Shown here piece by piece: positions 1 through 64,000 of a stretch of 64,000 nucleotides of DNA. The stretch spans positions 1 through 64,000 of the forward strand of contig JAGUWD010000001.1 of the NCBI GenBank assembly GCA_020062545.1, in the 5' to 3' direction. Position 1 is the first letter of the stretch; every line of letters begins with the position of its first letter. The DNA comes from Thermodesulfovibrionales bacterium (GTDB taxonomy: Bacteria; Nitrospirota; Thermodesulfovibrionia; Thermodesulfovibrionales; Dissulfurispiraceae). Under the pieces are notes generated by a model. It was not told the origin of the DNA, made no database searches, and saw nothing but the letters and a program-made list of their open reading frames with translations. The position numbers were made by a program, and so were the translations under genes.

Positions 1-115
1 CTCTTTCCTGCTTATCCTTTCTTTAATATCCTTACCTTTTTGTCCTTCTGTTTCAAATGCATCTATAAACTGGTTAATATGTCTATACCTATGTGGTACA
101 AAATAGGCAAAAAAC
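1..115 (-). other. possible coding fragment at left edge
   Basis: On the minus strand one frame stays open from about position 150 to the left edge and reads like protein (basic and aromatic residues, then a Lys/Glu-rich stretch). I find no ATG, GTG or TTG start in that frame and no recognisable family. It could be the beginning of a gene leaving the window or a remnant. The norCB promoter elements overlap its upstream end, so the two would be divergent. Support is weak. Confidence 0.2.
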
Positions 116-143
116 TTGACAATGCATTTGTATTCACTACAAT
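116..143 (+). promoter_or_regulatory. sigma70-type promoter upstream of norC
   Basis: A perfect -35 hexamer TTGACA (116-121) lies 16 bp before TACAAT (138-143). It would give a leader of roughly 120 nt before norC. Seen directly; use in the cell is inferred. Confidence 0.45.
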
Positions 144-150
144 TACTACT

Positions 151-190
151 ATGATATAAATCATACCAGCAATTCACACATATATATAAT
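151..190 (+). promoter_or_regulatory. FNR/DNR-like palindrome plus -10 element for norCB
   Basis: ATGAT-ATAA-ATCAT (151-164) is a perfect 5-4-5 inverted repeat, the shape of CRP/FNR-family sites (consensus TTGAT-N4-ATCAA). A perfect TATAAT lies at 185-190. With transcription starting near 197-199 the dyad centre (157.5) falls about 40-41 bp upstream, the usual class II activator position. This fits an anaerobic or NO-responsive regulator switching on norCB. The half-sites differ from the FNR consensus at the first base. Confidence 0.5.
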
Positions 191-269
191 AATTCAGCAT
201 CCATAGAGGATGGTTCAAATGCACTGATTCAGTGCTATTATTAACCAACAACCATTAGGGGGTGGATGT

Positions 270-944
270 ATGAGTAACAAGGCAGCACGAAATCTTTTCA
301 TCTTCGGCAGCCTCTTCTTCTTTGTCATCTTTGTCATGCTAACCATTGACACAATGGGAAAGCTTGACAAGAGGGCTCCGGCGATTACAGAAGAGGTGAA
401 TGCAGGGAAGATGGTGTGGCACAAATACGATTGTATAGGTTGTCACACGATCCTGGGCAACGGGTCATATTTCGCACCCGACATGACAAAGATAACAGAG
501 AAAAAACCAAAGGACTATCTCAAGCAGTTCCTGATGGACCCAAAATCAGTAAACCCAAAGGCATCGATGCCAAAACTGGGGATTAGTTCGAAAGAAGCAG
601 ACGATCTGATAGCTTTCCTCGACTGGACATCCAGGGTAGATACCAATGGATGGCCGCCCAAACCGATACTCGCTACAGCAGCAGGTGTTGCAGTAAAGGA
701 ACTGACAGCAGGCCAGAGAGTTTATCAATCACAGAACTGTGCAAACTGCCATATGATAAGCGGCATCGGCGGAACAACAGGGCCTGATCTCACCCATGTG
801 GGAAGCAAAAGGGACAGGACATGGCTCTTTGGACACTTCAAAGACCCAAAGACATATGTCCCAAACTCTGCAATGCCAAGCTACGGGCACATTGGCGAAA
901 AGGAATTAAACGATCTGACAGATTATATGGTTTCACTTAAATAG
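270..944 (+). CDS. norC: nitric oxide reductase cytochrome c subunit, di-heme form
   Basis: Electron-entry subunit of cytochrome-c-dependent NO reductase (2 NO to N2O), anchored in the inner membrane with its heme domains in the periplasm. The 224-residue protein has one N-terminal membrane helix (about 8-27) and a NorC-type heme c domain with CIGCH at 55-59 and a likely Met ligand near residue 100. A second complete cytochrome c domain follows, with CANCH at 157-161 and a candidate Met near the C-terminus. Classical NorC has one heme c and about 150 residues, so this is a duplicated or fused form. The start follows a GGGGGTGG ribosome site. norB begins 12 bp downstream, so the two are co-transcribed. 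Confidence 0.92.
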   Translation: MSNKAARNLFIFGSLFFFVIFVMLTIDTMGKLDKRAPAITEEVNAGKMVWHKYDCIGCHTILGNGSYFAPDMTKITEKKPKDYLKQFLMDPKSVNPKASMPKLGISSKEADDLIAFLDWTSRVDTNGWPPKPILATAAGVAVKELTAGQRVYQSQNCANCHMISGIGGTTGPDLTHVGSKRDRTWLFGHFKDPKTYVPNSAMPSYGHIGEKELNDLTDYMVSLK

Positions 945-956
945 GAGGTGGCATAA

Positions 957-2348
957 ATGACTATAAAATACGAAAGTCAAAAAATAGCACAGAACTTCTA
1001 TACATTTGCTGTGCTTTTGTTTCTTGTTCAGGTGACTGTTGGCATAATCGCGGCACTTCAGTTCATGTGGCCGGATTTCTTTATATTGAACTTCAACATA
1101 ATAAGATCGCTTCACATTAATGCAATGGTTGTCTGGCTTCTTGTTGGAATGATGGGAGCCACGTATTACGTTGTGCCCGAAGAATCCGAGACAGAGATAT
1201 GGAGCCTGCCACTCGCCAAATTCCAGTTCTGGGCAACTGTAGGAACCGTACTGGCGGTGGTTTTGGGCTATGTATACATGGGAATCAATCCTCAGGCAAA
1301 CACCCTTGTCTTTGGCACAAGGCTACTTAACGAAGGAAGGGAATACATCGAGGCGCCAAGATGGGCTGACATACTCATCGTGGTTTCGGTCTTGTTATTC
1401 CTTTTAAACAACTTCATGACAATGCTTAAGACAAAAAAATGGACAGGGATTCAGGGCACGCTTCTTGGAGGCCTAACAGTTCTTGCACTCATGTACTTAC
1501 CGGGTATGTTCTATACAAAAAGCATGGTAAAAGATCAGTTCTGGTGGTGGTGGGTAGTCCACCTCTGGGTTGAAGGCGCTTGGGAAGTCATTGCCGGAGC
1601 ACTGTTAGCGTTCATGCTCATGAAGGTTACAGGCGTAAAAAGGGAAGTTGTCGAAAAATGGATGTATGTAGAAGTCGGGCTCGTTATGTTCACAGGCATA
1701 CTCGGAACCGGACATCATTATTACTGGATAGGCACGCCTTCATACTGGCTGTGGGTCGGAGGAATATTCAGTTCCCTCGAACCAATTCCACTGCTCATCA
1801 TGGTCTGGGACGCATTCAGGACAACAAGAGAAACAAGGGTTGTGACCAATAAGGCAGGGCTTTATTACACTGTGGCACACGCCATATTCAACTTTGTTGG
1901 CGCCGGTTTGTGGGGTGTGATACATACACTCCCGCAGGTAAACAAATGGACGCATGGCACACAGATAACAACAGCCCACGGGCATCTTGCATTCTACGGT
2001 GCATATGTTCTGCTCGTACTTGCAATGATATACATAACATTGCCTGCAATCAGAGGGGTTAAGGCATTCAATGCATCAAGGGCATTTCAGTCTTTCTGGT
2101 GGATGACCATTTCTATGATATTTATTGTGCTTACAATCACAGGCGCGGGCATGGTGCAGACATACATGGAAAGGCTCATGGGCCTCGATTATGTTGCTGT
2201 TAAGACAAATTACAACCTATGGTTCTGGATATTGAGGGCAATATTCGGTGTTGGTTTCCTTTACGGAGTCTTGATATTTGTAGTCGATTACTTCAAATTG
2301 GGTAAGGAACCTGCTTCTGCCGTAGCACCTGCCCCTGAGAAGGCGTAA
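957..2348 (+). CDS. norB: nitric oxide reductase catalytic subunit NorB
   Basis: Heme-copper-oxidase superfamily catalytic subunit that reduces NO to N2O in the inner membrane. The 463-residue protein is a 12-helix type. All expected ligands are visible: His53, then His202 and Glu206 in HLWVEGAWE, His253-His254 in GTGHH, Glu275, and His341/His343 in AHGHLAFYG. Glu206 next to the FeB histidine, and the lack of the N-terminal extension found in quinol-dependent NOR, mark a cNOR that takes electrons from NorC. The intact FeB ligand set argues against NO dismutase. RBS AGGAGGTGG precedes the ATG. No norD or norQ is present here. Confidence 0.95.
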   Translation: MTIKYESQKIAQNFYTFAVLLFLVQVTVGIIAALQFMWPDFFILNFNIIRSLHINAMVVWLLVGMMGATYYVVPEESETEIWSLPLAKFQFWATVGTVLAVVLGYVYMGINPQANTLVFGTRLLNEGREYIEAPRWADILIVVSVLLFLLNNFMTMLKTKKWTGIQGTLLGGLTVLALMYLPGMFYTKSMVKDQFWWWWVVHLWVEGAWEVIAGALLAFMLMKVTGVKREVVEKWMYVEVGLVMFTGILGTGHHYYWIGTPSYWLWVGGIFSSLEPIPLLIMVWDAFRTTRETRVVTNKAGLYYTVAHAIFNFVGAGLWGVIHTLPQVNKWTHGTQITTAHGHLAFYGAYVLLVLAMIYITLPAIRGVKAFNASRAFQSFWWMTISMIFIVLTITGAGMVQTYMERLMGLDYVAVKTNYNLWFWILRAIFGVGFLYGVLIFVVDYFKLGKEPASAVAPAPEKA

Positions 2349-2354
2349 AAACTG

Positions 2355-2380
2355 CAAGGGGGACGAAAGTCCCCCTTGCA
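2355..2380. terminator. strong hairpin between norB and the minus-strand signalling operon
   Basis: A perfect 11-bp stem (GCAAGGGGGAC / GTCCCCCTTGC) closes on a GAAA tetraloop. On the minus strand it is followed by a run of five T, a good intrinsic terminator for the HD-GYP operon. On the plus strand the tail is weaker (AAAATTT), so it may serve both directions. Confidence 0.8.
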
Positions 2381-2475
2381 AAATTTCCCTTATAAAAAGG
2401 CTATAATTTCATCTATGAATATAATAGCATTATGGAGATGGTGGTAGGAAATAGCCACCGATTCAAAACTGAAAG

Positions 2476-3993
2476 TCATCCTTTCAGCTTCTCGTATATC
2501 TCTTCAAATTTATCTGCCGTCTCTTTAAATGCCTTCAGCACCTGAGGATCGAAGTGGTAGGGCGTTGTCCTGCCGTCGCCCTCGATGATTATCTTACATG
2601 CCGTATTGTGATCGAAGGCAGGCTTATATGAACGGGCGTTACGCAATGCGTCGTAAATATCCGCTATGCTTACTATCCTGCCCTCTATAGGGATATGCTC
2701 TCCGCTGAGCCCGTTAGGATACCCGCTTCCATCCCACTTTTCATGATGCGCAAGCGAGATTTTTTTCGCTGCATGAAATCTCTGATGATCTCCGATTATC
2801 TTTGCCCCATAAACGGTATGCTTTTTCATCTCCGCCCACTCTTCATCGGTAAGCTTGCCCGGCTTTCTGAGAATATCCGGATGTGTATGCACCTTTCCCA
2901 CATCATGCATCTGGGCCTGAAGACGTATTGTTTCTATGAACTTTTCTGGCATCTTCAGCTTTGTTGCTAACATTGCAGAATATATGCCTACCCTTACTAT
3001 ATGATTTCCCGTATCCTCGTCATTGGCCTCGGCTGCCCTTGCAAGGGCATGGACAGTGTATGCAAAGGCATCCTCTGTCTCCTTCACCTGCGATGAAAGA
3101 GTCTTCAGAAACATTATCTGCATAATGAGGTTGTTCAATACTGCCGCATCATGCGCAGAAACATCCCTGCCGTAATTAAGGGAAAAGACAGAAACAGGAT
3201 CGCTCAGATAACAGACCATATTTGTAACCGATATAGCGAAGTTCCTGAGTTTTTCGACAAAGGACTCAAACATTGTTCCTTCAATTACCGCTTGGTTATA
3301 GAAAAATAATCTTGAATCTTCCCCTTTAGGAAGTCTGATGATAATATCGGGCTGGAATGAAACCTTTTCCAGCTTATCAAAAACAAACTCATATTTGTAC
3401 CACTCATAATTATTCTTTTCATTAAGGAATCGCACCAATACAATCTCCGGTTTTTCTATCATATTGCTCTTCTGTCTTATGATCTGGCTGACAAGGATGT
3501 CTATCTTTTGTCTCAAATCAAAATCCATCGGATTAAAGGTCTTCATGATCTTCTCTCCGAATGTCGTGAGCCTGTTTATATTTGCATATGCATAATTAAG
3601 CCTGTCGTTCAGGTCTTTTACCCTGAGCAGCATTTTTACCCGTGCAAGGACTTCCAGCCTGTCGAAGGGCTTTGACAGAAACTCCTCTGCCCCTGCATTA
3701 ATACCCTTTACCCTGTCTTCCTTTGAGGCGAGGGTAGTTATTATGACAACGGGTATGTTCCTTGTCTTTTCGTTGTCTTTGATCATTCTGCATACTTCAA
3801 ATCCGTCAATCTCGGGCATCATTATATCCAGAAGCACGAGGTCTATATGCTGCTCCCTCATCCTTTCCATCGCTTCCCTGCCGTTTTGAGCCTCTATTAC
3901 TTCATACCCCTCCGGCACAAGCACTGCTTTAAGAAGCTTAAGATTCTTTATCTCGTCATCCACGCATAGGATTCTTGGTTTAATGGCTATCAT
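2476..3993 (-). CDS. response regulator with HD-GYP c-di-GMP phosphodiesterase domain
   Basis: Last gene of the minus-strand signalling operon, 505 residues. It has an N-terminal receiver (about 5-125, phospho-acceptor Asp in [10 protein letters not shown] and conserved Lys in FLSKPF), a middle region of about 170 residues with no clear family, and a C-terminal HD-GYP domain (about 325-500). HD-GYP signatures include GNHIVRV, the HD pair in [20 protein letters not shown] and ADIYDAL. HD-GYP proteins degrade c-di-GMP, so the operon probably turns periplasmic sensing into lower c-di-GMP. It overlaps the upstream receiver gene by 14 bp, which indicates translational coupling. Confidence 0.9.
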
Positions 3994-4357
3994 ATTCCAA
4001 ACACCTCTTTACCATTACCATCATCTCATGTATATCTATCGGCTTGGCAATATAGTCGTCAGCGCCCGCTGCCAGGGCCTTCTCCCTATCGCCTTTCATT
4101 GCATAGGAGGTTACAGCTATAATCGTTATGTGCCTGGTTTCAGGGTCGTTCCTGAGCAGCCGGATTGCCGTATAGCCGTCCATAACAGGCATCTGAATAT
4201 CCATCAGCACCAAATCAGGCTTTTGTTCTTTTGCAAGCCGGATACCCTGCTCACCGTTTCCGGCTTCAAGCACATCGCATTGCAAGGGCTTCATAATTGC
4301 CCGCAACAATATCCTGTTTTGCTCGTCATCGTCAATTATCAGCACTTTCTTCGCCAT
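3980..4357 (-). CDS. single-domain response regulator (CheY/DivK-like)
   Basis: A 125-residue stand-alone receiver. IDDDEQN carries the acidic pocket, [13 protein letters not shown] the phospho-acceptor Asp, and the T/S and K switch residues (VTS, AKP) are present. It has no output domain. It sits between the Cache kinase (26-bp overlap at its start) and the HD-GYP regulator (14-bp overlap at its end). It is therefore likely an intermediate phosphate carrier or a second target of the same kinase. Confidence 0.88.
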
Positions 4358-6347
4358 ATCCTGTTTTCTCCTGCTTCATGGGGATAACAAAGGTAAATAC
4401 GCTCCCCTTACCAAACTCACTCTCTGCCCAAATCCTGCCTCCGTGAAGTTCCACAAGCCTTTTTGTGAGCGCAAGCCCAAGCCCTGTGCCCTCATATTTT
4501 TTGGTATATGCAGACTCAAGCTGCTGAAAGGGTTGAAAGAGCTTTGCCATTTCTTCTTGCTTTATCCCTATGCCGGTGTCAGCAACAGAGATTTCAACAA
4601 AATCTCTGTTGCGCTCATAGCTCATAGCTGTTAGCTCATCTATTTTGCCTTGAGCTATAAGCCATGAGCTATCAACTCGTCTCGCAGAGACGCGCACAGA
4701 ACCCCCATCAGGTGTAAATTTAACAGCATTGCTTAACAGATTGAATACTATCTGTTTAAGCTTTCTTTCATCAGCCTCTATCTCTATGTCCGCATCGGAC
4801 TCTATCTCAAGACTCAGCTTTATATTGTGTTTTATCGCCTTTTCTCTCAGCATGATTATCGAACTATTAAGAACATCTTTAAGGCTGACAGCAGACAGTT
4901 CAAGCTCCAGCTTGCCCGCCTCAACCTTTGAGAGGTCAAGGATGTCATCTATAAGATTCAGCAGATGTTTACCGGATAAACTGATATAGCTGACCTGTTC
5001 TTTCTGCTCCGGAGTAAGATCGCCTGTAATACCAGACATTAGAAGTTCAGAAAAACCGAGAATAGAATTCAGCGGTGTTCGCAATTCATGGCTCATATTG
5101 GCAAGGAATTCGGATTTGGCCCGAGTTGCGGCATCTGCCTGAGCCCTGGCGTCTTCAGCCTCTGCCCTTCTCGTTTGCAATTCGGCGTTCAATAATTGCA
5201 GTTCCTCGTTTGCATTAGAAAGCAGTTTTGTCCTCTCTTGAATCTTTTGTTCAAGATTTTCGTACAGCGCTTTCAAATCGCCCGCCATCTTAAAAAATGA
5301 TTCATTCATATCACTCAGTTCGGAAATAACGCATTTATACGCCTGCCCTTCATCTATCACGCTGAAATCGCCTGATGCCAACCTCTCTGAATATCGTTTA
5401 AGAGAAATAACAGGACGGGATATATAACCGCTCAACACATAAGCAATGCCGATTGCGATAAATAATGCTATGGCCCCCCATAATACAGCATAAACAAAAG
5501 AGCCCATTATTGTCTGCTGCATCTCTTCGACATCTCTGCTTGCCCATATCTTCCAGCCGTTTGAAAGACTGTAAAATGCCCCTATCTTTTTTCTGTTATC
5601 AACAGGGGAAATAAACTCTGCCGTGCCTATCTTATTTTTAGCCGCTTCTTTGAAAATATTCATTGACGAAAGGTCTTTCATCTCCCTCTCAAATTCATGA
5701 CTGTTTGACATCACGATTGTTTTGCCGTATTCATCAACGAGGGTAAGATTGCCTCTTCCATAAATCCTTATGGTTCTTATAATCTGACGGATAGGCTCCG
5801 GGCTGTATCCGGCAAATACAAAACCCTTGAATTCATTATTCTTATCAAGTATCGGAACAGCAAGGGAGATTACAGGTTCTTTAGCTACCCTGCCGACAAT
5901 TATCTCCCCTATGACAGGCTGTTTCAGCGCCTTAACCTTCTTAAAATAGTTCCTGTCGCTGTAATCCCTGCCGATGTTTCTATTGCCCTTCTCGTCATAG
6001 AGGGGCGAAAAGGCAACAGCCTTTCCTTCAGGATTGCCCACCCATATTGTCTTAAAATCAGGATTTCTATAATGGACGCTCTCAATGATCTTCTGCACTT
6101 CATTGGAATTAATCCCTGCCTTCAAAACCTCATTGGACACCTGTTTTAGCACTGCAAGTCTTCTATTGAGAGCAATCTCCACGGTCTTACCCATTGACTC
6201 TGCAACCGGAAGATAATCCTGCTCAATCCTCTCTCTTTCATGCTTTTGAAGCCAGAAATAGCGCTGGACGAGGCTGAAGGATATAGTAACAAGGGTTACT
6301 ATCAGGAATAGAAATATCAGGATTTTTTTTATGGAGAAATGCCTCAT
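4332..6347 (-). CDS. membrane sensor histidine kinase with periplasmic Cache domain
   Basis: 671 residues: first membrane helix about 9-27, a double-Cache-like periplasmic sensor (about 40-280), second helix 283-303, HAMP, a coiled coil (about 360-410), HisKA with phospho-acceptor His420 in NMSHELRTP, and HATPase with N box LLSNAVKF (Asn540) and G1 DTGIG (590-594). It should autophosphorylate and pass phosphate to the two receivers encoded next. An oddity is about 23 extra residues (558-581) between two ATPase strands, translated from repeat-like DNA at 4604-4676. They lie where homologous kinases usually join directly. The upstream gene is 62 bp away in the same operon. Confidence 0.9.
4604..4676. 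repeat. degenerate inverted/heptamer repeat inside kinase ATPase domain
   Basis: About 70 bp made of variants of GAGCTATGA, AGCTCATAGCT and GAGCTATAAGCC with imperfect dyad symmetry. Related wording recurs at 40057-40142. It keeps the kinase reading frame and adds about 23 residues. Confidence 0.5.
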
Positions 6348-6409
6348 ACTTTTATTGAGTGCCCCTCAGATTGTAGGGTCTGACTTCTGTATTCCCTTAT
6401 CTTTCATTC

Positions 6410-7429
6410 TTAATCCTTCTTCTTAAACTCCTCAAATTCCTCCATCGCCTTCTTCGCGCAATCATCACACATGCCGTGGCTGAACTCGGCCTCGGAATGA
6501 TCGTGGATATACATTTCCAACTGCTCCCAATAACCCTTGTCATTGCGTATTTTTTTACAGTAGGAGCATATCGGCAGAATGCCCCGCAATGTTTTAATCT
6601 CATGGAGGCGTTGTTCGAGTTCCCTGTTGGAGCGTTCCAGCGCCTGCTCGGCGAGTTTGCGTTCCTCGATTTCACGATTTAGTTCATCGCGTGAAGCGGT
6701 TATAGTCTTCAGATTCTCCGTCATGGCGTCGAACGCCCTTGAAAGCTGGCCTATCTCGTCTTTTGCGTTTGTACCAACCTTATAATCCAGATTGCCATTG
6801 GCAATGATTTTCGTTCCTTCCTGAAGTTTTGCGAGAGGGTGAGTAATAGCCCGGATCAAAATCACAGCAAAGGTTATAATTAACACTGCCAGAAAACCAT
6901 AGGCAATATTACCGTATAAATGGAGCAGTTCATGCTGATACTCGGCCTTCCTGCCAATTATATTCTGCAGTTTCAATCCTTCAAGATACTGGGAATGAGC
7001 ACTCACCATCATCTGGCTGACAAGCCTTTCTCTTAATTCCCTTGAAGCTGCGTCACTCCCAGCAATGCTTTCATCATGCCTGATAAGCTGTTCAAACAGC
7101 TTGCCTGTCTTATTGTGGAAACCAGTAAAACTGTTCAATATAGCCTTTTCATCTTTGTCTGTAAATATCCCTGACATTTTGTCAAGAAGCTCCTGAAGCT
7201 TCTTGTGCATCAAAAACCATTGCACTTTTGAACGTTTTTCGCCGTACATTAAGTATTCATCCCTGACCTGTGCCCTCTCAAAGACAAAAAAACTCAATTC
7301 CCTGACTAATTCTTCTTTTTTATTAAGAAGATCAGCCTGTTTCTGCCACCAGAGGTTCAGAAGTATAATTGTGGTGAAAACTACTATAGTAAAGATTATT
7401 ATGATCTGTAGTTTGGTTTTAATTTTCAT
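6410..7429 (-). CDS. membrane HAMP protein with C-terminal zinc-ribbon-like motif
   Basis: 339 residues with no kinase or cyclase domain. The first membrane helix is about 8-27, followed by a helical periplasmic region (about 30-170), a second helix (about 175-195), HAMP (about 195-250), a coiled coil, and a C-terminal Cys module starting ILPICSYCKKIRNDKGYW and ending FSHGMCDDC. Two CxxC pairs about 35 residues apart suggest a metal site. This module occurs at the ends of many sensory proteins, but I know of no assigned function. It starts within the last 4 bp of the binding-protein gene (ATGA overlap), so it is a good candidate for a membrane partner that reads that protein. Its output mechanism is unknown. 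Confidence 0.75.
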   Translation of the reverse strand: MKIKTKLQIIIIFTIVVFTTIILLNLWWQKQADLLNKKEELVRELSFFVFERAQVRDEYLMYGEKRSKVQWFLMHKKLQELLDKMSGIFTDKDEKAILNSFTGFHNKTGKLFEQLIRHDESIAGSDAASRELRERLVSQMMVSAHSQYLEGLKLQNIIGRKAEYQHELLHLYGNIAYGFLAVLIITFAVILIRAITHPLAKLQEGTKIIANGNLDYKVGTNAKDEIGQLSRAFDAMTENLKTITASRDELNREIEERKLAEQALERSNRELEQRLHEIKTLRGILPICSYCKKIRNDKGYWEQLEMYIHDHSEAEFSHGMCDDCAKKAMEEFEEFKKKD

Positions 7430-8430
7430 TTTATTATCGTCACCGCCTCAGGCTTGATCGCTTTTAATGCATCCGTATAAATAAAATCAAGATAATTAGG
7501 CATCTCTGTTTTTTCGGTAAGTTTGCTTTGAATCGCCCACCTTGCAATTCCTTCAAGGGCAATCACATCTGCCTGATCCAGAGAAACCTCAAAAATCATA
7601 TCCTTCCATACATCCTTAATCTCAGTCTCCCTGACCCCTAATTTTTCACAGACCAGTTTGATTGCCTGTTCAGGATATTTTTTTATAAATTCTTCTGCCC
7701 TGATTAGTGACATCAAGACCTTTTTTATTGCCCTGGATTTGCTGTTTACAAAATCTGTTTTAGCAGTGAGATAATCTGTTCTAAGATAAAGACCTGATTC
7801 AGCAAAGACAATCGCATTACTGCCCAATAAATTTTCAGCCTTGCTGATAAAAGGCTCCCTCATGGAAAATGCATCTATCAGACCCTTTGAAAGCAAATCC
7901 GGCAGATCATCAGGCTGCTTAAAAATAAGCGAAACATCTTTTACAGCCAAACCGTGACTTTGAAGAAATGCATACAAATAATAATGCACTGCAGAGGCTT
8001 TTTGCGTTGCAATTCGTTTGTTCCTTAAATCTTCAGGTTTTAAAATACCCTTGTCTTTGCGGGCAATTATTTTGTGGTATCTGTCTATGACAGCTGTGGA
8101 AGCGATGATGCTGAAATCCCTGCGCTCAAAACTGTTAAAGACAATAGGCGTGTCTGCAGACATTGACAGGTCAACTTCACCTCTAAACATGCCTTCCATT
8201 GCAAGCTTACCGCTCGGGTATGTCTTTATTTCTGCTGTAAGCCCCTCATGGGAAAAGAAACCCTTAGCCTCTGCTATTATGTAAAGTGCATTGCTGGGCT
8301 CAAAGGAATATCCAATCCTTACTTTCTCATGGGAACCTGGCAACTTTTCCTGATTTTTGCAGGATGAAACGCAAAACGATATGGCAGCAATTGAAAACAA
8401 AAGTATAAAGGCAGCAGCGCTTCTTTTCAT
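7426..8430 (-). CDS. NMT1/SsuA-type periplasmic substrate-binding lipoprotein
   Basis: 334 residues with a lipoprotein signal peptide (hydrophobic core, then lipobox FCVSSC) followed by a type 2 periplasmic binding fold of the NMT1/THI5/SsuA family. Recognisable pieces are KVRIGYSFEPSNALYIIAEA, GFFSHEGL, a DLSMSADTPI strand and the LRNKRIATQ hinge. Relatives bind thiamine precursors, nitrate, bicarbonate or sulfonates. The ligand cannot be read from the sequence. No ABC permease or ATPase gene is nearby. Its neighbours are sensor proteins, so I infer a sensory rather than transport role. A decayed paralogue lies directly upstream. Confidence 0.85.
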   Translation of the reverse strand: MKRSAAAFILLFSIAAISFCVSSCKNQEKLPGSHEKVRIGYSFEPSNALYIIAEAKGFFSHEGLTAEIKTYPSGKLAMEGMFRGEVDLSMSADTPIVFNSFERRDFSIIASTAVIDRYHKIIARKDKGILKPEDLRNKRIATQKASAVHYYLYAFLQSHGLAVKDVSLIFKQPDDLPDLLSKGLIDAFSMREPFISKAENLLGSNAIVFAESGLYLRTDYLTAKTDFVNSKSRAIKKVLMSLIRAEEFIKKYPEQAIKLVCEKLGVRETEIKDVWKDMIFEVSLDQADVIALEGIARWAIQSKLTEKTEMPNYLDFIYTDALKAIKPEAVTIIK

Positions 8431-8431
8431 A

Positions 8432-8593
8432 TCAACTCTCCGCTATTATTAACAGGGTGGAAAACACTATCTCAGCAACGGCTATGGTTACTTTTTCTCT
8501 CGACCCTGCAACTTTTTTCGCACTTTCCTTGCAGCCCCGGAGCAGCAGTGCGGCAATACAAATAATAGGGATTGTCAGTTTGTAAATATTCAT
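8432..8593 (-). pseudogene. truncated paralogue of the NMT1-type binding lipoprotein (53 codons)
   Basis: A short frame starting ATG at 8593 and ending TGA at 8434-8432. It encodes a lipoprotein-type signal (hydrophobic stretch to LLLRGC), then GSREKVTIAV and a segment ending LLIIAES. The last part aligns with the start of the neighbouring binding protein (GSHEKVRIGY, ALYIIAEA). It is the first sixth of a binding-protein gene that then stops 1 bp before the intact gene begins. Its start overlaps the hybrid kinase stop (ATGA), so it is still translationally coupled. It may be a relic of tandem duplication or a retained short leader peptide. Confidence 0.6.
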
Positions 8594-10677
8594 TTATCCA
8601 GCTTTTCTCTCACCTTCCTTAAAAGCTCATTTGGCGGGACAGGTTTTGAGATGAATTCAATGCTTTCTTCAATACCAAATCTCCGTATGATGTCCTTTGC
8701 ATAGCCGCTCATAAAGATTGCTTTCATGTCATGCCTTATGCCCTTTATGTCTTCATAGGCGTCCTTGCCGTTCTTCTTCGGCATAATCAGATCAAACAGA
8801 AGGAGATGAACCCTGTCTTTATTTTCTTTGAATTTGTCAACTGCATTTTCTCCGTCAGACGCTTCTATTACCTTATAGCCGTGCCCTTTAAGAACATCTG
8901 CCATGAGTTTTCTGACATTAGCTTCGTCCTCTGCTATAAGTATTGTCTCTGTGCCGGCCTTTGGAATCGCGGCCCCTGCCTCTTCTGTCCTTTCAGCCCC
9001 TTCTTTTATCAGAGGGATGTATATCTTGAATGTCGTGCCATTGCCCGGCTCGCTATAGCAGTTGATATATCCATTATGCTGCTTTACTATGCCATAGACA
9101 ATTGCAAGACCGAGACCTGTGCCCCTGCCAATTTCTTTTGTCGTAAAATACGGTTCAAATATCCTCTCCCTTGTCTTTTCATCCATGCCAGTGCCGGTAT
9201 CCGAGACGGTTATAAGCGCATACATGCCAGGCTCTCCATAGCCATGCGCCTTTATGAATTCCCTGTCTATTCTTACAGGCCGCGTCTCAATGGTTAAAGT
9301 CCCTCCTTTGGGCATAGCGTCCCTCGCATTTGCCGCAAGGTTCATCAGCACCTGCTCTATCTGAACAATGTCTGCCTTTGCAGTCAGATCCTTCTCTGAG
9401 AGCGTTATCTTCAATTCAATGTCCTCGCCGATGATCCTTGAGAGCATCTTTTTGAAGCCTTCAACAATATCGTTAAGATTGACCGTCCTGATCTCCATTG
9501 CCTGTTTCCTGCTGAAGGTGAGCAGCCCTCTTGTAAGCTGTGCTGCCTTGTCTCCTGCCACAAGTATTTCCTTAAGCTGTTCCATCTGTGGATCATCCGG
9601 CTTCATCTTCATCTGCATCATCGCTCCATAACCAATGATAACGTTCAGCAGGTTGTTGAAGTCATGGGCGATGCCTCCTGCAAGAGTGCCGATCGCCTCC
9701 ATCTTCTGGGCATGGCGGAGCTGTTCCTCAAGCCTTTTTTTCTCTGTGATGTTGTTCTGGGTCTCTATGACAGCATATATCTTTCCTGTGCTGTCTTTCA
9801 TCGGGAATGATTTTGTTTCCACATAGACCGGGTTGCCCTCTTTGTCATAATGGGTGTGGATGGCCCTGTAAGGCTCGCCTGTCATGAAGGTATGCCTCGG
9901 GGCGCATTCTACATCTGCCATGAAACAGGGCTTGTCCAGGTGGTGCGAAACCTCGTAGCAATGTCTGCCGACAATATCTTCACATGAAAACTTAGTCTGT
10001 TCGCAATATGCCCTGTTTGCCAGGGTGATTTTATATTCAGGGTCTATAATTACAAATCCCTCGCCAACACTCTGAAGAATGTCTTTAATGAATGCCTCGC
10101 TTTTTTGAAGGGCGTTTTCAGCCTTTTTTCGCTCGGTCATGTCGGATACGGATACAATAATCTGACTGCCTGCTCTGGTATCATTTATCGCCGAACCTTC
10201 AAGCCGCGCATAAACAGAAGGCTCTCCATTTCTCAGAAGCCTCACTTCGCATAACTGCTTTCTGCCTTCCCGAAGAATATCAGTGCAGAACTTATTAAAC
10301 AAAGGAATATCCTCACGCGCCATAAATAACTGAAATCTCCTGGTGATTATATCGCTCATATCAACTCCCAACATTTGTGAAATTGCCAGATTAGCCATGG
10401 CAATTGTGCCTGTGTCGTCGAGTGTGACATAACCGACAGGAGCAAGGTGATAGACATTAAAATATTTTTCGCGCAGTTTCTCGGACTCATTATGCGCCTG
10501 CCTTAGTTCCTCATTCTGCATCTCAAGCTCTATCTGATGCACCTGAAGCTCGTGGACAAGCGATAGTATTTCTTCCTCTGACTTTGGCAGGCCGGTTTCA
10601 GTTTTTCTTTTTGAAAAAATCTCCTCTGCCTTTTGTCGAAGGATTATCTTTCTGCTGTCTGCATATTTTTCCTGCAT
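8590..10677 (-). CDS. soluble hybrid histidine kinase (PAS-PAS-HisKA-HATPase-REC)
   Basis: 695 residues with no membrane helix. An N-terminal coiled coil (about 30-70, [16 protein letters not shown]) leads into two PAS domains (about 75-195 and 200-325), HisKA with the [11 protein letters not shown] box, HATPase ([20 protein letters not shown]) and a C-terminal receiver (about 575-695, [13 protein letters not shown]). The H box, with AHDFNN, is the class typical of NtrB-like kinases. Its kinase-receiver half closely resembles the hybrid kinase at 32524-34965, so the two are paralogues and both sit beside a binding-protein gene. It starts 17 bp after the CheB/CheR gene. Confidence 0.9.
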
Positions 10678-10694
10678 AATACCCCCTGCTCTCC

Positions 10695-13600
10695 TTATCC
10701 TTCTGCCCTCCTCATCCGCTCTATAATATCTGCTGTTATACGGACAAGGAGGTCTGTTAATACAAGCGTCCGTTCATCAGGTTTATGAGGCTCTTTATAA
10801 TGCGTTGAGAGCATGCCGAGGATTTCACCACTGTGGCTGACAATGGGTGTTGAGCAGACCGCCCTTACTCCGGCCGCAAGCTGGACATCCAATACAGTCT
10901 TATCCTTGAATATAGGACTTTCAGTCACATCCTCAACAATTATCCTCTGCCTCTGCCCAAACGCTGTGCCGCAGGAGCCTTGATCTTCGCCCACTGTATT
11001 CCAGAAATTCAGAAACGGCGCTTCAAAGCCGCGATGCGCTATAATCTTTAAAGATCGCGTCTCTGGATCAAGTATCTGGATATTGCCCTTGTCTGCGCCC
11101 GCGATTATAATGGCAGTTTGAATAATCTCATCGAGCACAACAGATAAATCAGCGCCTTCCGCGCTGTGGGCATTGATTGTTTCTATCTTTGCCAGGGCAT
11201 CAAGAATGCGCGAAAGCTCCTCCTTGGCATCTGCCAGTTCTTTTTCAGTGCGCTTCCGACCCGTGATATCAACAAACGTTATAACAACGCCGTCAATAAT
11301 ATTATCGGTAGTCCTGTAAGGCATAATGCGCATCTGATACCATCTGTCGTCTTTTGACTGGACAATTATCTCCTTATAGACCAACGTCTTAATGACCTCT
11401 TCAGAATCCTGTACCATGTTTTCATATTTCAGATTAGAGACAATATGTGTTATAGGCCTGCCTATGTCGGACAATATCAGGTTCATGATTTTTGTAGCAG
11501 GTGACGTGAAGCGCTTTATGTTTAGATTATTGTCCAGGAATATGGTAGCAATCTCCGTGCTGTCAAGGAGGTTCTTCATATCATTATTTGCAACTGAAAG
11601 CTCGTCAATCTTGTTCTGCATCTCGGCATTGACTGTCACAAGCTCTTCATTGAGGGACTGAAGTTCTTCTTTCGACGTTGTAAGTTCTTCATTGGCTGAC
11701 TGCAATTCTTCATTTGTTGACTGAAGCTCCTCGTTTGTAGCCTTAAGTTCTTCCTGAGAAGTCTCCATCTCCTCAATCACTGTCTGGAGGTATTCCTTTG
11801 TATGTTTAAGTTCTTTTTCTAAAGCTTCTACCTCTTTACGGTGTGACATGCGTCCTCTGGCCTTTGCTGATGTAACATTTTTATCGGATATCTGTGCCTC
11901 CTCAAACACGATCATCAGCATCCCTCTCAGACTATCAGGCTCGCCAAACGGCTTGACAGTAATATTGACCTCTATCTTCCCGCCGTTGTTTGCAATATCC
12001 AGCCCTTTTACAATAACAGGCCTTTTCTCTTTAAGCGCCTTTCTCATTGCACCCGCCAGTTCAAACCTTAGCCCTTCACGAGCCATTGCGTAGATATTCA
12101 AGTTCGCCCTGCCGACCGGAGGCTCAAGATATTTGCCTGTCCTTCCGGTCAGATATATAATATCACCGCTTTCATTGACGACTACAACGGGCGGCGATAT
12201 GGTTTCAAGTACGATCTTCTGTATCATTTCGGGAATGTTTGTCCCAAGCTCTCTGGAAATCTTATCAACTCCTTTTGCCTTTGTAAAAGCATAAGGGAGG
12301 GGAAGTTCAAGCACAGGCTGATGAGATGCTACAATCTCCTTACGTTTAAAAATCTTCCACTTATTATCCACAATATTAAACATGTCGTTGAAACTTCCTA
12401 TGGTCTCGGAAGAACCAAGAAATAGTATGCCACCAGGATTAAGGGCATAAAAAAACAGGGGGAGGAGTTTTTTCTGCAGTTCAGAACTCAGATAGATTAA
12501 TAGATTGCGGCAGCTTATCAAATCAACCTTGATGAAGGGGGGGTCCATAATGATATTCTGAGGCGCAAATACTATCATCTCACGGATCTCTTTTTTTATC
12601 TGATAGTTGTCATCGATTTTTTCAAAGAACCGCTCGATTCTTTCTGCTGTTACATCAGCGGTTATGTTGGAGGGGAATATGCCCTGCCGTGCCCTGTCAA
12701 TAGCCTCCTTATCAATATCAGTTGCAAATATCTGTATCTTGAACATGTTTTTCTGCTTCACCTTTTCGATACATTCTTTAATCATCATGGCAATGGAATA
12801 CGCCTCTTCTCCTGTGGCACAGCCTGGAACCCAGACCCTTAAGGTGCTGTCTTTTATCTTTCCTTTTATAAGCGGCATCAGTGCCTTTTCCTTGAGGATT
12901 TGAAACGCCTCAGGGTCCCTGAAAAAGGATGTTACGCCGATAAGCAGTTCCTTGAACAGGAGCTTAAGCTCATGCGAATTTTCCTGAAGAAACCGGACAT
13001 AATGGGCTATGTTGTTTATCTGGTGAACACTCATCCGCCTTTCAATGCGGCGGTAGAGCATGTTTTTCTTGTAAAGCGAAAAATCATGTCCAGTCTTGTC
13101 TCTTAAAAGCAGGAGTATCTTCGGCAGGGCAGACAGGGCGCTGCCTTCAACAATAGGCTTGACCTTCGGCACGTGTGTAACATGAGTGACATAGCTGATA
13201 AGTTTTTCGGGCATTGCATCAGGAGCAAGCACATAATCCACAAGACCTGTTTCAATAGCGTTTCTCGGCATGACGTCATATTTTGCGGTCTCGGGGTCCT
13301 GAACCATCGCCATACCGAGCTTCTCTTTAATAGCCTTGAGTCCGAGAGTGCCGTCTGAGCCCATGCCTGAGAGGATTATGCATACAGCCTTTTCTTGCTG
13401 GTCTTCGGCAAGGTGTCTGAAGAAATGATCTATCGGCATACGCAAGCCACGCGGGGCTTCAGGTTCCAGTAGATGGAGAGTACAGTGGAAAATGGACATG
13501 TCCTTGTTCGGCGGGATTACATAGATATTATTGGGCTGAACTTTCATGCCGTCTTCCACCCTGAAAACCTGCATCTTTGTAATCCTCTGGATTATCTCGG

Positions 13601-13806
13601 GCATGATCCCCTTCTGAGTTGGGTCAAGATGAGGCACAAGCACAAAGGCCATTCCGCTGTCAGCAGGCATGTTTTTGAAAAACTGCTCATATGCCTCCAG
13701 CGCACCTGCCGAGCCGCCAATTCCAACTATATACAGAGGTTGCTTTTCAGGTGTCTTTTTTTCTTTTTTTGGAAACGCCCTGCGCTGCCTTTGCCTTTGG
13801 CATCAT
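10695..13806 (-). CDS. CheB-CheR fusion with PAS and GAF domains, frameshifted near its start
   Basis: The intact frame from ATG 13670 encodes 991 residues: the rest of a CheB methylesterase domain, CheR methyltransferase (SAM-binding VWVPGCATGEEAYS), a long coiled coil of repeated EELxSxNEE units, PAS, and a C-terminal GAF domain (GSCGTAFGQ). Codons upstream of 13670 in the same frame encode LYIVGIGGSAGALEAYEQFF, the CheB strand with the catalytic Ser, but that frame has no start codon. A well-placed AAGGAG and ATG at 13806-13804 open the other frame, which hits TGA after 20 codons. The frames meet at an A7-G-A7 tract (13756-13770). A one-base indel or slippage there would restore a complete CheB. 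First gene of the operon. Confidence 0.82.
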
Positions 13807-13833
13807 CTTCTCCTTATTTCCCTGTTTCATTCT

Positions 13834-13929
13834 TTACTCTTTCTGGTCCTTTTTAAGCTCATCCAACCCTTCATATGCCTTTTTCACACATTCTGGGCAC
13901 ATTCCGTGGCTGAACTCTGCAAATAACTG
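13834..13929 (-). pseudogene. C-terminal remnant of a zinc-motif sensory protein
   Basis: About 30 codons ending at TAA 13836-13834 encode AEFSHGMCPECVKKAYEG and a charged tail. This matches the end of the 6410-7429 protein (AEFSHGMCDDC). The first CxxC half is missing and the frame breaks at about 13930 next to ACCGGGGACAGTTATTT. The remnant sits just upstream of the CheB/CheR gene, so a sensory gene was probably truncated here. Confidence 0.55.
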
Positions 13930-14138
13930 TCCCCGGTACAAAAAGATTACGTGAAAACAGGTAGAATTCTTTTATTGGTGAAATTACTGACTGTGCAAGT
14001 TATGTGCCTGTTTCATTGCCGCCTCGCACCATGGTTTCTTATATAAAAAATTTATCACACAAAATATCAATAGTCAATGAATATGCTGCGAACGAATGTT
14101 CGATTTGCCTTTCCGGCGAGGGTTTTGGCCAACTTTCA

Positions 14139-14261
14139 TCATACCACTATCCTTTCCTGTTTTACTCCGCAAACCGATGCTATGGTTTCAAAATCGCTGT
14201 CGAGATGTAAGACTACAGCAGCCTTCTCATAAGCAGCAAGAGACTCATCCTTATCGCTGGA
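14139..14261 (-). pseudogene. C-terminal remnant of a PIN-domain (VapC-like) gene
   Basis: A 41-codon fragment bounded by stop codons encodes a Glu/Lys-rich helix followed by VVLHLDSDFETIA and GVKQERIVV, then TGA at 14141-14139. The LDSDF-ETIA pattern resembles the last acidic motif and final strand of PIN-domain toxins. No start or other catalytic residues remain. Its position beside an intact-looking MntA/HepT pair suggests a toxin-antitoxin turnover site. Identification is tentative. Confidence 0.4.
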
Positions 14262-14290
14262 TCACAGAAAAACTTCACCATCGCTTGTGA

Positions 14291-14296
14291 TATAAT
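14291..14296 (+). promoter_or_regulatory. -10 element of the mntA-hepT operon (possibly leaderless)
   Basis: A perfect TATAAT preceded by TGTGA sits 6 bp upstream of the first ATG at 14302. The predicted start of transcription coincides with the ATG, and no Shine-Dalgarno is present, so a leaderless mRNA is likely. No good -35 is seen. Confidence 0.45.
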
Positions 14297-14301
14297 TGGG
14301 T

Positions 14302-14682
14302 ATGGATAAGGATTTGGAAAACCTGAAAAAAATCTTAGGCAGGCTAAAAGAAGAAGGGAAAATTTCTTTAGCTTATCTTTACGGCTCTTATGCTTCCGGT
14401 TCTCAGCACAAGCGCTCCGATATTGATCTGGCGATATACCTTAACAGCAGAGATGAAAATAGAAGAATCGAGATAATCGACGAGATACTGATGTCTACTG
14501 ACAGGTCTATCGATCTGCTGCTTCTCGATGATGAAGACGAGTCTCCTTTTGTGATACAAAAAGTGCTGAAAGGCATTCCTCTTGTCGAACCTGATGATGA
14601 AATTCTTTATATGCTTGCCCGCCGCATATTGCATGAAACCGAGTCTATAAGACATAAAAGGAAATTAGCTTATCATGACTAA
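14302..14682 (+). CDS. mntA: MntA-family antitoxin (minimal nucleotidyltransferase)
   Basis: About 126 residues. The nucleotidyltransferase signature is intact: GS, ten residues, then DID (in YGSYASGS and SDIDLAI), the GSx10DxD motif of MntA. In characterised systems MntA transfers AMP to a Tyr of the HepT toxin and so silences it. A TTG at 14296 could add two residues, but the TATAAT overlaps it, so ATG 14302 is preferred. Its end overlaps the hepT start by 8 bp. Confidence 0.85.
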   Translation: MDKDLENLKKILGRLKEEGKISLAYLYGSYASGSQHKRSDIDLAIYLNSRDENRRIEIIDEILMSTDRSIDLLLLDDEDESPFVIQKVLKGIPLVEPDDEILYMLARRILHETESIRHKRKLAYHD

Positions 14683-14998
14683 CAGAGCCGAAAAACTATT
14701 CTCCTTCCTCGATGAGACTCTCGCTTATTTTTCTTCTAAGGCAACCGGCATTGACCGCGAAAGATATTTTGCGGATCGAGACATAAGGAGCATCCTTGAT
14801 AAGACTATAAACGACATTATTTTGTGCATTGTGGATATTGCCGAAGAAATGCTGAAATCGCACAAAAGGGCTATACCCGAAACTTATAAAGACACTATCC
14901 TTGCCTGCTATGAATTCATAGGGGACACAGCATTAAAAGTCGCCCCTCTGACAAAACATAGAAATGAGACCATTCATCAATACCTGAAAATCAAATAG
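14675..14998 (+). CDS. hepT: HEPN toxin HepT, truncated by an in-frame amber codon
   Basis: 107 helical residues ending just after the HEPN catalytic motif RNETIHQY (R-x4-H-x-Y), whose Tyr is the AMPylation target in HepT. The stop is TAG at 14996-14998. Directly after it the same frame continues 27 sense codons to TAA at 15080-15082. These encode IVTVKNNLPDIKEFAEKAKE, the usual last helix of HepT. The gene was therefore full length (about 135 codons, to 15082) and acquired an amber mutation, or is read through. Truncation after the active site may weaken the toxin. Confidence 0.8.
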   Translation: MTNRAEKLFSFLDETLAYFSSKATGIDRERYFADRDIRSILDKTINDIILCIVDIAEEMLKSHKRAIPETYKDTILACYEFIGDTALKVAPLTKHRNETIHQYLKIK

Positions 14999-15142
14999 CA
15001 GAATATCGTTACTGTCAAAAACAACCTACCGGATATAAAAGAATTTGCAGAAAAAGCAAAAGAGAATTTGAAATGGAGTTAAAAAACAATTATATGATTT
15101 AACTCATACACTCGCTCATTCCTACCATGATATAAATAAATC

Positions 15143-16069
15143 ATGAGAGGGAAAAATTCACTGCACATTGCGCGAAGAATAACACAGATAGGATTTCTGC
15201 TCTTTATTTTTCTAATGCCCGTCTTCGACATACTCAGATATGATACAGTTACCAAAGAGCTCTTTATTTTCGGGCAGGTATGGTCTCTCGGATTAAAATC
15301 AGGATTCTACAATGACCCGTCAATATATGGGGCAACATATGTTGCAGCACATTTCTTCTTAAAGGCGATACTGCCCTGGGTTATAGTCCTTTCCATATTC
15401 CCTCTACTCGGGGTTTTGCTCGGAAGGTTTTTCTGCGGATGGTTATGTCCTGAAGGCGCATTATTCGAGCTTGCAGATTTTATAACACTGAAACTTTCAG
15501 GCAGGAGAAGCCTTTATAAAAGAAAAATCAATGACCCCGGAATTAAAAAAGGCAATAAGTTTTTCTATGGCGCATTGGCAGGATTATTTCTATTGATAGT
15601 GCCTCCTCTCACAGGCATAGCACTCACCGGTTATTTTATTGCTCCGAAAACAATATGGAATCAGATAACCACCGGGAACTTTACATTTGGAGTAAAGGCA
15701 GGAATCATCGGGGTGTCGATATACATGTTTGTAACATCAATTTTAGTGCGCCATACCTTTTGCAAGTACGTGTGCGCAGCAGGATTAATGCAGATGCTCT
15801 TCGGATGGATAAGCCCCGTATCGCTAAGAATAAAATTTGATAGGAGAAATCTCTCAAAATGCACTGATTGCAAGGGATGTGAAAAGGTATGTTTTATGGA
15901 TGTCAAGCCGAGATATCCGAAAAAAGATATAAACTGCGTAAACTGCGGAGAGTGCATTACGGCATGCAGAAAAGAACTTGGAGACAACTGTCTTTTCGGT
16001 TATCAATTCGGAAAGGACAGGACAGTAGACAAAATGGATGGAATATTGGTTAAGCCCGCGGTTGAATAA
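15143..16069 (+). CDS. NapH/YccM-like membrane polyferredoxin
   Basis: 308 residues with about four membrane helices. Two membrane-proximal motifs, FCGWLCPEGALFE and CKYVCAAG, mark the NapH/NosR/CcoG-type four-Cys membrane domain. A C-terminal cytoplasmic domain carries two [4Fe-4S] motifs (CTDCKGCEKVC and CVNCGECITAC). Such proteins move electrons from quinol or ferredoxin toward periplasmic reductases or maturation factors. The gene stands alone and no nap or nos genes are visible, so the partner is unknown. ATG is placed by the position of the first membrane helix. A TATAAAT-like element just upstream may be its -10. Confidence 0.75.
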   Translation: MRGKNSLHIARRITQIGFLLFIFLMPVFDILRYDTVTKELFIFGQVWSLGLKSGFYNDPSIYGATYVAAHFFLKAILPWVIVLSIFPLLGVLLGRFFCGWLCPEGALFELADFITLKLSGRRSLYKRKINDPGIKKGNKFFYGALAGLFLLIVPPLTGIALTGYFIAPKTIWNQITTGNFTFGVKAGIIGVSIYMFVTSILVRHTFCKYVCAAGLMQMLFGWISPVSLRIKFDRRNLSKCTDCKGCEKVCFMDVKPRYPKKDINCVNCGECITACRKELGDNCLFGYQFGKDRTVDKMDGILVKPAVE

Positions 16070-16081
16070 TAAAACTGTCAT

Positions 16082-17356
16082 TTATAGATACCTGTCTATT
16101 ATTATATTTACTTTTGTGCCGCGTCCTGGTTCGCTCTCTATCCTCATATTCCAATCATGTGCGCTGACCAGATGTTTAACGATTGCGAGACCCAAACCTG
16201 TCCCGCCCAGTTCCCTCGACCTTGCCCTGTCAACACGATAAAACCTCTCGCCAAGCCTGTGCAGATGGTTCGGCGATACACCGATGCCTGTGTCATGGAC
16301 ATAAAGGGTAATCCTGCCTCCTGTCTCATCTATGCCCACGGTCACGCCGCCCTTTTCCGTAAATTTTATGCCGTTGTCAACAAGATTGAGCATTACCTGG
16401 ATAAGTTTGTCTTTATCAGCATAAATTGTCTGTGTACTGCCAGATATAACCTTTTTTAAATAAAGGCCTTTCCTGTCTGCCTTTTCTCTCAGGGTCATGA
16501 AAACAGTGTCAATAATTTGTTCGACATTAACCTCGGTTTTTTTAATGGGTATATCTCCAAGTTCTATTCTCGACAGCGTAAGAAGATCGTCCACAAGGCT
16601 GTTCAGCCTTTCACTGTGAGCCTTTATCATGCCTAAAAACCGCACTGCATTTTCCTTATCATCCATTGCGCCATCGAGAAGGGTTTCCGCAAAACCTTTT
16701 ATTGCAGTTATTGGTGTCTTTATCTCATGGGATACATTTGCCACAAAATCCTTTCTCATCTCCTCAAGCTGCTTCAATCTCGTAATATCATGCAGTGTGA
16801 GGACTGTTCCTGTTACAGAGTCTCCCGCCAAATCTCTTGAATATACAGGTACTGCCGTAGCAATCAGATGCATATCCTTGTGGGGTCTCGATATGCTTAT
16901 CTCCTCTGATATAATACGCTCCGATTCCAGCGCATTCCTTAAAATATCTATAAGCTGTGCATTCCTTAAGACCTCCATTATCTGTTTCCCTTCTATGTCG
17001 TCATTCACAGAAATAAGGCTCTTGAACGGCTGGTTTGCAAGGATCACCATTCCTCGAACATCTGTAATCAATACGCCGTCAGACATCCCGCGCAATATGG
17101 CCTCCATCCGCTGCATTTCGGTCTCTGCAAAATCAAGCCTTGTCTTTGTCTTTTCCATTAAAGAGGCAATATCCATTGCAATACCGTCAAGTTCTCCCTT
17201 CCCTTCAGGGAAAAGTCTTGCATCGAGATTGCCGGATGACAGATCCTTAAGAAACCTGCTTATTTCTTTTATGGATGCCGAAATGCGGCTCAGACGAAAA
17301 GCAAGAAAAATTACTGCAATGGAGAGGATTATGATTATAAACAGGTTATAGGTCAT
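16082..17356 (-). CDS. phoR: phosphate-regulon sensor kinase PhoR
   Basis: 424 residues: one N-terminal membrane helix (about 3-20), a HAMP-like segment (about 22-75), a PAS domain (about 85-190), HisKA with VSHEIKTPIT, and HATPase ([27 protein letters not shown]). A short membrane anchor without a large periplasmic sensor, plus PAS, is the PhoR plan; such kinases sense phosphate through PstSCAB-PhoU. It lies 40 bp downstream of the OmpR-type regulator. This pair is the natural candidate to control the PhoB-box promoters at 37.7-62.7 kb. No pst or phoU genes lie in the window. Confidence 0.85.
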   Translation of the reverse strand: MTYNLFIIIILSIAVIFLAFRLSRISASIKEISRFLKDLSSGNLDARLFPEGKGELDGIAMDIASLMEKTKTRLDFAETEMQRMEAILRGMSDGVLITDVRGMVILANQPFKSLISVNDDIEGKQIMEVLRNAQLIDILRNALESERIISEEISISRPHKDMHLIATAVPVYSRDLAGDSVTGTVLTLHDITRLKQLEEMRKDFVANVSHEIKTPITAIKGFAETLLDGAMDDKENAVRFLGMIKAHSERLNSLVDDLLTLSRIELGDIPIKKTEVNVEQIIDTVFMTLREKADRKGLYLKKVISGSTQTIYADKDKLIQVMLNLVDNGIKFTEKGGVTVGIDETGGRITLYVHDTGIGVSPNHLHRLGERFYRVDRARSRELGGTGLGLAIVKHLVSAHDWNMRIESEPGRGTKVNIIIDRYL

Positions 17357-17408
17357 AGGTCATAGGTAATAGGTTTTGCCTATCACCTATCACCTATTAC
17401 CTATTACC
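17342..17408. repeat. heptamer tandem repeat / imperfect hairpin between phoB and phoR
   Basis: Tandem units TAGGTCA and TAGGTAA followed by the complementary CACCTAT and TACCTAT units form an imperfect inverted repeat of about 60 bp. It covers the 5' end of phoR and the 3' end of phoB. Confidence 0.7.
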
Positions 17409-18110
17409 TGATTCTATAAAATATCCGACCCCGCGCATTGTCTTTATATACTTGGGATTGTTCGGGTCTTCCTCTATCTTGGCCCTTAGCCTTCTTATAT
17501 GGACATCCACAGTCCTCGGCTCCACATAAACATCATCCCCCCACACAGCATCAAGGAGATGATCCCTGTTGTATATCTTATTTGGCCTTTCTGCAAGATA
17601 CAGAAGCAGCTTAAATTCAGTTGCGCTCAGCTTTATCTGACGGCTGCCAACCGTAACAATGTATTTTTCCCTATCTATAGTCATGTCCTTTATCCTCAAT
17701 ATCTTTTCTGCTGCTACCGGCAACTCATGAACCGCTGCCTTTTCAGCCCTCCTGAGAATAGCCTTTGTCCTTGCCACCAGTTCCCTCGTACTGAAGGGCT
17801 TGGTAATATAATCATCCGCTCCCATTTCGAGACCGAGGACCTTGTCAAACTCCTCACCCTTTGCAGTGAGCATTATGATGGGCACATTGGATGTGTCGGG
17901 GCTGCTCCTGATAATTTTGCAGAGCTCGAGCCCCTGAATTCCGGGGAGCATGAGGTCCAGTATAATGAGGTCATACTTATTGCCCTTTATTTTTTTCAGG
18001 GCAGCTTCTCCGTCATAGGCATAATCGACAGAAAAGCCTTCTTTTTTAAGGTTGTACGAGATTAATTCAACAATATCCGCTTCATCGTCTATAACAAGGA
18101 TGTTTCTCAT
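17397..18110 (-). CDS. phoB: phosphate-regulon response regulator PhoB
   Basis: 237 residues from ATG 18110 (a TTG one codon earlier also fits). The receiver (1-120) has DDEAD, LIILDLMLPG with the phospho-acceptor Asp, and a Lys in TKPFS. A C-terminal OmpR/PhoB winged helix (about 140-235) includes SATEFKLLLYLAERP, the RDHLLDAVWG segment, and DVHIRRLRAKIE as recognition helix. OmpR-family regulators of this kind bind tandem 11-bp repeats, the geometry of the ten arrays found later in the window. The start overlaps the aroB stop (TGATG), placing phoB in the aroK-aroB-phoB-phoR order. Confidence 0.87.
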   Translation of the reverse strand: MRNILVIDDEADIVELISYNLKKEGFSVDYAYDGEAALKKIKGNKYDLIILDLMLPGIQGLELCKIIRSSPDTSNVPIIMLTAKGEEFDKVLGLEMGADDYITKPFSTRELVARTKAILRRAEKAAVHELPVAAEKILRIKDMTIDREKYIVTVGSRQIKLSATEFKLLLYLAERPNKIYNRDHLLDAVWGDDVYVEPRTVDVHIRRLRAKIEEDPNNPKYIKTMRGVGYFIESGNR

Positions 18111-19183
18111 CAATTAAGCGCCTTCCTTACATTTTCAATATCTATGCCCTTTTGGATTTTTACTTTCCCGATCTTCTCAGGCAGGATAAATTTCATTTCT
18201 CCTGCCTCTACCTTTTTGTCAAGCTTCATATGCGAAATAAGTTTATCAGCATTCAAGTCTTCAGGCAATTCAGAAGGCAGGCCGTATGAATCTATAACAG
18301 CCTTTATCTTCAGGGCATCTTTTCTATTTAGAAAACCCATTATCTCGGAAAGCCATGCCTCACGGTTCATGCCTATGGCAATCGCCTCGCCGTGAAGAAA
18401 TCTTGAGTATCCTGTTTCTGTTTCTATCGCATGGCCGATGGTATGACCATAATTGAGGATTGCCCTCAATCCCGCCTCCCTCTCGTCCTTAGAAACCACT
18501 TCTGCCTTTATCTCACATGAACGTCTGATAATATGGGTCAAGGGTAAGGGGTCAAGGTTCAAGATAGATTCTCTGTGATGCATAAGGAATTCAAAAAGCT
18601 CCTCATCCCATATCACGCCGTATTTTATTATCTCTGCAATGCCGCACAAAATTTCCCTTTTTGGCAAGGTTTTAAGCGTATCGATATCTATCCACACGAG
18701 CCTCGGCTGATAAAAAGTTCCTATCATGTTTTTGCCGAGTTCATGGTTCACACCTGTCTTTCCACCCACAGAACTGTCAACCTGAGAAAGAAGCGTTGTC
18801 GGAACCTGAATGAAATCGATGCCGCGCATGTATATTGATGCAACAAAACCTGTTATATCACCAATCACACCACCACCTAATGCAATAAGGCATGATTTTC
18901 TGTCGAGTTTATTTTTTAAAAGCTCGGTCAGTATCTGGTAGGTCTGGTTAAAATTCTTATACTCCTCACCATCAGGAATAATAACATTCAGAGTCTCAAA
19001 TCCAGCGTTCTTTATCGAATTTATGACTACATCTCCGTAAATGTTAAAAACCGTAGGGTTGCTTATTACAGCCACCTTACTGAAATTAAACCCCTTAATC
19101 CTCTCTCCGATACCTGAGAGGATTCCGGTGTCAATTACAATATCATAGCTTCTTTCGCCAAGCTCAACCCTTACTGTCTGCAT
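18110..19183 (-). CDS. aroB: 3-dehydroquinate synthase
   Basis: Second shikimate-pathway enzyme (DAHP to 3-dehydroquinate, NAD and Zn dependent, cytosolic). 357 residues, normal length. Family motifs include PDGEEYKNF, LIALGGGVIGDITGFVAS (NAD-binding Gly loop), the FIQVPTTLLSQVDSSVGGKTG block, and the Zn ligands Glu in GIAEIIKYG and His in LNYGHTIGHAIE and FLHGEAIA. It begins 4 bp after aroK and runs into phoB. Confidence 0.95.
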   Translation of the reverse strand: MQTVRVELGERSYDIVIDTGILSGIGERIKGFNFSKVAVISNPTVFNIYGDVVINSIKNAGFETLNVIIPDGEEYKNFNQTYQILTELLKNKLDRKSCLIALGGGVIGDITGFVASIYMRGIDFIQVPTTLLSQVDSSVGGKTGVNHELGKNMIGTFYQPRLVWIDIDTLKTLPKREILCGIAEIIKYGVIWDEELFEFLMHHRESILNLDPLPLTHIIRRSCEIKAEVVSKDEREAGLRAILNYGHTIGHAIETETGYSRFLHGEAIAIGMNREAWLSEIMGFLNRKDALKIKAVIDSYGLPSELPEDLNADKLISHMKLDKKVEAGEMKFILPEKIGKVKIQKGIDIENVRKALN

Positions 19184-19187
19184 ATTC

Positions 19188-19700
19188 CTAATCCTTCTTT
19201 ATTCCAGTCTTCTCGATTATCTCTTCTGCCACTTCGATTGGACTCTTTCCTTCCGTATCTATCATTATATCCGCCTTTTCATAATACGGTTTCCTGAATT
19301 CGAGGAGTTCTTTTATCTTTTTCAGAGGGTCTTCCACCTGAAGGAGCGGCCTGTCATTGTTATTGCTTGTCCTTTTTAGAATGGTTTCAGGAGATGCTGT
19401 AAGGCAGATTACCACTCCGTTCTTCCTGAGATTATCCATATTCTCCTGTCTGAGCACTGCACCGCCTCCTGTGGATATAACTGCATTTCCCATCTCCGAA
19501 AGCCGCCTTATAACATCAGCCTCTATCTCTCTGAACTTAGGCTCTCCGTATTGCTTAAAGATCTCTGTTATTGTCATCCCCTGCTCTTTCTCTATCTCGG
19601 TGTCTGCATCCACCAGCACATATCCCAGTTTCCGGGACAATATCCTGCCCACCTCTGTCTTTCCTGTGCCCATAAAACCTGTAAGAACAATATTTTTCAT
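19188..19700 (-). CDS. aroK: shikimate kinase
   Basis: Phosphorylates shikimate with ATP in aromatic amino acid synthesis. 170 residues, typical length. The P loop is GFMGTGKTEVGR. VDADTEIEK carries the substrate-binding Asp, and FREIEADVIRRL and STGGGAV are the other shikimate and phosphate contacts. DRPLL is the lid Arg region. It is followed by aroB after a few bases. Confidence 0.94.
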   Translation of the reverse strand: MKNIVLTGFMGTGKTEVGRILSRKLGYVLVDADTEIEKEQGMTITEIFKQYGEPKFREIEADVIRRLSEMGNAVISTGGGAVLRQENMDNLRKNGVVICLTASPETILKRTSNNNDRPLLQVEDPLKKIKELLEFRKPYYEKADIMIDTEGKSPIEVAEEIIEKTGIKKD

Positions 19701-19732
19701 ATCGCCTATTGCCTATTGTCTATTGCCTATCT
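19701..19732. repeat. heptamer repeat CCTATTG between aroK and nuclease gene
   Basis: Four near-identical units (CCTATTG, CCTATTG, TCTATTG, CCTATCT) between divergent aroK and the nuclease gene, which begins at 19744. Same repeat family as 17342-17408 and 36393-36424. Confidence 0.7.
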
Positions 19733-19743
19733 TAATATATTCC

Positions 19744-20283
19744 ATGAAACCTTTTTATTATACAAGATTTTTATTAATTATTATCCTCGTTTTATTCATT
19801 ACATTCCCTGCAAATGCTGCCCATGGTGAAAAATTCCGCGTTACGGAAGTCCATGACGGCGACACGATAAGCATAAGGACAAGGAGCTTCGCAGGCGTGC
19901 CTCTCAAAATAGAGCGTGTCAGGCTTATAGGCATTGATGCACCGGAGTTGAAACAGGAACCATGGGGGAGGCTATCAAAGAGATATTTGAAAAAGCTTAT
20001 AAGCGAAAGTGACTGGGTTGTAAGCATTGAATTTGATGTTGAACAAAGAGATAAATATGGAAGGCTCCTGAGTTATGTATGGGATAAAAAGGGACAGTTG
20101 ATCAATGAAAAAATGATCGACAATGGATATGCAATGCTTTACACAATCCCGCCGAATGTGAAATATTCAGAAAGATTTATTGCAGCACAGAAAAGGGCAC
20201 AGGCACGCCAGATCGGAATCTGGGGGAAAAAAGGCCTAAGAAAGAGCCCTGAGCAGTGGAGAAGAGAACATCCAAGAAACTAA
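19744..20283 (+). CDS. secreted staphylococcal-type thermonuclease
   Basis: 179 residues. ATG 19744 is chosen because it gives a clear signal peptide (basic start, hydrophobic core, cleavage near FPANAAHG). The longer upstream frame runs antisense to aroK and was discounted. The SNase domain has the catalytic and Ca-binding residues: VHDGDTISIR, then ERVRLIGIDAPEL, DKYGRLLSYVW and NGYAML. It would degrade extracellular or periplasmic DNA and RNA and could release phosphate, although no PhoB-type box precedes it. The stop overlaps the pgi stop by 4 bp, tail to tail. Confidence 0.9.
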   Translation: MKPFYYTRFLLIIILVLFITFPANAAHGEKFRVTEVHDGDTISIRTRSFAGVPLKIERVRLIGIDAPELKQEPWGRLSKRYLKKLISESDWVVSIEFDVEQRDKYGRLLSYVWDKKGQLINEKMIDNGYAMLYTIPPNVKYSERFIAAQKRAQARQIGIWGKKGLRKSPEQWRREHPRN

Positions 20284-21605
20284 ATTTCAAAACTCTTTCT
20301 TGTCCTGTACTTCTCAAATTCTTCCCTCTTTCCCTCGTATCCCTTTTTCCCCATCATGCCGTATGTGAGATTCTTTCCTTCCTCGACACCGGGCTGGTTG
20401 AATGGATTTATACCATATAAAAAGCCTGCCACTGAAGTCGAGATTTCAAAAAAATGGAATAACTGGCCGAGATGGTATGCATCTATCTTCGGAAGCTTTA
20501 TGGTGATGCTCGGCCTACCATTCTTTGCAAGGGCAATCTCGGATGCCTCCTGCTCAATCCTTATCAGCTCACCGAGAGAATGCCCTGAAAGATAACTTAA
20601 TCCCTCCATATCCTGAAAAACATCGGGGATATTTATATCAACGCCATAGTCCTCGATTGACACAAACACAACAACCTTGTCTTCAGGCCCTTCCATCCAC
20701 AACTGCAACTGGGAGTGCTGATCCGTAGTGCCAACAGACGGATATGGCGTAAGACCCTTGCCATTTTTTCCAAGACTCTCAGCCCACAACTGACAGAACC
20801 ATTCGGAAAATGACTTCAGGCGGTCTGCATAAGGCATTATTACTGTGATGCTTTTATTTTTAAGCTGCTGCATAAGGTAGAGACCTGATGAAAAAAGATA
20901 TGCGGGGTTCTGCCACAAATCAGCATTCATGCATTTATCGTGAATATCCTTTGCGCCCTTGAGCATATCGTCAGAGTCAATCCCGATTGCCTCTGCAAGA
21001 AGCAATCCCACAGGACTTAAGACAGAATATCTTCCTCCGACTCCATGAGGGATTTGAAGGGACATAAGGCAGTAATCCTTTACAATCTTCCTGAGGTTGC
21101 CTTTCTCAGGGTCTGTTGTAACAATAACATGTTCTTCTAATTTTAATGACTGCTCCTGCAGTATTTTCCATATGATCATAAAAGATGCAATGGTCTCTGC
21201 TGTGCTTCCTGATTTTGTTATCACATTTATAACTGTTTTTTTAAGGTCTACCAGACTTAGTATATTCTTTAATGTTGCAGGGTCCACATTGTCATAAATA
21301 AAAACCCTCGGCCTATTTTTAAAATTGTGGAAGGGGCTCAATGCCTCAAGGATAGACCTCGGCCCAAGGGCAGAGCCGCCGATGCCCAAGAGTAAGAGGT
21401 TTTCGAATTTGCTTGCGTATTTTCCCAGTTCCTTTATTTGAGAGGTGTCTGCCTTATGCAGGTCAAGGAATTCGAGTTCCGGGTATTTCCTTGTTTCTAT
21501 TATTTCGGTTATTTTTTTAGTATCGATATTTTTGAAATCATCCTTTGTCAGGCCGTTCCTGCCCACAGCATCCTGCATTAAATTGGAAAAATCGATCCTT
21601 ATCAT
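20280..21605 (-). CDS. pgi: glucose-6-phosphate isomerase
   Basis: Interconverts glucose-6-phosphate and fructose-6-phosphate in the cytosol. 441 residues, the shorter bacterial form. Motifs include LLLGIGGSALGPRSI, VITKSGSTAETIASF for the phosphate pocket, GVGGRYSVLSPVGLL with the conserved Arg, and the glutamate region WAESLGKNG. Near the C-terminus GINPFNQPGVEEGKN is the standard signature. It is the last gene of the run beginning with atpZ. Confidence 0.95.
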   Translation of the reverse strand: MIRIDFSNLMQDAVGRNGLTKDDFKNIDTKKITEIIETRKYPELEFLDLHKADTSQIKELGKYASKFENLLLLGIGGSALGPRSILEALSPFHNFKNRPRVFIYDNVDPATLKNILSLVDLKKTVINVITKSGSTAETIASFMIIWKILQEQSLKLEEHVIVTTDPEKGNLRKIVKDYCLMSLQIPHGVGGRYSVLSPVGLLLAEAIGIDSDDMLKGAKDIHDKCMNADLWQNPAYLFSSGLYLMQQLKNKSITVIMPYADRLKSFSEWFCQLWAESLGKNGKGLTPYPSVGTTDQHSQLQLWMEGPEDKVVVFVSIEDYGVDINIPDVFQDMEGLSYLSGHSLGELIRIEQEASEIALAKNGRPSITIKLPKIDAYHLGQLFHFFEISTSVAGFLYGINPFNQPGVEEGKNLTYGMMGKKGYEGKREEFEKYRTRKSFEI

Positions 21606-21617
21606 AGCTCCCTCCGG

Positions 21618-21764
21618 CTAATCCCTGCTCTTTGGTCTTTTTATCTGATTCTTTACAATTAGCATCACAAGCAATGCAAGTATTATTGCAATGCCCATGA
21701 ATTTCGCAAGTTTCAGCGCCATAAAAATCAGGATTATGGCTATTATTATGAGCCAGTTAAGCAA
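21618..21764 (-). CDS. 48-residue membrane peptide downstream of atpI
   Basis: A short frame beginning TTG 21764, immediately after the atpI stop (TAA-TTG), with GGGAGGA inside the atpI end as ribosome site. It ends at TAG 21620-21618, 12 bp before pgi. The product is almost one long hydrophobic stretch (LNWLIIIAIILIFMALKLAKF and on to LALLVMLIV) with a basic tail ending RPKSRD. I recognise no family. The ribosome site, tight spacing and membrane-like composition support translation. There is no independent proof. Confidence 0.45.
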   Translation of the reverse strand: MLNWLIIIAIILIFMALKLAKFMGIAIILALLVMLIVKNQIKRPKSRD

Positions 21765-22112
21765 TTATCCTCCCTTTTTAGCTGCAATCAATCCCTCTTT
21801 CACCATGATAATAAATACTACAGTAAAACCGATTAACAGTCCATACGGTTTAATGACCTTGAATATGGCGAGTATTATGAGGATAGAAAAGATCACTAAA
21901 AGCCTGAACATGCTTAAGACCATCATCTTTGTCTGCGCCTTTTCTGTTCCAAGCAAAGCCCTCACGCTCCAGACGATTCCGCGCAGATTGACCTCGCCTG
22001 CAAGGCCCCCGATCACTATGCCCAATGAAAAGCGCCAATCCATAAAAAAGAGGGTTATTATCGCAAGTGCACCAATAACAAATGCCGACTGCCTGTATAT
22101 CCTTTTAACCAT
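21765..22112 (-). CDS. atpI: ATP synthase protein I (AtpI-like)
   Basis: About 115 residues with four membrane helices, basic loops and an N-terminal KRIYRQSAFVIGALA segment. It fits the AtpI family, which assists rotor-ring assembly or ion supply of F-type ATP synthase. I place the start at ATG 22112. The longer frame to 22136 adds residues encoded by repeat DNA (CCCATGA/CCCATCA units). It follows atpZ by 40 bp. Unusually, atpB and atpE do not follow. A 48-codon peptide and pgi do. Confidence 0.65.
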   Translation of the reverse strand: MVKRIYRQSAFVIGALAIITLFFMDWRFSLGIVIGGLAGEVNLRGIVWSVRALLGTEKAQTKMMVLSMFRLLVIFSILIILAIFKVIKPYGLLIGFTVVFIIMVKEGLIAAKKGG

Positions 22113-22146
22113 CAATTCCCATGACCCATCACCCATTACCCTTGAC
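22113..22146. repeat. heptamer repeat between atpZ and atpI
   Basis: Units CCCATGA, CCCATCA, CCCATTA and CCTTGAC in tandem, of the same 7-bp construction as the repeats at 17342 and 19701. Confidence 0.55.
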
Positions 22147-22152
22147 CCCCCT

Positions 22153-22374
22153 CTATTTTTCCTGTTTCTTCGCTATCCTGATGAGTTCCCTGAATCCTGC
22201 AATTATACCGGTAATCAGAAATATTACCGTTAAATAAGGCGATGTGCCGAACAACTTGTCCAGACCATATCCTATGGCAAAGCCGACAAACGTTGAAACA
22301 ACAAGGTGTATGCCCACACTACTTGCCTCAAGGAGCTGTTTGAATAACGGTTTTTCCGGCTGTTTGTCTGTCAA
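22153..22374 (-). CDS. atpZ: AtpZ/AtpI-family small membrane protein
   Basis: 73 residues with two membrane helices around a GFAIGYGLDKLF turn, the hallmark of AtpZ-type proteins encoded at the head of F-ATPase operons. These are thought to aid c-ring assembly or Mg/Ca supply. It is followed by atpI but by no structural ATP synthase genes. Confidence 0.75.
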   Translation of the reverse strand: MTDKQPEKPLFKQLLEASSVGIHLVVSTFVGFAIGYGLDKLFGTSPYLTVIFLITGIIAGFRELIRIAKKQEK

Positions 22375-22408
22375 TCAGTCACCCTTTCTTTACGAAATCA
22401 CCCTTTTT

Positions 22409-22948
22409 TCATAGCTTGAATACTTCTGCTTCGGATAATATAAATTCCTTAATTATATTTGCAACCTCTTTATAAAAACCAGTGCTGGCATATTTCTGAA
22501 GTTCGTTGCAATATTCGGGTATCCACTTAACGAGATGTTCTTCAAGAAACCTTTTCTGAAGCTCCAAAATGCCATTTTCTATCAAATAGCTCATGAAGAG
22601 CATCTCTGCTGATATGTGGTCAGGGATAAGATTTATCTCCTCATCCATCACGATTCCTGCCGAGATGTAAAATGACTGCACTTCCTCTGCAGCCTTTCCC
22701 CAGAGCCTTGGCCTGTCGCCAAGCGGGTAATTATAAAACGATTCATATGGCATGAGGCGTCCGTCCGGTCCTAAAAAGATACTGGCAAAATCAATTCTTA
22801 TCTCCTGCGGAGAATCTGCAAATTTCATCTGGAACATATCCTTAAGCTGTATAATTATTTCATCAGTGGGCTCGTGAATAAACAGGCCAGCAAAAAGCCT
22901 GTACAGTTCTGCCCGCTCAATATCTTCCACATTATCGTAAAGTGCCAC
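22409..22948 (-). CDS. TorD/DmsD-family redox-enzyme chaperone
   Basis: A cytosolic helical chaperone for a Tat-exported molybdoenzyme. About 179 residues from GTG 22948, which has GGAG at proper distance. A TTG at 23011 would read through the terminator and promoter region. Family marks include RAELYRLFAGLF, a central YESFY segment, and PDHISAEMLFMSYL, the conserved helix that contacts the signal peptide. It follows the cytochrome/FeS/NrfD operon but is separated from it by a terminator and a possible promoter (TTGATA, TAAAAT). No molybdoenzyme is encoded in the window. Confidence 0.8.
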   Translation of the reverse strand: MALYDNVEDIERAELYRLFAGLFIHEPTDEIIIQLKDMFQMKFADSPQEIRIDFASIFLGPDGRLMPYESFYNYPLGDRPRLWGKAAEEVQSFYISAGIVMDEEINLIPDHISAEMLFMSYLIENGILELQKRFLEEHLVKWIPEYCNELQKYASTGFYKEVANIIKEFILSEAEVFKL

Positions 22949-23012
22949 AGCAAAAACTCCAAAAAGTAAGTTAATACTATATTTTACTCCAGATTTTGCT
23001 TTATCAAGCAAT

Positions 23013-23046
23013 AAAAAATCTCCCCATGGAAAAGCTCATGGGGAGA
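23013..23046 (-). terminator. intrinsic terminator of the NrfD operon
   Basis: On the minus strand a 10-bp stem (TCTCCCCATG / CATGGGGAGA, with part of the loop also able to pair) is followed by TTTTTT. It lies 20 bp after the NrfD stop codon. Confidence 0.88.
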
Positions 23047-23065
23047 CTATCGTATTTACAGCGGA

Positions 23066-24319
23066 TTAATGCGATTCCTTGTAATCAAATACAGGGAATA
23101 TCTTGGAGAATATCCAGAACAGGACAAAAGGCATAATAAAAATGCTCAATGCACCGCCAAGTCCTTCCTTGAATGTTTCCCAGTTATGTGGAATTATCGG
23201 CAGATGGTAGTGCATGTACCCTAAAAATGTCAAAGAGAATGCCTGTCCCCCGATAACGACGTTCCAACGCATCATGAACACGCCGAATAAAACAAGTATG
23301 ACGCCGACCACAGCCCTTCTTATGGTAAATCCCGGCATCAAAAAGAGAATAAACGGAATGAGATTGCCGATGGCATACTGTAATATAAATATATTTGTAA
23401 AGTCTTTCCCATAAATAACGCTCCTTAAGACATCCCATGACTTGACTGCCGTGTATCCCCTGAAAATAAGGTCTAAAAGCTCAAGGCTTATTGCAAATAT
23501 CAGGAATAAGAGTAGATATTTTGCAGTCATCCTTATGACATTGATTTCGACTCCTCCTATCTCTTCCCTTGTCTGAAGGTGCGTATAGACGGTCTTTTTG
23601 CGAGATGCAAGGAACTTCCTAATCTCCATGACAACTATGTATGTAAGCATGCAAAGCGCAATCCCTGACACTACAGCAGACATTATGAATATAACAGGCA
23701 TAAGCGGCGTCATCCACAATGCATTTGCCTTGACAGAGCCAAAGATAAACCCGGCATAACCATGGAGAAAACATGCAACAGGTATACCGAGACCTGCAAG
23801 TATCTTGATAGCCTTCTCATCTCTTTTCAGAGACTCCTCGCTTATATCGTATACCCCGAGGGTCAGTGCGCAAAAAACAAGGTATTTAAACCATTCAAAC
23901 AGGGTTTTATCCTGTTTCGTCTTGAGAGGTAGAGCAATCTCAACAAAATGTTTCCTGTATATGAACCACAATTCCGATGCAACTATTGCCCCATATGTGG
24001 AAAAAACAATACCGAAAGCAGCTATTGCAGAGGTAAAGTGGGGGGTCATAAATATATTTATACCTCTGAATGGATGCTGCAGATGCAGAACTATAGGCAT
24101 TGGCGCTGCAAAAAGGAGGGCAAATGAAAACACAAGGGCAAATCTTGCCATACCCTTTAACTGCTTAACTCCGAAGACATGATACAGCGATGAGAGGACA
24201 AATGCCCCGGCAACAAGTCCTGTCATGAAAGGATACATCACTATCTGTATGCTCCAGTAGATGTATTCGTTAGGATAAGTAAAGAGTTCTTTAATTGTCC
24301 AGACTTCTCCGTGAACCAT
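23066..24319 (-). CDS. NrfD/PsrC-family quinone-interacting membrane subunit
   Basis: 417 residues with about ten membrane helices and a start rich in aromatic residues (EYIYWSIQIVMYPF, MTGLVAGAF). It fits the NrfD/PsrC/DmsC-like family, which exchanges electrons between menaquinone and a periplasmic FeS subunit. The gene begins 2 bp after the FeS gene, as usual for such pairs. Residues such as LHLQHPFRGINIFMTPHFTSA are conserved around the quinone site in relatives. Its final reductase or oxidase partner is not encoded here, so direction of electron flow is open. Confidence 0.85.
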   Translation of the reverse strand: MVHGEVWTIKELFTYPNEYIYWSIQIVMYPFMTGLVAGAFVLSSLYHVFGVKQLKGMARFALVFSFALLFAAPMPIVLHLQHPFRGINIFMTPHFTSAIAAFGIVFSTYGAIVASELWFIYRKHFVEIALPLKTKQDKTLFEWFKYLVFCALTLGVYDISEESLKRDEKAIKILAGLGIPVACFLHGYAGFIFGSVKANALWMTPLMPVIFIMSAVVSGIALCMLTYIVVMEIRKFLASRKKTVYTHLQTREEIGGVEINVIRMTAKYLLLFLIFAISLELLDLIFRGYTAVKSWDVLRSVIYGKDFTNIFILQYAIGNLIPFILFLMPGFTIRRAVVGVILVLFGVFMMRWNVVIGGQAFSLTFLGYMHYHLPIIPHNWETFKEGLGGALSIFIMPFVLFWIFSKIFPVFDYKESH

Positions 24320-24321
24320 AA

Positions 24322-25110
24322 TTATCTTACCTCCTTATCCAGCCCTATGTAATAGACCTGTGGTTTTGTCCCGAATTCTTCCTTTAATATCCCTACCCTT
24401 TCTGTCTTTATAATCTTTGTAACAGGGTCGTCTGGGTCTTTAATATTGCCTATTTGTCTTGCTCCAAAAGGACATGCCTCAACACATGCTGTTTTCATGC
24501 CCTTTGTAATCCTGTGATAACAGAAATTGCACTTTTCAGCCGTATGGTGCACAGGATGGAAGAATCTTACACCATAAGGGCATGCCATTATGCAGTAACC
24601 GCAGCCAATGCAGGTCTTCCTGTCAACGAGCACGACCCCATCAGGCACCTGATATGTTGCGCCAACAGGGCATACCTGAACACACGGAGGATTCTCGCAC
24701 TGATTGCAGAGCTTTGGAACAAAAAATGCCTTGCTTATCTCCTCCTTTTTTATATCCTGATATTTTCCGGCTCCGAGATCGATCTTGCTTGTAGTAAAGC
24801 CATCCCTTGCCCCCTTTGGTGTATCGGCAAATAATTCTCCGTCCTTTGTTACAACATACCTCTCAACCCATGTTCTTGTAACATTTGCGTCATAAGGAAT
24901 CTCGTTTTCATTCTTGCATGCCTTGACACAAAAACCGCAGCCAACACATTTGTAGGTGTCTACAAGGAAAACCCATCTTGTCTTTGATTTATCGTTTTTG
25001 CCCGCAAAAATCTTGTTTGGATTAACTATTTCCAGTGCTGCTATAGGCACTGCCAATCCAGCGATGCCCTTAATCGTATATTTCAATAAGTCTCTTCTCG
25101 TTATCATCAT
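24322..25110 (-). CDS. Tat-exported NrfC-like four-cluster ferredoxin subunit
   Basis: 262 residues. An N-terminal Tat signal (TRRDLLKYTIKG, hydrophobic stretch) sends it to the periplasm. Four [4Fe-4S] motifs follow: CVGCGFCVKAC, CNQCENPPCVQVC, CIGCGYCIMAC and a late CNFCYH with CVEAC. This is the NrfC/PsrB/QrcC type. It overlaps the 4-heme cytochrome by 4 bp and NrfD follows by 2 bp, so the three form one complex. It would carry electrons between the cytochromes and the quinone-linked NrfD subunit. Confidence 0.9.
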   Translation of the reverse strand: MMITRRDLLKYTIKGIAGLAVPIAALEIVNPNKIFAGKNDKSKTRWVFLVDTYKCVGCGFCVKACKNENEIPYDANVTRTWVERYVVTKDGELFADTPKGARDGFTTSKIDLGAGKYQDIKKEEISKAFFVPKLCNQCENPPCVQVCPVGATYQVPDGVVLVDRKTCIGCGYCIMACPYGVRFFHPVHHTAEKCNFCYHRITKGMKTACVEACPFGARQIGNIKDPDDPVTKIIKTERVGILKEEFGTKPQVYYIGLDKEVR

Positions 25111-25592
25111 TTACCTCCACTTAAAGCGCCAAGATTGGGTTTGTGCGGGTTATGACACATGGAACACTCGATATCGGGATTGTGCTTGCCGGGGTCTATT
25201 CCTTTTATATTTGCCCTTCCGCTTGTCGGATATGGAAGATAAGAATGGCATCTTAGGCATTGTTGCCTACTTCTGTCTATTTGAAGTTTCGCTGGATTTA
25301 ACGGATGCTCCAATACGGGCCCGTGACAATTCTCGCACTTTATAATTGCATGGGGTGACTGTATCAAACTGTCATATTTATCGCCGTGGCAGTCCTTGCA
25401 GTATTCGTTATTGAATTGATATTTTACCTTTACAGCCTTCCAGTCTTCTTCATTACTCTTCCTGTGCCAGCCATACATATACCCCCTCTCCCAGACGCCG
25501 AAATCCTTGGGGACAATAAATAAACGGGCAATTAAAACAATACCCACCAGACCGATAACAACGAAAAGCGGTCTGAACACATGATTTTTCAT
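25107..25592 (-). CDS. membrane-anchored tetraheme cytochrome c
   Basis: 161 residues: N-terminal membrane helix (about 7-25), then four CxxCH sites (CKDCH, CENCH, CLRCH, CSMCH). Extra histidines next to the sites suggest bis-His ligation. It belongs to the loose NapC/NrfH/cytochrome c3-like group and is probably an electron shuttle in the periplasm. It lies between the 11-heme cytochrome and the FeS subunit and overlaps the latter by 4 bp. Confidence 0.85.
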   Translation of the reverse strand: MKNHVFRPLFVVIGLVGIVLIARLFIVPKDFGVWERGYMYGWHRKSNEEDWKAVKVKYQFNNEYCKDCHGDKYDSLIQSPHAIIKCENCHGPVLEHPLNPAKLQIDRSRQQCLRCHSYLPYPTSGRANIKGIDPGKHNPDIECSMCHNPHKPNLGALSGGK

Positions 25593-25626
25593 AGCTCCTC
25601 CCCAGAGTTTAAATTATATCTAAAGT

Positions 25627-25662
25627 GCCGGAGATGGGATTCGCCTCGCTTCCATCTCCGGC
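25627..25662 (-). other. intercistronic 11-bp stem-loop
   Basis: Perfect stem GCCGGAGATGG / CCATCTCCGGC with a 14-nt loop between the 11-heme and 4-heme cytochrome genes. There is no T run, so mRNA processing or partial attenuation is more likely than termination. Confidence 0.65.
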
Positions 25663-25677
25663 AGACTCACATCTTTG

Positions 25678-26679
25678 TTACGGGCCTATAAACTTGCCCG
25701 GACTTCTATACTCGTGGCACTTTACACAATCCTTTTTTGCCTGTGCCTCTGTGACTCTCCATGAATGAGGCTTATGGCAATCCACGCACTTCATATTCAT
25801 GCCTTTTATATGAAGCTCGTGCTTGCCCACATTCAATTGATCGCTGTGGCAGGATATGCATGTACCATAGTCAGGTCTAATCTTCTTGTGGGGCTTATGG
25901 CACTCGTAGCATCTAAACTGCATTGGTGCATCAGCAGGCACATTTATTTTTATCGCCTTCTTTATAACCTGCTGAGACGGCTGGAAATATTTAACATCTA
26001 TTGTTCCATCAGCAATCAATTTCTTTCTTACGGACTCGTCGCCGTGGCAGAAGAGACACTTGTTCCTTCCCGGTCTCAAGTTCTCAGTGCGGTCTGTATG
26101 GCAATTGATGCAGGCCAGTTTTTCCATACCTGTGCCGTGCACCTCTTTGTCTGAATGGCACTGCATGCAGAATCTCTCCTCTGGCAGAAACTTATGCGCA
26201 ACATAACCATGGCATTTAGTACATTCTATTTTCTCCATAAACACATGCTTTGCATGGTATCTGGATGTATTAACCTTTGCAGCCTGCGGATATTTTTCCT
26301 TTCCTTCCCAGTGGCATTCCATGCATAATTTTGACGGCACAATAATTTTTCCGTGTCTCGCCTCAACCTGCTTCTGTCCGAGAAAGACAAATCTGTACAA
26401 CTGCACCACCTGTTCCTTCTTTGTGGAATGGTGGCATTCATGGCAGGTAATCACATTATGCTTGCTCTGAGACCATCTCTCCTGTGCATAATCATGCACG
26501 TGGCACAACTGGCATGCATTAGGATTATTCTCAAAATAGTCATTGATCTTATACCCTGTAAAACCAACCCCTATCAGAAAAAATAAAATGACCAGCGCAA
26601 TTATAATCCTTGCCTTGCGCGAAATGCCTTCCGAGTACCACTTGACCATCCTGTCAAACAACCGAAACGGATTAAACAC
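25678..26679 (-). CDS. NapC/NirT-like undecaheme cytochrome c
   Basis: 333 residues with one N-terminal membrane helix (about 24-45) and eleven CxxCH heme sites between residue about 55 and the C-terminus (CQLCH, CHECH, CMECH, CTKCH, CMQCH, CINCH, CLFCH, CYECH, CISCH, CVDCH, CVKCH). The first part resembles NapC/NrfH quinol-linked cytochromes (FENNPNACQLCHVHDYAQ). The rest is an extended heme wire. The GTG start has an AGGTCTC-type ribosome site. It heads the cytochrome/FeS/NrfD operon and lies 39 bp after hemL. I infer a role as electron distributor between menaquinone and a periplasmic pool. Confidence 0.88.
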   Translation of the reverse strand: MFNPFRLFDRMVKWYSEGISRKARIIIALVILFFLIGVGFTGYKINDYFENNPNACQLCHVHDYAQERWSQSKHNVITCHECHHSTKKEQVVQLYRFVFLGQKQVEARHGKIIVPSKLCMECHWEGKEKYPQAAKVNTSRYHAKHVFMEKIECTKCHGYVAHKFLPEERFCMQCHSDKEVHGTGMEKLACINCHTDRTENLRPGRNKCLFCHGDESVRKKLIADGTIDVKYFQPSQQVIKKAIKINVPADAPMQFRCYECHKPHKKIRPDYGTCISCHSDQLNVGKHELHIKGMNMKCVDCHKPHSWRVTEAQAKKDCVKCHEYRSPGKFIGP

Positions 26680-26718
26680 TTGAGACCTCCCCTATTCATT
26701 CTATTTTTGCTTTTTATT

Positions 26719-28002
26719 TTAAAGACCTCTCAATGTCCTGTATGCTGCATTAATAGTCTTACTTATATCGGCCTTTGTATGTGCAATTGAAATAAAACCG
26801 GCCTCGAACTGTGACGGTGCAAGGTTTATTCCCTGATTTAACATGCCCCTGAAAAACCGTGAAAACTTTTCTGTATCCGATGTCTTCGCTGTTTTATAAT
26901 CAACAACCTCGGTATCGGTAAAGTATGTGCAGAACATTGTCCCTGCCCTGTAAAATCTTGTCTTCTTGCCTGCCCTTTTTGCAGCGTCCTTCAGCCCTTC
27001 TTCAAGGTGCTGTATAGTTTTTTCGAGTTTCTCATATGTGCCTTTTCCGGAAAGTATCTTCAATGTCTCTATCCCTGCTGTCATAGCAAGAGGATTTCCG
27101 GACAATGTCCCTGCCTGATACACAGGGCCTTCAGGGGCAACCATGGACATGATCTCCCTTTTCCCTCCGTATGCACCGACAGGAAGCCCTCCTCCGATAA
27201 CCTTGCCAAGGCATGTCATATCTGGTTTAATCCCGTAATACGCCTGAGCACCTCCAAAGGAGACCCTGAAACCTGTCATCACTTCATCAAATATAAGAAC
27301 AATTCCGTATTTCTCTGTCTCTTTTCTCAATGCCTCAAGAAAACCGGGTTTTGGCAGGACACATCCGATATTACCGACAACGGGTTCGACAATAACGCAG
27401 GCAATATTTTTCCACTCTCTCTGAACAACATTTTTAAATGCCTTAATATCATTAAACGGAAGTGTTATGGTATTTTTTGCATATGATTTGGGGACGCCCG
27501 GACTGTCTGGAACGCCGAATGTCGTAGCGCCTGAACCAGCCTTCACTAAAAGCCCGTCAGCATGCCCATGGTAACACCCCTCAAACTTTATTATTTTGTC
27601 CCTCTTTGTAAATCCCCTCGCAACCCTTATAGCGCTCATTGTCGCCTCTGTCCCTGAGTTGACCATCCTCACTTTCTCGATAGAAGGGTATGCCTTAATT
27701 ATCATCCGGGCAAGTTCTATCTCAATGGGTGTTGGCGCCCCAAAACTTGTACCGTTTTCGATGGCTGTTTTGAGGGCTTTAACAACAGAGGGATGGGAAT
27801 GTCCCAGTATCATAGGACCCCATGAAAGGACATAATCTATGTATGCATTGCCGTCAACGTCGTAGATTTTGGAACCTTTTGCCTTCTGGATAAAAAGAGG
27901 TGAGCCGCCGACTGCCTTGAATGCCCTGACAGGGCTGTTCACACCTCCTGGCATCAATTCGACAGCCTTCTTATAAAATGTCTTTGATTTTCTCGTTATC
28001 AT
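26719..28002 (-). CDS. hemL: glutamate-1-semialdehyde 2,1-aminomutase
   Basis: PLP enzyme making 5-aminolevulinate from glutamate-1-semialdehyde (C5 heme pathway). About 427 residues from ATG 28002. The frame extends 12 codons further but family alignment begins at [12 protein letters not shown]. Motifs: [12 protein letters not shown], the PLP phosphate loop [33 protein letters not shown], the catalytic Lys in [18 protein letters not shown], and [13 protein letters not shown]. It sits directly upstream of 15 heme sites' worth of cytochrome genes, a sensible co-expression. Confidence 0.95.
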
Positions 28003-28067
28003 CCCGCTAAACCTCAAAAAAACATGGAAATGTAGCACAAATGTTTTGAATTTGTCAAAAAGTTCAA

Positions 28068-29129
28068 TTACTCTTTATCTTCAGTTTTCGACGACTCATC
28101 AAGGTCTATAATCTTCTTGCCTTTTATATAATCCTTGGTCTTGTAATCCGTTATACTCAACATCTTTCTGATGATATTGTTCATCCGGTCGCACTGGTTG
28201 TTAATGATATTCATCTCTTCCTCTGTCAGCGGTTCCCGATGCTCAAACTTCTCCTTAAAAAGACCTATGAGGTTATGGACAATTGTCATTGGCTGCCTCA
28301 TCTCATGGGCAGTAGCGCCTGCCAGCTCGATGATGGCCGCAAGCCTTTTGCGTTCCATGTCCCTCTCGATAGCGGAACTGAGCCTTTTGGATATGATAAA
28401 TGTTATTCCCGCAACAAAGATAGTGCTGACTGCTGCTATAGTCAACATGGAGATTATGGTTTTGCGGAAATCCATAGAATAAAGCAAATCATATCGTTCC
28501 ATAGGTATGATTATACTGATGCCTCCCCTTACATCTCCATAACTGTATCCATGTTTTGCATGGCATTTAAGGCATGATTCTTCAACCTTTAGCGGCGCTA
28601 TGTATTTAAAAACCCTGCTGCCGTCCTGTTCGAATATCTCTGCATTTTCTACAACATCGCCCTTCTCAAATTTTTTAAGCGCATCCCTTTCCCATTCATC
28701 AGGGAAATTATATGGATTAACAGGATACAGGCTTATAATACGAAATTTATACCCATGTCTCTTCATCGTAATTTCTGACAACTGTCTTGTCATGTATGCC
28801 GGATTAACCTTCGTATAACGCCTGCCGTCAACCGAAACAATATCCCGACGGGGGTCTTCAAGATAGGGGTTTGGAGGAGTTTCAGGCGTGACCTCCACAT
28901 AAACACCCCCGTGCTGTGCATTCCAGAGGCGTGTAATCATTATCTGGTCGAATAATGCCATAGCACTTTCTTTTAATGTATTGGTGAGCTTCCTGTCATG
29001 CGATTTTTTCTCCCATAGTATAAGTAATGCAAAAAGTATGCTGAGTATCACTACAAATGGGATGAAAAATGTTAAGGCCAGCCTGAATGGACTTTCCGGT
29101 TTGTTTATTTCTGAAAAGAACTTTCTCAC
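28068..29129 (-). CDS. heme-binding sensor with HisKA but no ATPase domain
   Basis: 353 residues: membrane helix (about 17-41), a periplasmic DUF3365 (Tll0287-like) domain with a c-type heme site CLKCH near residue 190, second helix (about 228-250), and a dimerisation/phospho-acceptor segment with [16 protein letters not shown]. The protein ends about 60 residues later with a charged tail, so the HATPase catalytic domain is absent. It may be phosphorylated by another kinase, act as a phosphotransfer protein or be a decayed kinase. It lies just upstream of hemL on the same strand. A redox or heme-linked signal is plausible. Confidence 0.8.
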
Positions 29130-29298
29130 CCTTAAATTTTACATATATCGCCGCCATTCATACAAGGTAAAAAAATTGTAAACACATGACCTCATATATT
29201 CGAGAGATATAACTTGTCCTCCATGCAAGAAAGGGCATTGCCAGGGCTGCGATTCAGAGACATGCGCTAAAAAGTAGAGGTATATGATAGAATAAACC

Positions 29299-30759
29299 AT
29301 GAAAATACCGAGGGTCATGTCAACACAACATCCTGACAATGTCCTTCTGCCATTCTTTGCAGAAAGCCAGGATATGTCAGGTGACGATGAAATCCAGGAG
29401 GCATATTATGCCTTTTCCCATCTCGGTTGCGACGAGCAGATGTGGGACTGCGAGGGCAAGGAGGTCGACGACTTTGTTGTAAGAAAACTCCTCACCAAAT
29501 ATGAGCATTTCTTCCAGCAGACAAAATTAGGCGAAGATGTATTCCTTACATTGAGGGTTCCGAACCCTGATGTGGAAAAGGAAGAGGCAAAGGTGCTCAT
29601 CGAGACCCTCGAGAGCATACCCCGCTCATGCGATGCAGCAAGACTCTTTTACGGCAAAGATATCCCTCCCATCTTTGAGGTGATCCTTCCCATGACAATG
29701 TCATCGCAAAGTCTGAACAGGATTTATTATTATTACAAGGACTTTGTTGTCGGCAAGCAAAATCAGCCGTTTTATCCTGGGGATATAACCATATCCGAAT
29801 GGATTGGAGAATGCAAGCCCGAGGAGATCAATGTGATCCCGCTCTTTGAAGACAAGGAACATCAACTTGAGGCGCACAATATAATGAGGCAGTATCTAAA
29901 AGGCAAGGGCATTGCGCATCAGCGGGTATTTATAGCTCGCTCGGACCCTGCGATGAACTACGGAATGGTAAGCGCCATCCTTTGCAACAAGATTGCCCTT
30001 CAGCGATTAAGAAGGCTTTCTGAAGAAACAGGGGTCAAGATATACCCGATACTGGGCGCCGGCTCTGCCCCTTTCAGAGGGCATCTTGCACCGAACACGA
30101 TTGACATGATATTGGAGGAGTATCCCGATGTCCAGACATTCACCATACAGTCGGCATTTAAATACGACCACCCTGTTCCTTCTGCAATTTCTGCAATCAA
30201 TAAACTCAAGGCATCACAAATAATGAGGGGCTATGATATTGATGAAGGCAAGTGCATAGAGATTATCGATAAAGTGGCAGTAGAATACAAAAGGGTTATA
30301 GAACATCTCGCTCCCATCATTAATTATGTAGCCGGCTTTGTACCCAGAAGAAGAATGCGCAAGCTCCATGTTGGATTGTTCGGATATGCCAGAAGTGTGG
30401 GGAAAGTAACACTTCCGCGCGTTATTAGTTTCTGCGCAGCATGCTATTCCATCGGGCTTCCTCCGGAAATCCTCGGATTAAATGTGCTTACCCCTGCAGA
30501 CATTGCGTGCATGAAGGATATGCATGTCAATTTTATGTTCGATATGAAAACTGCCATGTCGTACTTCAATGAGGATGTACTCACAATATTGCCTGATGAG
30601 GTAAAATCGTCTCTAAAACTGGACTGGGGCGATTACAAGATTAATCCCGAACATAAAGCCATTACATCAAGAATCGTAAAAGCCGTCAGAGACAAGGACA
30701 GTTCCAATTTGCAGGGCATGCTTGTGGAAGCAGCCCATATAAGGAAGTTCCTCGGATAG
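29299..30759 (+). CDS. ppcA: archaeal-type phosphoenolpyruvate carboxylase
   Basis: Fixes bicarbonate onto PEP to give oxaloacetate, an anaplerotic reaction. At 486 residues it is the short archaeal-type family (PEPcase_2), roughly half of the classical bacterial enzyme. It starts PRVMSTQHPDN, the family's N-terminal signature, and contains the expected arginine and histidine blocks (FIARSDPAMNYG, GAGSAPFRGHL, and FGYARSVGKV). This type is uncommon in bacteria and points to horizontal exchange with archaea or deep ancestry. A terminator follows. Confidence 0.92.
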   Translation: MKIPRVMSTQHPDNVLLPFFAESQDMSGDDEIQEAYYAFSHLGCDEQMWDCEGKEVDDFVVRKLLTKYEHFFQQTKLGEDVFLTLRVPNPDVEKEEAKVLIETLESIPRSCDAARLFYGKDIPPIFEVILPMTMSSQSLNRIYYYYKDFVVGKQNQPFYPGDITISEWIGECKPEEINVIPLFEDKEHQLEAHNIMRQYLKGKGIAHQRVFIARSDPAMNYGMVSAILCNKIALQRLRRLSEETGVKIYPILGAGSAPFRGHLAPNTIDMILEEYPDVQTFTIQSAFKYDHPVPSAISAINKLKASQIMRGYDIDEGKCIEIIDKVAVEYKRVIEHLAPIINYVAGFVPRRRMRKLHVGLFGYARSVGKVTLPRVISFCAACYSIGLPPEILGLNVLTPADIACMKDMHVNFMFDMKTAMSYFNEDVLTILPDEVKSSLKLDWGDYKINPEHKAITSRIVKAVRDKDSSNLQGMLVEAAHIRKFLG

Positions 30760-30765
30760 CAGGAC

Positions 30766-30794
30766 AGAGGGGAATAATCTCCCCTCTTTATTAA
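30766..30794 (+). terminator. terminator after PEP carboxylase
   Basis: Stem AGAGGGG / CCCCTCT with an 8-nt loop, then TTTATT. The peptidyl-prolyl isomerase gene begins 28 bp later with its own ribosome site. Confidence 0.75.
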
Positions 30795-30821
30795 CAACAA
30801 ATAAATCAAAAAGGAGAAACA

Positions 30822-31247
30822 ATGGAGAAGGCAAGTACGGGAAAGACCGTAAAAGTTCATTACACAGGCAGGCTGACTGATGGAACAGTTTTTGATTCTT
30901 CAAAAGATCGCGAGCCTCTCGAGTTCAAGCTTGGAGAAGGACATCTCATCAGGGGCTTTGAGAGCGCAGTAGAAGGAATGTCGGTTGGAGAGCAAAAGAC
31001 AATAAACATTCCTGCTGATGAGGCATACGGCCCTCACAGGAGCGATCTTGTCGTTCATATCGAGAGGTCTCAGATTCCGCCGGACATTGCACCGTCAATA
31101 GGAATGAACCTCCAGATAAGACAGCCAAATGGCGTAATCAATGTAGTCATAACAGATATGGATGAGTCGAGCATCACCTTAGATGCAAATCATCCCCTGT
31201 CAGGCAAGGATTTAACATTCGATATAGAGCTTGTAGAGGTAGCCTGA
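30822..31247 (+). CDS. SlyD-type FKBP peptidyl-prolyl isomerase
   Basis: 141 residues, cytosolic (no signal). It opens with VKVHYTGRLTDGTVFDSS, the FKBP first strand, followed by PLEFKLGEGHLIRGFE and VGEQKTINIPADEAYG. After that comes the insert-in-flap chaperone domain typical of SlyD, then a return strand (HPLSGKDLTFDIELVE). The His-rich metal-binding tail of E. coli SlyD is missing. It is a folding helper. RBS AAGGAG precedes ATG 30822. Confidence 0.92.
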   Translation: MEKASTGKTVKVHYTGRLTDGTVFDSSKDREPLEFKLGEGHLIRGFESAVEGMSVGEQKTINIPADEAYGPHRSDLVVHIERSQIPPDIAPSIGMNLQIRQPNGVINVVITDMDESSITLDANHPLSGKDLTFDIELVEVA

Positions 31248-31261
31248 TACACAAACAAGAC

Positions 31262-31303
31262 AGGCGCGGGTAAAGATTTTTCATTTGTTTTTACCTGCGC
31301 CTT
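31262..31303 (+). terminator. hairpin after slyD-like gene
   Basis: AGGCGCGGGTAAA pairs with TTTACCTGCGCCT (one bulge or mismatch), followed by TATT. A likely intrinsic terminator with a weak U tract. Confidence 0.65.
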
Positions 31304-31405
31304 ATTATGGCAAGTTGTTCAAATATCCGCACGCCTGTTTTTAATTTAGAAGCAAAGCACTGAACCTCTATTTAAAAAACAAACATTTTATGCTATTTTT
31401 ATAAA

Positions 31406-32527
31406 ATGAAGAAGATAGTAGGGTTCAAAACAGCATTTTATGCGGCAGTGCTTCTGGCGCTTATTTTTTTTATAGGTTGCAAAAAAACGGAGAACATCCA
31501 GATTACTGACTTCGAAAAACATCCCCTATACAAAACCTACAAATTCTCTAATAATGAAAAAGTTATAGAGATAGGTGTGCCCACACCATGGGCATCTGTC
31601 AATCACATTGTTGAAGTAATGAAAAGGGATGAGATTTTCAGACAGGAATTGAAAAGAATGGGATACACGGTCAAATTCTATCCATTTATGAAAGGCGAGG
31701 ATATAAACTATTTCATGAAGAAAGGGCTCCTTGAAGGCTCTATCATCGGGGACATGCCCACCTTGAAAATGGCGTCTGAAGGACATATAACGGTAATGTC
31801 CCTGTTTCACAAAGGGAGCGTATCCCTCGTGTCCCGGGATATTTACAGGGCAAGGGATCTAAAAGGCAAGAAGGTAGCTTATCCGTATGGCTCGATATCG
31901 CATTATTATCTGCTCAAGCTCTTAAAAGAAAATGGAATGTCAGAAAACGACATAAGGCATGAGCCGATGGACACAAAGGATATGCTCGATGCCATGGAGA
32001 ATAAAAAGATAGATGCATTCACAACATTCGAGCCTACTGCAACCATATACACAAAAATAGATCCTACCCTTCATACCATCCACCGCTCGTTTTCGAGCTA
32101 CGGTTTTTTTAATATAAGAAAGGATTACGGAGAAAGGCATAAGGACGCCGTAAAGGCTGTTATCGCTGCTCAGATAAGGGCGATAACATGGCTCACTGAA
32201 TCCAATAAAAACATTAACATGGCGAGCCTCTGGATGGCAGAGGAATCGGCTAAGATAGCCCGAATTCCTCTTGTCAAATATATAAAAGAACTCAACTCTA
32301 TTTCTGCCGAAGACATTTCCGGCAACACCGATATTAAGTCGATAGTTCCGGGTGCGGAATTGCTCAAACCGGGCGGAGACATAAACAATGAATTCGAATT
32401 TCTCAAAACAATAGGGTTTATTCCGAAAGACAGAAAATGGGAAGATGCTACAAGGCATTTTGATACACACACTGCCGGAGATGTAATAAAAGGCATGAAG
32501 TCAAACCTTGCAAAGATACCGCAATGA
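31406..32527 (+). CDS. NrtA/SsuA-type binding lipoprotein coupled to a sensor kinase
   Basis: 373 residues: lipoprotein signal (hydrophobic stretch to FFIGC), then a type 2 binding fold resembling nitrate/sulfonate/taurine binding proteins (EIGVPTPWASVNHIVEV, GSIIGDMPTLKMA, DLKGKKVAYPYGS, ENKKIDAFTTFEPTA). The ligand is unknown. It overlaps the following hybrid kinase by 4 bp and no transporter genes are present, repeating the binding-protein-plus-kinase arrangement at 4.3-8.4 kb. I infer that it presents a small molecule to the kinase sensor domain. A TATTTTTATAAAATG stretch holds a possible -10 close to the start. Confidence 0.83.
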   Translation: MKKIVGFKTAFYAAVLLALIFFIGCKKTENIQITDFEKHPLYKTYKFSNNEKVIEIGVPTPWASVNHIVEVMKRDEIFRQELKRMGYTVKFYPFMKGEDINYFMKKGLLEGSIIGDMPTLKMASEGHITVMSLFHKGSVSLVSRDIYRARDLKGKKVAYPYGSISHYYLLKLLKENGMSENDIRHEPMDTKDMLDAMENKKIDAFTTFEPTATIYTKIDPTLHTIHRSFSSYGFFNIRKDYGERHKDAVKAVIAAQIRAITWLTESNKNINMASLWMAEESAKIARIPLVKYIKELNSISAEDISGNTDIKSIVPGAELLKPGGDINNEFEFLKTIGFIPKDRKWEDATRHFDTHTAGDVIKGMKSNLAKIPQ

Positions 32528-34965
32528 AAGCCTTTAACAGCATAAAGTTCAGGCTCACATCAGGGATATCCTTCCTTATAATCGCAATCACAGTCCTGCT
32601 GAGCGTGCTGAGCTATGAGCATGAGAGAAAGGCAATCCAAAACCGCATATACGCACAGTTGAATGCAACTGCAGACTTAAAAAAGGAACTTGTGGTCAAT
32701 TATGTAGATGAAAGGATAAATGACCTGAGAACAATAGCCACAGCAGAGCATCTCCGCAACAGCATCTTCTCATTATTGGATAAAAAAACAGACATACAAA
32801 AGACAGAGGAGTACAGATATATCAGTCAGCGCCTCCGATCATTAAAAAACATCAACCGCGATTACCTGAGCATAGAGGTTGTCGACCTTAAAGGCAATAT
32901 CATAGTCTCCTCAAACGACAGCCATTCCGACTCTAACCACCGCCATAAGCATGAACACAAGGGAGGAATCGGCAAATATTTGGAAAGTATAAAAAGGGGC
33001 AGCGCTGTTATAATGCAGGACTATCTGGATTCTGAAACAAGGCATCTGGACTTTGCCATAGGTATCAAAGACAGGGACGGGAGCGTGAGGGCGGTAACTG
33101 TAAGCAGTATAGTTCTGAAGGATACTATTTTCGCCATATTCAGCGACTACACGGGTCTCGGACATACAGGAGAAACGCTGCTTGTGAGACTATCCAATGG
33201 TAGTCTTATGCATATCAATCCCACAAGGCATTCGAATATTCTGAAGACAGAGGCTCACATCCCCTCCAGTGAACACTTCAAATTAGGAATATCTGCTGCA
33301 TCGGGCAAAGAAGGAATGGACGAAGGGATCGACTATAGGGGCAAAAAAGTCATCGGTGCATACAGGCATATACCGGCTCTCGGATGGGGCATTGTAGCCA
33401 AGATCGACGCCGATGAGGCATTCAAAGAAATAAAAACATTAAGGAAAAGGATTTTTATCTCCAGCATCTGGATACTGGGGATAATGCTCGTGGCCACTTA
33501 TCTTATTACACGCAGGTTCACCGCGCCTATTATAGAACTAACCCGAAAGACAAGGTCTGTAGCCTCCGGGGATTATGCTATCAGAATAAAATCTGAACGG
33601 AAAGATGAGATAGGAGACCTCGAAAAAAATTTCGATGAAATGGTGGAAGCACTTGATAAAGCGAAAACAGAAATAGAAAACAAGCAGAGAGAACTTGAAG
33701 AAGTCAATTATGATCTCGAAAGAAAGGTTAGGGAGAGGACGCAGGAACTCTCCGATGCAAACACCGCACTATTAAAGGCATTGGAGAATATCAAAAAGGA
33801 GACCGCTGAAAAAAAGAAACTCGAAGAAATGCTCCTCCATTCGCAAAAGATGGAGGCCATCGGGCAGCTTGCAGGGGGGATAGCCCACGACTTTAACAAC
33901 ATGCTCAGTGCAATAATAGGATTCGGCGGTCTTATAAACATGAATATGAGCGACGATGACCCGAATAGAACCTATCTCAAAGAAATACTTGCCGCAGGAG
34001 AAAGGGCTTCCCATCTAACTCAGGGTCTGCTTACATTCAGCAGGAAACAGATTATCAATCCAAAGCCCGTAAGCCTGAATGAAATTATAAGGAGCATAGA
34101 AAAACTTCTCAAAAGGATTATCAGAGAGGACATAGAATTAAAAACCATACTTGCAGACAGGGATCTGACAGTAATGGCCGACCCAGGGCAGATAGAGCAG
34201 GTGCTGATGAACCTGACCACCAATGCAAGGGATGCAATGCCCCATGGAGGGATTTTAACAATAAGCACAGAACTTATAAGACTGGACAATGAATTCATAA
34301 AAACCCACGGATATGGAGAAACAAGAGAATATGCCCTCATATCTGTATCGGATACAGGCATGGGAATGGATGAAAAGACAAAGGAGAGGATATTCGAGCC
34401 GTTCTTCACAACAAAGGAACTTGGAAAGGGAACAGGTCTCGGGCTTGCAATAGTGTACGGAATAATAAAACAGCATAATGGTTATATAAATTGCTACAGC
34501 GAACCATGCAAAGGCACGACATTCAGGATATATATGCCTTTAATAAGCCCTGAATTTGAAAAAATACAACCCGCAGCCGTCCCCGAACTGAAGGGAGGAT
34601 CGGAAACAGTATTGGTAGCGGAGGACGACACGGTCATTAGAAAACTGACGAGGAGCGTACTTGAGAGGTTTGGCTACAAGGTCATAGAGGCATTTGACGG
34701 AGAGGATGCAATACGCAAGTTCATGGACAATAAGAACAGAATCCATATCCTCCTGTTTGATGTAATAATGCCTAAAAAAAACGGGAAAGAGGCATATGAG
34801 GAGATAAAGAAAATAAGACCTGACATCAAATCCATTTTTATCAGCGGATATACCGCAGACATTATCCATGAAAAGGGCATCCTTGATGAGGGAATGAACT
34901 TTATCTCAAAACCTGTATCTCCCAGGGACATCCTGAGAAAGGTCAGAGAGGTATTGGATAGATAA
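32524..34965 (+). CDS. membrane hybrid histidine kinase (Cache-HAMP-HisKA-HATPase-REC)
   Basis: 813 residues: membrane helix (about 10-28), large periplasmic Cache sensor (about 35-290) containing an unusual His-rich stretch ([11 protein letters not shown] near residue 140), second helix (about 312-330), HAMP, coiled coil, HisKA with [11 protein letters not shown], HATPase ([20 protein letters not shown]) and a C-terminal receiver ([12 protein letters not shown]). The kinase-receiver part is paralogous to the kinase at 8590-10677. The His-rich loop could bind metal. Being translationally coupled to the binding lipoprotein, it probably senses through it. Confidence 0.9.
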
Positions 34966-35052
34966 AAACTTCATATGTTTTTCACAATCCTTTCTTATTC
35001 TTAATGAAGAAAGGAGTTATAACTATTACTGCTCTACAAAGGAGGTGAGAAA

Positions 35053-35475
35053 ATGAAAAAACTACTTATCGCAGCATTGATTTTATTGACATTCTCAATT
35101 ACGGCAAATGCTGAAACACCCCAGAAAAAAGGACAGATGCCGTCCCAGCAAAAAATGATGATGGGGCAGGGAATGATGCAGGGCGGACAGATGCCCATGA
35201 TGCAGCATATGATGGGACACGGCATGATGATGCAGGAAATGATGCACATGATGAAGGACATGATGAAGATGCAGGAGCGCATGATGAGTGGCATGACGGA
35301 GGAAGACAAAAAGGCAATGAAGCAGGAACTTTCCCGCATGACCGAGAAGATGGATAAGATGATGTCAGACATGCAGGGCATGATGATGAAATGCATGATG
35401 GGAATGCCTCCAGCAGAACCGCCAAAGGCTCCGGGCAAGGAAGAGCCGAAAAAGCCGCAGGAGCATAAACACTAA
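35053..35475 (+). CDS. methionine-rich periplasmic protein, probable copper binder
   Basis: 140 residues with a clear Sec signal (KKLLIAALILLTF, cleavage near ANA-E). The mature part has about 36 methionines, mostly in MM or MMM runs spaced three to four residues apart (GMMQ, MMQHMMGHGMMM, MMHMMKDMM), plus several His and one Cys, ending in a Pro/Lys-rich tail EHKH. Clustered Met on a predicted helix is a soft-metal (Cu(I)/Ag(I)) scaffold in other proteins, although no named family matches. Strong ribosome site AAAGGAGGTGAG. It stands alone between a kinase and malQ and is followed by a hairpin. Confidence 0.75.
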   Translation: MKKLLIAALILLTFSITANAETPQKKGQMPSQQKMMMGQGMMQGGQMPMMQHMMGHGMMMQEMMHMMKDMMKMQERMMSGMTEEDKKAMKQELSRMTEKMDKMMSDMQGMMMKCMMGMPPAEPPKAPGKEEPKKPQEHKH

Positions 35476-35488
35476 AAATCTATAAAAA

Positions 35489-35522
35489 TAGGCGGCGGGA
35501 ATATTACTGTCTCCGCCGCCTA
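35489..35522 (+). terminator. GC-rich hairpin after Met-rich gene
   Basis: Perfect 10-bp stem TAGGCGGCGG / CCGCCGCCTA with a 14-nt loop. It has no T run, so termination is probable but not certain. Confidence 0.6.
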
Positions 35523-35581
35523 CATATAAATACATTATTATCTTTTGTCTCCTGCCCAATAATCTGCTAAACTTATAAGGT

Positions 35582-37753
35582 ATGTCCTCCTACGAAGAAC
35601 TTATCAATGAATTGTCGGAATTATGCGGGATCATCCCCGAATACTGGGACATATTCGGCAACAAACACGTAACCCCAATCGAGACTAAAAAAGCCATACT
35701 CAAGGCAATGAAGCTCGATATCTATTCTGATGAGTCCATAAAAAATGAGATCTATGCGCAAAAAGCACGCCCGTGGAACAGATTCTTAGAGCATGTAAAA
35801 GTTATATCTGTTAATGAGCAGCCATTCAAAATATCTATACACGTGCCTGTTGAAGAAAGAGAAGAAGATAAAATACATATTTCGTGGTCATTCAAAAACG
35901 AAGAAGGCAAAAAAATAGACGAATTTGTTCTCTCAAAGGAAGAGATAACCATTTCGGAGCAACGATGGATGTATGGCAGGAGATATATAAAGATAGACCT
36001 GAGCGATAAATGCCGTAGAGATATAGGCTATTATTCAATAGGCATAAAATTCAAAATTCCCAATATGGAAATATCAGATACATCGAGGATTATCATAACT
36101 CCCGATTACTGTTATATTCCTCCTGAACTGGAAAATGGAAAGACATGGGGACTCTCTGTCAACCTCTATTCCATACGCTCATGCCAAAACTGGGGTGTGG
36201 GAGACTTCGGCGATCTCAAGAAAATTGTGAAATGGGTTTCTGAATTAAAAGGCGGCTTTGTGGGAATCAATCCCCTTCATGCAATCCCTAATAAGAAACC
36301 ATTCGGCATAAGCCCATACTCTCCAATAACCAGGCTTTATAAGAACTTCATTTACCTTGACATGGAAAATATACCGGAAGTTAAAGAATTAAAGGGGCAA
36401 TTGGCGATAGGCAATAGGCAATGGGAAGAGACATTTAAACAACTGAGGGAGAAAGACCTGATAGATTATGAAGAAGTGGCGGCTATAAAAGAAAAATTCC
36501 TCAGATGTGCTTTTGAGGTATTTTATGAAAAATGGATTGCCGCTCAGAAGCCTCTCCTGAACGATAAACCGAGATTCTTCGCTGACGCTCAGAATGACGG
36601 AAACGAAGATGTTCGCAGAATAGAGGAATTCAAACGATACATATCAGAAGAAGGTAATAATCTTGAATCCTTTGCAGCATACCTGTCTCTTACATCCGAT
36701 GAAAAAGAAATTCTCTTTTATAAATATATCCAGTGGCTCATTGATGAGCAGTTAAAAGAAATCTCTGAACTGGCAAAAAATCTCGGAATGACAATAGGCA
36801 TTTACCATGACCTTGCCATAGGCTCCATTGGCGAAGGAAGCGATGCACGGATGGCACAGGATGTAATCGCAGAAGGTATAGATCTCGGCGCACCCCCTGA
36901 TGACTTCAATCCAACAGGACAAAACTGGGGCTTTCCTCCTTTAATTCCAGAAAGGCTTAAGGAAACAGGATATGAATTTTTCATTCAGACAATAAGGAAA
37001 AACATGCAGCATTTCGGCGCACTGAGAATAGACCATGCCCTCGGAATGTTCAGGCAGTTCTGGATACCAAAGGAAATGCCTGCATCGCATGGTGCATATG
37101 TGAAACAACCGACAGAGGATTTGCTCAGGATTATTACGCTGGAAAGCATCAGGAACAGAACCGTGGTAATTGCAGAAGACCTTGGAACTATAGGTGAGAA
37201 TGTACGCGAAACCCTCTTTAGATTCCGCATGCTTTCTTACAGGCTCCTGTATTTTGAAAGGAACTATCCTGACCCATCTTTCCTGTCCCCCGAGAGATAC
37301 CCTGACATGGCGCTGTGTGCCGTCACAACCCATGACCTGCCAACACTATACGGCTGGTGGATTGGACGTGACATCGATCTGAAAAAGAAATTGGGAATAT
37401 TTCCTGATGAGAGTGCATGGCAAAGAAATGTCAGTGAAAGGGGAAGAGACAAATCACTCCTAATCGATGCCCTCAAGTCGCAAGGACTAATTCCAGATGC
37501 CCATTCACCATATTTAGATGAAATGACCCCTGGACTATGCCTCGCCATATATGAATATCTTGCCCGCACACCCTGCAAACTATTGGCTGTAAGCCTCGAT
37601 GACGCCATCGGCACACTTGACCAGCAGAATATGCCAGGAATAACAGACTCTTATCCGAGCTGGATGCAAAAGACGTCCGTTACACTTGAACAAATGCTTT
37701 CGGACAAATGGTTTCATAGCATTTCTGAAATGTTTAAGAAAAACAACCGCTAA
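35582..37753 (+). CDS. malQ: 4-alpha-glucanotransferase (amylomaltase) with in-frame repeat insertions
   Basis: GH77 enzyme transferring alpha-1,4-glucan segments in glycogen or maltodextrin metabolism, 723 residues. There is an N-terminal beta domain (about 1-180), then the TIM barrel: LSVNLYSIRSCQNWGVGDFGDL, catalytic RIDHALGMFRQFWIP, the acid/base region EDLGTIGENV, and TTHDLPTLYGWW. Two stretches look foreign: GQLAIGNRQW (272-281), translated from AGGCAAT heptamers, and NDKPRFFADAQNDG (327-340), translated from a common dispersed-repeat wording. Both keep the frame and lie in the helical subdomain inserted after the early barrel strands. Function is probably retained. Confidence 0.92.
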   Translation: MSSYEELINELSELCGIIPEYWDIFGNKHVTPIETKKAILKAMKLDIYSDESIKNEIYAQKARPWNRFLEHVKVISVNEQPFKISIHVPVEEREEDKIHISWSFKNEEGKKIDEFVLSKEEITISEQRWMYGRRYIKIDLSDKCRRDIGYYSIGIKFKIPNMEISDTSRIIITPDYCYIPPELENGKTWGLSVNLYSIRSCQNWGVGDFGDLKKIVKWVSELKGGFVGINPLHAIPNKKPFGISPYSPITRLYKNFIYLDMENIPEVKELKGQLAIGNRQWEETFKQLREKDLIDYEEVAAIKEKFLRCAFEVFYEKWIAAQKPLLNDKPRFFADAQNDGNEDVRRIEEFKRYISEEGNNLESFAAYLSLTSDEKEILFYKYIQWLIDEQLKEISELAKNLGMTIGIYHDLAIGSIGEGSDARMAQDVIAEGIDLGAPPDDFNPTGQNWGFPPLIPERLKETGYEFFIQTIRKNMQHFGALRIDHALGMFRQFWIPKEMPASHGAYVKQPTEDLLRIITLESIRNRTVVIAEDLGTIGENVRETLFRFRMLSYRLLYFERNYPDPSFLSPERYPDMALCAVTTHDLPTLYGWWIGRDIDLKKKLGIFPDESAWQRNVSERGRDKSLLIDALKSQGLIPDAHSPYLDEMTPGLCLAIYEYLARTPCKLLAVSLDDAIGTLDQQNMPGITDSYPSWMQKTSVTLEQMLSDKWFHSISEMFKKNNR
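36393..36424. repeat. AGGCAAT heptamer repeat inside malQ
   Basis: Units GGCGATA, GGCAATA and GGCAATG in tandem inside malQ, encoding QLAIGNRQW. Same family as the intergenic repeat at 19701-19732. Confidence 0.6.
36563..36602. repeat. dispersed-repeat-like insert inside malQ
   Basis: A stretch containing GAGATTCTTCGCTGACGCTC and AGAATGACGG, encoding PRFFADAQNDG. This resembles a short dispersed element I recall from many bacterial genomes that yields RFFA...ND peptides when inside genes. Copy number in this genome is unknown. Confidence 0.45.
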
Positions 37754-37768
37754 ACCTTTTCATTAAAA

Positions 37769-37797
37769 ATTAACTGCCCTGTCATACTCCTGTAACA
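37769..37797 (+). promoter_or_regulatory. PhoB-box array 1
   Basis: Three 7-bp elements every 11 bp: ATTAACT (37769), TGTCATA (37780), TGTAACA (37791). A weaker TTTCATT sits one period upstream. A candidate -10 TATGCT follows at about 37808. TGTCATA matches the E. coli Pho-box half-site. It drives the 37866 gene and probably the EAL/GGDEF gene. Confidence 0.8.
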
Positions 37798-37865
37798 TCA
37801 ATTCTTTATGCTAAGTCTAAAAAGATAAAGGGTATGCACACCCAGCTAAAAGAAAGGAGAGCGTT

Positions 37866-38078
37866 ATGGAATGCAAATACTTAAATCAGTTCCGTCTTTC
37901 AGAGTTCGGATGGACCGTGGAGTCATGCACGGCAAATGACAGGCCTTATGCCCCGAGCATCTCGGAATTGCATGATTATTGTAAGGGCAGCGAACTCAGG
38001 AAATGTCCTGTACTGCTAAAAAAAGAAAGCGTACGTATGAACAATAGCCTTATACCTGAAAATCTTGTGGCAGCATAA
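37866..38078 (+). CDS. small Cys-containing protein, Pho-box controlled
   Basis: 70 residues with no signal peptide or membrane helix. Cysteines lie at 3, 21, 39 and 47. The YCKGSELRKCPVLL segment resembles YCANEDYDDCPIFL of the 62224 protein, and both genes follow a PhoB-box array. RBS AAAGGAGAG. I know no named family. A metal- or thiol-based regulator or adaptor is possible. It is followed after a repeat-filled gap by the c-di-GMP enzyme. Confidence 0.65.
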   Translation: MECKYLNQFRLSEFGWTVESCTANDRPYAPSISELHDYCKGSELRKCPVLLKKESVRMNNSLIPENLVAA

Positions 38079-38084
38079 ATAGAG

Positions 38085-38186
38085 CAGCAACCCAGTAGAG
38101 CAGTAGAGCAGAGCAGTAGAGCAGCAGTTATATAGAAATAAATTATTCCTTAAAAACTACTGCACTGCTGCTCTACTGGTCTATTA
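38085..38186. repeat. AGAGCAGT tandem and inverted repeat
   Basis: Several copies of CAGTAGAGCAG occur at the left. The reverse complement (CTGCTGCTCTACTGG) occurs at 38163-38181, separated by an AT-rich loop. The pair can fold into a long hairpin between two genes that otherwise look like one operon. Confidence 0.75.
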
Positions 38187-38197
38187 GGAGGTGTACC

Positions 38198-40054
38198 ATG
38201 ACTTCGAGATCAAAATGGGACGTGGTTATAGATAGCGAAGACTGCATTTCTGAAAATAGAAACAGCGCAGACGGAATAGACAGGCAGACAATACTGGAAC
38301 TCCTCGACAACAACTCACTCACAACCCACTTTCAGCCCATATTCTCTTCAAAGGATGGAACCGTTTACGGCTATGAGGCGCTGACAAGGATCAAGGAAGA
38401 TAGGAAAAACATAAACATAGGGGAGTTATTCAAAAAGGCAATAGTCACCGATACTATCTCCTCCCTCGATGTAAAGTGCAGGGGAAATGCCATAAGCCTT
38501 GCATCTTCGCTCGGCATAAACCATATCAATGCATATCTATTCATAAATATATGCCCCGAGGCATTGACAGACCCGGCTCACAGCGTGGGAATAACCGACG
38601 AACTGGCAGATGAATGGGATATTTCAAAGGAAAGGATTATTCTTGAGGTAACAGAAGAAAGTGCAATCCACAATTGCAAGCTATTCAAAGAGGCCATTGC
38701 ATATTACAAAAAGAGAGGCTATAAAATAGCCATAGATGACTTCGGGGCAGGTTACGGGGGACTTAAAATGCTCTCTGTAATCGAGCCGGATTTTGTGAAG
38801 ATAGACCACCATTTCATATCGAATATAGACAAGGCAACCGTAAAATTCAACCTCGTTGATTCCATTGCCTCTGCATGCCACAGGATTGGCATTAAGGTTA
38901 TAGCCGAAGGAATAGAGCAGGAAGAAGAACTCAAGGTTGTGATGAATATGGGGATTGACCTGCTGCAGGGGTATTATCTTTATAAACCCTCCCCTATCCT
39001 AAATGGCGACAGAGCAGAAATTCCCATACTTCACAGCAAAAAAGCAAACTACTACTCAACAAATGGCGAACAATGTTTCATCGGCGATATTGCTCACAGA
39101 ATTGATCCCATACCCCCATCAGCACATCTTACGGCTGCATTTAATAGATTTATTAAAAATCCTGAACTCAGGAGTCTGCCTGTTACTGAAGATGATAGGG
39201 TTGTAGGAATGCTGCATAGAAACAGGTTTTTAGAAAACAATGTACTCGGTAAATATGGCTATGGCATGCACCTTAATGCAACAAAATGTATAACTGATAT
39301 CATGGAACAGCCATCCCTGATGGTTGAGGCGAATACTACATTGGAAGATGTCGCACAAAGGCTACAATCGAGAAGGTTCGAGTTCCTTTACGATGACATA
39401 TGCATAACAAAAACCGGCAAATATTTCGGTACAGTGGCAGTCCACATCCTTCTCGATGCCATAACCGAAAGAAGCCTTATCCTTGCACGGAATGCAAATC
39501 CCCTTACAGGCCTACCCGGAAACGAATCCATTCAAAGGGAGATAAATAAAAGACTTTCCCAGAATATGCACTTCGATGTCTGCTACATAGACATAGACAA
39601 TTTCAAGCCATACAACGACCACTATGGGTTTGAGAAAGGCGACATGGTCATCAAAACACTCGCATGTATAATCGAGGAAACGATAAAACAGGATGGCTTC
39701 GATTTCAGTTTTGCGGGACATATAGGCGGTGATGATTTTATAGTGATTATTCCTCCCCAGATTTCAATCCCTGTATGTGAGAAGATAATTTCTGAGTTTG
39801 ATGCAACGCTCCCGGCATTACATGACACGGATGATTACAACAGAGGATGCTATGTCTCAAAAAACAGGAAAAATGAGGAGGAAACATTCAACCTCTTATC
39901 CATCTCCATAGGAATAGTCAGCACAGAAGTATATAAGATAACATCCTTTGCTCATCTTGCATCTATAGCAACCGAGGTAAAAAAGGCTGCAAAGATGAAG
40001 TCTGCATCTACCTGCCGCTCATCAATCGTGAGGGACAGAAGGTTGATGGGATAA
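38198..40054 (+). CDS. EAL-CBS-GGDEF bifunctional c-di-GMP enzyme
   Basis: 618 residues, soluble. An EAL phosphodiesterase domain (about 30-270) has EAL at 60-62, EVTEES, DDFGAGYGGLKM (180-191) and AEGIEQ, so the catalytic set looks present. A CBS pair (about 290-425) may bind adenine nucleotides. The C-terminal GGDEF domain (about 432-600) has the active-type signature GGDDF (510-514) and IDIDNFKPYND, but no RxxD inhibitory site before it. A protein of this kind can make and break c-di-GMP according to nucleotide level. A Pho-box array upstream links it to phosphate starvation. RBS AGGAGG. Confidence 0.9.
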   Translation: MTSRSKWDVVIDSEDCISENRNSADGIDRQTILELLDNNSLTTHFQPIFSSKDGTVYGYEALTRIKEDRKNINIGELFKKAIVTDTISSLDVKCRGNAISLASSLGINHINAYLFINICPEALTDPAHSVGITDELADEWDISKERIILEVTEESAIHNCKLFKEAIAYYKKRGYKIAIDDFGAGYGGLKMLSVIEPDFVKIDHHFISNIDKATVKFNLVDSIASACHRIGIKVIAEGIEQEEELKVVMNMGIDLLQGYYLYKPSPILNGDRAEIPILHSKKANYYSTNGEQCFIGDIAHRIDPIPPSAHLTAAFNRFIKNPELRSLPVTEDDRVVGMLHRNRFLENNVLGKYGYGMHLNATKCITDIMEQPSLMVEANTTLEDVAQRLQSRRFEFLYDDICITKTGKYFGTVAVHILLDAITERSLILARNANPLTGLPGNESIQREINKRLSQNMHFDVCYIDIDNFKPYNDHYGFEKGDMVIKTLACIIEETIKQDGFDFSFAGHIGGDDFIVIIPPQISIPVCEKIISEFDATLPALHDTDDYNRGCYVSKNRKNEEETFNLLSISIGIVSTEVYKITSFAHLASIATEVKKAAKMKSASTCRSSIVRDRRLMG

Positions 40055-40056
40055 AT

Positions 40057-40142
40057 AGCTCTTAGCTCATGCTCATAGTTCATAACATATGGAAAAAACA
40101 AATCGTTTAGCTATAAACTATCAGCCATGAGCAATGAGCCGG
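40057..40142. repeat. GCTCATAG-type inverted repeat before GH1 gene
   Basis: TTAGCTCATGCTCATAGTTC on the left and ACTATCAGCCATGAGCAATG on the right are imperfect complements. Related units occur inside the kinase gene at 4604-4676. The right arm supplies the start codon region of the next gene. Confidence 0.6.
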
Positions 40143-41374
40143 CAACCAGGAATTTCCTCTGGGGCGTAGCCACATCCGCCTTTCAGCTCGAGGGCTCCCC
40201 TCATGCCGACTGGGCGTCATGGGATTCCATACTGGACTCGAAGCCGGATGTTACAAACCATTATACTCTATACAAAGAAGACCTTTGTCTGCTTAAAGAC
40301 CTCGGCGTTAACGCATACAGGTTCTCTCTCGAATGGAGCAGAATACAACCGAAAGAAAATATATGGGATGAAAACGCCATTGCCCATTATCAGGACATAA
40401 TAAACATCCTTCTTGAAAACAATATAGAGCCCATGATCACGATCCATCACTTCACTCATCCACTCTGGTTTATCAAAAAATATCCGTGGCATGAAGATGC
40501 AGCTACAGAAAAATTCTTAAACTATGTAGAAAAGATAACATCGGCAATACAGGGTGTGAAATACTGGATAACATTTAATGAACCTTATGTCCTCCTGCTC
40601 GGAGGTTACCTCGAAGGCTGCATGCCTCCCGGCATAAAGGACGTGTCTTTAGCAGTAAATGCGCTGAAAAACATCTTCGCATGTCATGGCAGTGCATATG
40701 ACATTATTCATTCCAGGATACCCCATGCAATGGTGAGCGTTGCACACAATATGGCTGCCCTTGCACCATGGAAGAGATGGAGCCCTATGGACAGACTACT
40801 CTCAAAAATCGCGAAATATTTTTATAACCATTCTCTGCTTGACGCTTTTCTTACCGGGACAATGCAAATAAAATTTCCGTTTAAAAGTCCTATAGATATC
40901 GATTTGCCGATAAAAGACAAGCTCGACTTCTTCGGCGTCAATTATTACACGAGAGTTCATATGAGATTTAACCCATCCAAAAAAATGGGTGTTGAATTAA
41001 GGCACAGGGATATCGACGGCTACGGGCTGACAGATATGGGATGGGAAATACATCCTCATGGCCTCGAAAAGGTATTGCGCTATGCATCGAGGCTCAATGT
41101 CCCCATCATAATAACTGAAAACGGCATAGCGACCCGAGATGACCAGAAAAAAATAAAGTTCATGAAACGCCATATAGATGTCATTGAAAAGTGCATCAAA
41201 GAAGGCCTCGATGTAAGGGGATATTTCTACTGGTCGCTGATTGACAACTATGAATGGCTGCAAGGTCTTGATGCAAGATTCGGACTTTACAAAGTGGATT
41301 TCGATACACTAAAACGTAAGCCTACAAACGCAGCAGCGTATTATTCGTATCTTATAAAAAGCAGGAATTTTTAA
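40127..41374 (+). CDS. family 1 glycoside hydrolase (beta-glycosidase)
   Basis: 415 residues, no signal, so cytosolic. Retaining GH1 enzyme with acid/base Glu in ITFNEPY and nucleophile Glu in IITENGIA. It also has the N-terminal FLWGVATSAFQLEG strand and FYWSLIDNYEW near the end. Substrate is probably a beta-glucoside or beta-galactoside. It could recycle glycolipid headgroups or stored sugars given the glycosyltransferases nearby, but that is inference. The first residues (SNEPAT) are encoded by repeat DNA, so the true start may have been reshaped by the insertion. Confidence 0.92.
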   Translation: MSNEPATRNFLWGVATSAFQLEGSPHADWASWDSILDSKPDVTNHYTLYKEDLCLLKDLGVNAYRFSLEWSRIQPKENIWDENAIAHYQDIINILLENNIEPMITIHHFTHPLWFIKKYPWHEDAATEKFLNYVEKITSAIQGVKYWITFNEPYVLLLGGYLEGCMPPGIKDVSLAVNALKNIFACHGSAYDIIHSRIPHAMVSVAHNMAALAPWKRWSPMDRLLSKIAKYFYNHSLLDAFLTGTMQIKFPFKSPIDIDLPIKDKLDFFGVNYYTRVHMRFNPSKKMGVELRHRDIDGYGLTDMGWEIHPHGLEKVLRYASRLNVPIIITENGIATRDDQKKIKFMKRHIDVIEKCIKEGLDVRGYFYWSLIDNYEWLQGLDARFGLYKVDFDTLKRKPTNAAAYYSYLIKSRNF

Positions 41375-41550
41375 CCATATTTTGCAATGTTTGTAACAGA
41401 CTCACTTATCTGTCTCCAATTTTGAGTAAGATATTTTGAATCGAAGACCTAATAGCAGTTGGTATTTCATCCCTTTTCATTAAAGCAACCTCTCTTGCTG
41501 GGGAATCAACTTGTTCTATTTTACCACTTTTATATCAAATAGGATATGTT

Positions 41551-41590
41551 TTTAACTAAAACTTAATCTTTTCTTAATATTCCTGTAATC
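41551..41590 (+). promoter_or_regulatory. PhoB-box array 2, upstream of alkaline phosphatase
   Basis: Four elements at exact 11-bp spacing: TTTAACT (41551), CTTAATC (41562), CTTAATA (41573), TGTAATC (41584). A possible -10 TTTAAACT follows at about 41600. The gene controlled is an alkaline phosphatase, the classical PhoB target, which anchors the interpretation of all ten arrays. The 41375-41550 stretch upstream holds no clear gene. Confidence 0.88.
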
Positions 41591-41654
41591 CGAAACAGTT
41601 TAAACTTTTGCGAATATTAAAGGCTATACTTTATTTAAAAAGGAGGAGAAAATT

Positions 41655-43409
41655 ATGAAGCTTACGAAAGGGATTATTACAGTTTTGGCAGCAGCGTTAG
41701 CTGTTGCAATATCAGTTACGGGTTCTTATGCCCTTACAATCTATCCCATTGACAGGGCGGCGATACTTGCCGGACAGAGATTTGACTTTAAGGTGGAGTT
41801 TGACAGGGTGGTAAACATTCAGGATATAAAAGTGACTATTAACGGGAAGGATTACACCAGAGTATTCGGTAAAAATGCTGAATTCATCGAAAAAGAAAAG
41901 GGTGTGAATCCCGAGGCATCTGCCATAATCCTGCGGGATGTGGAGATTAAAACACATGGTAAATATACGGTAGTTGCGGATGACGGCATGAACAGAAAAG
42001 TGGTCGCATGGGAGGTCTACCCCATAAACAGGGAAATCAAAAAGGCAAAGAATATCATTCTTATGATAGGCGATGGTATGAGCATCGGCCATAGAACTGC
42101 TGCCCGTATCCTCTCCAAGGGGATAACAGAAGGCAAATATCATAGCAAACTTTCAATGGACGATATGCCGCATATGGCGCTGGTGGGAACTTCCGGCGTT
42201 GATTCAGTAATAACAGATTCTGCCAATTCCGCCTCTGCCTATGCAACAGGGCACAAGTCTTCTGTCAATGCTCTCGGTGTGTATGCTGACCGCACACCTG
42301 ACCCTTTTGACGACCCAAAGGTAGAGACTATTACAGAATATGTGAAACGTACACGCAAAATGGCAGTAGGCATAGTAACAGATGCGGAGGTGCAGGATGC
42401 CACTCCTGCTGCAATGGCTGCCCATACACGGCGTCGCGCCACAAAGGCTGAGATTACACAGATGCTTTTTGATGTGGATGTCGATGTCTTAATGGGCGGC
42501 GGCTCTGCCTATTTCCTGCCCATGTCAACACCTGGCTCAAAGAGAAAGGATAATACTGACTTTTTCAATGTCTTCCGCAATGCCGGCTATACAATAGCTA
42601 CAACTAAAGCAGAACTGAGCGATGCGGCCTCAAATCCAAAGACCATGAAGCTTCTGGGACAGTTTCACACAGGCAACATGGACTGCGCATTAGACAACCT
42701 CTTCCTCCGCAAGGGAACGACTGATAAATTCCCTGAACAGCCTGGACTCGTGGAAATGACGAAAACAGCTATTGATGTGCTTTCGCGCCATAAGAACGGC
42801 TTTGTGCTTATGGTAGAAGGAGCACTCATAGACAAGGCATCGCATCCTCTGGATTGGGAGCGTGCTGTGATAGATACTATACAATTTGACAAGGCCGTGG
42901 AGGCAGCAAAGGGTTTTGCGAAAAAGAGGAAGGACACATTGATACTGGTAGTTGCCGACCATACCCATGGAATTAACATTGTCGGCACTATTGATGACAA
43001 TAAAGAAGCAGAGCAGATGCGTGATAAGATCGGTGTTTATGCCGATGCGGGTTATCCAGATTATAAGGACGAAGATAAGGATGGCTATCCCGACAGCATT
43101 GATGTGAGCAAACGGCTGGCTGTATTCTTCAATAATTTCCCTGATTACTATGAAACATTCCGTCCTAAATTAGACGGCAGGTTTGTTCCTGCAGTTAAGA
43201 ACGAGAAGGGTCATTATGTAGCAAACGAAAAGTATAAGGATGTCCCCGGTGCAGTGCTGAGAACAGGTAATCTGCCCCGCAAAGCCAGCGACGGGGTTCA
43301 CACGGCAGATGATGTGGTATTAACCGCTGACGGTCCTGGAGCCGAGAGGGTTCATGGATTCATGGACAATACAGAGGTCTTTCGTGTGATGGTGAATGCC
43401 CTGCGTTAG
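41655..43409 (+). CDS. phoA: alkaline phosphatase with N-terminal extra domain
   Basis: Secreted phosphomonoesterase releasing phosphate. 584 residues with signal peptide (about 1-26). An extra beta-rich domain (about 27-125) precedes the catalytic domain. Metal and nucleophile motifs: NIILMIGDGMS (Asp140), SVITDSANSASAYATGHK (nucleophile Ser189), VEGALIDKASH, VVADHTHG, and a late GVHTADDV His. Residues 472-483 (DEDKDGYPDSID) form an EF-hand/dockerin-like Ca loop inside the domain, suggesting Ca-dependent stability. RBS AGGAGG; four-element PhoB array upstream. First gene of an apparent operon with a periplasmic protein and an ABC cassette. Confidence 0.92.
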   Translation: MKLTKGIITVLAAALAVAISVTGSYALTIYPIDRAAILAGQRFDFKVEFDRVVNIQDIKVTINGKDYTRVFGKNAEFIEKEKGVNPEASAIILRDVEIKTHGKYTVVADDGMNRKVVAWEVYPINREIKKAKNIILMIGDGMSIGHRTAARILSKGITEGKYHSKLSMDDMPHMALVGTSGVDSVITDSANSASAYATGHKSSVNALGVYADRTPDPFDDPKVETITEYVKRTRKMAVGIVTDAEVQDATPAAMAAHTRRRATKAEITQMLFDVDVDVLMGGGSAYFLPMSTPGSKRKDNTDFFNVFRNAGYTIATTKAELSDAASNPKTMKLLGQFHTGNMDCALDNLFLRKGTTDKFPEQPGLVEMTKTAIDVLSRHKNGFVLMVEGALIDKASHPLDWERAVIDTIQFDKAVEAAKGFAKKRKDTLILVVADHTHGINIVGTIDDNKEAEQMRDKIGVYADAGYPDYKDEDKDGYPDSIDVSKRLAVFFNNFPDYYETFRPKLDGRFVPAVKNEKGHYVANEKYKDVPGAVLRTGNLPRKASDGVHTADDVVLTADGPGAERVHGFMDNTEVFRVMVNALR

Positions 43410-43416
43410 GAAACAG

Positions 43417-43863
43417 ATGATAAGGGGATTAATTGTAATAATTCTGAGTTTTGCAGTCTTGCTTTCTGCCTACAAGAGCAGCGCCTCATCCGGCGCTGCT
43501 TTACTAAAGTTTTCAGAACTCTACGAATCAATCAGCGTTATGGGCATGAAAATCTCTAAAAAAACCCTTAGTCTCGTGGGCAAAAGAGTGACGATGAGGG
43601 GTTTCATGGCGCCTCCGTTGAAGCCTGACTTAAAGTTCTTTGTCCTTACGAGGCAGCCTGTGGATATATGTCCTTTTTGCGACAGCGATGCAGATTGGCC
43701 CGAGGACATAGTGGTGGTTTATTTAAAAGGAAAAGTAAAGTATTCCGCAGACGGCACCCCTGTAACAGTAGAAGGTGTGCTTGATGTGGGATCGAGTATT
43801 GATAAAGAGACGGGATTTGTAAGCCGTATTCGCATAATTGATGCAAGGGCATCAAGGCTGTAG
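43417..43863 (+). CDS. periplasmic protein with CPFC motif (DUF3299-like)
   Basis: 148 residues from ATG 43417: N-terminal signal or anchor (GLIVIILSFAVLLSAY), then a small beta-rich domain with KRVTMRGFMAPP, PVDICPFCDSDADWPED and VEGVLDVGSS. The layout (membrane signal, MRGFM, a CPFC in the middle) resembles proteins annotated DUF3299 that travel with MacB/LolCDE-type ABC exporters, as here. The CxxC may bind metal or heme. It lies 7 bp after phoA and 10 bp before the ATPase gene. Confidence 0.6.
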   Translation: MIRGLIVIILSFAVLLSAYKSSASSGAALLKFSELYESISVMGMKISKKTLSLVGKRVTMRGFMAPPLKPDLKFFVLTRQPVDICPFCDSDADWPEDIVVVYLKGKVKYSADGTPVTVEGVLDVGSSIDKETGFVSRIRIIDARASRL

Positions 43864-43873
43864 GGAGCATAAT

Positions 43874-44587
43874 ATGACGGCACGCAGACAGACCAATATG
43901 TATCTAAAAACATCAGGCTTAAAACTATCATATCCACTGCCCGATGGAAAGGCATTAGCAATCTTAAATATAGATAATTTCGGCATTGATAAAGGTATGA
44001 CAGTAGGGTTGATGGGCCCATCAGGTTCTGGAAAAACATCGTTCCTTTACTGTATCTCAGGCATAGAAAGACCTCAGGAAGGCGAGGTATGGTGGGGCGA
44101 TGTAGTGATTAATAAACTTTCCCCTATTGTAATGGATAGGTGGAGGCAGAAAAATATCGGTTTTATATTCCAGGACTTCCATCTCATCCCGCGCCTTACG
44201 CCACTTGACAATGTCCTGCTGCCTGCTTACTTTCGATATTCAACTCCAAGTCCTCAAATAAAGGAACATGCAAGGGGTTTACTTAAACGCATTGGTCTTG
44301 AGGGCTGCAATGTCAATGTCGAGAAGTTATCTCGCGGGGAAAAGCAGAGAGTTGCAATAGCACGTGCATTGATCATGTCGCCCCCTATCCTTCTTGCTGA
44401 TGAACCCACAGGAAGCCTTGACCACTCTACTGCAGATGCAGTAATTGAACTGCTGATGGATATATGCAGAGAAAACGGTACCACTCTTATCATGGCATCC
44501 CATGACCATGCAGTAATGAGTCGTTTATCACAGGTCTATTTTTTGTATGAAGGAAAGATGTTTATGAAGGGAGATAGAGATGTTTAA
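43874..44587 (+). CDS. LolD/MacB-type ABC transporter ATPase
   Basis: About 237 residues. Walker A GPSGSGKTS, Q loop IFQDFHLIPRL, signature LSRGEKQRVAIARAL (variant of LSGGQ), Walker B ILLADEPTGSLD and H loop ASHD are all present. It is the type that powers FtsX-domain exporters moving lipoproteins or metals. It overlaps the permease start by 8 bp. Start chosen at ATG 43874, which has GGGAG upstream. Confidence 0.9.
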   Translation: MTARRQTNMYLKTSGLKLSYPLPDGKALAILNIDNFGIDKGMTVGLMGPSGSGKTSFLYCISGIERPQEGEVWWGDVVINKLSPIVMDRWRQKNIGFIFQDFHLIPRLTPLDNVLLPAYFRYSTPSPQIKEHARGLLKRIGLEGCNVNVEKLSRGEKQRVAIARALIMSPPILLADEPTGSLDHSTADAVIELLMDICRENGTTLIMASHDHAVMSRLSQVYFLYEGKMFMKGDRDV

Positions 44588-45792
44588 TCCATTGCCATTG
44601 GTCAAGGCAGAATTGAAACGAACTTATATGGGAGCAATCGCCGTAGTCTTGTTGATCGCTGTGTCTGTTGCGCTCGGCATCGCCATCAGTTCACAGGAAA
44701 GGGCAATCAGAAAAGGGACTACAATAGCAGCACACGATTTTGATATTCTCATAGGCGCTCCTGGAAGCCCGACTCAACTGGTTCTATCAACTATATATCT
44801 ACAATCGCCGCTGCTTCATCTAATTTCCGGATCTATCCTTAAAGACTTGCAAAATGAAAAAGGCGTGTCATTCGCTGCGCCTGTAGCCTTGGGCGATCAT
44901 TATGGACAATATCCGATAATAGGCACCACTTCAGATTTTGTCACACTAAAGAGGAAGAGACAATTAAAGGAAGGGTATCCTTTTAACAAGCAGTATGAGG
45001 CAGTAATTGGAAGCGATGTCGGGCTTTCAGTAGGCGCAAATTTTACGCCTGTTCACGGTCATCATGCTATAGAGGATGAACACGATAAACATGAAGGAAT
45101 AGAATATACAGTTGTTGGCCGCATGCCGCGACTGGGAACGCCATGGGACAGGGCAATCATAGTGCCAATCGAATCCATGTGGGAGATACATGGACTGTCA
45201 ACAGGGCATTCAGAAAAAGACCATATCGGCCCACCATGGAGCGGGCAGATACCAGATGTCTCTGCTATTGTTGTAAAACCCATATCAGTCTCAAATGCCT
45301 ATAAGTTGAAAAAATCGTTACAACAAAGGCAACACTATAGCGATCTTTCCTGCAGAGGTTTTATTGAAACTTTACGATGTGATGGGCAATATCAGGAATG
45401 TCATGGCGGGGGTAAGTCTTATAACGCAGATAATGGTTTTAACAGCAATCATGCTAACTATATTTGTCACGCTTGATAATAGACGCAGGCAGATTGCGGT
45501 TTTACGCGCCATAGGTGCGACACCTGCCTATGTCTTTAGTTCAGTATGGCTGTATATGACATTCTTGATGCTCGTTGGCACAGGTCTTGGTATTTTACTT
45601 GGATGGTTATCCGCCCATTTATTGTCAGTGGCATTTCATGCCAGAACAGGTCTTCATCTGCCTGTTATTATTTCCGGACAGGAACTAATCTTAGCGACAA
45701 GCCTTATTCTTGCAGGAATGCTTTTAGCCATTATCCCAGCTTGGATGAGTTACCGCCTGCCTGTGGCAGAAAGTCTAAAGATGCAGGGCTGA
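44580..45792 (+). pseudogene. FtsX/MacB-type ABC permease, frameshifted
   Basis: One permease split between two frames. The first part (44580 to about 45330) has the N-terminal membrane helix and the large periplasmic MacB-like domain with a His-rich loop (HGHHAIEDEHDKHEG). After about 45335 it runs into unrelated residues and stops at 45476. The second frame (+1) encodes the continuation: TIAIFPAEVL, LYDVMGNIRNVMAGVSLI, then three membrane helices and a typical MacB end (SYRLPVAESLKMQG). The junction is in CAACAAAGGCAACAC. It is either a real one-base mutation or an assembly error. If real, the exporter is dead. Confidence 0.8.
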
Positions 45793-45830
45793 TGCTGCAG
45801 GAAGCCTTCATCTAACAGAGAATAGGCAAT

Positions 45831-45870
45831 CGTAACAAAAATTTAATCCCTCCTTAATACTCATGTAACC
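45831..45870 (+). promoter_or_regulatory. PhoB-box array 3
   Basis: Four elements at 11-bp steps: CGTAACA (45831), TTTAATC (45842), CTTAATA (45853), TGTAACC (45864). A -10-like TTATCAT follows. A perfect dyad CATGTTA-A-TAACATG (45883-45897) lies at the expected transcription start. It drives the PHP/glycosyltransferase/DedA operon. Confidence 0.83.
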
Positions 45871-45931
45871 TGAAACCCTTATCATGTTAATAACATGTTG
45901 GCAAGTATGTTGGTAAATGGTTAATAGGTAA

Positions 45932-46621
45932 ATGTTATTGTGTGACTTCCATATACACACAAAATACTCCGACGGTTCGGTGGAGCTGAAAAAAACAATT
46001 GACCTTTACGGCCAGGCAGGGTTCGATGTAATAGCAATAACAGACCATGTGGTCAACGGCGACAACTCCATCGGAAAACTCGCCCATCGCTTTAAACTAT
46101 CTGTCACAGCTTCCAACTTTGACGAATATATATCAAATATAAAATACGAGGCAGAAAGGGCATGGAACAAGTATGAAATGCTCGTAGTTCCCGGTGTAGA
46201 AATCAGCAAAAACTATATCTCACCTGAAAAATCCGCCCATATTCTCATCATTGACATAAAAGATTTCATCCCTGCCTGTCTGAACTATGAAAAGATATTT
46301 CTTGAGGCAAAGCAGCAGGACGCCCTTATAGTCGCCTGTCATCCGCACCATATGTCCGATATGAGCAGGGACACCCTATTCCTCTGGAACAACAGGGACA
46401 AGTATGCTAAATACATAGACGCATGGGAGATTGCCAACAGGGATGATGTATTCAATGTAATCAGTCTTAAGAAATACCCGTACATAGCAAACAGCGACTT
46501 CCATAAAGCCCGGCACCTGTATTCATGGAAGACACTCTTGAACTGCAAGAAGGATATCGAATCTGTAAAACATTGCATAAAACATAACAAAGGGGTTGCT
46601 ATAACGCTGTTCAGGAATTAG
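45932..46621 (+). CDS. PHP-family metal-dependent phosphoesterase
   Basis: 229 residues, no signal. PHP motifs: CDFHIHTKYSDG (HxH), AITDHVVNG, a Glu in VPGVEISK, ACHPHH and a late NSDFHK. These residues bind up to three metals and hydrolyse phosphoesters in characterised members (nucleotide phosphatases, histidinol-phosphatase, polymerase PHP domains). The substrate here is unknown. It heads a Pho-box operon whose next gene is a membrane glycosyltransferase, so a phosphate-containing lipid or sugar intermediate is a reasonable guess. Confidence 0.85.
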   Translation: MLLCDFHIHTKYSDGSVELKKTIDLYGQAGFDVIAITDHVVNGDNSIGKLAHRFKLSVTASNFDEYISNIKYEAERAWNKYEMLVVPGVEISKNYISPEKSAHILIIDIKDFIPACLNYEKIFLEAKQQDALIVACHPHHMSDMSRDTLFLWNNRDKYAKYIDAWEIANRDDVFNVISLKKYPYIANSDFHKARHLYSWKTLLNCKKDIESVKHCIKHNKGVAITLFRN

Positions 46622-46690
46622 GCAAGAGGCTATAGGCAATAGGTGAGATACAAATAAATGAAATACTTTAACTAACAGAAGGAGGGACCT

Positions 46691-47938
46691 ATGGAAATAT
46701 TTTACATCTTTGCAGGCATAACAATCTTCGGACTCATAGCTTATGGACTACAGATATGGGCAGTGCGGTCAACATTAAAGAAAAATAATGGAGCAATACT
46801 CCAACACTCCAATTCTCCATATCCCCCTATTTCCATCCTCAAGCCTCTCAAGGGTCTCGATGACAACCTGTTCGACAATCTCGCAAGCTTCTGCACGCAG
46901 GATTATCCCGAATACGAAATCATATTCTCGCTTCAGGACCACAATGACCCTGCATATAAAGTAGTAAGAAAAATAAGAGATAAATATCCTGAAAAAAATA
47001 TCTCCATAATAGTCGAAAAATGCGATATAGGACTTAATCCGAAGGTTAACAACCTCATCCCTGCATATAGGGCATCCCGGTATGATTATGTGCTTATCAG
47101 CGACAGTAATGTAATGGTAGATAAAGACTACCTGAAGGAAATAGTCAAGCACATGAAAGACCCTGATGTCGGCCTTGTTAGTAATGTTATAAAAGGTATT
47201 GAAGGCAACACCATTGGCTCCATATTCGAAAACCTCCATCTGAACTCCTTTATTATAGGAAGTGTCTGCTTTTTAGATAGATTTCTGAAAATGCCGTGCG
47301 TAATCGGCAAATCAATGCTCATGAGGAAAAAAGACCTTGAAACTATCGGCGGATTCAAGGCAGTAAAAGATGTCCTTGCAGAGGATTATGTTATAGGGGA
47401 AAAAATTCATAGAATGGGAAAGAAAGTTGTTCTGTCGAATTATACAATTAGTAATGTAAATGAATACTGGGGTATAAGAAGATTCCTCAACAGGCATACA
47501 AGGTGGGGGAAGCTCAGATGGAGGCTTGGAGGAATTAAGTATTTTTCCGAATTGCTCGGCAATCCGGTGTTCATGTCCTGCTTGCCGATATTACTGTGGG
47601 AGCCGTCGAGGATAACAATTTCCTTTGCGCTTCTTGTCGGTTCCATAAAAGTCCTTGGCGATTACTACCTCGGCACTATAATAAGAAAAAATGAATTCGA
47701 AAAAACAGAATCATCACATTCCATAAACTCCATACCACCATTTTATTATCTGTTGTCGCCAATTAAAGACCTGCTCATCGGGTTTGTCTGGTTTGTCCCC
47801 ATATTAAGCAACACCGTTGTGTGGAGAGGGAACAGGTATATCATCGGCAAGGATTCGATGCTCTCACCCTGCCCGGAAACTGGCATGTGGGCGTGGAGAT
47901 ACAGGATAGTTGATGCAATAAAGGCAAGGATTGCATAG
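46691..47938 (+). CDS. ceramide-glucosyltransferase-like (GT21/HpnI-type) membrane glycosyltransferase
   Basis: 415 residues: N-terminal membrane helix (about 1-22), GT-A domain with PISILKPLKGLDDNL, the metal-binding region ISDSNVMVDKDY, AEDYVIGEKI and RHTRWGKLRW (the (Q/R)xxRW motif), then C-terminal helices. It matches the ceramide glucosyltransferase/HpnI family, which adds a sugar to a lipid at the membrane. Under a Pho-box array it is a candidate for making a phosphate-free glycolipid. The acceptor (diacylglycerol, hopanoid or other) cannot be told. RBS AAGGAGGG. Confidence 0.85.
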   Translation: MEIFYIFAGITIFGLIAYGLQIWAVRSTLKKNNGAILQHSNSPYPPISILKPLKGLDDNLFDNLASFCTQDYPEYEIIFSLQDHNDPAYKVVRKIRDKYPEKNISIIVEKCDIGLNPKVNNLIPAYRASRYDYVLISDSNVMVDKDYLKEIVKHMKDPDVGLVSNVIKGIEGNTIGSIFENLHLNSFIIGSVCFLDRFLKMPCVIGKSMLMRKKDLETIGGFKAVKDVLAEDYVIGEKIHRMGKKVVLSNYTISNVNEYWGIRRFLNRHTRWGKLRWRLGGIKYFSELLGNPVFMSCLPILLWEPSRITISFALLVGSIKVLGDYYLGTIIRKNEFEKTESSHSINSIPPFYYLLSPIKDLLIGFVWFVPILSNTVVWRGNRYIIGKDSMLSPCPETGMWAWRYRIVDAIKARIA

Positions 47939-47975
47939 CCATCAAATTCAAGACAACCAAGTGCAAGGGGGCTTT

Positions 47976-48179
47976 ATGTGGGAATATGGTTTTCGTGATG
48001 AGATATTCGAAATAGTAATTAGGGTGAAACACAATCCATGCGCTGACCCGGTTTCGATCAATAAAGTATCGCAATCCATAGATGACCTTATTGATGAATT
48101 CCAAAAGAAAGTTAGTGACATAATGGATTACGAATACAAAGGAAATTCTAAGAAATTATGTCCATCCAGCAAGACTTAA
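47976..48179 (+). CDS. small unrecognised protein between glycosyltransferase and DedA genes
   Basis: 67 residues from ATG 47976, with AGGGGGC upstream. A longer start at 47931 is possible. Sequence is hydrophilic with two Cys (in KHNPC and KKLC) and alternating charged/hydrophobic residues (FRDEIFEIVIRV) suggesting a small alpha-beta fold. Its end overlaps the dedA start by 22 bp. No family recognised. Confidence 0.5.
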   Translation: MWEYGFRDEIFEIVIRVKHNPCADPVSINKVSQSIDDLIDEFQKKVSDIMDYEYKGNSKKLCPSSKT

Positions 48180-48790
48180 TACAGCAATTCCCCTATTCGG
48201 GACTCTTTATCCTTCCCATCCTCGGAAGTTTCGGACTCCCAGTCCCTGAAGAAGCAATCCTTATTATATGCGGGGTGATGATTTCGAAAAAAGTCGTAGA
48301 GCCTGTTCCGGCATTTCTTGTAGTCTATTCCGGAGTACTGATTAGTGATTTCATCATATTTTCTCTCGGGAAAAAATACGGGCGTATGCTCGCAACACAT
48401 AAAAAACTTCACTGGCTGCTTCCACCGGAAAAACTTGCTGCCACAGAGGCCAAATTCAAAAAATTCGGCCCGTATATAATACTGTTTGGCAGGCACCTTA
48501 TAGGATTCAGGACACAAATATTCTTGGTATCCGGGATCATGGGAATTCATCCCGGAACATTTATCATGACAGATGCCATAGCAGCAGCGATCACGGTCTC
48601 AATTATGCTCGCGGCAGGCTATACAGGCGTAGGACTGATCCGTTATCTGGATATAAAAAATATTCCTCTGCCGTATATAGCGATTATTTTATTCATAGTA
48701 CTGTTTATTGTCTATTCACTTTACAGACACTTTCGGCGGACGCAGAACAGGAATTCACGAAGGTTGCTTGCAGAAGGTATCGACGGATGA
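48158..48790 (+). CDS. DedA/SNARE-associated (VTT-domain) membrane protein
   Basis: 210 residues with four to five membrane helices. DedA-family marks: FGLPVPEEAIL (re-entrant segment with paired acidic residues), GVLISDFIIFSLGKKYGR, FKKFGPYIILFGRHLIGFRTQ and a glycine-rich SGIMGIHPGTF. DedA proteins are linked to undecaprenyl-phosphate or phospholipid flipping and membrane homeostasis. In this Pho-box operon it could recycle a lipid carrier or flip remodelled lipid. The next gene overlaps it by 4 bp (ATGA). Confidence 0.88.
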   Translation: MSIQQDLIQQFPYSGLFILPILGSFGLPVPEEAILIICGVMISKKVVEPVPAFLVVYSGVLISDFIIFSLGKKYGRMLATHKKLHWLLPPEKLAATEAKFKKFGPYIILFGRHLIGFRTQIFLVSGIMGIHPGTFIMTDAIAAAITVSIMLAAGYTGVGLIRYLDIKNIPLPYIAIILFIVLFIVYSLYRHFRRTQNRNSRRLLAEGIDG

Positions 48791-49485
48791 AATGCTTATT
48801 TTCCCGATATGCGCTTACCTTGGTTGTTTTGCTTCAGTTCTGCATTACTCAAGCTGATCGGGCCGGGGCTGATCAGGCAGGTTATATCTCCTTTGACATG
48901 GAAAGGATATCGGAAAAGAATATTCTTCCACGCCACTGGCGTCTCATTGTTCATGCAGGGAGCGCAGACCTCGGAGTCGTATCCGAAGGCGGCGAGCATG
49001 TCCTGTATATGAAATGCAAAGAATCGTCTTTTTCCATCGAGCGAAAGGCTCAGGTCGATAGCGCTGAATATCCATATATCATCTGGACATGGAAGGCGAT
49101 CAAGATTCCAGCACACGGCGATGTGCGCGTGCGCGATCGCAACGACCAGGCACTTCAGGTTCTCGTGGCTTTTGAGAACAGAAAAGTTATAAGTTATGTG
49201 TGGGATTCCAATGCACCGGCAGGCACAATCTCCGATGAATCCATCGGATGGCCTTTCAATCTTGCAGTAAAAGTAATTGTCGTAAGGTCAGGGCATGCAG
49301 ACACCGGCAAATGGATAACCCAAACAAGAAATATCCATAAGGATTATAAAGCGCTTTTCAACGAACAACCGTCGCATATTACGGGCATCAGGATTCAGAC
49401 AAATACCCAATATACAAAGGACTGCGCAGAAGGAATGGTCAAGGGCATTATATTCAGGAAAGCATTATCAGCAGCAGCACCTTAG
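48787..49485 (+). CDS. exported DUF3047 protein
   Basis: 232 residues with an N-terminal signal peptide. The mature domain has HWRLIVHAG, YPYIIWTWKAIKIP, DVRVRDRNDQALQVLVAFE, ISYVWDSNAPAGT and KWITQTRNIHKDYKALF, the pattern of DUF3047, a periplasmic beta-sandwich family without known function. Last gene of the Pho-box operon. Its co-expression with a glycosyltransferase and DedA suggests an envelope role. Confidence 0.75.
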   Translation: MKCLFSRYALTLVVLLQFCITQADRAGADQAGYISFDMERISEKNILPRHWRLIVHAGSADLGVVSEGGEHVLYMKCKESSFSIERKAQVDSAEYPYIIWTWKAIKIPAHGDVRVRDRNDQALQVLVAFENRKVISYVWDSNAPAGTISDESIGWPFNLAVKVIVVRSGHADTGKWITQTRNIHKDYKALFNEQPSHITGIRIQTNTQYTKDCAEGMVKGIIFRKALSAAAP

Positions 49486-49497
49486 CTGCAACCAAAA

Positions 49498-49526
49498 ATT
49501 AACCCTATCTTAATAATCGTGTAACA
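49498..49526 (+). promoter_or_regulatory. PhoB-box array 4, upstream of chemoreceptor
   Basis: ATTAACC (49498), CTTAATA (49509), TGTAACA (49520) at 11-bp steps. A -10-like TGTATCTT follows at about 49533. It drives the chemoreceptor gene alone. Confidence 0.83.
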
Positions 49527-49598
49527 TTTTTCTTGTATCTTTATTTAGTTCGATGTGATAAGGCAAGAATTGCATAATTGACTGCAAAGGAGAAATTA

Positions 49599-51284
49599 AT
49601 GATTATTAGAAATTTAAAAAACGGGTTCGATAACCTGAAGATAGGGTATCGGTTATTATTACTGGTTATTTTTATGTCTGCAATGTCGATAGGTATTGGT
49701 GTATTGGGCATAATTGGCATGAAAAACAGCCTCTCTGGATTGGATGATGTCTATAAAAATAATGTCGTAAATCTTCAGGAACTAAAGATTATCGCCGACA
49801 TGTATGCGGTGAATATCGTCAGCACTATCCAGAAACTAAGAGACAACACCCTGTCATGGGAAGAAGGCCGCAAAAATGTTGACGAGGCAATAAGAATAAC
49901 ATCTGATAAATGGAAGACATATACATCAAAACATCATACGGCAAAGGAGAGAGAGCTTATAGAACAGACGCAGCCTTTAATTGAAATTGCAAACACACCA
50001 ATTAACAAGCTTAAAGACATCTTGCAAAAAGAAGACAGACAGGCACTTACAAATTTCTTCATAGATGAGATTTATCCCACTGTGGAACCAATATCGCAAA
50101 AATTTGCCGAATTGATAAGTTTTCAGCTAAATAACGCAAGGGATACCTATAAGCAGTCGGAATCGCGTTATGAAACAATCCTTACAACTTCACTAATCGC
50201 AGTTGCAGCCGGCATATTGACAGCCCTCGTAGTTGCTTACTGGATAGTCCAGGGTATAGTACGTCCCTTAACCGATTTGACATTAAAAGTAAAACGCATA
50301 GCTGACGGGCATCTCGATGTGAAAGTGGATTATAACAGCAAGGATGAAATAGGTCTGCTCGCTTGTGATATGAATAAAATGGTTGTCTCCTTCAGCAGAA
50401 TAATTAATAGCATACTCACATCAGCTAACAATGTAGTATCCGCAGTAGATGTATTGAGAGCGCGGGCTGGAAAAACATCTGATGGCGCAAAAAACCAGTC
50501 TCTGCAGGCATCCCAGATAGCCACGGCAGCGGAGGAGATGAGCCAGACCATAACCGACATAGCAAAGAATGCATCGGTGGCGCAGGATTCAGCCCGGGAG
50601 GCAATGGACACGGCATCAAAGGGTAAAGAAGTGGCAGATGGAGCAGTGGAGGCGGTAAACAGGGTTTACACATCCACTGTGGAGCTATCCACAATGATAG
50701 GGAAACTGAACAACAGGGCAACAGAGATAGGGGATATAGTAACGGTAATCAAGGACATAGCAGACCAGACAAACCTTTTAGCCCTTAATGCCGCAATAGA
50801 GGCAGCCCGGGCTGGAGAACAGGGAAGAGGCTTTGCGGTAGTTGCCGATGAGGTGAGAAAACTTGCGGAGCGGACTATAAAGGCAACTGTAGAGATATCC
50901 GAAAAAATAGAGGCTGTTCAGACAGAATCTTCACATACAACAAAATCCATGGAAGAAGCATCGGAAGAAGTTACAAAGGCAAATGAATACATAAAACAGG
51001 CAGGCGACTCTTTATACTCTATCGTAGAGTCTGTACAGAAAGTCCGCGACCAGATAACCCATATAGCAACAGCAGTAGATGAGCAGTCGGCAGCATCGGG
51101 AGAGGTGGCAAGGAATATAGAGATGACATCGGCTGTAGCAATGGAGATGGAAGCGATGGCTGGTGATGTAATGCATGAGGTAAATGGCCTGACAGGCATA
51201 GCAACGGAGTTGAAAAATTCAACAGCAGGCTTTAGGACAAACGGTAACGGTAAATATTCATATGAAGATAGCTATACCCGATGA
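49599..51284 (+). CDS. methyl-accepting chemotaxis protein
   Basis: About 561 residues from ATG 49599 (AAAGGAG upstream; an in-frame TTG seven codons earlier is unlikely). Membrane helix (about 18-38), a four-helix-bundle periplasmic ligand domain (about 40-190), second helix, HAMP, and a cytoplasmic signalling coiled coil whose hairpin tip is [28 protein letters not shown]. It would bias swimming or twitching toward or away from a ligand. A PhoB array upstream indicates phosphate-regulated taxis. Its last 23 bp overlap a metallophosphoesterase remnant. Confidence 0.93.
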
Positions 51285-51387
51285 TATCCACGGAAATATA
51301 GAGGCGCTGAAGACTACATATAATGCAGCCCTGAGTCGGAATAGGGCAATTATGGCGATGTTTAACGCAACTATAACATTGCTGTAA
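51262..51387 (+). pseudogene. N-terminal remnant of a calcineurin-like metallophosphoesterase
   Basis: A 41-codon frame starting ATG 51262 encodes [20 protein letters not shown] and then diverges to a stop at 51385. DIHGN followed by EAL is the first metal-binding motif of YfcE/calcineurin-type phosphoesterases, with Asp replacing the usual Ser in SDIHGN. Nothing of the remaining motifs follows. PhoB array 5 overlaps its end, so the array probably once drove, or replaced, this gene. Confidence 0.55.
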
Positions 51388-51400
51388 TATCGATGTAATC
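51361..51400 (+). promoter_or_regulatory. PhoB-box array 5
   Basis: Four elements at exact 11-bp steps: TTTAACG (51361), TATAACA (51372), TGTAATA (51383), TGTAATC (51394). A -10-like GATATAA begins at about 51408 and the ATG is at 51421, so the leader is extremely short or absent. Confidence 0.83.
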
Positions 51401-51420
51401 TATATGTGATATAAAAAATC

Positions 51421-53856
51421 ATGACCGAGATTTATAAGGTTGATCTCCATGTGCATTCCAGTCATTCCAATAAGCCCTCCATCTGGGCGCTGAGAAAATT
51501 CAATTGTCCAGAAAGTTACACCGCTCCTGAATACCTATATAAAATCGCTGTCAACAGGGGCATGAGCCATGTAACGATAACAGACCACAATTCCATAGAC
51601 GGCGCCATTGAGATAGCACACCTTCCCAATACATTCATAAGCACCGAAGTAACCGCATACTTTCCAGAAGACGGCTGTAAAGTCCATATCGTTGTACTCG
51701 ATATAAATGAAGGTGTCTTCGGAGATATAATGCATTTGAGAAAAAACATTTACGAGCTTATTGCCTACCTTCAAAGCAAGGGCATCATGCATTTCATAGC
51801 CCATCCCCTTTATGACATGAGCGGAAAGCTCTCAGCAGAGACAATAGAAAAATTGCTGCTGCTTTTTGAGGTCATTGAGATAAAGAACGGCTCAAGGGCA
51901 TCCCGCTATAACCGACTTGTAGAAAACATTGCATCTTCACTTACGAGGGAAAAGATGGAGACCCTTGCGGATAAGTACAATATACAGCCTTATGGCCGGA
52001 ATCCCTGGATTAAAGCGGTTGTTGGAGGCTCAGATGACCACAGCGGTTTTTTCATTGCCAAGACATATACTGCATCCAAAAGCGGGGCAACTATAAAAGA
52101 TTTCATGAATTCCATAAAAGACAGGCGATCATGGGCTGCAGGGGATGACGGCAATGCACTCATGCTCGCACACAGCATCTATGGCATTGGATACAGGTTC
52201 TTCAAAGAAAAAATCGAAGGCAAAAAAGCCGGCTCAATGCCTTTTATTAATGCCCTGATGAAAAGGGTCTTCAATCCGTCTCAGGGTCTATCCCTCTTTG
52301 ACAAATTAAACCTCTTTATAAGAAAGAACCTTCCGGAGGTATACAATAACGGCAAAACCTTTGAAGAAATCCTCGACAGAGAGGCAAAGGCACTGCTCAA
52401 TGACCCGAAATTCCTCTCATCAATAAGCACGGAGGACATTAACAGGAGGGTCTTCTCTGTGACAAGCTATCTTATAAACAGGCTTATATACATTTATACA
52501 GAAAGGCTCGCAAAAATGCACTTCCCTGCCGGCATTATGAATCTGGCAAACTCATTAAGCACAATCGGACTCATTCATCTGCTTGCATCTCCCTATTACA
52601 TCGCCTTTTACCACCAGCATAGAAGCAAGTCCCTCATAAGAGAGCTTGAAAGGGCTTTTATGTCTGCAGGCAACTTAGAAAAAGATCAGAAAATAGCCCT
52701 TTTTACGGATACCCTTCATGAGATAAACGGAGTGGCCATTACTATAAAAAGGCTTATAGCTACGGCAAAAAGGAGAGGCATCGAACTGGTGGTCATCACC
52801 TCAAGCAAGGAGGAGACATCATTTAAAAACGGTATTATGAACTTCAAATCCATCGGCGATTTTGCCCTTCCTGAATATCCTGAACTCAAACTGCATTCCC
52901 CTCCCCTTCTCGATGTAATCGATTACTTTGAGAGGGAAGGATTTACGAGGATACACGCAAGCACTCCTGGAACCATGGGGCTTGTCTCTCTTTTCATATC
53001 CAAACTCATGGACATCCCCATATCAGGCACATACCATACCGATATTCCCCAATATGTGAGGAGTCTCACCAACGATGTATTCCTCGAAAATATCGCATGG
53101 AATTATATGATATGGTTTTATAACCTGATGGAAGAGGTAATGGTGCCTTCTTCAAGCACAAGAAAACAGCTTATAGACAAGGGGCTGGTTGCTGAGAAAG
53201 CAAAGCCTTTGCCGAGATGGGTTGATACAGAAATGTTCTCACCGGTAAAAAACAATCCCCGCTTCTATGAGAAATACAGATTAAACGGGGGCATTAAATT
53301 CATATATGCGGGAAGAGTCTCGAAGGAGAAAAACCTGGAGCTTTTATCCGACGCCTTCAGGGAAATAACGGATTCGGGATTGGAGAGCAATCTCATCATA
53401 GCAGGAGACGGGCCGTATAGAAAGGAGATGGAGCAGGAACTGAAAGGCTATCCGGCAGTATTCACAGGCTTTCTTTCCGGAAAAGAACTTTCTACTGCCT
53501 ATGCCTCGGCAGATGTCTTTGTCTTTCCGAGTACCACAGATACATTCGGCAATGTTGTCCTTGAAGCGCAGGCATCTGGGCTTCCTGTAATCGTATCCAA
53601 TGAGGGAGGGCCAAAGGAATTGATGAGGGACGGCATTACAGGAATAGTCACAAAGTCCGATAGTAAAGACGCCCTTGTTAATGCCATGATGTTTTTCGTT
53701 AACGACAAAAACAAAATTATCCAAATGGGCAGGAATGCGAGGCAGTTTACAGAAACAAACGGTATTAATGTGAAAGACGCCTACAGCACTATACTCGGGA
53801 GTAATCCAGGTGATATAGAACAATGCACGCCGCAAGAAATACCGGTTCAAGTATGA
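51421..53856 (+). CDS. PHP phosphoesterase - GT4 glycosyltransferase fusion
   Basis: 811 residues. The N-terminal PHP domain (about 1-245) has VDLHVHSSHSN, TITDHNSIDG, FIAHPLYD and GGSDDHSG. A middle region (about 245-425) includes hydrophobic helices (SLSTIGLIHLLASPYYIAF) that may bind membrane. The C-terminal GT4 domain (about 430-790) begins KIALFTDTLHEINGVAITIK and includes YHTDIPQYVRS, YAGRVSKEKN, FPSTTDTFGNVVLEAQASGLPV. The GT4 half resembles the SqdX/Agt/MgtA lipid glycosyltransferase group. Fusion of a phosphoesterase to a lipid-type glycosyltransferase under a PhoB array suggests dephosphorylating an acceptor then glycosylating it. That chemistry is inference. Confidence 0.85.
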   Translation: MTEIYKVDLHVHSSHSNKPSIWALRKFNCPESYTAPEYLYKIAVNRGMSHVTITDHNSIDGAIEIAHLPNTFISTEVTAYFPEDGCKVHIVVLDINEGVFGDIMHLRKNIYELIAYLQSKGIMHFIAHPLYDMSGKLSAETIEKLLLLFEVIEIKNGSRASRYNRLVENIASSLTREKMETLADKYNIQPYGRNPWIKAVVGGSDDHSGFFIAKTYTASKSGATIKDFMNSIKDRRSWAAGDDGNALMLAHSIYGIGYRFFKEKIEGKKAGSMPFINALMKRVFNPSQGLSLFDKLNLFIRKNLPEVYNNGKTFEEILDREAKALLNDPKFLSSISTEDINRRVFSVTSYLINRLIYIYTERLAKMHFPAGIMNLANSLSTIGLIHLLASPYYIAFYHQHRSKSLIRELERAFMSAGNLEKDQKIALFTDTLHEINGVAITIKRLIATAKRRGIELVVITSSKEETSFKNGIMNFKSIGDFALPEYPELKLHSPPLLDVIDYFEREGFTRIHASTPGTMGLVSLFISKLMDIPISGTYHTDIPQYVRSLTNDVFLENIAWNYMIWFYNLMEEVMVPSSSTRKQLIDKGLVAEKAKPLPRWVDTEMFSPVKNNPRFYEKYRLNGGIKFIYAGRVSKEKNLELLSDAFREITDSGLESNLIIAGDGPYRKEMEQELKGYPAVFTGFLSGKELSTAYASADVFVFPSTTDTFGNVVLEAQASGLPVIVSNEGGPKELMRDGITGIVTKSDSKDALVNAMMFFVNDKNKIIQMGRNARQFTETNGINVKDAYSTILGSNPGDIEQCTPQEIPVQV

Positions 53857-55133
53857 AAAAGAGGCTGCATATCTTTAATCCATTCATATACATAACCCCC
53901 TTCTTTAAAAACCGGATACCCGGCCAGTTGATAATTCAATATACCGACAGATGCAATGCAAGATGTCCCCAATGCGGCATGAGGGTCACGGAGCAGTTCA
54001 GACGTTCCATGCTCGATATGGATGTTACAAAAAAGATCATAGATTCTGCTGCTGAAAAGGGGATCAAAGCGCTATCCTTCACAGGCGGCGAGCCAATGAT
54101 CTTTCTTGACAAGATAGTTGAACTGCTGAAATACGCCCATGATACCGGAATTAAATACACAAGGACAGGGACCAATGGTTTCATATTCATGAATCCTGAC
54201 AATCCTGATTATGAAGAGAGGATAACAAAGATTGCCGGGGCACTAACAGAGAGCAACCTTTATACATTCTGGATAAGCATAGACTCTTATTGTCCAGATA
54301 CACACGAGAATATGAGAGGGCTTCCTGGAGTTATATCCGGCATTAAGAAGGCATTGCCTATATTCCACAAACACGGTATATACCCTTCTGCAAATTTAGG
54401 AATAAACAGGAATATGGGAGGCTCACCACCGCCCTCCATATCAAATCCTGTAGAGTTCTATGAGTCCTTCAGGGATGCATTCAGAAGATATTACGAATTC
54501 ATAATTGGCCTGGGCTTTACCATGGTGAATGCATGTTATCCCATGAGTATTGATAATGGCAATGGACTGGATGCGGTTTATGGCGCCACATCGGAATCCC
54601 CTGTGGTGCAGTTCAGCAGTGATGAAAAGGCGCTGGTGTTCAAAGCGCTATTGGACACCATACCTGAGTACAGGGATAAGATAAGGATATTTTCTCCAAG
54701 GGTCTCTTTGTATTCCCTCATAAGGCGATATACTGTGGGTGAAGAATATTGTTACCCCTGCAGGGGAGGAATTGATTTCTTTTTTATCGATGCCAGGGAC
54801 GGCAATACATATCCATGCGGATACAGGGGCAAAGATAATTTGGGGAAATTCTGGGATCTCGACATGGAAAAAATTGATAAAGTCCCATCATGCAGAAAAT
54901 GCGACTGGGAGTGTTTTATAGACCCCTCGGAACTACTTGGCCCCCTTCTCTCCCTTATGAAAAAGCCCCTTGCCTTTTTTGAGAGGGCAGTAAAGGACAG
55001 CGATTATTTCAGGATCTGGATGCAGGACATCAAATACTTTTCTGCATGCAATTTTTTTGATGGAAGGATTCCGCCGGATTATAAAAGGCTGGCGGATCAT
55101 AAAAAACCGGTAGTATTCAAAATGGAGAAATAA
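53853..55133 (+). CDS. radical SAM protein with C-terminal Cys-rich (SPASM/twitch-like) region
   Basis: 426 residues from ATG 53853, which overlaps the previous stop (ATGA). The [4Fe-4S]/SAM motif is CNARCPQC, followed by FTGGEPM, the glycine-rich SAM strand, and SIDSYCPDTHENMRG. The C-terminal part has CYPCRGG, YPCGYRG and CRKCDWEC, suggesting an auxiliary cluster. Such enzymes modify peptides, sugars or lipids. Substrate is unknown. It sits between the PHP-GT4 fusion and a secreted protein, so headgroup or exported-product modification is plausible. Confidence 0.82.
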   Translation: MKKRLHIFNPFIYITPFFKNRIPGQLIIQYTDRCNARCPQCGMRVTEQFRRSMLDMDVTKKIIDSAAEKGIKALSFTGGEPMIFLDKIVELLKYAHDTGIKYTRTGTNGFIFMNPDNPDYEERITKIAGALTESNLYTFWISIDSYCPDTHENMRGLPGVISGIKKALPIFHKHGIYPSANLGINRNMGGSPPPSISNPVEFYESFRDAFRRYYEFIIGLGFTMVNACYPMSIDNGNGLDAVYGATSESPVVQFSSDEKALVFKALLDTIPEYRDKIRIFSPRVSLYSLIRRYTVGEEYCYPCRGGIDFFFIDARDGNTYPCGYRGKDNLGKFWDLDMEKIDKVPSCRKCDWECFIDPSELLGPLLSLMKKPLAFFERAVKDSDYFRIWMQDIKYFSACNFFDGRIPPDYKRLADHKKPVVFKMEK

Positions 55134-55136
55134 ACA

Positions 55137-57335
55137 ATAAGTTTATTCCGAAAACATAACCGGATAATTCTATTCTCACTTCTTTTTATCCTCGTCCTTG
55201 CATCTGTCCATACTTCATGTTTTGCATCATACGATGCACAGAAGCTGAATTCCATAAGCATCATCGCAAGCAAAAATCTTTTGGAAAACCCTATTACAAA
55301 AACAACTATAGATGATGTTCAAAATCTCTTAAGGCTGGGGGTTAAAAATGTTACGGTATCGATAAACAATTTAGATGCCCATGTGCAGATTGTCCTTTCT
55401 GAAATTAATACTGGAAGCAAAAACATGCCATCCCGTTTTGCTGCAAAAAGAAGTTACCACTATCTCGAATATCCGGATCACGAATATCAATGGATCTCTC
55501 ATTGTATCAATGGAAAGGTGATTTTAAAACTGAATTCCATGTCTTATCAGGGAATAAGCTTTGGGCTTTATGGGCTGCTTCAGGAGAAGCTGGGTTTTAA
55601 ATTCTATCATCCCAAAAGGACTATAGTGCCTTCACATAAAAAATGGCCTCTGCCTCCGGAATTTAAATGGAAGGCATCACCGGTATTTGATAAAAAAGGC
55701 TTTCACTTACATACTCTCCATCCCATCGAGCTTGCCGAGCAATTGCACAATCCACAACATCCCCATGCCCTTAAAGACATAAAGGAATACATTGACTGGC
55801 TCGTGAGGAACCAACAGAATACATTCCAGTTTTATCTGCTCAGGGATATTGACCGCTCGCGCTGGATTCAGCATGCAAGGGATTTTGTATCCTATGCTCA
55901 CAAAAGGGGAATTCTCACGGGTGTCGAGATTTCCATGTTCACCCTCCAGCAGAATGCCTTCCAGACAATTAAGCCCGTTAGATTTTTCTATCCTTATAAA
56001 AAACAGATCGACAATACCCTTTCGTGGCTTTTCAATGTAGGTTGGGACTTTGTCACTGTCGATTTCAGCATGGGGGAATATCTGCCTGACATGGGAAGGC
56101 TTATGCCCGAAGCGAGGGATTATATAGTCAGACAGATTTCAGAAAAATATAACACCAAGATAATGTTTACAACCCATGTCATCCCTGACCACGCCGATGT
56201 GTATATGCCTCAAAACATGAAGACTGGGGTCTTAATCCATACAGTGATGTTTTATTCCATTGACGAGCCAAAAGCGCCGGTATACGGGAATAAAAACCAG
56301 CGCTTCATGCTCCAGATAGCAATAAGAGAGAATAAGAGGCAGGAGACATGGTATTGGCCGGAAGCTGCATACTGGGTATCCTTTGACAACTCTGTTCCCC
56401 TCTTTCTCCTTCCATACCTTGATGCAAGATGGTCTGATATGAATCTTATGAAAAATATAGGCATAGATAGCCATATCACCTTTAGTTCGGGATGGGAGTG
56501 GGGTTACTGGCTTATAGACTGGAGCATAGCCCGGTGGTCATGGGAGCATGTGGAAAACGGCGTAACAAAGAAATCCCATCCATTGAGCATTCTAAATGAT
56601 TTATTCCCCGATACAAATATTGAACACTTATGGGCAAAGGCACTTGAACTTCAAAACAGATATTTAAAAGAAATGGAATTGATCAGGTTTGTATCTGCCA
56701 TAGATCCATCGGCAGAACTGCCCTGGCCCTTCAACAAGCCTTTCCAGCCCCGTCTTCCCTTTAAATACAAATGGCTCCTCAAAAAGGCATCGGATAAGGA
56801 AGCTGTGCATGTTTTAAATAGTTATGTAGCACTGCTGCATGATTATGCCGGCAATATGACTTCACTGACAGAAGGATTGGAATTCGAATCAAAGAGATTC
56901 TTTTCCAAAAAAGAAAACCGCTCTCCTGAGCTTAGGTTGATAATGGATGAATTAATCAGAGGTCTTAAGGTAACGGCTTTAAGGGCAGAACACAGGGCAT
57001 TGACCATAAAAGCGCTGGTATCTCAAAGAAAGAAGCAATACCGGTGGCAGCCAGTGCCTCGGGAAACCTTGTTTTTCCTGCAAGAGGCTTCATCAGTGCG
57101 GCAGAAGGCACAGTCTCTCGTAAAGTTGCAGGAAGGCATTTACCGCTATCCCATAGACTTGATTGCAAGGCAGAGAAACAGCCTTACTGCATATGATTTT
57201 GGATATCTATATCCTGTCAGCAACCTGTTTTTCTGGGAGCGCGAGGAAGGGCAGGTCAGAGACAGGCGCTTTGACGCCTTTTACATGAACATCTGGGATT
57301 TCATAAAGATTACGGGCGTCAAGAGTCTGTTCTGA
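55137..57335 (+). CDS. exported glycoside-hydrolase-like protein, probable ATA start
   Basis: The clear frame from TTG 55281 (684 residues) extends upstream in frame to the previous stop (55131-55133). The added codons encode a perfect signal peptide (LFRKHNR, then IILFSLLFILVLASV, cleavage near SCFA-S). No ATG, GTG or TTG lies in that extension. GGAG is spaced correctly from ATA at 55137, giving about 732 residues. The N-terminal domain (YQGISFGLYGLLQEKLGFKF) resembles GH67/GH20-type N-terminal domains. The middle is barrel-like (HARDFVSYAHKRGILTGVE). No catalytic pair can be assigned. Third gene of a Pho-box operon. Confidence 0.7.
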   Translation: MSLFRKHNRIILFSLLFILVLASVHTSCFASYDAQKLNSISIIASKNLLENPITKTTIDDVQNLLRLGVKNVTVSINNLDAHVQIVLSEINTGSKNMPSRFAAKRSYHYLEYPDHEYQWISHCINGKVILKLNSMSYQGISFGLYGLLQEKLGFKFYHPKRTIVPSHKKWPLPPEFKWKASPVFDKKGFHLHTLHPIELAEQLHNPQHPHALKDIKEYIDWLVRNQQNTFQFYLLRDIDRSRWIQHARDFVSYAHKRGILTGVEISMFTLQQNAFQTIKPVRFFYPYKKQIDNTLSWLFNVGWDFVTVDFSMGEYLPDMGRLMPEARDYIVRQISEKYNTKIMFTTHVIPDHADVYMPQNMKTGVLIHTVMFYSIDEPKAPVYGNKNQRFMLQIAIRENKRQETWYWPEAAYWVSFDNSVPLFLLPYLDARWSDMNLMKNIGIDSHITFSSGWEWGYWLIDWSIARWSWEHVENGVTKKSHPLSILNDLFPDTNIEHLWAKALELQNRYLKEMELIRFVSAIDPSAELPWPFNKPFQPRLPFKYKWLLKKASDKEAVHVLNSYVALLHDYAGNMTSLTEGLEFESKRFFSKKENRSPELRLIMDELIRGLKVTALRAEHRALTIKALVSQRKKQYRWQPVPRETLFFLQEASSVRQKAQSLVKLQEGIYRYPIDLIARQRNSLTAYDFGYLYPVSNLFFWEREEGQVRDRRFDAFYMNIWDFIKITGVKSLF

Positions 57336-57352
57336 TAACACACCGCAATGTT

Positions 57353-57392
57353 TTTCACAGAAATGTAAATTGGATTTCACGGCCATGTAACA
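57353..57392 (+). promoter_or_regulatory. PhoB-box array 6, upstream of OlsF-like gene
   Basis: Four elements: TTTCACA (57353), TGTAAAT (57364), TTTCACG (57375), TGTAACA (57386), each 11 bp apart. A -10-like TATTAT follows at about 57402. The preceding operon ends at 57335. Confidence 0.8.
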
Positions 57393-57449
57393 TTCGCTCC
57401 TTATTATATTATTTAAACGATTTATCTTTAAAGCGAGGTGTTGATTGCC

Positions 57450-59303
57450 ATGCACAAGACACAGGTAGAAGGAATGGACAACATGCCTTTTGCGCTGAAT
57501 ATCAGGCAAAAGGGCTTCATAGGCAGGCGCCTCTTGCCGCACATTATAAGTGCTGTTGAATGGGCGCTCGCATTGCAAGAGCTTAATCGCAGGTATGCAG
57601 AATTTCAGAAGATCAGGGACGAACGTCCCTTTGCAGATCAAGCGCTCGAATTTCTTAACATCAACTATAAGGTGGCAGATACGGAAGTTTCGCTCATTCC
57701 TGCAAAAGGTCCGGTTATTATCATTGCCAATCACCCCTTTGGCGGACTGGAAGGGCTTATCCTTGCGTCCATACTTCGTTCAGTCCGCACCGATATAAAG
57801 TTTATGGCAAACTATCTGCTGACACGCATACCCGATTTCAGGGATATGATCATCTCTGTGGACCCATTTAAGGGGAGAGATTCAGTTAAAAGGAACATCA
57901 GGCCGCTGAAAGAAGCCATCCAGTGGGTAAGAGACGGAGGAACACTGGTGATATTCCCAGCCGGAGAGGTCTCTCATATCAATATAAACCGCAGGGATAT
58001 CACAGACCCGCAGTGGAGCGGCACCATCGCACGTCTCATAAGAAAGACCTCTGCAACTGTTGTCCCTGTATACTTTTCCGGCTTCAACAGCGCCGTATTT
58101 CAGGCAGCAGGACTGATACATTCCTTTTTGAGAACCGCCTTATTGCCGAGGGAGCTTCTCAATAAGACCAACCATACCATTCAGGTCAGGGTCGGCAATC
58201 CCATCCCGTTCAAAAGATTGGATGCCTTCCATATCGATCAGGACATGGTGGATTACCTGCGGATTCGCACTTATGTGCTCAAAGGCAGAAATAGCAGGAA
58301 AACCAGTATCAGAAGAATACCATTATTCGGAAAAGGGATATTCGAACAGATCGTCCCTCCCCGGAATACCAGGCTGTTGGCAGAGGAGGTAGGGAGATTG
58401 TCATCCCTTGCAGAAAGCGGAGAGTATGCGGTCTGTGTCTTTAAGGGCATGCAATTCCCAAATCTCTTGCATGAAATCGGCAGGCTCAGGGAGATAACAT
58501 TCCGCATGTCCGGCGAAGGCACTGGAAAGGCTATAGACCTTGACCACTTCGATCCCCATTACCTGCACCTCTTTGTCTGGAACAAAGAAAGGCAGGAGGT
58601 AGTGGGCGCCTATCGCATCGGAATGACAGATGAGATTATGGAGCGTTACGGAATGAATGGACTCTATACCAGCACTCTCTTTAAATACAGCAGATCGCTC
58701 CTCAATCAAATCGGCCCTGCTCTCGAACTGGGGAGGTCATTTATCCGCCCAGAATACCAGAAAAACTACACTCCTCTCCTCTTGCTCTGGAAGGGCATAG
58801 GACGCATTGTTGTGGAAAATCCCCGCTACAAAACACTCTTAGGCCCTGTCTCCATCAACGACGAATACGATATGCTCTCAAAACAGCTTCTGACGGCATT
58901 CCTGAAAATGAACAACTATATCCCGGAACTGGCCAGGTTTGTAAAACCCAGAAGGCCATTCATGCCCCGAGCTACAAGAGGTATCGATGTGCAGACAACA
59001 TGCAGGGTTGTCAGGAACATCGAAGATGTCTCCTCACTGATAGAGGAGATAGAATCCGACCATAAGGGCATTCCCATCCTCCTCAAGCAGTATTTGAAGC
59101 TCGGCGGCAGACTCATCGGCTTCAATATCGATCCGCAGTTCAGTAATGTTCTGGATGGACTAATATTGGTTGACCTCACCAAAACCGAGCAGCGGATACT
59201 GGAGCGGTATATGACAAAACAAGGGGCTGAGGCATTTCTTGCATTTCACAAACAGTTTGCAGATGGCAAATCACTCTCCCGGCAACCTGTTTTAATAATT
59301 TAA
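57450..59303 (+). CDS. OlsF-like bifunctional acyltransferase for ornithine (amino) lipid
   Basis: About 617 residues. The N-terminal PlsC-type O-acyltransferase domain (about 70-290) has ANHPFGGLEG and FPAGEVSHI. The C-terminal domain (about 310-600) is a GNAT-like N-acyltransferase (OlsB/hemolysin type: ITFRMSGEGTGKAIDLDHFDPHYLHLFVWN, VVGAYRIG, ELGRSFIRPEYQKNY). This order matches OlsF, which makes ornithine lipid from ornithine and two acyl chains. Ornithine lipids replace phospholipids under phosphate limitation, in line with the PhoB array 60 bp upstream. ATG 57450 is preferred (GAGG upstream); GTG 57438 is possible. Other lysine- or glutamine-lipid substrates cannot be excluded. Confidence 0.83.
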   Translation: MHKTQVEGMDNMPFALNIRQKGFIGRRLLPHIISAVEWALALQELNRRYAEFQKIRDERPFADQALEFLNINYKVADTEVSLIPAKGPVIIIANHPFGGLEGLILASILRSVRTDIKFMANYLLTRIPDFRDMIISVDPFKGRDSVKRNIRPLKEAIQWVRDGGTLVIFPAGEVSHININRRDITDPQWSGTIARLIRKTSATVVPVYFSGFNSAVFQAAGLIHSFLRTALLPRELLNKTNHTIQVRVGNPIPFKRLDAFHIDQDMVDYLRIRTYVLKGRNSRKTSIRRIPLFGKGIFEQIVPPRNTRLLAEEVGRLSSLAESGEYAVCVFKGMQFPNLLHEIGRLREITFRMSGEGTGKAIDLDHFDPHYLHLFVWNKERQEVVGAYRIGMTDEIMERYGMNGLYTSTLFKYSRSLLNQIGPALELGRSFIRPEYQKNYTPLLLLWKGIGRIVVENPRYKTLLGPVSINDEYDMLSKQLLTAFLKMNNYIPELARFVKPRRPFMPRATRGIDVQTTCRVVRNIEDVSSLIEEIESDHKGIPILLKQYLKLGGRLIGFNIDPQFSNVLDGLILVDLTKTEQRILERYMTKQGAEAFLAFHKQFADGKSLSRQPVLII

Positions 59304-59327
59304 TCTCCTTTTCATATCCCTGTAACA
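59299..59327 (+). promoter_or_regulatory. PhoB-box array 7, upstream of psiE-like gene
   Basis: TTTAATC (59299), TTTCATA (59310), TGTAACA (59321) at 11-bp spacing, with TTATAC as -10 at about 59337. The array overlaps the stop codon of the preceding acyltransferase gene. The start codon at 59350 leaves almost no leader. Confidence 0.83.
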
Positions 59328-59349
59328 CTCAATCTTTTATACTCACACC

Positions 59350-59769
59350 ATGAGATTATTCAAAAAGGTTGTAGACATTATTATCAAGCTGATGATACCC
59401 CTTGTGATCCTTGCCCTTATGATGGGTATTGCAAGGATATTCATCGACCTGAAGGTGGTTTTTAAAAGTCCGACAATAGCAGCAGGGTTTGATACCATGG
59501 TGACGAATATACTGTCCATGTTTATTGTTATAGAGCTTCTCAGGAGCATCATCGAATATTTCGAGATACATAGACTGAGGATAACATTTATTGTAGATGC
59601 CGCCATAGTCTTCATTTTAAGAGAAGTCATGATCGGCATTTATCAGCATAAAATGGGGGCAGTGGAGATAGCATCCCTTGCCGTGCTTCTCCTTATCATT
59701 GGTGTTATAAGGACGCTGGCTATCGTGTATTCACCGGATAAAACAAAGGAGGCAATAAATCATGAATAA
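59350..59769 (+). CDS. psiE: PsiE-like phosphate-starvation membrane protein
   Basis: 139 residues with four membrane helices. Features of the PsiE family are visible: an N-terminal basic start (RLFKKVVDIIIK), a central IELLRSIIEYFEIHRLR segment and FILREVMIGIYQHKMG before the last helices. PsiE is induced by phosphate starvation in E. coli, but its biochemical role is unknown. The PhoB array upstream agrees. It overlaps a 30-codon membrane peptide gene by 8 bp. Confidence 0.82.
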   Translation: MRLFKKVVDIIIKLMIPLVILALMMGIARIFIDLKVVFKSPTIAAGFDTMVTNILSMFIVIELLRSIIEYFEIHRLRITFIVDAAIVFILREVMIGIYQHKMGAVEIASLAVLLLIIGVIRTLAIVYSPDKTKEAINHE

Positions 59770-59854
59770 AGAAATCTCAGAAAGGGTTGAGGACATTTTA
59801 CTCACTATTGCTTTATTGATCGGAATTTTATTAATCATCATGCACTGGAAATGA
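59762..59854 (+). CDS. 30-residue membrane peptide coupled to psiE
   Basis: ATG 59762 lies inside the psiE end (8-bp overlap) behind AAAGGAGGCAATAAATC, a strong ribosome site. The product has a charged head (NKEISERVEDIL) and one membrane helix (LTIALLIGILLIIMHW), stopping at TGA 59852-59854. Composition, ribosome site and overlap support translation. A small regulator or subunit of the PsiE-like protein is likely. No known family. Confidence 0.6.
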   Translation: MNKEISERVEDILLTIALLIGILLIIMHWK

Positions 59855-59862
59855 CACCTAAA

Positions 59863-59891
59863 TTTAACCTCCATTTCATTACCATGTAACA
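59863..59891 (+). promoter_or_regulatory. PhoB-box array 8
   Basis: TTTAACC (59863), TTTCATT (59874), TGTAACA (59885) at 11-bp spacing, with a weaker TGACACC one period upstream and TTAAGCT as a possible -10. It drives the small Cys-rich gene and the following kinase/receiver genes. Confidence 0.83.
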
Positions 59892-59959
59892 TTTTTCCGT
59901 TAAGCTATGACAGAAAATTAGTAAAAAGTTAAAAGTCCATTTTAAGAGGAGGTGAAATT

Positions 59960-60124
59960 ATGTGTCCTAAGTTTAACAACGGCATATGTGATATTGCCGG
60001 CATAGAGCCAGGGTATGTTGGAGTATGCATATGGGACTCCTGTTATAAAAATGCCTGTGAAAGTTGCAAGCTTTACATAGTGGAATGCCTCGTAAATTGT
60101 GAAAGCTTATTAAAGGCAGCATGA
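59960..60124 (+). CDS. 54-residue Cys-rich protein, family A copy 1
   Basis: Starts MCPKFNNGICDIAGIEPG and ends with several more cysteines (CIWDSC, ACESC, ECLVNC), nine Cys in 54 residues. The first half is nearly the same as the 62421 protein (MCPEFREGVCEIAGIEPA), so they are paralogues, and each lies a short way after a PhoB array. RBS AGAGGAGGTG. No signal or membrane helix. Probably binds Zn or an FeS cluster. Function unknown. Confidence 0.7.
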   Translation: MCPKFNNGICDIAGIEPGYVGVCIWDSCYKNACESCKLYIVECLVNCESLLKAA

Positions 60125-60146
60125 AAAATCAGAGTGGGGAAAACTA

Positions 60147-60344
60147 ATGAAAGCAATTATTGAGGGAAACGACGACATGTATATCATTCGTATTTATGAG
60201 CATAGAGGGTCTCTGTGTGATGTATATGTTGTGGAGGAAATTGAGCTGAAAGTAGAAAATGAATGTCTTGACCCTTTGAAGGAGCGCTCAAATGGTGTAT
60301 TTGAAAGAAAAACGGTGTCAGCAGGTATGCGGCAACAGCAGTGA
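60147..60344 (+). CDS. small unrecognised protein in Pho-box operon
   Basis: 65 residues, with GGGGAAAAC as ribosome site. The first half looks like two beta strands (DDMYIIRIYEHRG, CDVYVVEEIEL). The last third overlaps the next gene by 53 bp in another frame, which is unusual. Either the overlap is real or the natural product ends earlier. No family recognised. Confidence 0.45.
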   Translation: MKAIIEGNDDMYIIRIYEHRGSLCDVYVVEEIELKVENECLDPLKERSNGVFERKTVSAGMRQQQ

Positions 60345-60582
60345 TAACTGCTTTATAGGCAATAACAACCAGATCGCCTGCATCTCAGATATGGTCATAA
60401 ACAAGATGTGGGCTGTCAGAGAAATCATCCGCATGGCAAGGGATGAAAGCCGGTGCAGCCAAATGGATGAATTCCTCAATATGGCGTCCGGAAATGTGGA
60501 TGAGTTAATCGATTGGGTTAAACATTTACAGGAGCAAAATAAAAAACAGATTATGGTGGAGGTGGCATATAAATGGTATTAG
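60292..60582 (+). CDS. 96-residue Cys-containing helical protein upstream of CBS kinase
   Basis: Begins at ATG with AAGGAG eight bases ahead. The N-terminal part has four Cys (KRCQQVC, DNCFIG, ACISD), then a helical part (MWAVREIIRMARDE, MDEFLNMASGNVDELIDWV). The end overlaps the kinase start by 10 bp, which favours co-translation with it. It might be a partner or sensor for that kinase. No family recognised. Confidence 0.55.
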   Translation: MVYLKEKRCQQVCGNSSDNCFIGNNNQIACISDMVINKMWAVREIIRMARDESRCSQMDEFLNMASGNVDELIDWVKHLQEQNKKQIMVEVAYKWY

Positions 60583-61772
60583 CACAGGACAATTCTCTCC
60601 ATGTTGGAAAACTTATCACATCCAATGAGTGCGTGCCTCCATCCACTGCTGTCAGATATGTAACCGATAAGTTTTTTAACTCCGCCCAGATGGATGCAGT
60701 AGCACTTGTCGAAGGCAGAGAGCCTGTGGGGCTTGTCACAAGACCCAAATTTCTTTTCACATTGTTCAGAAGATATGGATTTGAGTTGTATGAAAGAAAA
60801 CCCATTATAACAATAGCCGATGTAGAACCGCTTATGATCTATGAGGGAGAAAAGCTTGATGTCGCCATAAATAAGGCACTGAATAGACCTGCCCGGGATA
60901 TTTATGATGAGGTCATTGTTGTTGATGACAATTGGCACTATAAAGGACTCCTCTCTGTAAAACAGATGATAATGCAGCAGAGCAATACCCTCGCTAACAG
61001 CATTGTTCAGAAGAAGATGGCAAGTGAGAGGGCAAAGGAGCTTGAGAAGATAAATCATGTGAAATCTCAATTTATCGCAAACGTAACCCATGAACTCAGG
61101 TCGCCTGTGAACGCCATAATCGGACTGGCTGAACTCATGCGAATATCCTGCGAGAAGGGTTATGTGGACCAATTAAGGGACCGCCTGTCGCTGCTGATGT
61201 CCAGTGCAACAAATCTCAGGGCAATCATAACCAACATCCTTGATCTCTCAAAAATCGAGGCAGGGAAGATGGAAGTCATTTATGAGCGTTTTGATATAGC
61301 AGCAATGCTTCGTGAAGTTGCAGAAACCACACAAGTACTCATCGGAAACAAACCTGTTGATGTGGAGGCAACTACTCAAGACAATCCTGTATTTATCATC
61401 TCCGACCCTGTCAAAGTTAGACAGATACTAATCAATCTTACAAATAATGCAGCGAAATTTACAGACAAGGGAAAGATTATTCTGACACTACGTACCAGAA
61501 ATAATGGGATTAAGATAACGGTCAGCGACACAGGCATAGGGATAAAGGAGAGCGACCTCAGCAAACTTTTTACAGCATTTAGCCAGCTTGAAGATGCGAA
61601 AACAAAGAGATACGAAGGAACAGGACTCGGCCTGACCATCACCAAAAACTTATTGAATTTATTAGGAGGCAGCATTTCGGTCTCGAGCAAATTTGGCAAA
61701 GGGACAAGCTTCGAGGTCTATCTGCCGTCAAGACAATCTAAAAAACAGGAGGAAATTTATGGGAAGGACTAA
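60573..61772 (+). CDS. soluble histidine kinase with N-terminal CBS pair
   Basis: 399 residues without membrane helices. The CBS pair (about 1-145) resembles the CBS region of the 38198 c-di-GMP enzyme (PPSTAVRYV...FNSAQMDAVALVEGREPVGLV). Then come a coiled linker, HisKA with VTHELRSPVNAI, and HATPase ([32 protein letters not shown]). CBS domains commonly bind AMP, ATP or similar, so this kinase may read cellular energy or nucleotide state during phosphate starvation. The receiver gene overlaps its end by 14 bp. Confidence 0.87.
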   Translation: MVLAQDNSLHVGKLITSNECVPPSTAVRYVTDKFFNSAQMDAVALVEGREPVGLVTRPKFLFTLFRRYGFELYERKPIITIADVEPLMIYEGEKLDVAINKALNRPARDIYDEVIVVDDNWHYKGLLSVKQMIMQQSNTLANSIVQKKMASERAKELEKINHVKSQFIANVTHELRSPVNAIIGLAELMRISCEKGYVDQLRDRLSLLMSSATNLRAIITNILDLSKIEAGKMEVIYERFDIAAMLREVAETTQVLIGNKPVDVEATTQDNPVFIISDPVKVRQILINLTNNAAKFTDKGKIILTLRTRNNGIKITVSDTGIGIKESDLSKLFTAFSQLEDAKTKRYEGTGLGLTITKNLLNLLGGSISVSSKFGKGTSFEVYLPSRQSKKQEEIYGKD

Positions 61773-62172
61773 AAAGAAAATCCTGGTCATTGATGACGAT
61801 GAAGGGCATCTCGTTACAACAAAGGAGCTATTGGAGGATGCGGGATATGAAGTAATCACTCATTACAATTGGTTTGGCTCTACTAATGCAATTAAAAATC
61901 TTAAGCCAGACCTTGTATTGCTTGATATTAATATGCCTGCCCTTCCAGGCGATGAGCTTTCTGTAATACTTCGCTCAAACAGCAAGATTAAAGATGTGCC
62001 CATTGTGTTTTATTCGTCCAATGATGAGGATAGCCTGAGAAAAGCCGCATCTGAGTATGGAGTAAGAGGATATATATGCAAAGGAGATGTCTGTAACATG
62101 CGGAGGAAGATTGCTGTTTACCTGAGCCAGAATCAATATGAACAATTTCAGGCAAATTTAACCTTAGCTTAA
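61759..62172 (+). CDS. stand-alone response regulator, partner of the CBS kinase
   Basis: 137 residues from ATG 61759 (AGGAGG upstream). Receiver with IDDDEGH, LVLLDINMPALPGD (phospho-acceptor Asp), FYSSND and YICKGD. No DNA-binding or enzyme output. It overlaps the kinase gene and is the last gene before the next PhoB array, which overlaps its 3' end. Output is probably by protein contact. Confidence 0.87.
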   Translation: MGRTKKKILVIDDDEGHLVTTKELLEDAGYEVITHYNWFGSTNAIKNLKPDLVLLDINMPALPGDELSVILRSNSKIKDVPIVFYSSNDEDSLRKAASEYGVRGYICKGDVCNMRRKIAVYLSQNQYEQFQANLTLA

Positions 62173-62185
62173 TACTCGTGTAACA
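62146..62185 (+). promoter_or_regulatory. PhoB-box array 9
   Basis: TTTAACC (62157), CTTAATA (62168), TGTAACA (62179), with a weaker TTTCAGG (62146) one period upstream. Possible -10 TTATGCT at about 62193. It precedes two small Cys protein genes and overlaps the end of the receiver gene. Confidence 0.85.
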
Positions 62186-62223
62186 TCCTTTTGTTATGCT
62201 TTATGAAAAAACGGAGGTGCACG

Positions 62224-62415
62224 ATGAGTTTCATGACATCAAATACAGCAGTACTTGAGGCCCTATGCCCATACTGCAATACCGAGGCAGAAATATGCAA
62301 TGCTTCATGCTCGGCATTAGAGGTCGACGACAGAATGAAAATGAAATACTGTGCAAACGAGGATTATGACGACTGTCCAATATTTTTAGTAAAAAAATTA
62401 CAAAAGAGGAGGTGA
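62224..62415 (+). CDS. 63-residue Cys-rich protein, family B
   Basis: From ATG 62224 behind CGGAGGTG. Cysteines are paired (LCPYC, ICNASC, then KYC and DDCPIF). The end (YCANEDYDDCPIFL) resembles that of the 37866 protein (YCKGSELRKCPVLL). The product is soluble and charged at its end (KKLQKRR). The stop overlaps the next gene's first possible ATG (TGATG). Probably metal binding; no named family. Confidence 0.68.
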   Translation: MSFMTSNTAVLEALCPYCNTEAEICNASCSALEVDDRMKMKYCANEDYDDCPIFLVKKLQKRR

Positions 62416-62420
62416 TGCCG

Positions 62421-62588
62421 ATGTGTCCAGAATTCAGAGAAGGCGTTTGCGAAATAGCAGGAATCGAACCTGCCGAGATAAAATGCACCAGCAAAGATTG
62501 CTGTCTAAGCAATGACTGGGAAGAATGTTCGGTCTATATTTCACAGTTTTTCTTCGACCCTGAAAAAGAGTTTGCAACTGCAGTCTAA
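62421..62588 (+). CDS. 55-residue Cys-rich protein, family A copy 2
   Basis: Starts MCPEFREGVCEIAGIEPA and includes CTSKDCC and EECSVYIS, with an acidic-aromatic tail. It is a paralogue of the 59960 protein. ATG 62421 has AGGAGG upstream; ATG 62415 would add two residues and overlap the previous stop. It is followed by a terminator, so families A and B form a closed two-gene unit under PhoB array 9. Confidence 0.7.
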   Translation: MCPEFREGVCEIAGIEPAEIKCTSKDCCLSNDWEECSVYISQFFFDPEKEFATAV

Positions 62589-62611
62589 CTTCACAACACT
62601 CCCCCAACTCA

Positions 62612-62648
62612 AAGGCCATGGAGACAATCCCGTGGCCTCTTTTTTTAC
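62612..62648 (+). terminator. intrinsic terminator after small Cys genes
   Basis: Stem AGGCCA / TGGCCT (extended by partial pairing inside) followed by CTTTTTTT. It is placed 24 bp after the 62421 gene and just before PhoB array 10. Confidence 0.85.
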
Positions 62649-62660
62649 TCTTCTTTTAAA

Positions 62661-62689
62661 TTTAACGCTGATTTAATAATCCTGTAACA
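62661..62689 (+). promoter_or_regulatory. PhoB-box array 10, upstream of phoH-like gene
   Basis: TTTAACG (62661), TTTAATA (62672), TGTAACA (62683) at 11-bp spacing. A -10-like GCTAATCT follows at about 62697. Confidence 0.83.
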
Positions 62690-62924
62690 AAATAGTTGCT
62701 AATCTATTCAAAGATAGATACAATTAAGGCAAAAGATATAATAAGGGAGGCGCAACAGTACCGAACTTGGAAAGATGGTCTAAAAAAGGCTATCAGAGAT
62801 TTAGCCAGCCTTCATCCCCGATAAAGGTTATTTTATCCCTTTTTAATAAACAACCGTTTTTCTTTGAATCAGCTCGCTCAAATAAAATTAAAAATATCTG
62901 CCTTTTAAAATCAGGAGGTGCGCC
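62690..62924 (+). other. long leader of the phoH-like gene
   Basis: About 220 nt lie between the predicted transcription start and the PhoH start, unlike the short leaders elsewhere in the island. It contains GGGAGG at 62753 and an open frame from TTG 62767 to TGA 62928 that overlaps the phoH start. The frame has no well-spaced start codon, so I do not call it a gene. A regulatory leader is possible. Confidence 0.35.
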
Positions 62925-64000
62925 TTGAGAAAAACCTTTGTCCTTGACACCAATGTCTTAATCCACGACCCTGAGAGCATATTTAAATTCGAAGAAAATG
63001 ATGTTGTTATTCCAATGATTGTCATCGAAGAACTGGACAGATTGAAAAAAGGACACGGTGAGATAGCCTACTCTGCAAGGCATGCATTAAAAAATATAGA
63101 TAGCCTTCGGGAAAATGGCAATATTGCAGCAGGAGTACCGCTGGAAGCAGGAGGAACCATAACCATAGAATACATCCCTCACTTCAGCGACATCCTTTCC
63201 CCTGACAATGCAATCATCAAGACAGCACTGCATATCATGGAAAATACAAATAAAGACAAGTACAAACCTGTCATTCTGGTCTCAAAGGACACTGCTGTAA
63301 GAATAAAGGCTGAATCTGTGGGACTTTATACGGAAGATTATAAAAATGACAAGACAGTCATATTCCAAAGTTATGGAATTGTACTTAATGACAATGACTA
63401 TACAAACGGCATATTGTCCGTAAGGTATAAACAAACAGGGGAAGACATTTACAGATTGCAGGGAGAAGATAAACAAACAAAGATAAAAAGGGGCAAGTCC
63501 CTCGAAAATATCCTCCCTAAGAACATCGAGCAGGAGTGCGCCATAGACGCTCTAACCAATCCCAATGTAGAAATAGTAGCGTTGACCGGATCTGCAGGAA
63601 CAGGCAAGACACTGCTTGCGCTGGCTGCAGGAATACACCAGACAACAAAAAGATCTCCTCTTTATGAACAGGTGCTTGTGGCAAGGCCTGTTGTTCCCAT
63701 GGGCAATGACCTCGGTTATTTACCTGGAGATATCGATGACAAACTCGCACCATGGATGCAGCCGATCTTCGATAATCTGGAAGTCATTGTCAACACACCT
63801 GCAGGACAGTTCAAGGACAACACAGCCATATCCAAATATAAAAATTATCAGTACCTCATTGATTCAGGGGTTTTGCATGTAGAGGCGCTAACATACATCA
63901 GGGGCAGGAGCCTTCCTAAAAGGTATTTCATTATAGATGAGGCGCAGAATCTAAGACCCCTTGACATCAAGACCATTATCACAAGGTGTGGAGAAGGCAC
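62925..64000 (+). CDS. PhoH-family ATPase with N-terminal PIN domain (partial)
   Basis: Runs off the right edge; about 358 residues are visible. The TTG start follows AGGAGGTGCGCC. The N-terminal PIN domain (about 1-130) has FVLDTNVLIHDPES, IPMIVIEELDRLKKG and VILVSKDTAVRIKA (acidic RNase triad). The PhoH ATPase domain starts about 205, with Walker A TGSAGTGKT and Walker B YFIIDEAQN. PIN-PhoH proteins act as RNA helicase-nucleases. The name reflects phosphate starvation induction in E. coli, and a PhoB array upstream agrees here. Confidence 0.9.
   Translation, partial: MRKTFVLDTNVLIHDPESIFKFEENDVVIPMIVIEELDRLKKGHGEIAYSARHALKNIDSLRENGNIAAGVPLEAGGTITIEYIPHFSDILSPDNAIIKTALHIMENTNKDKYKPVILVSKDTAVRIKAESVGLYTEDYKNDKTVIFQSYGIVLNDNDYTNGILSVRYKQTGEDIYRLQGEDKQTKIKRGKSLENILPKNIEQECAIDALTNPNVEIVALTGSAGTGKTLLALAAGIHQTTKRSPLYEQVLVARPVVPMGNDLGYLPGDIDDKLAPWMQPIFDNLEVIVNTPAGQFKDNTAISKYKNYQYLIDSGVLHVEALTYIRGRSLPKRYFIIDEAQNLRPLDIKTIITRCGEG

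Follow-up and report, generated by a model that had tools for sequence, protein, structure and literature searches.

In Agrobacterium, SAR11, Pseudomonas, and Methylosinus, membrane lipids are remodeled by the PlcP-Agt system (PMC9239053, PMC8231724), in which a phosphate-starvation-induced phosphoesterase and a GT4 glycosyltransferase (GT), encoded as a pair in an operon, give rise to phosphorus-free glycolipids. The chemistry of the GlcNAc-PG synthase GpgS and the deacetylase GpgD is established in Pseudomonas aeruginosa (PMC12713373). In Desulfovibrio alaskensis G20, Bosak et al. reported that Dde_3613 ("agt") is needed for all of the MGDG and GADG made under P limitation, that olsF corresponds to Dde_3661, and that agt homologues are found at E<1e-100 in more than 50 related genomes (PMC5193443).

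We analyzed a stretch of 64,000 nucleotides from a Thermodesulfovibrionales bacterium of the phylum Nitrospirota (here, the window), in which a predicted phosphoesterase of the PHP superfamily is combined with a GT twice, once as a neighboring gene and once as a fusion (Table 1). We consider it probable that these are two Pho-regulated modules for membrane lipid remodeling, comparable to PlcP-Agt, in which the PHP component supplies or processes a phosphorylated lipid for the GT. Phosphate-saving lipid remodeling is by far the best reading because of the Pho regulon, the lipid-GT families involved, and the lipid genes in the neighborhood, and the pairs very probably help cells to swap phospholipids for phosphorus-free lipids.

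Table 1. Positions of the genes, predicted regulatory sites, and inserted segment in the window.
Feature	Position	Strand	Remarks
GH1 glycosidase	40127..41374	+	Family match and NEP/TENG catalytic motifs; conserved neighbor of PHP-GT21
Alkaline phosphatase (phoA)	41655..43409	+	Behind Pho boxes at 41552-41589
Four-unit Pho box upstream of PHP-GT21	45832..45869	+	GTAAC-N6-TTAAT-N6-TTAAT-N6-GTAAC
Stand-alone PHP-family metal-dependent phosphoesterase (predicted)	45932..46621	+	229 aa; PF02811 above cut-off
GT21 glycosyltransferase, ceramide-glucosyltransferase/HpnI-like	46691..47938	+	415 aa; PF13506; hydrophobic segments at both ends
Metallophosphoesterase gene remnant	51262..51342	+	First 27 codons; tblastn
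8-kb block with fusion, radical SAM, u684, and OlsF	51330..59298	+	Missing from sister species G087
Four-unit Pho box upstream of fusion	51362..51399	+	TTAAC-N6-ATAAC-N6-GTAAT-N6-GTAAT; one unit ATAAC
PHP-GT4 fusion	51421..53856	+	811 aa; PHP 1-240, helical linker about 246-413, GT-B/GT4 422-799
Radical SAM protein, next after fusion	53823..55133	+	Same family in 16 fusion loci
u684, family unassigned	55281..57335	+	Homologues by the fusion (L051, L082) or by a PHP-GT21 pair (L071)
OlsF-like bifunctional ornithine-lipid synthase	57438..59303	+	Acyltransferase and GNAT domains; NF052615
PsiE-family phosphate-starvation protein	59350..59769	+	PF06146
Histidine kinase and response regulator of the island	60573..62172	+	Relatives flank the fusion in L046, L050, and L052

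The initial annotation, made from the sequence alone, had placed a PHP gene ahead of a ceramide-glucosyltransferase-like gene, and profile matches bear this out for both proteins. The stand-alone PHP protein falls in the PHP superfamily (PF02811, 32.9 bits versus a cut-off of 26.4), and its predicted metal ligands (H7, H9, H39, E90, H103, H137, D189, and H191) are invariant in 18 sequences. Its nearest solved structure is TM0559 (2ANU; E=3e-60), with weak similarity to models of the CehA/McbA type; the AF2 model of this protein was poor (pLDDT 60) and was left unused. The GT encoded next to it matches Glyco_transf_21, the family of ceramide and diacylglycerol glucosyltransferases, with E=1.7e-48 (164.8 bits versus a cut-off of 21.7) and has the DSN, EDY, and RHTRW motifs. 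We rejected its identification as HpnI, as it scores 258 bits against TIGR03472 (cut-off, 310) and its genome has no squalene-hopene cyclase, which is also missing from 18 others of the 21 PHP-bearing genomes; a hopanoid is thus not the acceptor. Within the phylum, the stand-alone PHP protein was found in 45 of 246 genomes (73-97% identity). The PHP and GT21 genes are adjacent in 19 of 20 sampled Nitrospirota loci, usually downstream of the GH1 gene, and in two genomes (G058 and G015) an operon with the order PHP-GT21-olsF is present.

For the second set, a PHP domain fused to a GT4 domain had been proposed, and conserved metal ligands on one side and domain matches with a GT-B fold on the other sustain that description. 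The N-terminal part scores below the Pfam cut-off (PF02811, 14.3 bits versus 26.4), but it bears the ordered PHP set of metal ligands (H10/H12, H56, E76, H89, H128, and D205/H207), kept in 50-53 of 53 homologues (94-100%), and in one homologue (L101) the PHP_C model is recovered above its cut-off (22.2 versus 21.3). A profile of this domain aligned with the stand-alone PHP protein over 82 columns with an hhalign probability of 90.7%; judged by these comparisons, the resemblance between the two PHP domains is distant. In the C-terminal part, Glyco_transf_4 and Glycos_transf_1 cover residues 435-775, and the donor-motif residues R632, K637, and E715 are conserved in 50-51 of 53 homologues. The AlphaFold model (pLDDT 85, pTM 0.81) has two lobes with a helical linker between them, and the C-terminal lobe superimposes on MshA (3c4q; Z 37, rmsd 3.0 over 359 residues), with only GT-B chains among the matches listed in the fold search. 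Among NCBIfam models, the fused GT4 scores highest with that of GlcNAc-PG synthase (NF053787), at 123.9 bits against an equivalog cut-off of 480 and mainly over the donor-binding half. It has about 31% identity to agt-like GT4s, from which it forms a separate branch, and a search of a viral library recovered generic GTs only.

A four-unit Pho box with 11-bp spacing stands 50-100 bp ahead of each set, so that the four-element PhoB arrays noted in the initial annotation are present as described. Exact triple-unit boxes number 14 in the 2.62-Mb genome, all on one strand and all within a 33-kb island (C8:41552-74625), whereas the pattern read backwards, used as a control, has 0 matches genome-wide. 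The island also includes phoA, psiE, the sensor kinase and regulator, and, just past the end of the window, pstSCAB-phoU (recognized by reading the sequences). A search for conserved PHP-GT neighborhoods and fusions with Pho boxes, which the same annotation had suggested, recovered an orthologous box 50-131 bp upstream of the PHP gene in 19 of 20 Nitrospirota loci. A box with 13-14 of 15 consensus positions also precedes 15 of 25 close homologues of the fusion, mostly at a distance of 50-60 bp. The predicted sites support the assignment of both PHP-GT sets to the Pho regulon.

Comparison with the sister species G087 shows how part of this island was acquired. In that genome, 669 bp stand in place of the 8-kb block with the fusion and OlsF, between flanks that are 92-94% identical, and a 4.5-kb block (41375-45832) that includes the alkaline phosphatase is likewise missing. 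A metallophosphoesterase gene is intact in G087 and in same-genus genomes (L056:5301-6017), and the insertion has left only its remnant in the window. Neither the fusion nor OlsF was found in the three same-genus genomes searched. Because the block is absent from G087 and from these genomes, the genes of glycolipid type and those for ornithine lipid must have come in as one unit. The OlsF-like protein matches NF052615 over its full length, including both domains, with 418 bits (E=4e-125) against an equivalog cut-off of 620.

Of the phylum's 246 genomes, 11 encode the fusion, and a scan of species genomes recovered 64 further loci from Nitrospirota, Geobacteraceae, Planctomycetota, Brocadia, Verrucomicrobia, SAR324, Sulfurihydrogenibium, KSB1, and others. 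In Desulfovibrionales, it is present in about 105 of 199 genomes by a hand tally, 88 of them with one full-length match. Of 18 genomes reached via fusion loci, just one was found to encode the stand-alone PHP protein. As the adjacency of PHP and GT21 and the fusion are both conserved, a chance pairing of PHP and GT was rejected. Recurrent neighbors of the fusion include OlsA and OlsB (L081, L083, L084, L100, L118, and L119), a GT28 of the MGDG-synthase/diglucosyl-DAG-synthase type (L081, L083, L100, L122, and L129), relatives of the GlcNAc-PG deacetylase directly upstream (L105, L110, L112, L118, and L119), and also phosphatidylserine decarboxylase (PSD), PAP2 phosphatase, PlsC, and GlcNAc-PG-synthase-like GT4s; in one Desulfovibrionales genome, olsF lies 495 bp from the fusion. 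In some loci, the two halves have had different fates. The catalytic residues of the fused GT4 are lost in L122 and L128, with the PHP domain intact, and a separate GT of the MGDG-synthase type adjoins the fusion in L122. In KSB1 (L132, L134, and L137), the fused GT4 is without its donor-binding half, with the PHP domain kept and intact GT4s and PAP2 on the flanks. That PHP is kept even when its fused GT4 has degenerated or been truncated suggests a step of its own for PHP within the shared pathway.

This distribution bears on the agt gene of D. alaskensis. Single-domain GT4s of putatively agt-like sequence were limited to 8 of 345 Desulfovibrionales genomes, and a motif search found no PlcP-like metallophosphoesterase beside them. 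Strain G20 itself was not among the genomes examined, as judged by a search with a TRAP-binding protein and by CutC identity. We ranked 50 of the genomes with a CutC match for nearness to G20, using the identity of their CutC proteins to the solved choline TMA-lyase 5fau, taken here as the G20 enzyme. The nearest relatives (G434, with the top full-length identity of 89.5%, G406, G339, and G327) all have the fusion, and none has an agt-like GT4. The gene order in G434 is CutC-fusion-OlsF, collinear with the G20 tags 3282-3613-3661, of which 3282 is presumably that of CutC. Since agt-like GT4s are rare, the relatives of G20 carry the fusion, and the order is collinear, we think that Dde_3613 is probably the PHP-GT4 fusion, on the basis of distribution and gene order. 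The fusion family may already have been knocked out in G20 with its PHP domain unnoticed.

We propose the following pathway. Upon phosphate starvation, PhoB would induce PHP with GT21 and the PHP-GT4 fusion, along with pst, phoA, and olsF. Each GT half would move a sugar from a nucleotide sugar onto an acceptor lipid of the membrane, for which diacylglycerol is the likeliest candidate, yielding phosphorus-free glycolipids, and OlsF would make ornithine lipid in parallel. The PHP halves, with their metal ligands intact, would carry out a coupled phosphoester hydrolysis, converting phosphatidate or a phospholipid headgroup to diacylglycerol and phosphate or headgroup-phosphate, which is the step of PlcP in the PlcP-Agt pathway. 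The parts of this scheme differ in strength. Genomic context strongly supports the view that the GTs glycosylate a lipid, which we regard as very likely, and diacylglycerol is the acceptor that we favor with moderate confidence. The role of PHP as the phosphoesterase that generates this acceptor is a close call that falls slightly short of even. In its fullest form, the proposal would have a PHP-type phospholipid phosphoesterase replace PlcP and, by its fusion to a GT, one enzyme take phospholipid to glycolipid. Desulfovibrionales and numerous uncultured phyla would then rely on it as their main phosphorus-saving glycolipid synthase; we advance this tentatively, from sequence comparisons.

The main rival of a PlcP-Agt-like route is GlcNAc-PG-type chemistry, in which the GT acts first, glycosylating phosphatidylglycerol or another phospholipid, and PHP then frees phosphate or glycerophosphate, either from the glycosylated lipid or from its parent, or acts on another head group. 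The GpgS/GpgD precedent, the GlcNAc-PG synthase model as top NCBIfam match for the fused GT4, and the deacetylase relatives upstream of the fusion are all consistent with this order of events. That match, however, is far under its equivalog cut-off and mainly over the half that binds the donor, and the fusions of Nitrospirota and Desulfovibrionales adjoin MGDG-synthase and ornithine-lipid genes, with no GlcNAc-PG deacetylase seen beside them. We judge this order to be unlikely. Because of the same match, the acceptor in some lineages may be phosphatidylglycerol rather than diacylglycerol.

Doubt can also fall on the PHP half, which might dephosphorylate a soluble metabolite, such as a sugar phosphate or nucleotide, or serve as a regulatory module, leaving only the GT to act on lipid. 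The known substrates of characterized PHP enzymes are soluble phosphomonoesters, nucleotides, nucleic acids, or phosphotyrosine, and the likeness of the stand-alone PHP protein to the uncharacterized TM0559 and, weakly, to the CehA/McbA-type models fits such a role. Yet the pairing or fusion of PHP is conserved with lipid GTs of two unrelated folds, GT21 and GT4/GT-B, and Pho control together with the persistence of PHP beside dead or truncated GTs argues that PHP takes part in this pathway as well. We regard this reading of the PHP half as unlikely, slightly more so than the GT-first order. Capsule loci are known to contain PHP phosphatases of the CpsB type, and the GTs might accordingly make a polysaccharide or cell surface glycan under the control of a CpsB/YwqE-like protein-tyrosine phosphatase. 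This we regard as very improbable and have dropped, as the neighborhoods give it no support: genes for a polymerase, flippase, or tyrosine kinase were not observed among the conserved neighbors, which are lipid genes instead, and GT21 is a family of lipid GTs. We accordingly retain phosphate-saving lipid remodeling as the preferred reading.

The initial annotation had suggested that such remodeling would take a new form. Its placement in lipid remodeling holds up, given the Pho regulon, the lipid-GT families, and the lipid neighbors, but the phosphorus-saving replacement of phospholipids by MGDG, GADG, and ornithine lipids is already known. What appears undescribed in the literature searched is the proposed substitution of PHP for PlcP, its fusion to a GT (no description of which was found), and the breadth of the system. 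Much phosphorus-free glycolipid is made by anoxic and groundwater microbes. If PHP-GT proteins do this in the absence of PlcP, many of the phosphorus-saving bacteria, a large share of the total, would escape surveys with plcP as the marker, among them Desulfovibrionales, Nitrospirota, Planctomycetota, Geobacteraceae, and Verrucomicrobia. PHP enzymes would also gain a role in lipid metabolism, and the known agt phenotype of Desulfovibrio would be explained by a bifunctional enzyme.

Among known systems, the window sets resemble PlcP-Agt as predicted Pho-controlled phosphoesterase-GT pairs. They differ in that the phosphoesterase is of the PHP superfamily rather than a calcineurin-like metallophosphoesterase and is either paired with a GT21 or fused in one protein to a GT4 of a different branch. 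With the lipid GTs HpnI, ceramide glucosyltransferase, and the processive Pgt, the window GT21 shares its fold family, motifs, and membrane segments, although it scores under the HpnI cut-off and a hopanoid is not its acceptor. TM0559, from the PHP/CehA-McbA phosphoesterases, is a sequence relative of the stand-alone PHP protein, and we know of no GT paired with it. The GT4 GpgS of P. aeruginosa is related to the fused GT4, and a GpgD-like deacetylase adjoins the fusion in Verrucomicrobia and Sulfurihydrogenibium; GpgS, in contrast, is without a PHP domain and makes a phospholipid (PMC12713373), and the window fusion lies far under the cut-off of that family. The D. alaskensis agt gene, needed along with olsF for MGDG and GADG under P limitation, is probably of the same family as the fusion by distribution and gene order, although no PHP domain is mentioned in its description (PMC5193443).

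The 14 exact triple Pho boxes (three-unit PhoB-type repeats) recovered by a genome-wide pattern search all lie, co-oriented, in a 33-kb island (G000:C8:41552-74625), and scanning the whole genome found none outside it. Three blocks of the window are absent from the sister species G087, the largest (8 kb) standing in place of the end of a metallophosphoesterase gene.

Features of the window
Feature	Position	Remark
GH1 glycosidase	40127-41374	just upstream of PHP-GT21 pair
Block absent from G087	41375-45832	with phoA
Block absent from G087	47940-48814	with DedA gene
Pho box	49499-49525	immediately 5' of next gene
Methyl-accepting chemotaxis protein	49578-51284	
8-kb block	51330-59298	
Radical SAM	53823-55133	overlaps 3' end of PHP-GT4 fusion gene
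684-aa protein	55281-57335	no Pfam or NCBIfam match

The radical SAM family adjoins the fusion in 16 loci. The 684-aa protein has homologs in other genomes, some of them neighboring the fusion and some the PHP-GT21 pair. In the fusions of L122, L128, and KSB1 (L132, L134, L137), PHP is intact though the GT4 half is degenerate or truncated; separate lipid-type GTs adjoin those of L122 and KSB1. The Sulfurihydrogenibium operons (L118, L119) run OlsB-OlsA-GlcNAc-PG-deacetylase-like-PHP-GT4-second GT4. The Pho box preceding the chemotaxis gene suggests possible phosphate-starvation taxis.

The GH1 glycosidase, whose position is kept in many Nitrospirota, might have glycolipids as substrates; the galactolipid enzyme SFR2 of plants also belongs to GH1.
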